From Armatimonadota bacterium (GTDB taxonomy: Bacteria > Armatimonadota > UBA5829 > DTLH01): a DNA stretch of 37,744 bases. The first letter of the stretch is position 1. Each line of letters begins with the position of its first letter. The stretch is taken from positions 1 through 37,744 of the forward strand of contig JAKPFN010000057.1 of the NCBI GenBank assembly GCA_029551395.1. Reading direction: 5' to 3'. This document shows, in pieces, positions 1 to 37,744 of the stretch. The notes beneath the pieces were generated by a model, which had not been told where the DNA came from, did not search any database, and was given only the letters and a program-made list of their open reading frames with translations. The position numbers were made by a program, and so were the translations under genes.

Positions 1-2091
1 GCTTCCCGGGATGGTGTCAAAATAACTCTGACGATAACGATAAACACACGGATGTGCCTCGTTTTGACGAAGTGACTGCAGCGCATTCTCAAAGGCAAAG
101 CGCTTGGATTCTCCATCCTTCTCTTTCACCAGTCTTATGAATGTTCCAGTGCTTTGTGTATGCAACTGCCTATCAGTTTCCATTCTCAAGATATATGCTG
201 CAGTTTGAAGAGTACCTGGATTGCCTACTTCAAATAAGGCGGGGCCAAGGTGTAGAACAGTATCAATGGATGATTTATCAGCTATAAAGTTACGTAGACG
301 CTGATAAGAACTGATAAACATAAACGAATGCATTGTAAGCATTCCTACTCGTCCATGTTTTCCAGCAAACTCCATACAACGCTTAATAAAGGCGGCATAA
401 AGGTCACCCTTAGCTTCTGGATATTCTGATGCAACAAGTTTTTTCAACTTGCTATTCATTTTACGATTAGACATATAAGGTGGATTAGTAACTACCACAT
501 CGTAGCTGCCCGTCATAACCTCAAGTAATCTAAGTCCTTTTGTTGTCTCTCCAATAAAGAATGATTGATCCTTACCAGTTTCAGCTTGGTGACGAGCGTA
601 CGCATCCAAAGACTGTCCAATTTGAACACTGAGCATCTCCCAGTATTCTTGATCTGCAGCTTCACTCTCAAACAGTTGCTGTGTTACACCAAATAAATCA
701 GGCTGAACCCCTTCTTTTATATATCGCTTACGCTCTTGCTCAACAAGGTTTTCAATTTCATTTTCAAGACGTAGTAGAGAACCAAGTTGCTCTGCTTCAT
801 GCAGCCTCTCATACAAAGAATCAAGGATTCTACCGTATATAGGTCTGTTAAATTGCATTTCAACAAGAAAAGCCTGCAACTGATCACCATCCAACATATG
901 AATATCAGCCACAGCCAAATGAGACTCTGAAATTCGTGATTTTGGGTTAGCAGATTTTGCACGTAGATAAAGTGTCAACGCTGATAACTGCACCGCACGC
1001 AGATCAATATCTATTCCGTACAAATTATTCGCAAGAATTGCAGCAGGAATCTCATCTTCATTAGTAACAGATGGTTTTTGAGGCCAACCAGGCTTGCCAG
1101 CTAACGCAATCTCTTCCTTATATATCTGCATTAGTATATCAAATGCGACTAATCCAAAATGCATTGTTCCACAAGCAGGATCAAGGAGTTTTATCTGACT
1201 TGCCGGTTTGGTTTCTACTTCAGATGATACTCCAGTCGGCACTAGATAGGCTAAATTTTCTGCCAGCCTAGAATCCGGATGCATTTCCAACCACAGTTTA
1301 CCTAGCGTGTTTTCAACAAGATACTTAACTATCCAACGAGGAGTAAAAAGTTGTGTAACAGAGGGTATATCTTCAGCCTCAAATTTTTTACCTGAAAGAC
1401 GCACCTCACGGAAAGCTTGCTCAAGAGCTTCGCTGTTGAAACTTTGATAAATCCATCCGATAGTCTCCTCTTCTCCCGGAGCCCATGCATCCTGCAGTTT
1501 TGGCGCATTGAGCATCTCAATCAGCTCACGAAGTGCTCGTGGTCTTGGGAAGAGGCTGCTTGGAAGGTTATCCGGATCAAAAAGGACCTTTATCTCTCTG
1601 GCCATCTGTGCAGACTGCCAAAGCAGGAAATGACGATACGCTATATCACGAGGGCCTTCACCAAGTGCATTCTGCGGGAGGCTTCCCTGCTCATATCTTG
1701 CCATGTCATCAGCGTGCTCATCTTCTGCAAGATAAAACAGAAAATCATTGGAATCGTGATAACGGTCGATGGTGCCGCGGACCAGCTTTCTTGATTCCAT
1801 CATCTTGAACGCCACAAGCCTGTTCAAATGAGTGAAGGCAACTTCCTTTACGAGCTTATCCACTGCTTCACGTCTTGTTAAGCCAGCTTTAACTTCATCC
1901 GCAAGAAAGCTTTCCAGCCGCTCACGAGTCTTTCTAACCTCTTCCAACTCCTGAACTGCCGGCAGATGCTCAGCGGCCTCAAAATGACCGTCCGAATGAA
2001 GCCCGTAGACACCCTCCAAAAGTTCACGAGCCTCCCCAGTGAGAAGGATTCGTGCTCGTAAAGTCATATCATGAATAGCGTTTCTGTCCAT
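1..2091 (-). CDS. pglX: BREX adenine-specific DNA methyltransferase PglX (BrxX), partial
   Basis: PglX is the N6-adenine methyltransferase of BREX; it marks host DNA, and the other BREX proteins use that mark to block phage replication. The frame is open from ATG 2091 to the left edge (697 codons), so the C-terminal part is outside the window. An AAAGGA Shine-Dalgarno sits about 8 nt before the start. The SAM-binding motif DPACGTMHFG lies near residue 304 and the catalytic NPPY motif of N6-adenine methylases near residue 535. In between are the PglX-like stretches LFTPRWIVKYLVENTLG and LYGIDIDLRAVQLSALTLY. It starts 29 bp after the preceding 182-aa gene, as part of one operon. pglZ and brxL/other BREX genes should follow to the left. 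Confidence 0.93.
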   Translation of the reverse strand, partial: MDRNAIHDMTLRARILLTGEARELLEGVYGLHSDGHFEAAEHLPAVQELEEVRKTRERLESFLADEVKAGLTRREAVDKLVKEVAFTHLNRLVAFKMMESRKLVRGTIDRYHDSNDFLFYLAEDEHADDMARYEQGSLPQNALGEGPRDIAYRHFLLWQSAQMAREIKVLFDPDNLPSSLFPRPRALRELIEMLNAPKLQDAWAPGEEETIGWIYQSFNSEALEQAFREVRLSGKKFEAEDIPSVTQLFTPRWIVKYLVENTLGKLWLEMHPDSRLAENLAYLVPTGVSSEVETKPASQIKLLDPACGTMHFGLVAFDILMQIYKEEIALAGKPGWPQKPSVTNEDEIPAAILANNLYGIDIDLRAVQLSALTLYLRAKSANPKSRISESHLAVADIHMLDGDQLQAFLVEMQFNRPIYGRILDSLYERLHEAEQLGSLLRLENEIENLVEQERKRYIKEGVQPDLFGVTQQLFESEAADQEYWEMLSVQIGQSLDAYARHQAETGKDQSFFIGETTKGLRLLEVMTGSYDVVVTNPPYMSNRKMNSKLKKLVASEYPEAKGDLYAAFIKRCMEFAGKHGRVGMLTMHSFMFISSYQRLRNFIADKSSIDTVLHLGPALFEVGNPGTLQTAAYILRMETDRQLHTQSTGTFIRLVKEKDGESKRFAFENALQSLRQNEAHPCVYRYRQSYFDTIPGS

Positions 2092-2120
2092 TTATCAGGT
2101 CCTTTGATGAGATTCAAATG

Positions 2121-2669
2121 TTACTCACTTAGTCTTGCAGCATACCAGCCAACACCCCAATGTTCGGTGCGAGGAATGAATTCCATTGCAGTGAAATCCA
2201 GATTCAAGCACTGCAGCTTAGCAATGTGATCACAAAACTGCTCGTTCCGCTTGCTTTCTACACAAGAAAGAGGAAATACTGTAAACACGATGTATCGGAC
2301 TGTATCCCTTGGAGCAAGTTCCAGCTTCCGGACGTCGTCAATCAGTCCCTTGATGTTCTTTGTGATAGGCCGAGTCAGACAGTCCACATCAGGAAACCTG
2401 AAGTTGGTATTCACTGTCTTCAACATCACCAGAATTTCGTTATCAGTATCCTCAAGTTTTACAGACAGGTCTGCACGGTATCTGTCTGTACCCTCACCGG
2501 GATACTCTCGCTCCAATCGCACTGTTAACCCCTTGGACAGAAGTGCAGCAGCAAGCTCAATCTTAAGCCAGCCCTCGAATTTCGCTCGCTGACGGAGTGC
2601 GACACAAAGCTCCGGGCAAGCCAGTAGATCCGGGAGGATACCATTTAAGATATCTGTAAAGACAGCCAA
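2121..2669 (-). CDS. Unrecognised 182-aa protein inside BREX operon; possible PD-(D/E)XK-like fold
   Basis: Not a standard BREX gene that I can name. It lies between brxC (stop 7 bp upstream) and pglX (start 29 bp downstream), so it is co-transcribed. The start is TTG 2669, with a GGAG 10 nt upstream that overlaps the brxC stop. No signal peptide or membrane segment is seen. The order helix with E32/E38, then RADLSV with D67, then ILVMLKT with K84 resembles the core of PD-(D/E)XK nucleases (E...D...ExK), but the acidic residue of ExK is Met82 here. It could be a degenerate nuclease fold acting as a DNA-binding or specificity partner, or a nuclease using a displaced acid. The function is inference; the operon membership is seen. 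Confidence 0.85.
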   Translation of the reverse strand: MAVFTDILNGILPDLLACPELCVALRQRAKFEGWLKIELAAALLSKGLTVRLEREYPGEGTDRYRADLSVKLEDTDNEILVMLKTVNTNFRFPDVDCLTRPITKNIKGLIDDVRKLELAPRDTVRYIVFTVFPLSCVESKRNEQFCDHIAKLQCLNLDFTAMEFIPRTEHWGVGWYAARLSE

Positions 2670-2676
2670 GGGTAAT

Positions 2677-5600
2677 TTACTCCAATACTATCTTTACACC
2701 TTCTGCCAATAGTTTCAGAAGATGCTCTTTTAACCGCTCCACGGCTGATTCCACTGCTTCCTCTGAATCCAGCGAGTCTGTAAAGAAGTTATACAGGTGT
2801 ATTCGCTCCACTTTCTGCTTGGGAGCCGTTATTTCTTGCACACGAGCCAGAACCTGGCCTTTTAAGCCACCTACTGCAGCCAAATCTGAGTCCATCTGGT
2901 TTAAAGTAGCCCCACAACTGCTGCATACAGCCGAATCATCGTGCAGATCAAGATATTGGCAGGCACGGGAGGTCAAGCTGCTTAAAACAGGATCTTTCAT
3001 CTCGTCCGGCACGTTCAACCATTCCGATCTTCCCTTCACATCATCAATAGCTGAAGCAAAGCTTTCTCCACGCTTCGTATGCACTTCTTTATAAGCTTCT
3101 TTGTAGGCTGAAGCAACCGTATTAGTCTTAAGCTTGATGTCCATTATGGAATCGTAGAACGTAGCAGAACCCAGAAGATTCTTTAATTCTTCTGCATCAG
3201 GAGCAACGTGACCATCTTTTCCACGTTCACTTAACACTGGCCACATCTGATCTGCAGCAACATGTGCATGTTGGATGATTTTCAATCCCTGCTCGTCAGC
3301 TGCTTCTCTGATCTTACGGACTTTCTCCCGTGCATCCCTTAGAGATTGTCCTTCTCCGGCAAGCGTACGCACACAATAATCTGCCGTACCATCAACCACA
3401 GTTGCCAGCGTGTTCTTGTAATCCTCGATTGTCTCTGCTACCGGCAGGTGATTAGCTTTGATAACAGCTTCAAGATCTTTGAGCGCATCCAATTCATCAC
3501 TGGCTAATTGCTTGAATGCCGCTGCTATAGCGTTTTTCTCGACATCAACCGTATCACCAGTCAATTCCTCATAGGTCTTAACTGCACTTGTTAGAGTCTT
3601 CAAATCTATGACTGTCGTTGGAGTGAACAGGGCAGACTTAAAGGTAGTGTTACTTGTAAACGGTTCTCTGCTTCGAGGGTCAAGATATGAATCGAACCTC
3701 TGACCTCCGTAGGTAACGTCGATTGCACCTCCCCGGAAAAGTACAGATAAAATTAACCTCAACGTATCTCGATCCCATCCATAACCAAGTCCGCTGAAGT
3801 GCGTTTCAAGCGATTTACCTGTCCGGGTATCTCTGTTCCCGTACTGATGCTCGTTAGTCAGATAGTCCAGTACCTCTTTTACTATGTCAGCAGAAAGATT
3901 AGGCACGAATTTGGAACCCTCTTTGACTACAAGGTTGAGCCCACTCTCACCACCATAAAACACATTAGATAATCCACTTAGATTGGCTGCCTTTAAAATC
4001 TCATCCGCTTCAGTACCTTTTATCGGACGTGCACCCATCTCAAGCTTTGGATAGAGATCGGGCACTGCAAAATCGAAAAGATTTCTAAACATCTCGCTTG
4101 TTGTCTTCCCAAGCACAGAGCCATCTTTGGACACTCCACGAAACATACCAGTTCCGCCTTGAAGCGCATCCAGCATCTTGTCACGCAATCTCCCCTGGAT
4201 ACGGAGGACTTCATTTTTTTCAGCCTGGAGAAGAGATGCTTCTTCGTTCGTGATGTTATTCTGAGCTCTTAGCTGATCATATTTACTGACCATCTGCTTT
4301 GAAGCATAAAGTCCAGCGACAAGATCATCAATCTCAGCGTTTAGGAAGAAGACCCAATAAATAGTGTTTTCATTCCGGCGACTTTCATCTCTAGTCTCAG
4401 ACAGCTTAGCGCGGTAATCCTCAGCATCTTCGGTGGCGATTATGGCAAGAGGTATCTGGCCTTGATCACCAGTTTGAATGCCATTAATGCTGATTCCAAC
4501 TCGGAAGTTCCTTAGATTGCGGAAGCGATACGTCTTAAGCTCAGGCTCTTCAAAGATATCAGTGATAGTTCCACGTATAATCTCGTTTCTGTCCTTTGGT
4601 TTGGGCTCAAGATACCCTCTCCGCTCATTGTCCCATCCTTTTTCCTGGGCTGTCTGTAACTTCCAACCTTCTTCGGTATTCCGGATGAACTGTGAATCAT
4701 CCAACAGCTTTATTGCTCGTTGAACTTCAGCTAGAGGAGAGTATTGTCCGACCTCGCTTACTAAACAAGCTGCGATATTTGACTCTGTTCTAGGCAGATC
4801 TCGAACAAACTCCAGCACAGCTAACGCTTTAGCAACACGTGCTGCCATACCTTGATCTTGAGGATCATCTTTAAAACGCTGCGTTATGTCGCTGATGTCT
4901 TTCTGTTTCTCTGTAGAGAGGTTGCCTTCAACCAACTCAAAGATGTTATCAACCGTTACCAGTCTACCTACTGGTTTTGTTGCCAAAGATGTTCTGTCAG
5001 AAACAAGCATCTCATACGCTTGCTTTATTACTGTTCGATTACTTCCACCATAATGCTTGGGAGCACCGGGCTGCAATCTGATACCGGAGAGTATATCAAT
5101 GGATAGTTCTACATAATGAGGAAGATAAGGATAGAACTGAACAAAGTCCTTTTCTACAACAGAGCTTTTTCGTGAGGTTCGCTCTAACTTAACAGCAGCG
5201 TTTAGCTGTCCTTGTGATTTATCAAATAACTCCGTAAGAGCCGGTATAGCACTATCTTTCTTTGCCAGAACACGCTTTGTTGCTACCTCATGTATATCAG
5301 CAGGAGCCATATCGATTCGATACTTGAAGCGATCCTGAAGCTTTGCCAGCTCTACTCGCTTTGAATCGATGGCTGCTACCACCTCATCCAACTTTTCCTG
5401 CGAAGTAACTACAACCCAGGCTGGAGCTATTGCTTTCTTCGCATTAACGAGGTTCTTGCCAACTTTCCCAAACTCTTCAACTAGAGCCCGTAGATCCTCA
5501 ATCTTTTCAGCACTGCGGGCAACGTATTGGCCAACTTCATCTATGATAATAACTAGAGCTTTGCCTGGCCGTCGTCTTGCTGTAAGTTCAAAGGCACGTT

Positions 5601-6345
5601 CAACCACAGTATGAACGGTAATGACCGTATTCCTGCTACCTAGAGATTTAGCCCAAGAGTCGGCATGAGGGAATACTGCAGGGTTCATGTGATGGAGTAT
5701 TGCAGAGGCATGGTTTAGTTTTCTTGCCCCTTTCCGAGCCATATTCCATTCTAACCCGTTTATTGAAGGACAAAGCGCGATGAACTCATCTAGCTCACCC
5801 TTACTTTCCAGATCAATCTCAAGTTCTGCAATATCATAATCCAGAGCATAATCCAGTTTTGATAACAGTGCTCTATATACAACATCTGCAATTTTCTCAT
5901 CTCCTAACCTCACTTCAGAAGCCTTGGAGATATCGAACATAATGACTTCGCTGGGGATTTTCGCGTTAATAAAATCTATAAAACTCTCGACTTGAGTATC
6001 CGCTACCTTAGCTTTGAATAACTGGCTTGCGCTGTAACCAAGGACACCTTGATTGGCTAATACATAACCTAGATTCTTTGCAAAAGAAGACTTACCTGAG
6101 CCAAAGAAACCAGAGATCCATATACCTATTCCTTCATGTGGCTCAGCCGGAGCATCAGCTATGGCTCTGAATACTTCCCGATACTGCTCACGAATTCTGT
6201 CTGTGACAACATATTCGGTGATTTCAGTATAAACTGATTGCTCATCGGTTTGGTCAACCTTTATGACTTCCTCGATCTTGTGGTTTAGATCACGGGCAAG
6301 CAAGTCACTAATTCTCTGCATAGATAACACCTCTAGGTTAGCCAT
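2677..6345 (-). CDS. brxC: BREX P-loop ATPase BrxC (PglY family)
   Basis: A 1222-aa STAND/AAA-like ATPase of the BREX system, required for defence and thought to power or assemble the BREX complex. A Walker A, GFFGSGKSS, lies at residues 79-87 and a Walker B, LVIIIDE, at 264-270. The N-terminal region (residues 1-60) matches the start of BrxC proteins, and the length is as expected. Near the C-terminus a CSSCGATL pair, preceded by another Cys, could bind zinc. The start is ATG 6345, overlapping the brxB stop by 8 nt, which suggests translational coupling. The frame is continuous with no frameshift. The family assignment is strong from motif, length and neighbours. Confidence 0.95.
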   Translation of the reverse strand: MANLEVLSMQRISDLLARDLNHKIEEVIKVDQTDEQSVYTEITEYVVTDRIREQYREVFRAIADAPAEPHEGIGIWISGFFGSGKSSFAKNLGYVLANQGVLGYSASQLFKAKVADTQVESFIDFINAKIPSEVIMFDISKASEVRLGDEKIADVVYRALLSKLDYALDYDIAELEIDLESKGELDEFIALCPSINGLEWNMARKGARKLNHASAILHHMNPAVFPHADSWAKSLGSRNTVITVHTVVERAFELTARRRPGKALVIIIDEVGQYVARSAEKIEDLRALVEEFGKVGKNLVNAKKAIAPAWVVVTSQEKLDEVVAAIDSKRVELAKLQDRFKYRIDMAPADIHEVATKRVLAKKDSAIPALTELFDKSQGQLNAAVKLERTSRKSSVVEKDFVQFYPYLPHYVELSIDILSGIRLQPGAPKHYGGSNRTVIKQAYEMLVSDRTSLATKPVGRLVTVDNIFELVEGNLSTEKQKDISDITQRFKDDPQDQGMAARVAKALAVLEFVRDLPRTESNIAACLVSEVGQYSPLAEVQRAIKLLDDSQFIRNTEEGWKLQTAQEKGWDNERRGYLEPKPKDRNEIIRGTITDIFEEPELKTYRFRNLRNFRVGISINGIQTGDQGQIPLAIIATEDAEDYRAKLSETRDESRRNENTIYWVFFLNAEIDDLVAGLYASKQMVSKYDQLRAQNNITNEEASLLQAEKNEVLRIQGRLRDKMLDALQGGTGMFRGVSKDGSVLGKTTSEMFRNLFDFAVPDLYPKLEMGARPIKGTEADEILKAANLSGLSNVFYGGESGLNLVVKEGSKFVPNLSADIVKEVLDYLTNEHQYGNRDTRTGKSLETHFSGLGYGWDRDTLRLILSVLFRGGAIDVTYGGQRFDSYLDPRSREPFTSNTTFKSALFTPTTVIDLKTLTSAVKTYEELTGDTVDVEKNAIAAAFKQLASDELDALKDLEAVIKANHLPVAETIEDYKNTLATVVDGTADYCVRTLAGEGQSLRDAREKVRKIREAADEQGLKIIQHAHVAADQMWPVLSERGKDGHVAPDAEELKNLLGSATFYDSIMDIKLKTNTVASAYKEAYKEVHTKRGESFASAIDDVKGRSEWLNVPDEMKDPVLSSLTSRACQYLDLHDDSAVCSSCGATLNQMDSDLAAVGGLKGQVLARVQEITAPKQKVERIHLYNFFTDSLDSEEAVESAVERLKEHLLKLLAEGVKIVLE

Positions 6346-6925
6346 AGATTTTAACGCGGTAATTTCCTAATGCTTCACGGCCTTTCAAATCCATAAAACG
6401 CAAGCCTGTTGTTCCATCCAATGCACCAGGATAGAAAAGGATTGTAGTTACCATAGTCTTACCTTGTAATTCATCAAGCAATTTAGACATATGATATATT
6501 CCTGGAGCCATTGCACCAGCTCTTGTGAGAAAAGCAACATTCTTGTTTGTATCTAGCTTTTCTAAATGTTTCACCAACACATCAACAAGTGGTTTCCAAT
6601 CACGATCAGACATGTAAGTGGTAACTTGATCCTGAGCTGCTTTGTATCCTCTATCGTTTTCGAGCTCAACTATAGCATCTAGCCCTTCTGTAGTATCAAT
6701 TATTTCCCACAGTAAATCTGCAAGGGATATAAATTCAATTGCCTTGCCATTCTCTAGAAGCCTAGTGGATAATAGCCTCAACTGGCGCCTAAGTTCCCAC
6801 TCTTCTTTGGGTTCATAGCGAAAGATTGCAAAAGGCAAGTCGTGATACACACTGATTCTAGATGGCACGGATTTTAGGTCATTTTCCAGCAACTCAATTC
6901 GCTCTGCGAGCGATAACATGGGCAT
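6338..6925 (-). CDS. brxB: BREX protein BrxB (DUF1788)
   Basis: A 195-aa DUF1788 protein, a core component of BREX loci whose biochemical role is not settled. It carries the conserved features of the family: an N-terminal LAERIELLENDL helix, the YHDLPFAIFRYEP block, and a C-terminal stretch ending in TTGLRFMDLKGREALGNYR. The second half, LTRAGAMAPGIYHMSKLLDEL, resembles a Rossmann-like segment seen in BrxB. It overlaps brxA by 32 nt and brxC by 8 nt, so the three are translated from one message. A second ATG (6919) two codons in is an equally possible start. Confidence 0.93.
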   Translation of the reverse strand: MPMLSLAERIELLENDLKSVPSRISVYHDLPFAIFRYEPKEEWELRRQLRLLSTRLLENGKAIEFISLADLLWEIIDTTEGLDAIVELENDRGYKAAQDQVTTYMSDRDWKPLVDVLVKHLEKLDTNKNVAFLTRAGAMAPGIYHMSKLLDELQGKTMVTTILFYPGALDGTTGLRFMDLKGREALGNYRVKIYG

Positions 6926-7685
6926 ACTCCTCTAATGTCTCTGCAGGGAAGTCAATTCTGATAATAGAACCAGCAGAATGATACTCCAACAAGCGCTGTT
7001 GATGTGCCTCCATGAATAGATGCTCTACGTTGTTTCGCGACAAGAAAAATAGTTGCCATTCTGGATCATCTAATAATCGTTCACCTGATGGTTGACGATT
7101 CTTAAGGCAAAATGCGACATATGCGAATGCCTCTACTGGCAGATAGATCGGTGCAATTACCTTTTTTACTGTTCCTTTAAGTACACCAAAATCTCTCAAA
7201 GTAGAAAGGATACCAGATGCAATTCGTCTAGTGGTAGACTCAGACCATTTACCAAGCATCTTTCCTTCTCGAACCCATTGAGCCAATTCTGAATACATCA
7301 ACTCTGCATCTACTTGAGTTCTGCCTTGGAGCCATAACTTATTCAAAATCTCGGTTACGCTATCATGAAGTAATAAGTTTGATTGGGCTGTATGAAAGTA
7401 TAGTAATAGATCAAGGCCTTGCACTGGTGGTTGGGCCTTTACAAGCTTGATCAGTGCCTTTCTCACTTGCTCATCATCCAGATAACGCTCACGGAATATA
7501 TCTAATACACGTTCAGTTCGAAAGCGAGTTGGTTTACCGAATACATTATCCATTTGAAAGAGATCGAGATTCTCTGAGATACTGAGAGACTCATCCCACT
7601 GTGATAGTAACGTTCTAGTATCGGTTAATAAAGCCCCGGCTCTGACTATTCTACTTGAATATCGGGTATTCTTGTTGTCCACCAT
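6894..7685 (-). CDS. brxA: BREX protein BrxA (DUF1819)
   Basis: A DUF1819 protein of about 263 aa, first gene of the BREX operon. Known BrxA proteins are small DNA-binding, all-helical proteins needed for full BREX activity. The sequence shows the family's N-terminal YSSRIVRAGALLTDTRTLL and a C-terminal FFLSRNNVEHLFMEAHQQRLLEY block. ATG 7685 is chosen as the start; TTG 7688 one codon earlier is possible. The Shine-Dalgarno is weak (GGGA 3 nt before, GGGG further up). The gene is followed directly by brxB in overlap. A 550-bp stretch without genes lies upstream and should contain the operon promoter. Confidence 0.92.
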   Translation of the reverse strand: MVDNKNTRYSSRIVRAGALLTDTRTLLSQWDESLSISENLDLFQMDNVFGKPTRFRTERVLDIFRERYLDDEQVRKALIKLVKAQPPVQGLDLLLYFHTAQSNLLLHDSVTEILNKLWLQGRTQVDAELMYSELAQWVREGKMLGKWSESTTRRIASGILSTLRDFGVLKGTVKKVIAPIYLPVEAFAYVAFCLKNRQPSGERLLDDPEWQLFFLSRNNVEHLFMEAHQQRLLEYHSAGSIIRIDFPAETLEEYAHVIARRAN

Positions 7686-7688
7686 CAA

Positions 7689-8239
7689 TCATCCCATCAA
7701 ACCCCAGTGATTCCCTGCCATAAAAGGTATATTTAGGATAATGTAATTAAATGAAAGGCAGGTAAATTCTTGAGGTACAAGACAGGGTATATTATTATAC
7801 TAAGCTCTGTCAAGCACAGACACCTAACATGGCATAGCATCAACCTGAAGTAGAATTGGGTGCCTGGCGAGAATGTAGTGTGTGGATGAGAGTGAGTAAA
7901 TTGTCTCGTATGGAATTATAAAGAAATGTTCAAAGTATAGCTGCGACACAACGGGTGCCTACATACAGATAAAAGCTCTTCTGCTTGCAAGCTAACATAC
8001 ACCATACCCGATTCCCTTGAATACATTAAACAATGAGAGGTGCACACTATACGAACATGTTACATGCAAAACCGTGAGTTACCATGAAACCAGTTCTAGG
8101 GTAGCCTCTACCATTGTGCCCTTGGGGTGTTATGATTTTAGATGAGCTCCACGCATTCAGTAACCATATCATTGGTTACAGTTCTCCTTCAAATCGTTAC
8201 CACCTTATGCCATATCGGTTTATGCCTTATATGCATACC
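7689..8239. other. 551-bp gene-free stretch upstream of brxA
   Basis: No convincing coding frame is seen on either strand. It holds the candidate brxA promoter and an inverted repeat GTAACCA-6 nt-TGGTTAC at 8160..8179 that could be an operator or a small hairpin. No gene for a WYL-type BREX regulator is visible. The DNA is A+T-rich and has no recognised RNA gene. A small RNA or a regulatory leader cannot be excluded. Confidence 0.5.
7786..7813 (-). promoter_or_regulatory. Candidate promoter of the BREX operon
   Basis: On the minus strand a perfect TTGACA (7808..7813) is followed 16 bp later by TATACC (7786..7791). A perfect TATAAT (7794..7799) also lies in between but only 8 bp from the TTGACA, so it would need another -35. 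Either would start a leader of roughly 90-100 nt before brxA. Seen by eye only. Confidence 0.4.
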
Positions 8240-8689
8240 TTATTTACATGAGGTTCTTTTCTTGGGACGATCTTCGATGTTTGTCATCCAGCATATGCCA
8301 ATAAAGCCAAACATGAAATCACCACACCAGCTTGATCCGATATCAACGGTATATCCATTACATTCCAGATCTTCCCATGCATCGTAGAGGTTCACGAGCA
8401 CATCGTAGGCGATCTCTTGCCGTTCATCATCGGAACAGGACACCCACTTCCAATTCTTATCTCGCTTATGCGCACGCGCTATATCGAGGTGTAACCTTCC
8501 TTCATCAGCAGCTGACGCGATCATCTCAGCAATTATTGCACGGCCCCTATTCTCATAAAGATTCAGCCACTGATCCCGGTCCGGACTATCCCTTTTGGGC
8601 CATCTAGCATCATATGGCGGCTTAGGTGCCGGAGGATTGATAAGCTCAGCCCGTCTTAGGGCTTCCTTTGCGTCAATCAGATTTGTCAT
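8240..8689 (-). CDS. Unrecognised 149-aa soluble protein in the island
   Basis: I do not recognise this family. The start at ATG 8689 is chosen because a full AAGGAG lies 7 nt before it; a longer frame would begin at 8707. The protein is hydrophilic, with an N-terminal MTNLIDAKEALRRAEL helix, a Pro-rich linker (PPAPKPP), a central region rich in Trp, Asp and Arg, and a C-terminal WCGDFMFGFIGICWM stretch that is rather hydrophobic but short. There is no signal peptide. It follows a 48-aa frame by 54 bp on the same strand, so the pair may be one transcript. Position between the integrase and BREX makes it island cargo. Confidence 0.7.
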   Translation of the reverse strand: MTNLIDAKEALRRAELINPPAPKPPYDARWPKRDSPDRDQWLNLYENRGRAIIAEMIASAADEGRLHLDIARAHKRDKNWKWVSCSDDERQEIAYDVLVNLYDAWEDLECNGYTVDIGSSWCGDFMFGFIGICWMTNIEDRPKKRTSCK

Positions 8690-8743
8690 TGAGTAACTCC
8701 TTACCACATCAGTTGGCTAAGTATACCATAACTTTGCCGACAT

Positions 8744-8890
8744 CTATTTCGACCTTAACCAATACTCGTATAGGATCTCATGATAATCATCAAGTTTTGA
8801 TATCAGTTTTACTCCACAGGTTGACCGTCCGTCCATTTCGTTACGCATCCACGAGGCAATAACCTGTCTGCCATTTATCTCAAGTATCAT
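8744..8890 (-). CDS. Small unrecognised protein, 48 aa
   Basis: A frame of 48 codons plus stop on the minus strand, starting at ATG 8890 with AGGA about 5 nt upstream. The product is charged and soluble-looking: an N-terminal beta-like MILEINGRQVIASW, then acidic and aromatic residues ending in YHEILYEYWLRSK. The amino-acid make-up looks like a real protein rather than chance, and its strand and spacing match the 149-aa gene downstream. No family is recognised. Confidence 0.45.
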   Translation of the reverse strand: MILEINGRQVIASWMRNEMDGRSTCGVKLISKLDDYHEILYEYWLRSK

Positions 8891-9280
8891 CTGGTCCTAT
8901 CTGAATATAAAAAGTAATGAGCCAACTCCTCCTGCAGCTATAGGACAGAGTCCCTCCTTTTACTTCAAATTCGTTGCAAAAAGTCACCTCCCTCTGCAAC
9001 CAGTTTAGCCAGTGGCACGGTTATGTTCTCTCAGGCAAAGAATAAAACAACGTGTATGTGACACCCGTTAGCGCCCCTGTTGCGAGTTGCTAGGGGATGT
9101 TATAGTCTTTGGTCTGCAAAATACAGGAACACAGTAAAATAGGGGCATAGGTCTATTATTTTTGGACCTCAGCAATTTGCTCCATAAGTAATTTCTCTGA
9201 TAAATGAAGATAGGCTCCGATACAACAGCAACCTCTCGTAAGAACTTACCTGATCTGCTTACAACTAAGCGACATTGGTA

Positions 9281-9424
9281 TTATTGCATCTGCTGGGCTG
9301 AACTTTTGATGTGTTGATCAAATTTAATTAATTGATGTTGCCAGTATCTGAGGGCCATCTTCAGATCTGTGTGTCCCAGTAGTTTCTGCAGCGTAAAAGC
9401 ATCGCTACCCGTTTCTAAAATACG
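9281..9424 (-). pseudogene. Decayed tyrosine recombinase, C-terminal remnant
   Basis: The minus frame ending at TAA 9281 reads the C-terminal end of a phage-type integrase for 47 codons: ILETGSDAFTLQKLLGHTDL, then KMALRYWQHQ. This contains the LLGH histidine block and the Tyr nucleophile context of the family. Upstream the frame breaks (an in-frame stop appears and the HxxR block is not readable in phase), so only the tail survives. It is a different sequence from the intact integrase at 9755..10771 and so marks an earlier element. Confidence 0.75.
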
Positions 9425-9483
9425 TTAAAGCAGAGATGTGGCAGAATATACGAGGTGTTTCGCTGGTATCCTTCTCTCAATTA

Positions 9484-9516
9484 CACTGTACGTACAGTGC
9501 AAGGTGCGCACCTTGC
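9484..9516. repeat. Two abutting perfect palindromes (16 bp and 18 bp)
   Basis: CACTGTACGTACAGTG at 9484..9499 is a perfect 16-bp palindrome. GCAAGGTGCGCACCTTGC at 9499..9516 is a perfect 18-bp palindrome sharing one base with it. Neither has a loop, which fits protein-binding dyads better than RNA hairpins. They lie in gene-free DNA between the decayed and the intact integrase. Confidence 0.85.
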
Positions 9517-9653
9517 TTGCACAGGGTAATGAACAATAATGTCTTACAAGTAACAATTGCCTCTTATATAGAAGACTATCTGATGGGAACAAGTATACGA
9601 GGTTTGTGGAAATCAAAGATGCTGCGTTCCTGACAGCAGAGCATTTGATATAA

Positions 9654-9728
9654 ACCAGCCGGAGCCTAGTGAAAAACTCCATATTCGTCATGTTTCTCCA
9701 AGAACATCGGTCGTTCACTCCGGCTGGT
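9654..9728. repeat. 75-bp inverted-repeat element downstream of integrase
   Basis: ACCAGCCGGAG at 9654..9664 is exactly complementary to CTCCGGCTGGT at 9718..9728. The 53-nt interior can form a smaller hairpin (ATGTT/AACAT). It starts 26 bp after the integrase stop on that gene's strand. No target-site duplication is seen. It could be an unusual terminator, a small non-autonomous element or a recombination-associated structure. Confidence 0.6.
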
Positions 9729-9754
9729 CAGAGTCAATGATACACGTTATCTTA

Positions 9755-10771
9755 CTACTTCATTTGCTGTCTCCTTTTGCGGTTTGATGGAAAGTTATTT
9801 CTGGCTGATCGCACTGTTAACTGTTGATGCATATTCTTCTGCCTCTTTTTGTCCTCCATAGCTACAATATTCATTGGTGAATGATTTGAGTGAGCTTTCT
9901 TAAGGTCTGTCTCTACCAGAGCCAGGTAACCCTGTAAGACTGTCAGTGACGAATGACCCATAAGCCTACGGAGCGTTTCAATATCGCACCCACTGCGTAG
10001 ACTCCACGTAGCGAATGTTCTGCGAAGCCTATGTGGCCCCAATGGATTTATGCCAGCACGTTTTCCTATGTCGATAACAACCTGCTGGAGCCCATTTGCG
10101 GTGTACTGGCCCTGATGTCCTACCCATAATGGATCATCAACCTCGAGCTCACATGGACATACTCTTAAATACCTCTTGAGTGATATCCTTACTTCAGGTG
10201 AAAGAAAGACATATCGATGTTTACCACCCTTACCTCTTATGATAAGGGTATCCTCTTGGATATCTCCGACTTTCAGATTTGCTGCTTCATGAATACGTAA
10301 ACCTGTGTCTAACAGCACCCCTAGCAAGGCTTTATCACGGATCATTTTGTAATCCCTGCCTTCACAGGCAGCAAAAAGCCGCTGTACTTCTTCGAGACTG
10401 AGGTCTGGTTTCATCACCTTGTCCTTCTTAGGCGGATCCACCTTGAGAAATGGGTTGTTGTCTGTCAGTTCTTCTCGAATCAGCCAGTTCCAGAAGATTT
10501 TCGGATTCCTGTAGCTGTCATGTAAAGTATGGGTGGATATTCCATCGTGGCGGCGCTTGATGATCCATCTGCGGATGTCTTGAGTCTGGACATCTTCTGG
10601 CTTGCAGTTGGGCTTATCTTCGTGAAGCCACTTGACGAAGGCAGTCACCTCTCGTCTATAATGGTCGATAGTTCTGGGACTGCAGCCTGAGGCTTCCTTT
10701 GCCTCCAGATACAGTTCAAGTAGTTGCCCTAGAGGACTTCGTTCAAATTCTCGAAGCTGGATGTCGTGCAA
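9755..10771 (-). CDS. Tyrosine-type site-specific integrase
   Basis: A 338-aa phage/island integrase of the XerC/D-like class. The N-terminal SAM-like core-binding domain (LGQLLELYLEAKEASG onward) is followed by the catalytic domain with all active residues visible: Arg in DTGLRIHEA, Lys in GKGGKHR, HxxR in PHRLRRTFAT, His in RLMGHSSL and the Tyr nucleophile in LQGYLALV. A basic tail follows (RNNFPSNRKRRQQMK). The start is TTG 10771, because AGGAGG sits 7 nt before it; a longer frame to 10819 lacks such a site. The gene begins about 110 bp from the tRNA-Gly fragment, the usual place for an island integrase. It probably catalyses integration and, with an excisionase not seen here, excision. 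Confidence 0.93.
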   Translation of the reverse strand: MHDIQLREFERSPLGQLLELYLEAKEASGCSPRTIDHYRREVTAFVKWLHEDKPNCKPEDVQTQDIRRWIIKRRHDGISTHTLHDSYRNPKIFWNWLIREELTDNNPFLKVDPPKKDKVMKPDLSLEEVQRLFAACEGRDYKMIRDKALLGVLLDTGLRIHEAANLKVGDIQEDTLIIRGKGGKHRYVFLSPEVRISLKRYLRVCPCELEVDDPLWVGHQGQYTANGLQQVVIDIGKRAGINPLGPHRLRRTFATWSLRSGCDIETLRRLMGHSSLTVLQGYLALVETDLKKAHSNHSPMNIVAMEDKKRQKNMHQQLTVRSARNNFPSNRKRRQQMK

Positions 10772-10881
10772 TGTAGCACCTCCTAAAATATAGGAGATGA
10801 TACAAAGGGAATGGGACAAATTCTGAGCGTGAATCCGCGCAAAATCAACTCAATGACACTTTTATATCACCAAAATGTCAA

Positions 10882-10926
10882 CTTCCAAGCTGGATGTCGC
10901 GAGTTCGAACCTCGTCTCCCGCTCCA
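10882..10926 (+). other. attR: 3' fragment of tRNA-Gly (anticodon loop to CCA)
   Basis: The plus strand reads the 3' part of a tRNA-Gly(TCC): anticodon loop CTTCCAA, T-arm GCGAGTTCGAACCTCG... and acceptor end CTCCCGC-TCCA. Nothing 5' of the anticodon loop pairs with it, so it is not a complete tRNA gene. This is what is left at the far end of an element that integrated into a tRNA-Gly gene. Orientation puts the element on the left, together with the intact tRNA. Confidence 0.75.
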
Positions 10927-10945
10927 TTTTATGTAGGGGTATGCT

Positions 10946-11254
10946 ATGGCAGCAAAACTTCTGATTATCCTCTTTGCTATAATTCCACTGCTGTCTGGCT
11001 GCTTTGCACTTTTCAAGCCATACAAGTTCGACAAGTGCTTAAGGGAAGAACCGTATACATTGATACCTGGCTCCATTATTCTCCGTATCTTGCCAACTCC
11101 AGTCAACGTCTGGTTCATCCGTCTATGTGGGGCAGGGATGATTTGCTTGGCTTGTTGGTTCTGGTATATGGTGGCAACTCACTGGCACTGGCAAATGAGG
11201 TCACAAGTCATAACCTCGTATCCCGCTCCATATTTATCTCCGAGCTTTGCATAA
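10946..11254 (+). CDS. Small membrane protein or lipoprotein, 102 aa
   Basis: ATG 10946 is preceded by TAGGGG 6-7 nt upstream. The product has an N-terminal hydrophobic segment ending in LLSGC (residues 15-19), which fits a lipobox, and a second hydrophobic segment CGAGMICLACWFWYMVA around residues 61-77. It may therefore be a lipoprotein or a two-helix inner-membrane protein. The family is not recognised. The last codons run through a degenerate copy of the tRNA-Gly 3' end (11200..11230), so the native C-terminus may have been replaced when an element inserted. Confidence 0.5.
   Translation: MAAKLLIILFAIIPLLSGCFALFKPYKFDKCLREEPYTLIPGSIILRILPTPVNVWFIRLCGAGMICLACWFWYMVATHWHWQMRSQVITSYPAPYLSPSFA
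11200..11230 (+). repeat. Degenerate second copy of the tRNA-Gly 3' end (att-like)
   Basis: Aligned without gaps to 10896..10926, 25 of 31 bases match, including the last ten bases through CCA. The changes fall in the T-loop, so it is no longer a functional tRNA part. It lies 304 bp from the first copy in the same orientation and inside the 3' end of the small membrane protein frame. It is best read as an older attachment-site scar. Confidence 0.6.
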
Positions 11255-11656
11255 ATATCATAAGGTACAAATCCTGTAACTATATTAAAACTGCAAGTGG
11301 AGCTATTCCAAAGTTACTCAATAACCTACATTTACACTGGTATTAACACCTGCTTTGTGTAAGCATCTTGACAAGCAGGCAACCTGAAGATACACTGCGT
11401 ATTGTACAGCTAGCCCGCTTTATTCATGAGCACGGAGGCATGCCTTGAAACGGGCAAGTTTCCGTGCTTTGCGTTACCTGTGCGCATGTAGACATTGGCT
11501 TGCAGGGCCTTCAAGTCGCCGGGTTCTCATTTCGGACACAGTCTGCATGCGCTCTCGTCAAGGTTGTCTCCTGACAAAACGTAATCGAGTCTCCGGTTTT
11601 CTTACACCGGATTTATGGGCTGGTGTTTTTGGTCTTTGGAGTCCTGTTTCTTTAGA
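11255..11656. other. 402-bp gene-free scar region
   Basis: No supportable gene. Frames here are open by chance and show no family. A hairpin AGCACGGA/TCCGTGCT spans about 11428..11472, and a short inverted repeat TCCGGT/ACCGGA lies near 11592..11611, just beyond the transposase stop, where the end of the IS could be. The exact IS terminus was not identified. Confidence 0.5.
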
Positions 11657-12281
11657 TTAGTCGGATACCAGCGCCCCATACATCCGTTTCCAGGCATCCT
11701 GGGCGGGAAACGAGCTTGGCAGGTGGAACCATATCCTGCGAGCTGTTTCTACTACCCTCGCTCCGATCTTCAGCAGCCTGGTCCTATGCGTCACGATCTG
11801 AGCCTTGGCAAAACGCGTTCCTGCTAAAGACTCCTGGATCACTCCCATCAGCATACACGCCGCCGTGTGCAGAAGCAGCCTGAACTGATTGGCAAGAAAG
11901 CTGTGGCAACTAGTCCTGCCGCTAGAGAGGTCCAGCTTTATCTCCTTGATCCGGTTCTCCTGCTCGCCGCGCCAGCAGTAGAACACATAGGCTTGTTCAT
12001 CACCCAGTTCTGAAAGGTTCGTCACCACAAACCTTGGGTTCAATTCACCCTGGGTTATCTCAGCCTTCACCACTACCCGGCGGGGCTGCCGCCAAAGATA
12101 CCAGCAGAAGACCCGCGTCCGAAGTGATGTCACCTCCGTCGTTTCGAGTTACCACTTCCCTCCCACCAATAGCAGGGAAAAGCAAGTCCAAAGTCGTATT
12201 ATCCATCAGGAGCATCCTCTGTTTCCGTATATTCTTATCAATGACTACTTCGACAGAGTGTGCTCCTTTTACTCTCATCAC
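11657..12281 (-). pseudogene. IS1380-family transposase, internally deleted and out of frame
   Basis: Two pieces of one transposase are fused. The N-terminal piece (12060..12281) contains MDNTTLDLLFPAIGGREVV followed by TSDAGLLLVSLA, the typical start of IS1380-type DDE transposases. The C-terminal piece (11657..12133) contains PRRVVVKAEITQGELNPRF, VVTNL, then YCWRGEQENRIKEIKLDLSS and a matching tail. The catalytic middle of the protein (some 250 residues) is missing, and the pieces are in different frames, joined near 12085..12110. It cannot be active. It lies against a truncated GNAT gene, so insertion probably broke that gene. Confidence 0.8.
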
Positions 12282-12448
12282 GAATTATTCGGGCTAAGCA
12301 TCCCCAAGCAACTCTTTGGACTCTTGTGACTCCTTGTGATAACGGACGAAGCCGCCATTTATATGAGAAATTTGGTTTTATTAATACAGGAGAACGTGCT
12401 GTTTCCGATGTCCTTACGCTTGTCCGTTATGAGAAGGTCGTAGGATAG
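12281..12448 (+). pseudogene. GNAT acetyltransferase, C-terminal remnant
   Basis: The plus frame up to TAG 12446..12448 reads AKHPQATLWTLVTPCDNGRS then RHLYEKFGFINTGE, the last part of a GNAT N-acetyltransferase fold (the N-x(2)S-x(3)LYEKFGF signature of motif A/B). The N-terminal two thirds and acetyl-CoA-binding loop are absent. The frame starts exactly where the IS1380 remnant begins, so the gene was probably cut by that insertion. Confidence 0.7.
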
Positions 12449-12474
12449 GATATTGCTAGTAACTTGATTACTCC

Positions 12475-13290
12475 CTAATCATCCACCGTAAAAACAAGTC
12501 CGATTATGACGATCTTGCTGATCCGGCTGGCTGTTTTAGCCCATTTGGCTTCAGGATGCTTGTAGCGATAGGTGTCGAGAAGTGTTGGAACAAGTATCAT
12601 CGCACCTACTGACCTCTCACTCCAGCCCAAAGAGTCTGCCATACCTTTAGTATCCCGCTCAACAGGACCTGTTTTAGTGAAGGCACTGGCAGCGTAGCCT
12701 ACAGTCAACCAGAAGTTGAACGTTGCTATCCCCTTAAGAAGCGGTTCGTCTTCCTCCCTGAGGTTAGGATGGCTGGTCAGCATCCATTCGTTGATCAGAT
12801 GCTGGGCGTTGAAACCTGCAGAGGAAATCAGGTAGTGCTCCCGGTCTGTAAGCTCCTTCCCCGGCTCAATTGTAAAGAACGGAAAAGGCCCGTACTTGAC
12901 GGATTTAAGATATGGATCTGTTCCAACAGCATAATTAGCAAGAACATGCCCTGTTTCGTGCCCAAGAAATCCTAAAAAAGCGCCTGTGAAGAACCTCTTG
13001 GGATCATCAGCCCATCCAAACCGGCTGGATTTGCTGTTTTTTAGCTTTTCAGCCAGATCCGGCTCAGTAAGAACATCTTCGGCAGTGTTATCGGCGCTTG
13101 AATCCAGGTCGATTTCACCAAGAGTGCTTGGAAGAACAATGCGGTCAAGTGAACTTGCACAGAAATACTGCCCAAAAGAGCAAGTTACCGGATGGTAGAC
13201 TGTCAGAGCTGGTTCTTCGGCAGAAAAACATGTATTACAGAGACATAAAAAGACCAGCACAAAGGCTGGCACGTGAAACTGCAACTTCAT
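12475..13290 (-). CDS. Secreted or membrane protein with HExxH metalloprotease-like motif
   Basis: A 271-aa protein not assigned to a named family. A signal peptide (residues 1 to about 24, FVLVFLCLCNTCFSA) implies export. The motif GFLGHETGHVLAN holds HETGH at residues 111-115, the zinc signature of metallopeptidases, flanked by hydrophobic residues as in membrane-embedded proteases. Further hydrophobic segments occur near FNFWLTVGYAASA and at the C-terminus (ISKIVIIGLVFTV). ATG 13290 is chosen over an upstream GTG because AGAGG lies 7 nt before it. It is the first backbone gene right of the scar zone. It could be a site-specific membrane protease or an inactive relative. Confidence 0.8.
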   Translation of the reverse strand: MKLQFHVPAFVLVFLCLCNTCFSAEEPALTVYHPVTCSFGQYFCASSLDRIVLPSTLGEIDLDSSADNTAEDVLTEPDLAEKLKNSKSSRFGWADDPKRFFTGAFLGFLGHETGHVLANYAVGTDPYLKSVKYGPFPFFTIEPGKELTDREHYLISSAGFNAQHLINEWMLTSHPNLREEDEPLLKGIATFNFWLTVGYAASAFTKTGPVERDTKGMADSLGWSERSVGAMILVPTLLDTYRYKHPEAKWAKTASRISKIVIIGLVFTVDD

Positions 13291-13636
13291 CACAAAACCT
13301 CTTGGTTGATTCGACTAACTCGGCAATCACTGTCGATTGTAGCTTGCGAAACTGCATACGGTCAATGTTTACAACTAACAGTATCACCTTACGCGGGACT
13401 GGAACGGATACAACCGGCCACGTATTCTGAGAGCTGGGATTTCAATTATTACTGCAGCAAGTAAAGGACTTGGTCTACTTTCTACTAACAGACGTGTCTG
13501 CTGCAGTATTAACTAATACCGAGCCTCAAATATTTGTCTATATCTGTAACTCCCCAGAAGAGTTTCACAATAAACAACTGCGGGAATACTCATAATCGTT
13601 GGACTTATATCAGTAACCTGTGCTTGAGAGGGAAAG
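13291..13636. other. 346-bp divergent intergenic region
   Basis: It separates the minus HExxH gene from the plus GT-C gene, so it should hold two promoters; no strong -35/-10 pair was seen. A 9-bp inverted repeat ACTGCAGCA (13451..13459) / TGCTGCAGT (13499..13507) with a 39-nt spacer is the only clear structure. No gene is supported. Confidence 0.5.
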
Positions 13637-15367
13637 ATGGCAACGCCCAAGCATTCACCTGATTCAACCGACGCCGAAACTATAAGTGCTAGCACCGCTA
13701 CACACACAACCAAACAATCTTCTAAGGATGACGTGCGGCCTTATCTGTATGTGTGCCTGCTGCTTTGGGTTATTATTGCCGGACTGCTGACTTTTGGGTT
13801 CATGAACTCCAATGATGAACGTATATATATTGGCTTCATCGGAGCCGGAAGCCATGCCTGGACAGTGGATGATGGATCTCTGTATCTCGACATGATAGAA
13901 CAGGCGCAGAATGGGGCATGGCTGTTTAAGAACAGATTTTCTCCTGAGATAGGACCTCCCAGATACTTGAATTCCGTGTGGATAGTAGTGGGAAAGCTTG
14001 GAGGACTCGTTGGTTTAGCACCTCTTTGGGCTTATGCAGCATTCAGGTTCATCGTGATTATCCCATTTATCGCTGCCTTGAGAGGAGCAATAAGGGAATT
14101 TGTAAAAAACAGGGCAGCAAGACCGCTTGCGCTTGTATTGATTGTATTTGGCGGCGGTCTGGGTTGGATATTTGGCGTGCTTGATCAGTTTTATCAGCCA
14201 GCCATTAATTTCTTTATTGAGACTAGAAAGCATGAAGTCTGGAATTTTCTTCCAACAATGATTGCGCCGCATCATATACTGGCTATGGCTCTGGTTATCT
14301 GGATTATGACTGGAATGGCTGCAGTTACCCGTGGAGAAAAAAGACCGCTCTGGCTTGCTCCGCTTCTTGCACTAATCCTTGCAACTTTCCATCCATACGA
14401 TTTGCCTGCCATATATGCTGTTGGATTCATCTATCTGATTATCTTGTGGCTGAAAGATGCCAAGATAAACCGCGCACTACTTGGGCTATATTCCGGGATT
14501 GTAATTGTCTCTCTGCCACTCCTGGCATATCACTACTGGGCGCTCAGCACAGCACCTGATCTTCGGGGGTTGTTTCTACAGAATGATATCAGACCTTTCA
14601 GTTCGATAAAGTATGTGATCGGACTGCTTCCGCTTGGTCTGTTAGCACTCAGGCAATTATCTTTGGGACTGGCTAATTTTAGAACAACCAGCAGCTCAGA
14701 CCTGCTCATAATCTCATGGGCATTGGCTCTTCCCGTAATGCTCTACTCTTTCCCCGAGGTTTCATTTGCCTGGAAGCTGACCATAGGGATGCCGCTGCCG
14801 ATATGCGTACTGGCAGTTGACTGGATACATAAACGAGCTATGCGCGAATATGAACTGAATCCATCACAACGAAGGCCGCTTTGGAGAGCAAACAGAGCAA
14901 TTACCTACATTGTGATAGTCAGTTTACTAAGCAGTACTTATATAGCTTTATCAATAATGCACACTGCAAGAGGCAAGAAGCCTCCCTACTACATATCTCG
15001 GGCAGATTATAATGCCCTAAGATGGCTTGCTGCTCAGCCGGGAGAAGATAATACCGTATTCGCAGCCCGGCTTCCCGTTGGAGTAGTAACACCAAGATTC
15101 GCTAATAAACGGGCATTTATGGGACATGACCATCAGACAGTCAATTTCACAGAAAAAGAGGATTTTGGCAGGTCACTCTTTGTCGATGGAGTCCTTTCTG
15201 TTGATGAACTGCAGGAACTTCGAAGGCACAGGGTGCAGTGGATATACGTAGGCAACAAGGAACGAGAATGGTGGCCAGAACCAACTCCTTCCCAATTCCT
15301 GTCTCTTGATTACGACCGAGACGGCGTCAAAATATACAAAGTGCATTACACAGGTGAAATCGATTAG
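13637..15367 (+). CDS. Polytopic membrane protein, GT-C glycosyltransferase-like
   Basis: 576 aa with about ten to twelve membrane segments from residue 37 on, and a soluble C-terminal domain of about 120 residues. The early loop after the first helix contains acidic residues (WTVDDGSLYLD), as in GT-C enzymes that use lipid-linked sugars, and a PHH motif lies mid-protein. The C-terminal ANKRAFMGHDHQTVNF resembles the periplasmic part of uncharacterised GT-C membrane proteins. The N-terminal 35 residues are polar, Ser/Thr-rich and cytoplasmic. The start ATG has GAGAGGG close upstream. It ends 17 bp before the convergent regulator gene. The fold class is plausible; substrate and exact family are unknown. 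Confidence 0.8.
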   Translation: MATPKHSPDSTDAETISASTATHTTKQSSKDDVRPYLYVCLLLWVIIAGLLTFGFMNSNDERIYIGFIGAGSHAWTVDDGSLYLDMIEQAQNGAWLFKNRFSPEIGPPRYLNSVWIVVGKLGGLVGLAPLWAYAAFRFIVIIPFIAALRGAIREFVKNRAARPLALVLIVFGGGLGWIFGVLDQFYQPAINFFIETRKHEVWNFLPTMIAPHHILAMALVIWIMTGMAAVTRGEKRPLWLAPLLALILATFHPYDLPAIYAVGFIYLIILWLKDAKINRALLGLYSGIVIVSLPLLAYHYWALSTAPDLRGLFLQNDIRPFSSIKYVIGLLPLGLLALRQLSLGLANFRTTSSSDLLIISWALALPVMLYSFPEVSFAWKLTIGMPLPICVLAVDWIHKRAMREYELNPSQRRPLWRANRAITYIVIVSLLSSTYIALSIMHTARGKKPPYYISRADYNALRWLAAQPGEDNTVFAARLPVGVVTPRFANKRAFMGHDHQTVNFTEKEDFGRSLFVDGVLSVDELQELRRHRVQWIYVGNKEREWWPEPTPSQFLSLDYDRDGVKIYKVHYTGEID

Positions 15368-15384
15368 CCGGGAAACCGAAATAA

Positions 15385-16059
15385 TTATTCTGGTTCTTCA
15401 TTGAACCTGTATCCGACGTTTCTGACAGTTTCTATCATACCCTGGTGAGTTCCGAGCTTTGACCGCAATCGCCGGATGTGAACATCTACAGTCCTTGCGC
15501 CTCCAAAATAGTCGTATCCCCATACCCGGTTCAAAAGTGCTTCTCTTGTAAAGACCCTGCCTTTGTTTGTAACCAGGAACCGGAGCAACTCGAACTCCTT
15601 GTAAGTCAAATCGAGGGTTTCATTTCCTATTCGTGCTTTGTAGTTATCTACATCAACCTCGAGCCGTCCAACTTTGACTGCATTGCCTTCACTCCAGGAT
15701 TGATACCTTGTCAACCTTGTCAAGACACGAACAGCCAACTCCTGCACAGGCGCGGACTCAAGGACAAAATCCTCCAACTGGGGCATCGGAAGCGAAGAAA
15801 GCAAAGCCACCGGCAGCACAGCTATAATCGGCACTTCTTCAAGCCCCGGTTGGTTACGAATCCCCTTTATAATTCCCTCAAGAGGCTCATTGCTGCGGGC
15901 ATCGATTATTATGAGATGAGGTCCGCCCTTGGCCAACGCGGTTTCCAGCGACCCAAGGTCACTTCTGACATCAGATGTGATTACATTAGCTCCGGCAAGT
16001 ACACCGGCAACTTCTCCAGCAAACCGCCCATTATTAGTAACAACTAGAACTCTATACAT
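15385..16059 (-). CDS. OmpR-family atypical response regulator, GlnR-like
   Basis: 224 aa: a receiver domain (1-115) and a C-terminal winged helix (about 125-220) with LDLTYKEFELLRFLV, RVWGYDYFGGARTVDVHIRR and VRNVGYRF. The receiver keeps Asp53 (LIIIDARS) but has TNN where an acidic pair is usual, and lacks the conserved Thr and Lys, so phosphorylation by a kinase is unlikely. No histidine kinase is nearby. It lies 61 bp downstream of glnA on the same strand. Known: actinobacterial GlnR is an OmpR-type orphan regulator with an atypical receiver that controls glnA. By analogy this may be the nitrogen regulator. ATG 16059 is preferred over TTG 16071; no clear Shine-Dalgarno precedes either. Confidence 0.88.
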   Translation of the reverse strand: MYRVLVVTNNGRFAGEVAGVLAGANVITSDVRSDLGSLETALAKGGPHLIIIDARSNEPLEGIIKGIRNQPGLEEVPIIAVLPVALLSSLPMPQLEDFVLESAPVQELAVRVLTRLTRYQSWSEGNAVKVGRLEVDVDNYKARIGNETLDLTYKEFELLRFLVTNKGRVFTREALLNRVWGYDYFGGARTVDVHIRRLRSKLGTHQGMIETVRNVGYRFNEEPE

Positions 16060-16120
16060 AAAGAAATACAAGGTATGAGATATGATAAAAGTCGTGTCTG
16101 TTCATTTCTCAACCTCTATA

Positions 16121-17449
16121 TCAGAGAATTGGCAGGTATTGATCTATTTCGTAGTCGGTGACTTGAGCTTTATATCTGGCCCATTCAACCTTTTTGTTTT
16201 CAATCAGCTTATAGAACACATGCTCGCCCAGAGTGCGCCTCAACAATTCACTGCCTTCAGCAAGTTTAATGGCCTCATACAGGTCTTCAGGAAGTGTTTG
16301 AATCCCTCTTTCTGCCCGCTCTGAATCCGTAAGCTCGTAGATATTGCCTTCATATGGGTCCTGAAGCTGATATGACTTTTCAATACCTTCAAGCCCCGCG
16401 GAAAGCATCACAGCAAACGCGAGGTATGGGTTGCAGGCTGGGTCAGGGGAACGAAGCTCGACTCTCATTGCATCTTCTTTGTTTGGACGGTAACCTGGCA
16501 CTCTAATCAAATCAGACCTGTTGCGCGTAGTCCACGAGACATATATTGGAGCCTCGTAACCTGGAACCAGCCGCTTATATGAGTTCACCCACTGGTTTAG
16601 AACAAGTGTAATCTCCGGAACATGCTTCATCAGACCAGCAATGTACTTACGGCCGATGTCAGACAGATGATATTTATCGTTTGGGTCGTAGAATGCATTC
16701 CGATCATCTTTGAAAAGTGATTGGTGAGTATGCATTCCACTGCCGTTTTGACCGAAGATCGGCTTAGGCATAAAGGTTGCGTATACTCCGTGGTTCATTG
16801 CAACTTCTTTGACCACCAGACGATATGTCATAGTGCTGTCGGCCATGGTAAGCGCATCGGTGTATCTGAGATCGATTTCATGCTGGCTGGGAGCGACCTC
16901 ATGATGGCTATATTCTACCGGGATACCCATTGCCTCGAGCGTAAGAATCGTATCCTTGCGGAGGTCTGTGGCAACATCAAGCGGAGTGAGGTCGAAATAT
17001 CCGCCTGCATCCAAAGCTATTGGAGGTCCTTGAGCGCTCTTGAAATAGAAATACTCGAGTTCCGGGCCTACATAAAACGTATAACCAAGTTTAGATGCAC
17101 GCTCGAGCTGCTGTCTGAGCACCCATCTGGGATCGCCTTCATAAGGCCGGCCATCTGGATAATGGATATCACAGAACATCCGTCCGACAGTGCTATCATC
17201 CGTTGTGCGCCATGGGAGTATTGTAAACGTGCTGGGATCAGGCTTGGCGATCATGTCGCTTTCATCTATCCGAGCAAATCCCTCTATAGATGAACCATCG
17301 AAGCCCATGCCGTCTTCCAACGCATCTTCAAGCTCCGCGATGGTAATCGAGAAGCTTTTCAGCATCCCCAGAATATCGGTAAACCAGAGACGGATAAACT
17401 TCACATTCTGGTCTTTAGCAGCTTTAAGTATATACTCCTTATCTTTCAA
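16121..17449 (-). CDS. glnA: Glutamine synthetase type I (GSI-alpha)
   Basis: Makes glutamine from glutamate, ammonia and ATP in the cytoplasm. About 442 aa, the length of the GSI-alpha subtype (B. subtilis-like). FDGSSIEGFARIDESDM near the N-terminus includes the Arg that in GSI-alpha mediates glutamine feedback. The beta-subtype adenylylation-site Tyr loop and the extra insert are absent. Active-site blocks are seen: GPELEYF, HHEVAPSQHEID, NGSGMHTHQSL, RNRSDLIRVP and RVELRSPDPACNPYL. TTG 17449 is chosen because GGGAGG stands 5 nt before it and the alignment to relatives begins there; a frame from TTG 17464 would place that Shine-Dalgarno inside the gene. It is followed by the GlnR-like regulator. 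Confidence 0.96.
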   Translation of the reverse strand: MKDKEYILKAAKDQNVKFIRLWFTDILGMLKSFSITIAELEDALEDGMGFDGSSIEGFARIDESDMIAKPDPSTFTILPWRTTDDSTVGRMFCDIHYPDGRPYEGDPRWVLRQQLERASKLGYTFYVGPELEYFYFKSAQGPPIALDAGGYFDLTPLDVATDLRKDTILTLEAMGIPVEYSHHEVAPSQHEIDLRYTDALTMADSTMTYRLVVKEVAMNHGVYATFMPKPIFGQNGSGMHTHQSLFKDDRNAFYDPNDKYHLSDIGRKYIAGLMKHVPEITLVLNQWVNSYKRLVPGYEAPIYVSWTTRNRSDLIRVPGYRPNKEDAMRVELRSPDPACNPYLAFAVMLSAGLEGIEKSYQLQDPYEGNIYELTDSERAERGIQTLPEDLYEAIKLAEGSELLRRTLGEHVFYKLIENKKVEWARYKAQVTDYEIDQYLPIL

Positions 17450-17477
17450 TGCAGCCTCCCACAAAAGTATACTGGTT

Positions 17478-17507
17478 ATTATACGCAGTTCAGCCGAAAA
17501 ATGGCAA
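17478..17507 (-). promoter_or_regulatory. Promoter of glnA
   Basis: On the minus strand TTGCCA (17502..17507) and a perfect TATAAT (17478..17483) are separated by 18 bp, giving a leader of about 20 nt before the TTG start. The upstream end of the promoter abuts the dacB stop codon. Confidence 0.6.
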
Positions 17508-17518
17508 TGTATGGAAAA

Positions 17519-18964
17519 CTATTGCTTGTCTGACGATAGCTTTAACCCAGCCAGCAACGCGCAAATCGAGTCCTGGACTCTCTTAGCCTCGGAATTCGGA
17601 CACATGTGACCGTTCATCATAATAGAAAAAACGAGCGGCACTCCATCGCTCGTAGTTACATAGCCTGACAGACAACTTGCACGGCTTACATAGCCAGTTT
17701 TAGCCCGGACATTGCCTTCTGCAGCCGTACCCTTCATCCTGGATCGAAGTGTGCCATCAACTCCCGCCACTGGAAGCGACTTTATATACACTTTAGAGTG
17801 TTCATGGTTCCACATGAAACGCAGAAGAACAATAAGGTTACCCGGAGTCACATAATTCAACCTCGATAACCCTGAACCATCATTGATTGCTATAGCCTTT
17901 GTGTCTGCGCCAATCTTGGAAAGAAAATCCAGCTCTACTTTTTCGGCATTGGCAGCAGCTCCACGGCCTTTGAACCGAGCTCCAAGAGATTTGAATAAAA
18001 CTTCCGCAATCAAGTTATCGCTTGGCTTATTGAGAAGCGGCAGGATGTCCGACAACGGAGGAGACTGGTGTTTTACGATTAACTGAGCATTATCAGGCTT
18101 TAATCCGCAAGTGGCAGTTCCATCAACCTTAATCCCAGACTGGGAAAGAAGCTCTCGAAACATAGTTGCAGTATACAAAGCAGGGTTTTCCATTGTGATT
18201 GGCTCAACAAACACACCATTGTAGTCCATCGGAATCGATCCGCTTACTCTGATCTTATTTTTTCCTCGTTCTCGGTCGATATACAGAGTATTCTCCGATC
18301 CGGTAGCCCCGGTTACTGCGGTTGTCTTAACAGTCATGAATCCGCTTGATGGGTTAAGACTGACATAAGCTGGATCGCCTGGCTTTACTCCAGGCCGAAC
18401 TTGAACTTTCACTACATTACGGTCAAGATTGAGCGCGCTGATCTGCGCGGCATAATAGTAAGGTTCATAGTCCCAACTCCATCCCTGACCAAGAGGTAAA
18501 TCATCAAAAAGGCTGCTATCTGCAACGATATTACCTGTAATTCTCTTGATTCCAAGATTCTTAATATCCTCAACGATGCTCTTCAGGTCAGTTGTCGATA
18601 AAACCGGATTCCCGCCGCCTACTATGACCACATCACCATCCAGAGTGCCGCTGGAATCGACTTCTGCTGTAATGTAGATACTGGTATAAAACCTGTGGTC
18701 AGGTCCAAAACAGTCCAACGCGGCTGCTGAGACAATCAGTTTGAAATTAGATGCCGGAACAAATGCAATATTTCTATTACGTTCGTAAAGCACTTCACCA
18801 GTCGAGAGCGACTCGACAACAACTCCCTGTATACCGTATTTGAGCGCTGGATCGGCAAGAAGCGCATCGATAGAGGCTGCAAGATCTATACCGCCAGCGC
18901 TAACAAGTGTACAAAACACCAGAATAGGAACGAAAGCTAACCAGCGTATATTAGAATGTCTCAT
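17519..18964 (-). CDS. dacB: D-alanyl-D-alanine carboxypeptidase/endopeptidase (PBP4, peptidase S13)
   Basis: 481 aa. A periplasmic penicillin-binding protein that trims peptide stems or cross-links of peptidoglycan. All three active-site motifs are present: SxxK as SNFK at residues 72-75 (VPASNFKLIVSAA), SxN as SDN in KPSDNLIAEVLFKSLG, and KTG in RAKTGYVSRASCLSGYV. The large domain insert between SxxK and SxN (with SLNPSSGFMTVKTTAV) is typical of the S13 family. An N-terminal signal sequence (WLAFVPILVFCTLVSAG) supports export. ATG 18964 is preferred, as GGAGG sits 6 nt before it; a longer open frame upstream is chance. It is divergent from the dipeptide epimerase, so the pair may share peptidoglycan-recycling control. 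Confidence 0.94.
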   Translation of the reverse strand: MRHSNIRWLAFVPILVFCTLVSAGGIDLAASIDALLADPALKYGIQGVVVESLSTGEVLYERNRNIAFVPASNFKLIVSAAALDCFGPDHRFYTSIYITAEVDSSGTLDGDVVIVGGGNPVLSTTDLKSIVEDIKNLGIKRITGNIVADSSLFDDLPLGQGWSWDYEPYYYAAQISALNLDRNVVKVQVRPGVKPGDPAYVSLNPSSGFMTVKTTAVTGATGSENTLYIDRERGKNKIRVSGSIPMDYNGVFVEPITMENPALYTATMFRELLSQSGIKVDGTATCGLKPDNAQLIVKHQSPPLSDILPLLNKPSDNLIAEVLFKSLGARFKGRGAAANAEKVELDFLSKIGADTKAIAINDGSGLSRLNYVTPGNLIVLLRFMWNHEHSKVYIKSLPVAGVDGTLRSRMKGTAAEGNVRAKTGYVSRASCLSGYVTTSDGVPLVFSIMMNGHMCPNSEAKRVQDSICALLAGLKLSSDKQ

Positions 18965-18985
18965 GTAATGCCTCCAAAGAACCTG

Positions 18986-18994
18986 TGATATAAT
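18986..18994 (+). promoter_or_regulatory. Extended -10 promoter for the epimerase
   Basis: TGATATAAT on the plus strand is a TGn-extended -10 with a perfect TATAAT at 18989..18994. No good -35 lies 17 bp upstream, as is common for extended -10 promoters. Transcription would start around 19001, just before ATG 19004 and about 75 nt before ATG 19076. The same bases read as TATATC on the minus strand and may also serve dacB. Confidence 0.5.
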
Positions 18995-19075
18995 CGAACC
19001 AATATGAATGAACACTATTCCGATAGTTTTTGGCGGCGATTGACGGATAGGATCAATAGACCGCGGCGGCAAGCT

Positions 19076-20155
19076 ATGGCAAGAGCACAGGATCGAATCG
19101 CAACGCTCTCGGCCAAACACATCCGTATGCCTCTAAAAGAGACTTTCGAGACTGCAAAAAGACGGACTGATGCCTCTGATGTCGTGATTGTCGAACTGAC
19201 CACGGAAACCGGTATTGTCGGCATAGGATCAGCCACCCCTGTAGAATACGTTACCGGAGAGACTGTTGACTCTGTTATGGCATCCGTCCGCGAAGTAGAA
19301 ACATACATTACGGGTATGAGAGTCCTTTTGTTTCCCGGAATCGCGCTGAAGCTCTCAGAATTACTACCAGACGCGCCCAGCGCACGCGCCGCCATCGAGT
19401 TCGCATTGATCGATGCCGTCGGAAAGCTCCTATACCGTCCATTCTATCAGGTGTTAGGAGGTAAGGCTAGAAGAATAGAGACCGATCTTACTATTCCTGT
19501 AGTTCCGCCGGAACATGCAAGTGAACTGGCTGCTTCAGCGGCTGAAAAGGGTTTCAGTACATTCAAAGTAAAAGTCGGCAGCAAGAATATCGATGAAGAT
19601 CTCGACCGGGCAATAGCCATCAGCCGTATCGCACCTCAGTCCCGGCTTATTGTCGATGCAAACCAGGGATTCGAGCCGGAACAGGCTGTCAGCTTCGCCC
19701 GACGGCTGGCGGAATATGAGGTAAATGTAGCGGTCTATGAGCAGCCGGTAGATAGACAGGACGTAGAAGGTCTGGCGTATGTTACACGAAGTGTCCATGT
19801 GCCTGTCTTTGCTGATGAAAGCGTTCTTACCCGCAGTGACCTTATCAAACTTGCCAGAAGTAAGGCTGTTTCCGGAGTCAACATCAAACTGATGAAGTCT
19901 GGATTTTTCGGAGCTGCAGAAATAGCTATAGGATGCAGAGCTTATGGTCTGGATATGATGCTGGGATGCATGATAGAGGCACGACCTGGCATAACAGCGG
20001 CTGTTCACTTTGCCTGCGTAGAACAAGGTATCAGCCACTTCGACCTTGATGCAGATCTTTTATTGGCTGAGCAGGGCTGTGGAGGTTTTATCCGAAACGG
20101 CGCATGGATCGAACCTGTCAAAGCCCCAGGCCTGGGTTGCCAGTCTGAATCTTAA
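19076..20155 (+). CDS. Dipeptide epimerase, enolase superfamily (L-Ala-D/L-Glu epimerase type)
   Basis: About 359 aa. Enolase-superfamily enzymes of this subgroup epimerise dipeptides such as L-Ala-D-Glu during murein recycling. The N-terminal capping domain is followed by the barrel with catalytic Lys pair KVK (residues 164-166), metal ligands Asp194 (VDANQG), Glu222 (YEQPV) and Asp247 (ADES), the second base Lys271 (NIKLMKSG) and the substrate-related DLDAD motif near residue 330. ATG 19076 fits the family's usual N-terminus; ATG 19004 gives 24 more residues of basic sequence and would be nearly leaderless. Its divergent partner dacB also acts on peptidoglycan. Substrate cannot be fixed from sequence alone. 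Confidence 0.92.
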   Translation: MARAQDRIATLSAKHIRMPLKETFETAKRRTDASDVVIVELTTETGIVGIGSATPVEYVTGETVDSVMASVREVETYITGMRVLLFPGIALKLSELLPDAPSARAAIEFALIDAVGKLLYRPFYQVLGGKARRIETDLTIPVVPPEHASELAASAAEKGFSTFKVKVGSKNIDEDLDRAIAISRIAPQSRLIVDANQGFEPEQAVSFARRLAEYEVNVAVYEQPVDRQDVEGLAYVTRSVHVPVFADESVLTRSDLIKLARSKAVSGVNIKLMKSGFFGAAEIAIGCRAYGLDMMLGCMIEARPGITAAVHFACVEQGISHFDLDADLLLAEQGCGGFIRNGAWIEPVKAPGLGCQSES

Positions 20156-20234
20156 GAGTCTGGCCGGTGGTCTTCGGTTTCTCTTTCTTCTTGCGGTGTT
20201 TCTTGCCGTCCTTGCCTTTGCTTCTGTCTTTCAC
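20118..20234 (-). CDS. Possible small Lys-rich basic protein, 38 aa
   Basis: On the minus strand a GTG at 20234 is preceded by GGAGG 9 nt upstream and opens a 38-codon frame reading KDRSKGKDGKKHRKKKEKPK and then TTGQTLKIQTG. It overlaps the last 38 bases of the epimerase gene on the opposite strand. Composition (mostly Lys, Arg and Gly) suggests a nucleic-acid-binding peptide. The good Shine-Dalgarno argues for reality; the overlap and shortness argue against. Confidence 0.35.
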   Translation of the reverse strand: MKDRSKGKDGKKHRKKKEKPKTTGQTLKIQTGNPGLGL

Positions 20235-20374
20235 AACACAGCACCTCCAAAGGCTGAAGTTTAGCCAATACTAGCAATCCTATCCGAGCAATGTCAAGTA
20301 AAATCAGACCATGAACTTGTCTTGTGATTGATGGATACACTACTAATCTCAGTAGAACTATCAATTAAATGCAC

Positions 20375-20408
20375 AAAGGCCGGGATAGTCTTACCCACCC
20401 CGGCCTTT
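20375..20408. terminator. Bidirectional intrinsic terminator
   Basis: A 10-bp perfect stem AAAGGCCGGG (20375..20384) / CCCGGCCTTT (20399..20408) with a 14-nt loop and T-runs on both sides. It lies 24 bp beyond the stop of the DUF1559 gene on its strand and 220 bp beyond the epimerase stop on the other, so it can serve both. Confidence 0.85.
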
Positions 20409-20431
20409 TAATCAGTCAATTGATAACCAAA

Positions 20432-21217
20432 CTATGGGTTGATACAAATCAACTTCTGACCTGGTTCAAGAGAGTTCCACCATTGCTGACCATCCCAATG
20501 CTTACTAGCTTCAAATCTTTCTGGGAAGTATGTACTCTGAATGGTTTTAACATGGCCATCTGCAAATAGAATATTTGAGCCTGCACCATGCATTTTGTAC
20601 TTTTGATTTGAAACCGTGACAGCAAAAGCATTATCGTTCTTTGTCAAAAACGTAAAATGAGGTGGTATATTAGACGTAGTTGATAGAGAACCTGGTCTAC
20701 ATTGTGCGTCAACGACTTTATCACATTCACGCAACATAAAGGTATTGCCAGCATTTCTCAGAATGCCCTCAGGTTGTTCAATTAAACAGTAGTTAAAGAT
20801 ATAGGAAACGTTTGCAAAATTCCATGCAATACGAGTATCGCTGACACGTCTGGCAGACGGACACTTCCAAACTGATTGGTTATCTCCTGGGTTACCAACT
20901 TTCTCAACATAAGGGTAAAGAGCTTCGACCCAGTTAATCCCAAACTCATATACTATATCCTTCGCAGGATCAGATAGCCTAATAAAGGGCATGGTCTGAT
21001 TCCCTGTAAGCATCCTATTAGTCGGGAAACAATCCTCCCAGTCGGTAAGGTAACTCTTTATTGCCTTGCCAATCTGATTCATGTTTGATTGACAACTACT
21101 ATTTCGTGCAGCCTCTCTGGCCTTTGCAAATACAGGGAACAGGATAGCTGCCAAGATGGCTATGATCGCAATGACGACCAATAGCTCAATAAGTGTAAAG
21201 CCTTTTCGTCCTTTCAT
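20432..21217 (-). CDS. DUF1559 type IV pilin-like protein (prepilin N-methylation signal)
   Basis: 261 aa. The start [18 protein letters not shown] is a class III prepilin leader: the peptidase cuts after the Gly in KG-FTLIE, and a hydrophobic helix follows. [12 protein letters not shown] after the helix is the form typical of Armatimonadota DUF1559 proteins. The C-terminal [18 protein letters not shown] is the H-x-G-G/A-x-N-x-x-F-x-DGHV box of the family. Role: pseudopilin or surface protein handled by a type II/IV-like export system. ATG 21217 is the start; GAAGGAGG lies 11 nt upstream. It has its own promoter and terminator. Confidence 0.92.
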
Positions 21218-21244
21218 TTTCGTGAATGCCTCCTTCTCAAATAG

Positions 21245-21274
21245 ATTGTAAAGCGACGATAGACAAAGTGTCAA
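21245..21274 (-). promoter_or_regulatory. Promoter of the DUF1559 gene
   Basis: On the minus strand a perfect TTGACA (21269..21274) and TACAAT (21245..21250) are 18 bp apart, about 28 bp before the ATG. It sits just after the stop of the 747-aa gene, so the pilin gene need not depend on the sigma-factor operon. Confidence 0.65.
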
Positions 21275-21301
21275 GAGCGAATCAAATTCTAATGCTTCCG
21301 A

Positions 21302-23545
21302 TTACCAACCTCCCTTCAGGGCGTCAGATTTAACCTTAAAGGTCGAATCCTGATTGAACCGGTACTGCTCTGAGGAAGATATGATCCTGCCATCTTGATC
21401 GTATGCAACAACGATCCACATATAGGTCCTTTTAGGCACTAAATGGCGTAACCTTGCTTCCTCAGTAATCTCATCTCTCTGGATGAACCATTCAGGAGTA
21501 ACCTTGACTGAAGTCCCGTTAATTTTTGTTCGTGCCCAACATGTGTAGCCTTCCAGTGTTACATCACCAATCGGCCCCTGGCTGGAATATGGTTGTGCAA
21601 TAACAGAAACTGAATAGTAAGCGGCGTCTGGATATGCATCCCAGACCAATTCCGGCAAGGTACCAACATCCTGGTTGTTGATCGGCTTAATCTGGTGAAT
21701 ACTCTGAGTCAACTGAATATCACACAGCCGAACGGATGATCGATCAACACATACCGGCGGTATGGCACTGGATAGAACATGGCTGCCTGGAGTTCGTATA
21801 TCAAATCCAATGACAACTTCATAATCACCATAAGGAACGTTTTCGATGGTAAACCTGCCATCAGCGCCCGAAGTAGCACCAAGACCAAACCATAGGGGCA
21901 CTGTAAGTGCGCTGGTAAACTGCCTGGTATCATCCGGTGATAATGCATCAATATGTGGCTGTACCAAAGCTACATGCACACCAGCAAGCGGACCATCGTT
22001 GGTCAAGAATCGTCCACTCACGACTCCACGGAATGTAGATCCAGCGCTCTTTTTCATAACGGCTGCAGCCTTTTGTTCCGCATAACGAATAGATACAGGC
22101 GACCAGGCTGCAGAGCGGTTGGCATATTGTATATCGTTTATATAATAAACATATTGGCCAAGAGCATAGTCGTTATTGCCCATTACCTCATATGCATGTG
22201 CTATGACCATCCGACCATTGTCGGCAAAGCAATGGCTAAGTTCAGGACTGGCTTGATCTACAATCGTTAACGCCTGCTTATACTGCCCCTGAGCCAGATA
22301 AGCATGAACCTGCAACAATGCAGCAATACTATGATCACCAGGGTAGCGTTTTCGGAGTAACGAAAGCGTGTCTGCTGCTTTGTCAAATTGCCAGGATGCA
22401 AATTGGCACCTGGCCTTTAAGTATAATGCTTGAGCAGCATAAATATTCCGAGGATACTGGCTCAATAATCTATCACACATCTCGATTTTCAGGTTGTCAT
22501 TATGGCCTTCTAAAGTCCTTGTCCAACCGCCATCTTTATGAAAATGAATATATGCTCTCGTCTTGTTGTTCGGAATACGTACTGCTGCGAGGTAGTATTC
22601 TGATCCCCTCCAGGCATCGTAAATATAACAGGCAACAGCAGTCAACACCACTGTAATGGCTGCAACCTGAATGAATTTATATCTTCTGCTGCCAGTATAG
22701 GGCAGAAAAGTGATTATACCTCCAATCAGAACAACTGCAGTAAATGGGAACACTATTAAACTATAAGTAATTGCAGTGTCATTGCTGTACGCAGACTGCA
22801 TGATAAGAGTTCCAACAAAAATGTGCGCTGCATACAGAAGTCCAGATATCCAGGCTCCAAGAAAAGCTCCCCACAACGTTCCTGTAAAAGCCCACTCCCG
22901 ATTGATTAACCTGTAGGCTGCAGTACCAGCAAAACCACCTAATAAAAGTCCCGTAGTGGTATCTTTGACAAGCGATGGATATACTCTTGTTTCCGGAGTC
23001 TGCACCAATGAAGAGAATATGCCAAATCCGCCCAGGGATAATTCACCCGATGAATCCAGTACCAGCCGAAGGATTGTAACTAAACCCGTCCATACCGCTG
23101 CCACCGCAACACCGAACAATACACTGGTCCTTATACTACGAGTATTACGAGGTATGGTAATGTAAGCCAGTATACTCAAACATATAGAAAACACTACAGC
23201 AAGCTTTAATGTATAGATTGGTGTGACAAATCGAAGCGAACCCACAAGCTCAATAATAAGCCAGCATGCAGCTACACCTGTCAAAACCCCAAAAACAGCT
23301 CGTAGAATGAAAGATGTCCGATGAGTGCGAGTGTAAATTGATGCAACGGAGTAACAGGCAGCAATCAGTCCCAAAGTAATCAGTGCTGCAGGAATCCAGA
23401 TGCCAATATTCACCCACTTAAAGGCCTCAGCCCAGTCCGTTCCGGTTGCCGCCAGAGTGCGCAGCCAGATTGCGGCCTCTATAGCCCCTAAACCAAGCCC
23501 GATAAGTCCGGCTCCAATAAATAGCAGCAGGAACTGCCGATTCAC
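21302..23545 (-). CDS. Large membrane protein with TPR and carboxypeptidase-regulatory-like domains, third gene of ECF operon
   Basis: 747 aa; the whole protein matches no family I can name. Residues 1 to about 310 hold about eight to ten membrane helices. A middle part with repeated ANYAAQALYLKARCQFASW-like helices (about 345-480) looks like TPR. Near 505-610 is a Gly-rich segment with GRFLTNDGPLAGVHVALVQP and SGADGRFTIENVPYGDYEV, the pattern of carboxypeptidase-regulatory (beta-sandwich) domains. A C-terminal Fn3-like stretch (LVWDAYPDAAYYSVSV) follows. The GTG start overlaps the anti-sigma stop (GTGA), with GGAGG 7 nt upstream. Context suggests it senses, or is controlled with, the signal that frees the sigma factor. 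The function is inference. Confidence 0.88.
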   Translation of the reverse strand: MNRQFLLLFIGAGLIGLGLGAIEAAIWLRTLAATGTDWAEAFKWVNIGIWIPAALITLGLIAACYSVASIYTRTHRTSFILRAVFGVLTGVAACWLIIELVGSLRFVTPIYTLKLAVVFSICLSILAYITIPRNTRSIRTSVLFGVAVAAVWTGLVTILRLVLDSSGELSLGGFGIFSSLVQTPETRVYPSLVKDTTTGLLLGGFAGTAAYRLINREWAFTGTLWGAFLGAWISGLLYAAHIFVGTLIMQSAYSNDTAITYSLIVFPFTAVVLIGGIITFLPYTGSRRYKFIQVAAITVVLTAVACYIYDAWRGSEYYLAAVRIPNNKTRAYIHFHKDGGWTRTLEGHNDNLKIEMCDRLLSQYPRNIYAAQALYLKARCQFASWQFDKAADTLSLLRKRYPGDHSIAALLQVHAYLAQGQYKQALTIVDQASPELSHCFADNGRMVIAHAYEVMGNNDYALGQYVYYINDIQYANRSAAWSPVSIRYAEQKAAAVMKKSAGSTFRGVVSGRFLTNDGPLAGVHVALVQPHIDALSPDDTRQFTSALTVPLWFGLGATSGADGRFTIENVPYGDYEVVIGFDIRTPGSHVLSSAIPPVCVDRSSVRLCDIQLTQSIHQIKPINNQDVGTLPELVWDAYPDAAYYSVSVIAQPYSSQGPIGDVTLEGYTCWARTKINGTSVKVTPEWFIQRDEITEEARLRHLVPKRTYMWIVVAYDQDGRIISSSEQYRFNQDSTFKVKSDALKGGW

Positions 23546-24078
23546 CTAAGAGCCTCCTCCGTTGAACGTGTCACCTGGCAAAAACGATAGGCATTCACTC
23601 CTGCCTCAATGTTGCCATCCTGTCTGGGGTTAACGGTAAACACCACTAGATGGCCTGACGACACGTTAGATGTAGCAACAGGAGCTGAATTCAATAGATT
23701 TTTCGCTAAACCACCGATTACTGCCATTATCAATAGAGCAGTGACACATGCTGCTGCAATGGATGCTCTACGATTGAACACAAATCCAGTACAGATGTTG
23801 GAGAACCATTCACTCAGGCGAGTTATTCGATTCTGGCTGAGAGTATCTTCACGAATTCGGTCAGCAATGGCTGATGCAAAACTGTCTGGAACAGAAATAT
23901 CTAAAGCAATATTGCGTATAGCGGTATCCAGGTTGCGCAGACTATCACACTGATCTGCATACAACTGCGAACAAGCGGCACACGAAGATAAGTGATCTGT
24001 CAAACGCTGCATCCTAGGCTCATCTAGAACTCCGTCTGCTGCAAAAGGGATCAATTGTTTTGCCTGTTTGCATTCCAT
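23542..24078 (-). CDS. Anti-sigma factor, zinc-finger (ZAS/RsiW) type
   Basis: 178 aa. The N-terminus carries the ZAS signature: Cys3 (MECKQAK), then HLSSCAACSQ (H-x3-C-x2-C), which binds zinc and clamps the partner sigma factor. A single membrane helix, ASIAAACVTALLIMAVIG, lies around residues 104-121, so it is an inner-membrane anti-sigma with a periplasmic tail of about 50 residues. The start ATG lies 59 nt inside the end of the sigma gene, so the two are co-translated. Release of the sigma factor would need proteolysis or a signal to the periplasmic part. Confidence 0.9.
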   Translation of the reverse strand: MECKQAKQLIPFAADGVLDEPRMQRLTDHLSSCAACSQLYADQCDSLRNLDTAIRNIALDISVPDSFASAIADRIREDTLSQNRITRLSEWFSNICTGFVFNRRASIAAACVTALLIMAVIGGLAKNLLNSAPVATSNVSSGHLVVFTVNPRQDGNIEAGVNAYRFCQVTRSTEEALR

Positions 24079-24646
24079 TATCAGCCACCCTTTCTTTAAG
24101 ATTCAAATCTCCCGCATGGCTAAGATGCTGCTGGAGAAGTAATCTCGCTTTAGCTAATCGAGATCTTACTGTTCCTACTGGCACCTGTTGTATTTCAGCA
24201 ATCTCTTCATAGGATAAATCATCATAATGCCTAAGAATAATTGCTTCTCGATAATACGTAGGTAGTTGTGCTAGCGCAAATTTTACTTGCAATACCTTTT
24301 CCCTTGAGATCAACTCGTCTTCCGGGTTTCCACAGGTTGTATGCCACCGGTCATCGAATGGCACTAGCACTTCTCTTTGTCTTTTACAATCCCGTATCCA
24401 ATTATGCGCTGTATTGAGAGCGATTCGGTGCAGCCACGTAGCAAAACTTGATGTCCCCTTGAATGTCCTAATACACTTGAATGCTCGAATGAATGCCTCC
24501 TGTGCAACGTCCTGGGCATCATCAAAATTACCAAGCAGCAGGTAAAGAACGCGCACCGTTCGGTCCTGGTATTTTCGAACCAGAACCTCAAACGCTGATA
24601 CATCGCCTGATTGACAAGCATCGATTAACGCGTCTTCATCATACAT
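24020..24646 (-). CDS. RNA polymerase ECF-type sigma factor (RpoE-like)
   Basis: 208 aa. Region 2 is seen in FDDAQDVAQEAFIRAF and FATWLHRIALNTAHNWIRD; region 4 in LPTYYREAIILRHYDDLSYE followed by EIAEIQQVPVGTVRSRLAKA, a helix-turn-helix. The length and the N-terminal ALIDACQSGDVSAFE fit SigW/RpoE groups. The C-terminal tail extends about 20 residues beyond region 4 and overlaps the anti-sigma start. It is first in a three-gene operon with its anti-sigma and a large membrane protein. ECF operons are usually self-activated; no clear ECF promoter was recognised upstream. Confidence 0.93.
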   Translation of the reverse strand: MYDEDALIDACQSGDVSAFEVLVRKYQDRTVRVLYLLLGNFDDAQDVAQEAFIRAFKCIRTFKGTSSFATWLHRIALNTAHNWIRDCKRQREVLVPFDDRWHTTCGNPEDELISREKVLQVKFALAQLPTYYREAIILRHYDDLSYEEIAEIQQVPVGTVRSRLAKARLLLQQHLSHAGDLNLKERVADNGMQTGKTIDPFCSRRSSR

Positions 24647-24720
24647 TGGGCTATACCTACTGTCGGGGACACTAATTAGACACGTAAAGTGGGCGAAAAG
24701 TTCGCGGGCAGAAATAAAAA

Positions 24721-25440
24721 TTAATTCTCAGTGGTTACAACAGCTTCAAAACCACTGCTGCGGAGTGATTTTGCAAGAGAATCTGCTGAAGACCGACTGC
24801 GAAATGCCCCAACCTGCACTGAATAAAGCCGCTGACCAGACTTGTCTACCTGTGCAATGGCCGGAGCAAAACCCGCAGCAGCTAGTTTGGCAGATAACAT
24901 ATCTGCATTGGCCTTATCAGCAAACAATCCGGCTCTCACTCGGTATAAAGCAGGCGTTGCGTCTGTATCTACCGTAGATATATGATCACTAGAAGCAGGA
25001 TTAGGTTCCGAAGCCACAACAGTCCGAGGTTCCGTGAGAACAGGCTCAGGTACTGAGTCAGAGTTAAGATCAGAGCTGACCGGTGCATCAGTTACGGCTT
25101 CATCAGCGTTATTATGAGCAACTGCAGGCTCAGAAACCGGGACCTCAGTGACTGTAACATCTACAGAAGGTGAATCCGGTCTGGATTCAGGTCTGTGTGG
25201 AACCGACACGGCTTCATCTGTATCAGGTATTGGTGATGCCATAGGCACTGGCGCCGTAGTAGCTACTTCTGGAACATCAGACTGCCTGTTTCTGAGCCAC
25301 GGACCGAGCACAAAACAGCCAAGCAGGAACATTCCCGCAACTGCAAGAACTGCTATGCTTGTAATGAATATCCGTTGACCTGTAGAGCGACAAGGAGCAG
25401 GTTCATGAGGACAAGAATCTTGTTTGTGGTCGGTGTGCAT
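24721..25440 (-). CDS. SPOR-domain membrane protein
   Basis: 239 aa, with a cytoplasmic N-terminus, one membrane helix (IFITSIAVLAVAGMFLLGCF), a long Pro/Ser/Asp/Val-rich linker across the periplasm, and a C-terminal SPOR domain of about 75 residues (LYRVRAGLFADKANADMLSA and LYSVQVGAFRSRSSADSLAK). SPOR domains bind glycan strands lacking peptide stems at the septum. ATG 25440 is preferred because AGGAG lies 8 nt before it; a frame from ATG 25458 would overlap the parB stop by 4 nt. It is third in the parA-parB operon, linking chromosome segregation and division. Confidence 0.88.
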   Translation of the reverse strand: MHTDHKQDSCPHEPAPCRSTGQRIFITSIAVLAVAGMFLLGCFVLGPWLRNRQSDVPEVATTAPVPMASPIPDTDEAVSVPHRPESRPDSPSVDVTVTEVPVSEPAVAHNNADEAVTDAPVSSDLNSDSVPEPVLTEPRTVVASEPNPASSDHISTVDTDATPALYRVRAGLFADKANADMLSAKLAAAGFAPAIAQVDKSGQRLYSVQVGAFRSRSSADSLAKSLRSSGFEAVVTTEN

Positions 25441-25454
25441 CTTGGTATCTCCTC

Positions 25455-26318
25455 TCATATAGCACCAAGCAGACCAAGTATCCGGTTCAACTCATCATCA
25501 CTATAAAACTCAATCTCTATCTTCCCTCTGTCTCGACCTATGGAAATACTAACCCTGGTGCCAAACAGCTTTCGAAGCTGATCTTCAACTTCCAGCAAGT
25601 TCGGATCCTTCTCCTTAACTGGACTTGATGCGTCAAGGGATGTTTCACGTGAAACATCCCCTGCTCCTGTTTCACGGCACAATTTCTCGGTTTCGCGCAC
25701 TGACAGATGGTTTGCTACTACTGCCTGCCATATCTCCTTCTGACGCTTCTCATCAGTCACGCCAAGTAGAGCACGTGCATGCCCTTCGCTAATCTCGTTG
25801 GTTGATAAGCTTTCCTGTATTGCTTTCGGAAGATTGAGCAGCCTGAGCGTGTTTGTAATACTTGGACGGCTCTTTCCGATCCTGAATGCAATGTCATCCT
25901 GGGTTAGTCCGAACTCATCAGCCAATCGTTTGTAGGCCAGCGCGGCCTCGAGCGGCCCAATATCTTCCCTCTGGAGGTTTTCTATTAAAGCTACTTCCAG
26001 GCTTTGTTCGTTGGTAAAGTCCTTTACTATTGCTGGAATTCGAGTCAGTCCAGCGGCAGTTGCAGCTCTCAGGCGGCGCTCACCGGCTACCAGTTCGTAG
26101 CCTCCTTCTCCATTTGAACGCACTACGATTGGCTGTAGAACTCCGTGAAGCCGCACCGACTTAACCAGATCCTGGAATTTATCATTATCTATCGTCTTCC
26201 TAGGCTGGTACGGGTTCAAACTGATCTTATCGATTGGAATATCAGTCGCACCCTTCTCCTCACGCTCAGCACCTGGTATTAAAGCTCCCAGGCCCTTACC
26301 TAGTCCTTTCTTTTCCAA
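25455..26318 (-). CDS. parB: Chromosome partitioning protein ParB (Spo0J type)
   Basis: 287 aa. A CTP-dependent DNA clamp that loads at parS. Motifs: N-terminal KKGLGKGLGALIP that contacts ParA, C1 IDKISLNPYQPRK, CTPase loop VAGERRLRAA, C3 ENLQREDIGPLEAA, the helix-turn-helix (QDDIAFRIGKSRPSITNTLR) and a C-terminal dimerisation segment (DDELNRILGLL). It overlaps parA by 23 nt. A perfect parS lies inside the gene at 25641..25656, encoding DVSRETS in the linker before the C-terminal domain. Full length, no damage seen. Confidence 0.96.
   Translation of the reverse strand: MEKKGLGKGLGALIPGAEREEKGATDIPIDKISLNPYQPRKTIDNDKFQDLVKSVRLHGVLQPIVVRSNGEGGYELVAGERRLRAATAAGLTRIPAIVKDFTNEQSLEVALIENLQREDIGPLEAALAYKRLADEFGLTQDDIAFRIGKSRPSITNTLRLLNLPKAIQESLSTNEISEGHARALLGVTDEKRQKEIWQAVVANHLSVRETEKLCRETGAGDVSRETSLDASSPVKEKDPNLLEVEDQLRKLFGTRVSISIGRDRGKIEIEFYSDDELNRILGLLGAI
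25641..25656. promoter_or_regulatory. parS centromere site, perfect 16-bp palindrome
   Basis: TGTTTCACGTGAAACA is identical to the chromosomal parS consensus bound by ParB. The dyad continues to a perfect 24-bp palindrome, 25637..25660 (GGGA...TCCC). A half-site TGTTTCACG follows at 25669..25677 but lacks its second arm. Its presence suggests the window is near the replication origin. Confidence 0.93.
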
Positions 26319-27072
26319 AATCTATTACCTCCTCGGAGAATCGTCGATACGCTTCAGCACCTTTCGACTTCGGGTCGTATGCTATGATCGGCATACCGTG
26401 ACTAGGTGCTTCTGACAACCGCACGTTTCGCGGTACCAGCACATCAGACACTTTATCGCTAAAGAAGGTCTCTACTTCTTTTACGACCTGCTGGGACAAA
26501 TTCGTTCTGTAATCATACATAGTCAGCAGCACCTTTGCTATCTCCAGGTTTGGATTCAAGTGCTGCCTTACCAGGTCTACAGTTCTTAAAAGCTGACTTA
26601 TGCCTTCCAGCGCATAATATTCGCATTGAATAGGCATAATGACATAATCGGCTGCTGTCAGGACATTTATTGTCAGCAAGCCGAGCGATGGAGGGCAGTC
26701 GATCACTATCATCTTATATCGCTGCCTTACTGTTTCCAGGGCCTGCTTGAGCTTCATCTCTCGAGACATCATAGACATAAGCTCTATATCGGCACCTGCC
26801 AGATCAAGCCGAGCAGGAACAAGATCGAGATTCGGAGTAGTGGTTGGGACTATAACCTCATCAATAGGTTCCCCATTGATGAGAACATCATATATGCATG
26901 CTTTGAGGCTGGATTTGACCACACCTACTCCACTCGTTGCGTTTCCCTGTGGATCCATATCCACAAGCAGCACCTTTTCTCCTGCTGCTCCTGCACATGC
27001 AGCCAAATTTACAGATGTAGTGGTCTTTCCTACACCACCTTTTTGATTTACAACAGCATAAATTATGCCCAT
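26296..27072 (-). CDS. parA: Chromosome partitioning ATPase ParA (Soj)
   Basis: 258 aa. The deviant Walker A KGGVGKTTT is at residues 11-19, Walker A' LLVDMDPQGNATSG near 36-49, and Walker B MIVIDCPPSLG near 121-131. With no N-terminal helix-turn-helix it is of the short Soj type that works with ParB-parS on chromosomes. The start ATG has GGTGGGG about 7 nt upstream. It heads the operon parA-parB-SPOR; a terminator of the flgM-like gene lies 87 bp upstream. Confidence 0.96.
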   Translation of the reverse strand: MGIIYAVVNQKGGVGKTTTSVNLAACAGAAGEKVLLVDMDPQGNATSGVGVVKSSLKACIYDVLINGEPIDEVIVPTTTPNLDLVPARLDLAGADIELMSMMSREMKLKQALETVRQRYKMIVIDCPPSLGLLTINVLTAADYVIMPIQCEYYALEGISQLLRTVDLVRQHLNPNLEIAKVLLTMYDYRTNLSQQVVKEVETFFSDKVSDVLVPRNVRLSEAPSHGMPIIAYDPKSKGAEAYRRFSEEVIDFGKERTR

Positions 27073-27158
27073 CCGTATACCCCACCTGTTCCAGAGCTAT
27101 CCGAGACTAACGCTTTTCCATTATCTTTGTTCAGCTCTGCAGTTCGTACGCCAATAAA

Positions 27159-27181
27159 GAGAGGCCGCGCGGCAGCCTCTC
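27159..27181 (-). terminator. Intrinsic terminator after the flgM-like gene
   Basis: The stem GAGAGGC (27159..27165) / GCCTCTC (27175..27181) has a 9-nt GC-rich loop that can pair further. On the minus strand it is followed by TTTATT. It begins 29 bp past the flgM-like stop and separates it from parA. Confidence 0.7.
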
Positions 27182-27209
27182 CTCAAATATTATGCAAATT
27201 TATCCAACA

Positions 27210-27512
27210 TCATCTAATGCGGTCGGCAGCCCTCCGGCGCATCATCATATCGGCGACTTCCTCACCGCTAACTTTATACTCGCCGCTCTGAATCCGTTTT
27301 TTAAGGTCCTCTATCAGTTCCTCACGGACATCAGGCACATCCTTCAGAGCTTCCTCTGCCACTAGAATGCCCTGCTCAAGCGGTGTTAAATGGGCTCGAG
27401 CTGCAGGATCATCAGCTTTTTTTCGGGGCATCTGCTTTGGAAGGATTTTTTCCTGTTTCCCGTATTCCTTGCTCGATGCAGCATGTCCACATTCAGTAAT
27501 TGAAATCTTCAT
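27210..27512 (-). CDS. flgM: FlgM-family anti-sigma-28 factor
   Basis: 100 aa, the usual FlgM length. The C-terminal third, VREELIEDLKKRIQSGEYKV then SGEEVADMMM, is the FlgM signature (V-x-x-LK-x-x-I-x-x-G-x-Y-x-V-x-x-x-x-(I/V)A) that forms helices wrapping sigma-28 (FliA/SigD). The N-terminal 50 residues are polar and likely disordered, as in FlgM, which is exported through the flagellar apparatus when the hook is complete. ATG 27512 has a GGGAGGGGGA Shine-Dalgarno 6 nt upstream. The leader contains a c-di-GMP-I riboswitch, and the promoter looks sigma-28-dependent. No other flagellar gene lies in the window. Confidence 0.85.
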   Translation of the reverse strand: MKISITECGHAASSKEYGKQEKILPKQMPRKKADDPAARAHLTPLEQGILVAEEALKDVPDVREELIEDLKKRIQSGEYKVSGEEVADMMMRRRAADRIR

Positions 27513-27577
27513 ATCAAATCCCCCTCCCCATTCCGATGTCCTTTAAAACGACAAAAAGGCAAACCATCGAAATAGAA

Positions 27578-27669
27578 GAACGGCAGCCTGGCCAGCATCT
27601 CCCGCTATTAAAGCGGAAGGAAGCCCCTGCGGCTTTGCGTCCCCTTCTTTCGAAGAGTTTGCCTTTTCA
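27578..27669 (-). ncRNA. c-di-GMP-I (GEMM) riboswitch in the flgM leader
   Basis: On the minus strand the aptamer reads GGCAAAC (27657..27663), a CUUC-GAAA-GAAG GNRA hairpin, the invariant GGGACGCAAAGCC (27631..27643), a variable hairpin with CCGC/GCGG, and GGCCAGGCUGCCG (27581..27593), the tetraloop-receptor/P3 part. These in this order define GEMM-I aptamers, which bind cyclic di-GMP or, in some variants, cGAMP. Downstream at 27554..27564, GTTTGCCTTTT is complementary over 11 bp to AAAAGGCAAAC of the aptamer's 5' strand (27657..27667), so the two foldings exclude each other. This gives an expression platform 40-100 nt before the flgM start. Confidence 0.88.
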
Positions 27670-27694
27670 ATACGTTATAATGCGCTCAATCCCA

Positions 27695-27722
27695 TTATCG
27701 GCAGGCGCCAAAGTATTCTTTA
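27695..27722 (-). promoter_or_regulatory. Sigma-28 (FliA/SigD)-type promoter
   Basis: On the minus strand TAAAGAAT (27715..27722) is followed, 12 bp on, by GCCGATAA (27695..27702). GCCGATAA is the complete sigma-28 -10 consensus, and TAAA with a 16-bp spacer fits the -35. Transcription would start near 27688, about 20 nt before the riboswitch. A TATAAC nearby could be an alternative housekeeping -10, without a good -35. Confidence 0.7.
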
Positions 27723-27729
27723 GGCCATG

Positions 27730-27975
27730 AACAAATAAATTTTTGCCCACACAATTACAGGTCGAGTTTATCACTGAGAACTTTATGTGTCAACTACACC
27801 TTCTCCGTTTGTCCATCGTGCATCATACATCGTTGATTGACTTGACGCAACTGATATACCGTTGTAAACTTCATATGGATTATATTAAGTCATTATTACA
27901 CGTTGACAGTATGATAACAGGCCTCATAGAACGCTTGTTCGCAGTCTTTCATCAGAAAATATTTGGTTGGTATAA
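27730..27975. other. 246-bp divergent region before the phosphatase gene
   Basis: It lies between the sigma-28-type promoter (minus) and the GAF-PP2C gene (plus). A perfect TTGACA occurs at 27903..27908, with ATAGAA 17 bp further, a weak -10. No gene is supported; the open plus frame at 27743..28036 is chance. Confidence 0.45.
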
Positions 27976-29469
27976 ATGTCTACATTACCTGCCGGTCATG
28001 GTGATGATCCGGTCGAAGCAGCAATTGAGCGGTTGATAAAGATCAAATGTCTGGATAGCGAGCTGTTCGAGCTACTTCAATCCGGAACAACCGGACTTGA
28101 ATCTTCCGAAGATCACAACATTAATAACCTGGTGTCAAGGCTTGTCCAACTGCTTGAGGCTCAGCAGTCTTCTATCGCAGAGCTTAGAGCGGAAAATGAA
28201 GGTCTTAAAACAAAGCTGGGGCAGGCTGACACACAGCAGCAGGAGTTGTCCGACCTGTACGAAGTCGCCCAGGTGCTTGCAACAAGACTAGACCGTTCCG
28301 AACTGATAACCATCCTTGAACAGAAGACCAAATCTCTTTTAAATGCAGATACCTGCTCCCTTATGATCCGAGTGCCTGACAAGTCAGAATTACAAATCTT
28401 AGGCCCAGGTCACCAACTCGCTCGTCAGGTATCAATTCCCGAGCATATAGATCTATGTGAGATCGAAGCAGCCCGTGTCGCAACCACAGGTGAGTCCTGC
28501 TTCATTGAAAATGTGCCGAACTGTGAATACTGCCGGTACCGAGACCTTAACTGCTCTGACAATGGGACACATCACATGCTATCCGTGCCTATGATATTTC
28601 AAAACAGGTTGATAGGCGCTGTAAATGCATTTCGTATAAACAAACCTCCTTTCAACAAATCAGATGAGAGAAAGTTGTCCATTATCGCAAGTGCAGCGGC
28701 AGGAGCTATAGAAAACGCTGAGGCTTATCGTAGAGAAAGCGAAACTGCTGACAAACTACAGCGAGGCATAAAACCTGGCTCTGGCTTCAAAATACCGAAT
28801 TTTCTGGTCGGCTGCGACTATATTCCATGTGTCACAGGTACCATAGTCGGCGGGGACTTTTATGATGTCATTAATTTAGATGATAATAATGTCGCAGTAG
28901 TGATAGCTGATGTTGCTGGTAAGGGTATAGATGCTGCGATCCAAGCCGCAACAGCCCGTTTTACTATCAGAGGTCTTCTGCTGGCAGGTCTAAGCCCGGC
29001 GAAAACTCTGGAAAAACTCAATAGAACGCTCTATGAACTTCTTCCTGATGAGGTGTTTATCACTCTTTTCTGTGGAATCCTAAACACTGCAACTGGTGAG
29101 ATGACCTACGCCAATGCCGGACATGATTTCCCAGTGGTGTTCTGCCATGACTTGCGGTCTTGCACAATATGCGAGCTGACAGGATATGCGCTCGGAATGG
29201 TCCCTGACGCCAATTACACAGAACATCGCATCAAACTCAAACCTGACGATATTGCTGTCTTATACACAGATGGAATCACAGAGGCAAGGCATGAAGGAAG
29301 ATTTTTTGGCATTGAAGGACTTCAAGAAACCATCACCCGTAATTCAGTGATGTATCCTAATGACTTGGTGCGAACAATATTCGAAGAGGTATTTTCGTTT
29401 TCCTCAGGCGACCTTAGAGATGATGCTGGTCTACTGATAATCAAAGCCCTACCCAGTCTTTCTGACTAA
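27976..29469 (+). CDS. GAF-domain PP2C-type serine phosphatase (RsbU/SpoIIE-like)
   Basis: 497 aa. Residues 1-95: a polar N-terminus and a coiled coil (LVQLLEAQQSSIAELRAENE). About 95-260: a GAF sensor domain (SDLYEVAQVLATRLDRSELI to IIASAAAGAIENAEAYRRES). About 275-495: a PPM/SpoIIE phosphatase with metal ligands in GGDFYD, ADVAGKGIDAA, LYTDGITEAR and DDAGLLII. Such enzymes dephosphorylate anti-anti-sigma (STAS) proteins. In the GAF domain a cluster NCEYCRYRDLNC could bind a metal or act as a redox switch. The start ATG lacks a strong Shine-Dalgarno. The gene faces away from the flgM-like gene and ends at a strong terminator. Confidence 0.9.
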   Translation: MSTLPAGHGDDPVEAAIERLIKIKCLDSELFELLQSGTTGLESSEDHNINNLVSRLVQLLEAQQSSIAELRAENEGLKTKLGQADTQQQELSDLYEVAQVLATRLDRSELITILEQKTKSLLNADTCSLMIRVPDKSELQILGPGHQLARQVSIPEHIDLCEIEAARVATTGESCFIENVPNCEYCRYRDLNCSDNGTHHMLSVPMIFQNRLIGAVNAFRINKPPFNKSDERKLSIIASAAAGAIENAEAYRRESETADKLQRGIKPGSGFKIPNFLVGCDYIPCVTGTIVGGDFYDVINLDDNNVAVVIADVAGKGIDAAIQAATARFTIRGLLLAGLSPAKTLEKLNRTLYELLPDEVFITLFCGILNTATGEMTYANAGHDFPVVFCHDLRSCTICELTGYALGMVPDANYTEHRIKLKPDDIAVLYTDGITEARHEGRFFGIEGLQETITRNSVMYPNDLVRTIFEEVFSFSSGDLRDDAGLLIIKALPSLSD

Positions 29470-29548
29470 TCCACCACACCTATTGCTTTCCTGAAGAATA
29501 AACGTACATCCGTTCGGTGCATTTCAAAATAAAAACTAAAGTAGTTGT

Positions 29549-29584
29549 AGAAGCAGAGGCATTGAGTTGACCGCCTCTGCTTCT
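29549..29584. terminator. Bidirectional terminator between convergent genes
   Basis: A 12-bp perfect stem AGAAGCAGAGGC (29549..29560) / GCCTCTGCTTCT (29573..29584) with a 12-nt loop. GTTTTA follows on the plus strand; the minus side has a T-rich stretch a little further off. It serves the phosphatase gene (plus) and the SIMPL gene (minus). Confidence 0.85.
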
Positions 29585-29590
29585 GTTTTA

Positions 29591-30301
29591 CTAAGATCCG
29601 ATAGCGTAAACGACATTCACTGTGGCTTGGACTTCTATCTGTCCAGGGCTGATAGGTGGTACTCCACCTGCTCCAGCCTCAGCTCTGGCCACCAGAGGGA
29701 AAACTATAGGTGCAGTTGTCTCTGTGGCATTGATTACCCGTCCGAGATTCACATTCAGCGCCCGTGCCATCACCTGGGCTTTAGACCGGGCATCCTGAAT
29801 AGCTCGGGTCAGCGCTGTTGCTCGGACTTCCGCTTCATCGCGAAGAGCAAATGCCACATCCTGTACAACGTTAGCCCCAGCCTGAACGGCTGCATCTATC
29901 ACTGCGCCTACTCTGGTCAGATCCCTTACCGTTACCTTGACAAGGTTTGTGGCTTCATATCCAGTCAACCTTGGGGTCCCTTCACGGGGATATTCGAATA
30001 CAGGTTGAAGTGAGAATTGAACTGTTTGGATGTCTGCTTCCGGTATCGTCAGACGGCGCAACGCCTGCGTGACCTGCTGCATAGCGGTTGTATTACGTTC
30101 AACCGCCTGATTGGCCTGCGCAGCACGAGTGCGGACACCGAGAGTCACGTAAGCTATGTCAGGCGCTACTCGCACTTCAGCGGTTCCAGACACTGCAATG
30201 CCTCGGACAACCTGGCTCTCGGTTATGATCTGAGCAGATACAGGCTGCAGAACAAGTCCAAACAGCAGTATTGCTGCTGCGACATATAAAACCTGCCGCA
30301 T
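29591..30301 (-). CDS. SIMPL-domain (DUF541, YggE-like) exported protein
   Basis: 236 aa, with a signal peptide (QVLYVAAAILLFGLVLQPVSAQ). The mature part is a SIMPL/DUF541 domain: ISVSGTAEV-type start (GIAVSGTAEVRVAPDIAYVT), the conserved block YEATNLVKVTVRDLTRVGAV, and a repeat-like helix LTRAIQDARSKAQVMARAL. Members are periplasmic; E. coli YggE is linked to oxidative stress, but the molecular role is not established. ATG 30301 is chosen: AGGAGG lies 8 nt upstream, and the GTG at 30310 overlaps that Shine-Dalgarno. Confidence 0.9.
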   Translation of the reverse strand: MRQVLYVAAAILLFGLVLQPVSAQIITESQVVRGIAVSGTAEVRVAPDIAYVTLGVRTRAAQANQAVERNTTAMQQVTQALRRLTIPEADIQTVQFSLQPVFEYPREGTPRLTGYEATNLVKVTVRDLTRVGAVIDAAVQAGANVVQDVAFALRDEAEVRATALTRAIQDARSKAQVMARALNVNLGRVINATETTAPIVFPLVARAEAGAGGVPPISPGQIEVQATVNVVYAIGS

Positions 30302-30372
30302 TTTAGTCACCTCCTGGATCGTAGATTGCCTCCACTAAAAGAGGTACGCAATCCGTTTTTACCCAGGATAGA

Positions 30373-30912
30373 CTACTCAGACCCCATGGCGCGCTCAAAC
30401 CTTACAATAAAGTCGCCTCTATCTGAGGACCACTCGGTTCTGGCTATTAATCTCGGCGCAGCTTTGTTTACATCTTCGGTGTAGGTCCACACTACAGGAC
30501 TTACCTTGAACTGTCGGTATATACCTGACGCAGCAGCTTTTGATAGATAAGTCAGCTCATCATGCGCGATATCACAAGGCACAACCAGTTTGAATGTCCT
30601 GTCCGATATAAACCTGGCCTCAACTTGCAGACCACGCTTCCGAGCCATTTTCTCAAACGAGTCAGCAAATTTTCTGTGGTCGCTGTCTGTATAAACGCCG
30701 ATCGGGTCTTCTTCCAGTTCCTTTATTTGCGGCATCATCGGCGTTGAGACTGAATTAGCAATCAGCACAGCCGAGAACACGATTACCAGAACCAGGAACG
30801 CAATCCAGAGCTTATTGTTCGCCCCAAGCCGTTCTCGAAGTCCCCCAACACCAGGCACGTTCTCTTCATCCAGTGCCCAAGCTTTTACTTCTTCTTTGCG
30901 TCGTCTAAACAT
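30373..30912 (-). CDS. Unrecognised single-TM protein, 179 aa
   Basis: The family is not recognised. A basic, Trp/Glu-containing cytoplasmic N-terminus (about 33 residues) is followed by a membrane helix LWIAFLVLVIVFSAVLIA and an outer domain of about 120 residues with ordinary mixed composition (for example FKLVVPCDIAHDELTYLSKA). It thus looks like an inner-membrane anchored periplasmic domain. The start is ATG 30912; GGAGG lies about 15 nt upstream, further than usual. It has its own promoter at 30948..30976 and precedes the SIMPL gene by 71 bp, so the two may share a transcript. Confidence 0.8.
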   Translation of the reverse strand: MFRRRKEEVKAWALDEENVPGVGGLRERLGANNKLWIAFLVLVIVFSAVLIANSVSTPMMPQIKELEEDPIGVYTDSDHRKFADSFEKMARKRGLQVEARFISDRTFKLVVPCDIAHDELTYLSKAAASGIYRQFKVSPVVWTYTEDVNKAAPRLIARTEWSSDRGDFIVRFERAMGSE

Positions 30913-30947
30913 TAGGAGTAATCGAAGCCTCCTTTACTATCACGAGA

Positions 30948-30976
30948 ATTATACCAGAGTTACTCCGACCTCACAA
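30948..30976 (-). promoter_or_regulatory. Promoter of the 179-aa membrane protein gene
   Basis: On the minus strand TTGTGA (30971..30976), a 17-bp gap and a TGG-extended perfect TATAAT (30948..30953). Leader of about 30 nt. Confidence 0.6.
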
Positions 30977-31075
30977 TGAACCTGTTTCATAAGGTCAATC
31001 TTAAATAACCCGGAGATATTACCAGCTAACAGCCTTATTCCATGAGATAGCACCAGGTTCACATCCAATTGGCCT

Positions 31076-31972
31076 CTAGTTTCCTTCATTTGGACAGATC
31101 CATGTATGCCAGTCCTCTCCAATATCGCCTCGCCGGCGGTAACGTTCCATAAAGAGCGGACAACGGCACTCCCTTTCTTTTGTCTCGATTCCTGCGATTA
31201 CAGAAACAGCAAGCTCTGCAATAGATGCAACAGCAGCATCTACTTGCGCAGATTCCGAGTCATCCAGTAGACCTTCAAACAATACTCCGGGTCTGAATGA
31301 ACGTTTTCTGACCCCTTCTGCGTAGTTTGTAATGTAGCACACGGGCGCATAGCAGATTTCCAGCTCTTTTGCCAGGAAAACTTCGGGTATGAGGGTCATC
31401 CCGACAAGAGTTCCGCCGCAGGCCGAGAATTTTCGGATTTCTGCTGGAGTTTCGAGCCGTGGGCCTTCCGTGCAGACATATACATCGTCCGTCCGGCAGG
31501 TGCCGAAACGCTTTCGAACAGCGTCGGCCAGTGCTGATGATAGTTCAGGGCAGAATGTCGGGCTTTGGCGGATGAATCCGAGGCCGAGGTTCTCAAAATA
31601 TGTATATTCCCGGCGGCGGGTTTCATCTATGAGGTCGCCGGGTACTATTATCTCACCGATTTTGAGAGTTGGGTCGATAGCTGCAGGGCCGGACCAGGCT
31701 ATGATGCGCTCGACGCCGAGTTCCTTTAGCGCCCAGATATTTGCTCTGTAATTAACGAACGAAGCTGTGATATTATATCCTTTGTCGCCGTGCCTTGATA
31801 TATAAAAAAAGTCTGTGCCCAGACTCCGGTACCTGTAAACCGGGGCAGAATTGCCGAAAGGAGTTGTTATAGTCCCTAATGGCTCCAGTTCTTCCCGGTG
31901 TTTTGCCAGGAATCGGAAGCCTGCACTTCCACCAATTATTGCTGATTTGACTGATTTTCTCTCGATTGGCAT
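31076..31972 (-). CDS. MTAP/PNP-family purine nucleoside phosphorylase
   Basis: 298 aa; cleaves the glycosidic bond of a purine nucleoside or methylthionucleoside. Motifs of the 5'-methylthioadenosine phosphorylase group: phosphate loop GGSAGF near the N-terminus, SRHGDKGYNITASFVNYRAN, VCTEGPRLETPAEIR and VGMTLIPEVFLAKELEICYA. A C-terminal extension with CRC and a late Cys (CPLFMERYRRRGDIGEDWHT) is longer than in the simplest MTAPs. It is 500 bp from mqnC, so it might process aminodeoxyfutalosine in place of MqnB, but a purine-salvage role is as likely. The start is ATG 31972; AAAGGAG lies about 15 nt upstream. Confidence 0.88.
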   Translation of the reverse strand: MPIERKSVKSAIIGGSAGFRFLAKHREELEPLGTITTPFGNSAPVYRYRSLGTDFFYISRHGDKGYNITASFVNYRANIWALKELGVERIIAWSGPAAIDPTLKIGEIIVPGDLIDETRRREYTYFENLGLGFIRQSPTFCPELSSALADAVRKRFGTCRTDDVYVCTEGPRLETPAEIRKFSACGGTLVGMTLIPEVFLAKELEICYAPVCYITNYAEGVRKRSFRPGVLFEGLLDDSESAQVDAAVASIAELAVSVIAGIETKERECRCPLFMERYRRRGDIGEDWHTWICPNEGN

Positions 31973-32013
31973 AGTTTGTGCACTAGTCTCCTTTAGAGGG
32001 GAGGTTGTATCAA

Positions 32014-32466
32014 ATGAAAATTATTCGCTGCATAGCTGTCATAGCATTTCTTATCGCTCTTCAAGCGCCTGTGTTCGCCGGTTGGACGAATCTGCGTGAT
32101 TCGGCGGCAGACAGGCCAACCTTTGTCATTGATCGGCCCAAAGATATGTCTTGGACTGCATCAATCCCTCGCGTTCCTGTAGTTAAAAACGAGGTTCCTG
32201 TAAGGGTTGACCGCACAACTCTGGCTCCTGACCAGATTTACAGACCGGTTGCCCCTAGAGGCACCTGGGCAGAGCGGCCGAACGTTATCGTAAACAACGA
32301 TTACATCAAAACGGACATGGAGATGAGATCCATGAGACCGACGATCGATCCTAAATTTGCTGCTGCCTATGGTGTTCCAGTCCCGGAACCTGGAAGCATC
32401 TTCGGTCTTTCCGCAGGACTCTTTGGAGTGCTTCTCCAGGCCAGAAGGATGAGAAAACGCTCCTAG
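32014..32466 (+). CDS. Exported protein with PEP-CTERM sorting signal
   Basis: 150 aa. A signal peptide (MKIIRCIAVIAFLIALQAPVFAG) is followed by a polar domain of about 100 residues with no known family, rich in Arg, Pro and Asp. The C-terminus is a PEP-CTERM signal: VPEPGS, then a hydrophobic stretch IFGLSAGLFGVLL, then a basic tail ARRMRKRS. Such proteins are cut and anchored or exported by exosortase (EpsH/XrtA type). ATG 32014 is taken with AGGGGAGG 9 nt upstream; a TTG at 32005 is less likely. No exosortase is in the window. Confidence 0.88.
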   Translation: MKIIRCIAVIAFLIALQAPVFAGWTNLRDSAADRPTFVIDRPKDMSWTASIPRVPVVKNEVPVRVDRTTLAPDQIYRPVAPRGTWAERPNVIVNNDYIKTDMEMRSMRPTIDPKFAAAYGVPVPEPGSIFGLSAGLFGVLLQARRMRKRS

Positions 32467-32488
32467 TCTAGAATCTTGAGACTTTACC

Positions 32489-32514
32489 AGGCCCGCCTTG
32501 TGGTGGGCCTTTTT
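32489..32514 (+). terminator. Intrinsic terminator of the PEP-CTERM gene
   Basis: Stem AGGCCCGCC (32489..32497) / GGTGGGCCT (32502..32510), 9 bp with one G-T, TTGT loop, followed by a T-run on the plus strand only. Confidence 0.9.
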
Positions 32515-32527
32515 GCTGTACAGCGGA

Positions 32528-33607
32528 TTATTTTACAGATTCCATCCTGCTATGCACCCGAAGCGTCTTATAAAGAGTATCACGCTGGGCAGCATCGTAA
32601 CCCGCTCCGTGGATAAGCTCGATAATCCTTTTTTCCGACAGCCTGAACTTCACTCCGGCTGCAGCAACTACATTCTCCTCGATCATCGTACTCCCTATGT
32701 CGTTTGCGCCAAACCTAAGCGCCACTTGTGCAATCGCATCTCCCTGAGTAACCCAGGATGCCTGTATGTTCGGGATGTTGTCAAGCGCAAGCCGGGAAAC
32801 AGCAAGCATCTTCAAGTAATCATGGCCGCCTGGTGTCGTGCCGCCCAAAGCAGTGTTACTAGGCTGATACGTCCACGGGATAAACGCAGTGAAGACATTC
32901 AACCTGTCCTGCATATCTCTGATTCTTATAAGATGTTCGACGCGGTCTTTCAGGGACTCCACATGACCGAAAAGCATCGTGGCAGTTGCCTTCATGCCAA
33001 GTCTAGCTGCGCATTCCATTACCTCTGTCCACTCGGATGTGCTGGCTTTGCCTGGCGAAACTCGCACACGCACGCTGTCCACAAGGATTTCCGCGCCGCC
33101 GCCTGGAAGAGAGTCTAATCCTGCTCTCTGCAGCCTTGCAAGCGTCGTTTCTATATCTAAACCGGACATATCGGCGATGTGGACTATCTCAGGAGCAGAT
33201 AATGAATGAATCTGCACATCGAAACTAGACTTGATGGCACTCAACAGCGACTCGTACCACTCGATTTTCAGTTCTGGATGCAGTCCGCCCTGCATTAGAA
33301 TCTGCGTTGCGCCGAGGTCTACGGCTTCCTGCACCTTGGCGAGAACCTCATCTGTAGTAAGGACGTAACCTTCTGGATGGCCCGGAGGTCTGTAAAACGC
33401 GCAAAAACTGCAGCCGGATGTGCAGATGTTGGTGTAGTTGATGTTTCTATCGATGACGTAAGTTCTCACAGGCTCAGGATGTAGCCTGTCGCATACTAAT
33501 CCTGCTGCAATGCCCAATTCCGTTAAATCTGCGCCCGTCAGAAGTTCCAGAATCTCTCCTGCGGTGAGTCTTCCGCCTGATGCTGCATATTCGAGTAGAT
33601 TATCCAA
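32528..33607 (-). CDS. mqnC: Cyclic dehypoxanthinyl futalosine synthase MqnC (radical SAM)
   Basis: 359 aa. In the futalosine pathway MqnC cyclises dehypoxanthine futalosine. The [4Fe-4S] radical SAM motif CTSGCSFCAFYR (CxxxCxxC) lies near residues 62-73. Other MqnC/MqnE-type blocks are LMQGGLHPELKIEWY, GLDSLPGGGAEILVD, ATMLFGHVES and FIPWTYQPSNTAL. The PWxYQP form rather than PLxFHP separates it from MqnE. It overlaps mqnA by 8 nt, so it is the last gene of the operon. The minus operon has no clear U-rich terminator. Confidence 0.93.
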   Translation of the reverse strand: MDNLLEYAASGGRLTAGEILELLTGADLTELGIAAGLVCDRLHPEPVRTYVIDRNINYTNICTSGCSFCAFYRPPGHPEGYVLTTDEVLAKVQEAVDLGATQILMQGGLHPELKIEWYESLLSAIKSSFDVQIHSLSAPEIVHIADMSGLDIETTLARLQRAGLDSLPGGGAEILVDSVRVRVSPGKASTSEWTEVMECAARLGMKATATMLFGHVESLKDRVEHLIRIRDMQDRLNVFTAFIPWTYQPSNTALGGTTPGGHDYLKMLAVSRLALDNIPNIQASWVTQGDAIAQVALRFGANDIGSTMIEENVVAAAGVKFRLSEKRIIELIHGAGYDAAQRDTLYKTLRVHSRMESVK

Positions 33608-34505
33608 GGTTTGCTCCCTTTGGAGGTAATGTTGGGAAGTTCAAAACCGCTTCGTGATCGATCAATCCGTGCTTTCTGGCCTTTTGCCCAAAAGTTCGAA
33701 GAGACTCGATCTGCTGCGGCCCTAAATCATACTTCATCACCCGTGCCAAATAGTCCTCGCAAAGCTTTTGTGGAAGTCCGAGCCGAAGTGACTGTTCTTT
33801 GGAGATCTCAACTATTCTCTGCAGGCCATCTTCTTTGGCTGCTGTAAGCTGATCCACCAGTTCAGGTGTTATCGACTGCTTAGGGCCAGCCCAGACAGCA
33901 AATACTGCAGGCAGCCCGGTCAGTTTCATCCATTCATCTCCTAAATCCAGCACATGAAGCCCTGTTTTGTCTGCAAGCATCGCTGGATTGCCGATTATCA
34001 ACGCTCCATCATGTTCGGCAAGCATCTTTTCTATGACCGGCTCGCAGTCTACGAATTCAGGATGAACACCATAGTTCTCAGAAAGAACGATTCTAAGCAG
34101 TGCACGGCCTGAAAGCGAACTTGTATCCGCCGCGACGGACCTGACCTTCTGCGGCTCGCATTTCGATAGCATAAGGACTGATGTAACTTCACCCTCGGAT
34201 GCAATACATATTCCGGGCACTATTCCCAGATCCCGGTTAGCAAGACATGCAAAGCTGGAGACCGGCGCTGCGTCGATTCTCTCACTCGCAAGCATTTTGG
34301 CAAGTGTAGAAGGAGTGGCATAGACCAGATCCCATCCTTCAGGAAGCTCCCCATGCTCAAACCGATACACCAGCGGCTTGACGTTCAAATAAGGCAGGCA
34401 GCCCAACTTTACTGTTCTGTCAATATCCGCTGAGTATTGCGTAGTCTGCCGATCTGCATTCCGCATTCCGCACTCCGCACTCCGCACTTTACTCGCTTCT
34501 CTCAT
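33600..34505 (-). CDS. mqnA: Chorismate dehydratase MqnA
   Basis: About 301 aa; removes water from chorismate to give 3-enolpyruvoylbenzoate, the first step of futalosine-type menaquinone synthesis. The family start LGCLPYLNVKPLVYRFEHG appears at residue 33 on; the blocks PSTLAKMLASERIDAAPVSS, ALIIGNPAML and LDLGDEWMKLTGLPAVFAVW follow. The first 31 residues (RSAECGMRNADRQ) come from an array of 7-bp repeats (34456..34489), so they are an inserted, probably unstructured extension. The start is ATG 34505, overlapping the mqnE stop by ATGA. Confidence 0.93.
   Translation of the reverse strand: MREASKVRSAECGMRNADRQTTQYSADIDRTVKLGCLPYLNVKPLVYRFEHGELPEGWDLVYATPSTLAKMLASERIDAAPVSSFACLANRDLGIVPGICIASEGEVTSVLMLSKCEPQKVRSVAADTSSLSGRALLRIVLSENYGVHPEFVDCEPVIEKMLAEHDGALIIGNPAMLADKTGLHVLDLGDEWMKLTGLPAVFAVWAGPKQSITPELVDQLTAAKEDGLQRIVEISKEQSLRLGLPQKLCEDYLARVMKYDLGPQQIESLRTFGQKARKHGLIDHEAVLNFPTLPPKGANLG
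34456..34489. repeat. 7-bp tandem repeat inside the mqnA 5' end
   Basis: Plus strand: two units GCATTCC, two units GCACTCC and a partial GCACTT, together 34 bp (minus strand GGAGTGC/GGAATGC). The unit is not a multiple of three, yet the reading frame of mqnA is kept through it. Slippage of one unit would shift the frame before the conserved part. Confidence 0.9.
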
Positions 34506-35599
34506 CTAACTACCTCTCGATATACCGTATCCCTCTCCACAGGTACAGTGCCGGTTTCTTCTATCATCCTGCGGATATCTGTAACGGTCAGTGCTTCCGG
34601 GGTTTCGGCTCCGGCGCGATGGGTGATTTTTTCTTCCACTACGGTCCCATCGAAGTCGTCTGCTCCGAACGAAAGCGCAACCTGTGCAAGCTTGAGGCCG
34701 AACATAATCCAGAACGCTTTGACATGTGGGAAGTTATCCAGCATCAACCGGCCAACGGCCACTGCCTTAAGATCATCTATCCCTGATCTTGGGCGGGCAA
34801 GATTGGCAAGGTCGGTATTTATCGGGTGGAACCTGAGCGGGATGAAACTCATGAATCCGCCGGTCTCGTCCTGGAGTTCCCGAAGCTTCAGCATATGGTC
34901 CACACGGTCTTCAGGGCGCTCTACATGGCCGTAGAGCATGGTTGCATTGGATTTGATTCCGAGTTTATGGGCTGTTCGGGTCACAGAAAGCCATTCATCA
35001 CCAGTCATCTTCTCTGGACAGACCTGGTTTCGGACCTCTGGGGCAAAAATCTCAGCTCCGCCGCCAGGAATTGAGCCAAGTCCGGCATCTTTCAACCTTC
35101 TAAGGCACTCTTCAACACTGTAGCCGCCGATTTCCGCAATATGCTTGATCTCTACCGCTGTAAACGCCTGCAGATGGACATCCGGAAACCGTTCTTTGAG
35201 GGCTGAAAGCATCCCTGTGTAGTAATCGAACGGCATGGCAGGATGCAGCCCACCGACAAGATGCAGTTCAGTATATTTGAGATCAGCATAATACTCTTCA
35301 GCACGGGCAACGATCTCCTCGATGCTCATCGTATACGCGCCTTCTTCTCCCTCACTTCTGGAAAACGCGCAGAATTTGCACCTATTTTTGCAGATATCTG
35401 TATGATTGATGTGTCGATTGACGATATAGTAAGTCCGGTTACCGTTCTTTCGCCAGCGCACCAAATTCGCCGCCCAGCCGATGGTTGTTATGTCATTGCT
35501 CTTAAACAGCCGAACGCCATCATCGAATGAAAGTCGTTCTCCTGCTTCGACTTTTTCTATTATGTCTGCTATTTCAGATTTTGCTATCAGTTGGTTCAT
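34502..35599 (-). CDS. mqnE: Aminofutalosine synthase MqnE (radical SAM)
   Basis: 365 aa; joins 3-enolpyruvoylbenzoate and SAM to form aminodeoxyfutalosine. The radical SAM motif is CKNRCKFCAFSR (CxxxCxxC) near residues 70-81; blocks TELHLVGGLHPAMPFDYY, GLGSIPGGGAEIF, NATMLYGHVE and FIPLRFHPINTDL follow. The last, PLRFHP, matches MqnE rather than MqnC. It is upstream of mqnA (4-nt ATGA overlap) and 66 bp downstream of the prenyltransferase gene, so these form one transcript. Confidence 0.93.
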   Translation of the reverse strand: MNQLIAKSEIADIIEKVEAGERLSFDDGVRLFKSNDITTIGWAANLVRWRKNGNRTYYIVNRHINHTDICKNRCKFCAFSRSEGEEGAYTMSIEEIVARAEEYYADLKYTELHLVGGLHPAMPFDYYTGMLSALKERFPDVHLQAFTAVEIKHIAEIGGYSVEECLRRLKDAGLGSIPGGGAEIFAPEVRNQVCPEKMTGDEWLSVTRTAHKLGIKSNATMLYGHVERPEDRVDHMLKLRELQDETGGFMSFIPLRFHPINTDLANLARPRSGIDDLKAVAVGRLMLDNFPHVKAFWIMFGLKLAQVALSFGADDFDGTVVEEKITHRAGAETPEALTVTDIRRMIEETGTVPVERDTVYREVVR

Positions 35600-35665
35600 T
35601 GCTCTTATAATGCCTAATGTAATAACCTAAAACTCCTTCGGTTAACTTGCTAAATCCATATAATT

Positions 35666-36520
35666 CTATCTCGCCAGCACATCCACCAATGTAAATATAA
35701 ACATAGCAATACTCACGCATCCGTTCATGGTGAAAAACGCGGCATTGACTCGCGAAAGGTCGGTAGGTGAGACCAGGCTGTGCTCATAAACGATGAAAAG
35801 CAATACGAATCCAATCCCTACCCAATAGATGACACTCACTCCGGTCAGTATACCAAACCAGACAAGCAGCCCGAGCATTGCTGTATGCATCAATCGAGAT
35901 ACAAAAAGCGCTCGAGCCTCTCCAAGCACCTTTGGAAGCGAAAATAGTCCCATTTTCCGGTCGAACTCGACATCCTGTAGCGAATAAATAACATCAAACC
36001 CAGCAGTCCACAGCATGACACACGCTGCAAGGACTATCGGAGCAAGGTCGAACTCTCCCCGGACTGCTATCCAGGCTCCTACCGGCGCTATTCCAAGAGA
36101 AAGCCCCAGCACCAGATGCGACCAGCTTGTAAACCGCTTCGTGTATGAGTAACCCAGAATAACAAAAAGGGCAACCGGGGAAAGCATCAAAGCAAGCCGG
36201 TTCAGCATTCCTGCCGCCAGCACAAAGATTCCCGCACAGGCAATCGTAAATACCCAGGCAGAAGCTACGGAAACAAGTCCGGCAGGAATGGCACGGGTTG
36301 CTGTTCTCGGGTTTTTCGAGTCGATGTGCCTGTCTGCAATCCTGTTAAACGCCATCGCCGCACTGCGAGCACCGACCATCGCAACCACTATCCAGCCAAG
36401 CGTTCTCCATGCCGGAATCCCATCCGCAGCAATAACAGCCGACATGAGCGCAAACGGCATAGCAAAGACCGTATGCTCGAACTTGATCATCTCCAGGATA
36501 ATGAAAAGGCGTCTTATCAC
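35666..36520 (-). CDS. mqnP: UbiA-family prenyltransferase, MqnP-type
   Basis: 284 aa, seven to nine membrane helices. It attaches the polyprenyl chain to the naphthoate ring, in this pathway to 1,4-dihydroxy-6-naphthoate. The two Asp-rich motifs that hold the diphosphate-Mg are present: NRIADRHIDSKNPRTATR (NxxxDxxxD) near residues 60-77 and DVIYSLQDVEFDRKMGLFSLP near 174-194. Length and the N-terminal IKFEHTVFAMPFALMSAVI fit the UbiA/MqnP group. Assignment as MqnP rests on its place beside mqnE, mqnA and mqnC. The mazF-like stop is 15 bp upstream. Confidence 0.88.
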   Translation of the reverse strand: MIRRLFIILEMIKFEHTVFAMPFALMSAVIAADGIPAWRTLGWIVVAMVGARSAAMAFNRIADRHIDSKNPRTATRAIPAGLVSVASAWVFTIACAGIFVLAAGMLNRLALMLSPVALFVILGYSYTKRFTSWSHLVLGLSLGIAPVGAWIAVRGEFDLAPIVLAACVMLWTAGFDVIYSLQDVEFDRKMGLFSLPKVLGEARALFVSRLMHTAMLGLLVWFGILTGVSVIYWVGIGFVLLFIVYEHSLVSPTDLSRVNAAFFTMNGCVSIAMFIFTLVDVLAR

Positions 36521-36535
36521 ATTATCATCCCTGTG

Positions 36536-36892
36536 TTATATCCTCACCAATCCCACTGCAATCTTCAATGCTTCATCCACATCTCGCATCGTCTGCTCGC
36601 TCAACCTTCCGCAGCAGGTAAGCAGCCGACTCTTGTCAACCGAACGCAGTTGCATTAACATCACTTTGGATCTTATGGCGACACCACCTTCAGGCGGCTC
36701 TATCAATACCTCAAAAGGATAGACTCTGTCAGTTTTCTTGCTTGTTATAGATGCGATGACTACAACCGGACTTCTTTCGTTGATATAATCTGCTGATAAT
36801 ACAACTGCAGGGCGTTCACCACCTTGCTCAGACCCCTCAGTTGGATCTAGCCGCACTTTTACGATATCTCCACGTTTAGGAACCACTGTCAT
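36536..36892 (-). CDS. MazF/PemK-type endoribonuclease toxin
   Basis: 118 aa. KRGDIVKVRLDPTEGSEQGG-ERPAVVLS is the standard N-terminus of the PemK/MazF fold (SH3-like barrel); VVVIASITSKK and a C-terminal LRSVDKSRLL follow, with the Arg and Ser/Thr used in RNA cleavage visible (ERPAVVLS; ITSKK). These toxins cleave mRNA and stop translation. It overlaps the antitoxin by 17 nt, as typical of such pairs, and sits 15 bp before mqnP, so some readthrough into the menaquinone genes is likely. Confidence 0.92.
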   Translation of the reverse strand: MTVVPKRGDIVKVRLDPTEGSEQGGERPAVVLSADYINERSPVVVIASITSKKTDRVYPFEVLIEPPEGGVAIRSKVMLMQLRSVDKSRLLTCCGRLSEQTMRDVDEALKIAVGLVRI

Positions 36893-37130
36893 AACGGCGG
36901 TCTACCTCTTCTTCCAGCGGATGGAAGTCTTTTTCAGTTTCGAGATACACGTCCCACATTTCTCGGCATCCCTTGTCAATCTCACTTCGAAGCTGTATGC
37001 GTTTCTGCTCCTCAATCCAGGCACTTATTATCTCTGCCAAAACAGCGCTTCTCTTACCAGGAGACACAGCTTGCTCAAATCGCTCCACTGTTTCAGAAGG
37101 GAGCGCATAAGTACGTTTTACAGCAGCCAT
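36876..37130 (-). CDS. Ribbon-helix-helix antitoxin of the MazF-type toxin
   Basis: 84 aa. The N-terminal half VKRTYALPSETVERFEQAVS and KRSAVLAEIISAWIEEQ forms the beta-alpha-alpha pattern of RHH (CopG/MazE-like) DNA-binding domains; the acidic C-terminal part (YLETEKDFHPLEEEVDRRYD) would neutralise the toxin. GGAGG lies about 9 nt before ATG 37130. Its promoter region carries repeats fit for autoregulation. Confidence 0.88.
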   Translation of the reverse strand: MAAVKRTYALPSETVERFEQAVSPGKRSAVLAEIISAWIEEQKRIQLRSEIDKGCREMWDVYLETEKDFHPLEEEVDRRYDSGS

Positions 37131-37142
37131 TCATGGTACCTC

Positions 37143-37191
37143 CTTGCAATACCAAATACCATAACATTATACCATACATTGATATTGCAAG
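37143..37191 (-). promoter_or_regulatory. Promoter and operator of the toxin-antitoxin pair
   Basis: The minus strand has a TGG-extended perfect TATAAT (37166..37174). It is framed by a perfect 9-bp inverted repeat, CTTGCAATA (37143..37151) / TATTGCAAG (37183..37191), and contains three ATACCA units on the plus strand (37149, 37156, 37169). RHH repressors bind such short repeats, so this is the likely autoregulatory site. Confidence 0.65.
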
Positions 37192-37194
37192 AAT

Positions 37195-37743
37195 CTATTC
37201 CTTCCAGCGGTCTACCAACCGCACGTCCAGCCCCAGGTGCTGCAAGACTCGGTCGACCATAAAATCCACCAGGTCCTCGACCTTTTGCGGGTTGTGATAG
37301 AACGCAGGTGCAGCAGGCATAATCGTTGCCCCTGCTTGAGCGAGCTTTGTAAGGTTTTCCAGGTGAATAAGCGAATAAGGTGTTTCCCGCACTACAAGAA
37401 TCAACTTGCGCCGTTCTTTCAGGCATACATCCGCAGCCCGAGTCACCAGATCATCCGACACCCCGGCAGCAATCCGGCCTGCTGTGCCCATAGAGCAGGG
37501 GATAATCACCATCCCATCGCACGTATGCGACCCACTTGCAGGCGGCGCGCCGACTTCTACCGGGTCTAACAGCATAAACTTGCTGCCATGCCCCTCAGGA
37601 ATGAGATCGTCCAACTCAACTATGCTAAGCTCATCACTCAATACCTGTCCGGAGTGGTCTGAGGCAGTAAGATAGATACGGTCGTAACTTTCGGCTATGA
37701 CCTCAAGCAGCCGTTTGGCATAAACTGCCCCGCTTGCGCCGGT
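37195..37743 (-). CDS. UbiX/MqnM-type flavin prenyltransferase, partial
   Basis: Makes prenylated FMN for a UbiD-type decarboxylase; in the futalosine pathway MqnL uses it to remove the naphthoate carboxyl. The frame is cut by the right edge; 182 codons plus stop are visible. The beginning TGASGAVYAKRLLEVIA is the FMN-binding motif of UbiX; further blocks IIPCSMGTAGRIAAGVSDDL, RKLILVVRETPYSLIHLENL and MPAAPAFYHNPQKVEDLVDF follow. Only the first few residues are missing. It lies upstream of the toxin-antitoxin pair and the mqn genes on the same strand. Confidence 0.93.
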   Translation of the reverse strand, partial: TGASGAVYAKRLLEVIAESYDRIYLTASDHSGQVLSDELSIVELDDLIPEGHGSKFMLLDPVEVGAPPASGSHTCDGMVIIPCSMGTAGRIAAGVSDDLVTRAADVCLKERRKLILVVRETPYSLIHLENLTKLAQAGATIMPAAPAFYHNPQKVEDLVDFMVDRVLQHLGLDVRLVDRWKE

Positions 37744-37744
37744 A

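Follow-up and report, generated by a model that had tools for sequence, protein, structure and literature searches.

Introduction

In Streptomyces and Rubrobacter, c-di-GMP is bound by the anti-sigma protein RsiG itself in the RsiG-(c-di-GMP)-WhiG system, which in Rubrobacter controls non-flagellar genes, type IV pili (PMC8325347). There, as predicted for the locus described here, c-di-GMP restrains a FliA/WhiG-family sigma factor through an anti-sigma factor, and the promoter is of the TAAA / GCCGATAA type (PMC8325347). The two systems differ in the sensor, which is a protein there, whereas here the amount of a FlgM-like anti-sigma factor is predicted to be set by RNA. The text of PMC8325347 makes no mention of FlgM, riboswitches or Armatimonadota.

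Three described riboswitches resemble the RNA part. Cd1, in front of the flgB operon of Clostridioides difficile, is also a c-di-GMP-I riboswitch through which high c-di-GMP lowers sigma-28 (SigD) output, but it is an OFF switch on an operon that holds sigD, whereas the switch described here is a predicted ON switch on an anti-sigma gene (PMC6366702). The pilM riboswitch of Geobacter metallireducens is of the GEMM-I type, has a terminator and an aptamer that exclude each other, and is turned on by its ligand, as predicted here; unlike the present one, it senses cGAMP, serves a pilus gene and builds its terminator from other strands (PMC9262584). Bc1 of Bacillus thuringiensis is a GEMM-I riboswitch with a ligand-free terminator, and its occupied state may trap the ribosome-binding site, as predicted below for leader family f1, but it controls mcpE and has two terminators (PMC11218506).

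The canonical flagellar FlgM-FliA pair resembles this locus in two respects, the FlgM domain itself and the placing of the sigma factor's own inhibitor under a sigma-28-type promoter, but here a separate flagellar FlgM exists beside the aptamer-associated one. Normally, cells control FlgM by secreting it through the flagellum. A flagellum-independent FlgM with its own c-di-GMP sensor would be another route to anti-sigma control.

Here we analyse a 37,744-nucleotide stretch of an Armatimonadota genome (contig JAKPFN010000057.1; hereinafter the window), in which an earlier note had described a sigma-28 promoter, a c-di-GMP riboswitch and flgM in one leader. The note knew of no GEMM riboswitch on flgM in this type of bacterium. 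Likewise, we found no published case of this arrangement, whether among c-di-GMP or GEMM riboswitches linked to FlgM or anti-sigma factors or among Armatimonadota riboswitches, in the literature within reach, which includes subscription papers in part. The conserved arrangement is real; the riboswitch family is an established one, but its role here is new and coherent.

The FlgM-like gene and its neighbours

The promoter, the aptamer and flgM follow one another on the minus strand of the window. The flgM-like gene (27210..27512, minus strand), which the note had placed 3' of the aptamer, encodes a 100-aa anti-sigma protein with the C-terminal tail RRxxADxxR. The product exceeds the curated cut-offs of both Pfam PF04316 (53 bits, cut-off 25) and NCBIfam TIGR03824 (43.4 bits, cut-off 40.75), and an alignment places it in the subfamily with this tail. 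A profile built from its relatives recovers the solved FlgM chain 9wsf_B (E 2.7e-8), with Aquifex FlgM 1rp3_B as a weak further match (E 0.018). The tail is common to the FlgM proteins encoded behind an aptamer (aptamer-FlgM) and absent from the readable FlgMs without one. No RsiG-like match to the product was found in Pfam or NCBIfam; the Armatimonadota system would work like the RsiG-WhiG switch without being a member of it.

A ribosome-binding site, GGGGAGGGGG, is read from the sequence at 27520..27529 (minus strand). Downstream of flgM, an intrinsic terminator is predicted at 27150..27186 (minus strand; fold of 27200-27140, -22.8 kcal/mol, z -3.62). It is followed by parA (soj; 26296..27072, minus strand; AAA_31, 229 bits) and then parB (25455..26318, minus strand), and both genes lie 3' of flgM in many relatives. 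Co-transcription of flgM with parAB is unlikely because of the strong terminator between them, and parA is probably its own transcription unit.

The source genome contains a second FlgM gene, on contig C145. It has no aptamer and is located between flgJ and flgN, in the order flgI-flgJ-flgM-flgN-flgK-flgL-fliW-fliC as read from the translations.

The promoter

The promoter consists of a −35 element TAAA (27719..27722) and a −10 element GCCGATAA (27695..27702), both on the minus strand. Both elements are exact, as the note had read them, and are separated by N16, close to the roughly 15 nt of sigma-28-type promoters; a spacing of N16 is found in most relatives too. Transcription would start near 27687-27690. 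In homologous leaders the consensus at −35 is CCCTAAAG.

By itself the motif is non-specific, and we rejected it as stand-alone evidence: a loose promoter pattern gives 9 matches in the source genome versus 6 for a reversed control. Its specificity comes only from its conservation. Specifically, TAAAG-N15/16-CCRATAA is present exactly in 24 of 48 homologous leaders and with one mismatch in 9 more, so that 33/48 leaders keep it at this position with at most one mismatch, versus 0.2% of shuffles. A stricter pattern gives 39 matches versus 3 control matches in the genomes of 31 relatives, and 14 of the 39 lie directly 5' of an aptamer-FlgM. Among the 48 leaders, a good match is missing throughout family f17 and in part of f4, f16 and f25.

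The same promoter also stands directly 5' of another aptamer (L174; G022:C5:8697-8836), before a formate-tetrahydrofolate-ligase-like ORF. Some SpoIIE-rsbW genes (L176-L178, L191) also contain promoter-like matches, but these fall within codons that are conserved (LKPAQELADN), and we take them for probable artefacts of the coding sequence.

The aptamer and its conservation in Armatimonadota

The covariance model of the c-di-GMP-I (GEMM-I) aptamer, Rfam RF01051, matches 27579..27673 on the minus strand with 62.5 bits (E 4.5e-10), above the gathering cut-off of 35 bits. It is the sole Rfam match in the whole window, and bears out the aptamer that the note had recognized by eye. As in other GEMM-I riboswitches, the aptamer is located in the leader and overlaps its expression platform; it is predicted from its sequence to bind c-di-GMP. 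The source genome (3.58 Mb in 165 contigs) contains six c-di-GMP-I aptamers and two FlgM genes.

To survey the phylum, we scanned the contigs of 101 genomes with a narrow FlgM alignment as profile and intersected the FlgM matches with aptamer matches by coordinates, requiring the same strand and an aptamer less than about 450 nt 5' of FlgM. The gene order of the window recurs widely: a c-di-GMP-I aptamer lies directly before an FlgM gene in 44/101 Armatimonadota genomes, and in 4 further cases, all in family f16, a weak aptamer lies at the consistent position. With these weak cases the arrangement extends over 14 families. The six f16 leaders (L123-L128) carry degenerate aptamers of 28.6-45.4 bits at the conserved place, four of the six being outside the 44; they possibly have an altered ligand or represent a decaying switch.

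Wherever a genome among the 101 has one aptamer-FlgM and a second FlgM, the second is always without an aptamer; in G010 the candidate lies at a contig edge. Two or even three FlgM genes also occur in genomes without any aptamer-FlgM (G028, G042). In G023, an FlgM (L023/L129) has the aptamer-type tail RRxxADSIR, yet no aptamer was detected 5' of it. Separately, pairs of nearby c-di-GMP-I aptamers are present in the source genome (L001/L091 at G000:C32:102320 and 102753; L003/L006 at G000:C107:66964-67206), and comparable pairs occur in other relatives.

Predicted foldings and sign of the switch

The note had proposed an 11-bp pairing between the aptamer and a downstream segment. Indeed, AAAAGGCAAAC (27667-27657) exactly complements GTTTGCCTTTT (27564-27554), and in the minimum-energy fold (-56.8 kcal/mol, z -3.87) this pairing belongs to a longer helix, of 14+6 bp, that ends at a U-run. 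Specifically, the aptamer 5' strand TGAAAAGGCAAACT (27656..27669, minus strand) also serves as an arm of the terminator helix and pairs with the 3' arm GGTTTGCC (27552..27565, minus strand; U-run at 27557-27553). The duplex has an energy of -16.9 kcal/mol, and 0/300 shuffles are as low. The two predicted foldings, terminator helix and aptamer, cannot form together. With ligand in the aptamer, the platform segment AUUUCGAUG (27565..27573, minus strand) is predicted to pair with CAUCGGAAU (27530..27538, minus strand), directly 5' of the ribosome-binding site (z -2.1, p 0.037).

This design recurs in related leaders. GUUUGCC and the U-run are present in most f1-f5 leaders, where the pairing of aptamer 5' strand and platform beats shuffles in 16/21 (p<=0.01) and the alternative platform hairpin has a mean z of -2.65 (p<=0.01 in 11/21). 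The folding of f2 and f5 leaders points to ON. Leaders of f11, f17 and f27 have no terminator pairing; in them the Shine-Dalgarno sequence (SD; GGAGGCAA-type) pairs with the aptamer 3' strand. In these thermodynamic predictions, computed without ligand or kinetics, closing the aptamer raises SD accessibility, for example from 0.18 to 0.79 (L151) and from 0.21 to 0.55 (L148). Two unlike platforms, terminator and SD sequestration, thus lead to the same predicted sign, ON.

The family of the window itself, f1, calls for a caveat. Closing the aptamer lowers predicted SD accessibility from 0.73 to 0.21 in its leaders L007 and L008, and partly traps the SD of the window's own leader, since G-U pairs extend the platform hairpin into the SD. 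The net sign could be weakened by such trapping, or even reversed. With this caveat for f1, the modelled sign of the switch is ON. In f8, the closed aptamer left modelled SD accessibility unchanged. Pairing and accessibility predictions gave no clear platform in f15, f21 and f25 leaders, and no clear switch mechanism for f8 and f25.

The probable partner sigma factor

Two FliA/WhiG-family sigma factors of the source genome, hereinafter designated F and W, exceed the TIGR02479 cut-off. F is located on contig C102, adjoining flhB-flhA-flhF-flhG, while W (C32:56126-56897; 252.1 bits, cut-off 189.6) lies outside any flagellar cluster. The best PDB match of W is the RNA polymerase sigma factor 6pfv_A (E 2.4e-68), which we take to be the Streptomyces WhiG-RsiG complex. 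W and F form separate clades with support 100/100 in a tree of 35 W and 8 F rows, from which many F rows lacking the search motif were left out.

Across the 101 genomes, aptamer-FlgM tracks W and not F. It co-occurs with W in 43/44 genomes (p 1.5e-14), the W-less exception, G025, being 69% complete, and is not associated with F (p 0.69); FlgM without an aptamer shows the reverse, with p 1.8e-13 for F and 0.42 for W. All four p-values ignore shared ancestry, but five genomes provide independent contrasts beside them: G001 (f1), G005 (f3), G020 (f5), G039 (f17) and G095 (f36) have neither FlhA nor F and have kept both W and aptamer-FlgM. Since aptamer-FlgM occurs in genomes without flagellar export, secretion cannot relieve inhibition there. 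Aptamer-FlgM is absent from 15/16 FlhA-bearing genomes without W. About 10 genomes, e.g. G023, G028, G042 and G043, have W and no aptamer-FlgM, so the link is not obligatory.

The distribution of the promoter points the same way. Several W-only genomes have a perfect consensus promoter on flagellin genes (L200, L208, L210, L212, L218, L219), while none of the W+F genomes examined, including the source genome, has it there; a scan of flagellar clusters gave nothing convincing. Judged by these occurrences, the GCCGATAA promoter most likely belongs to W, and W seems to drive flagellin in the W-only lineages f8, f15, f25 and f27. Other genes with the consensus promoter, named by eye, are candidate members of a W regulon: a CheW-like gene (L169, L170; G019, G025) and glycosyltransferase-like genes (L171, L172, L189; G020, G027, G026).

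The proposed circuit and its alternatives

The computed aptamer, FlgM identity, promoter conservation, exclusive pairing and phylum-wide association with W underlie a circuit whose ligand, ON sign, FlgM-W binding and regulon we infer. W, rather than the flagellar FliA, would transcribe the leader from TAAA-N16-GCCGATAA. At low c-di-GMP, the GUUUGCC strand would capture the aptamer 5' strand in the 14+6 bp helix before the U-run, and transcription would stop before flgM. With c-di-GMP bound, the aptamer would retain its 5' strand and block the terminator, the freed platform would pair just 5' of the ribosome-binding site, and FlgM would be made. FlgM would then bind W and silence the W regulon, its own promoter included, so that high c-di-GMP would mean low W activity. 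We consider this self-regulating circuit from c-di-GMP through riboswitch and FlgM to W, with ON sign, probable. Two proposals of the note find support: a sigma-28-type factor probably transcribes its own inhibitor, and c-di-GMP probably sets the amount of FlgM at an RNA switch.

The note had also assigned this FlgM to the motile-sessile switch, in which c-di-GMP would act by limiting flagellar FliA. Membership in PF04316 and TIGR03824, the flagellar genes of the source genome, and the same promoter on flagellin in W-only f8, f15, f25 and f27 speak for this reading. For the source genome we reject it on location, co-occurrence and promoters: the aptamer-FlgM is unlinked to flagellar genes, the flagellar late operon on C145 has its own aptamer-less FlgM, the aptamer-FlgM is kept in genomes without FlhA and F, and flagellin of the source genome lacks the consensus promoter. 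A flagellar role is thus quite improbable overall, although the motility reading may apply in the four W-only families. That the FlgM-like protein acts on something other than a sigma-28 factor, or on both W and F, would fit the tail RRxxADxxR, unlike that of flagellar FlgMs of the same phylum, and a partnership with W deduced from co-occurrence; the curated FlgM cut-offs and the near-perfect co-occurrence with W make it rather improbable.

The same parts could also form an OFF switch, in which ligand binding would trap the ribosome-binding site, so that c-di-GMP would lower FlgM and raise W activity. The drop in SD accessibility in L007 and L008 is consistent with this, and Bc1 of B. thuringiensis has such an incoherent design (PMC11218506). 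However, terminator/aptamer exclusion is the layout of the ON switch pilM (PMC9262584), and an ON sign is also favoured by the leaders of f2 and f5 and by the SD-type platforms found in other families; we regard the OFF sign as unlikely. As for the ligand, the first G of GGCAAAC is presumably the selectivity position, with G in c-di-GMP types and A in cGAMP types. The window's aptamer and almost all of its relatives have G at this position, which makes 3',3'-cGAMP very improbable, although some GEMM-I aptamers, in Geobacter, sense it (PMC8835794).

More broadly, we lean towards an ancient, phylum-wide riboswitch-FlgM circuit independent of flagellar export, an RNA counterpart of RsiG-WhiG that is convergent in logic. 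It would act on flagellin in W-only lineages and on a non-flagellar surface regulon in lineages that, like the source genome, gained or kept a flagellar FliA-FlgM pair. It also suggests two origins for the coupling of c-di-GMP to a sigma-28-family factor through an anti-sigma factor, one with a protein sensor and one with RNA. In a largely uncultured phylum, these small parts, testable in vitro, offer a concrete entry into its regulation.

Other genes in the window

A GAF-SpoIIE phosphatase gene (27976-29469, plus strand) is divergent from the flgM leader. On the minus strand, a small sigma-70/ECF-type sigma factor adjoins a zinc-finger putative anti-sigma factor (23542-24646). BREX-type defence genes (BrxB and a BrxC-like 1222-aa protein; 2677-6925 and 9755-10819, minus strand) with a phage integrase nearby look like a defence island. 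Phosphorylase-superfamily, VitK2_biosynth and radical-SAM/CofH-type genes at 31076-35599 (minus strand) likely constitute a futalosine menaquinone pathway.
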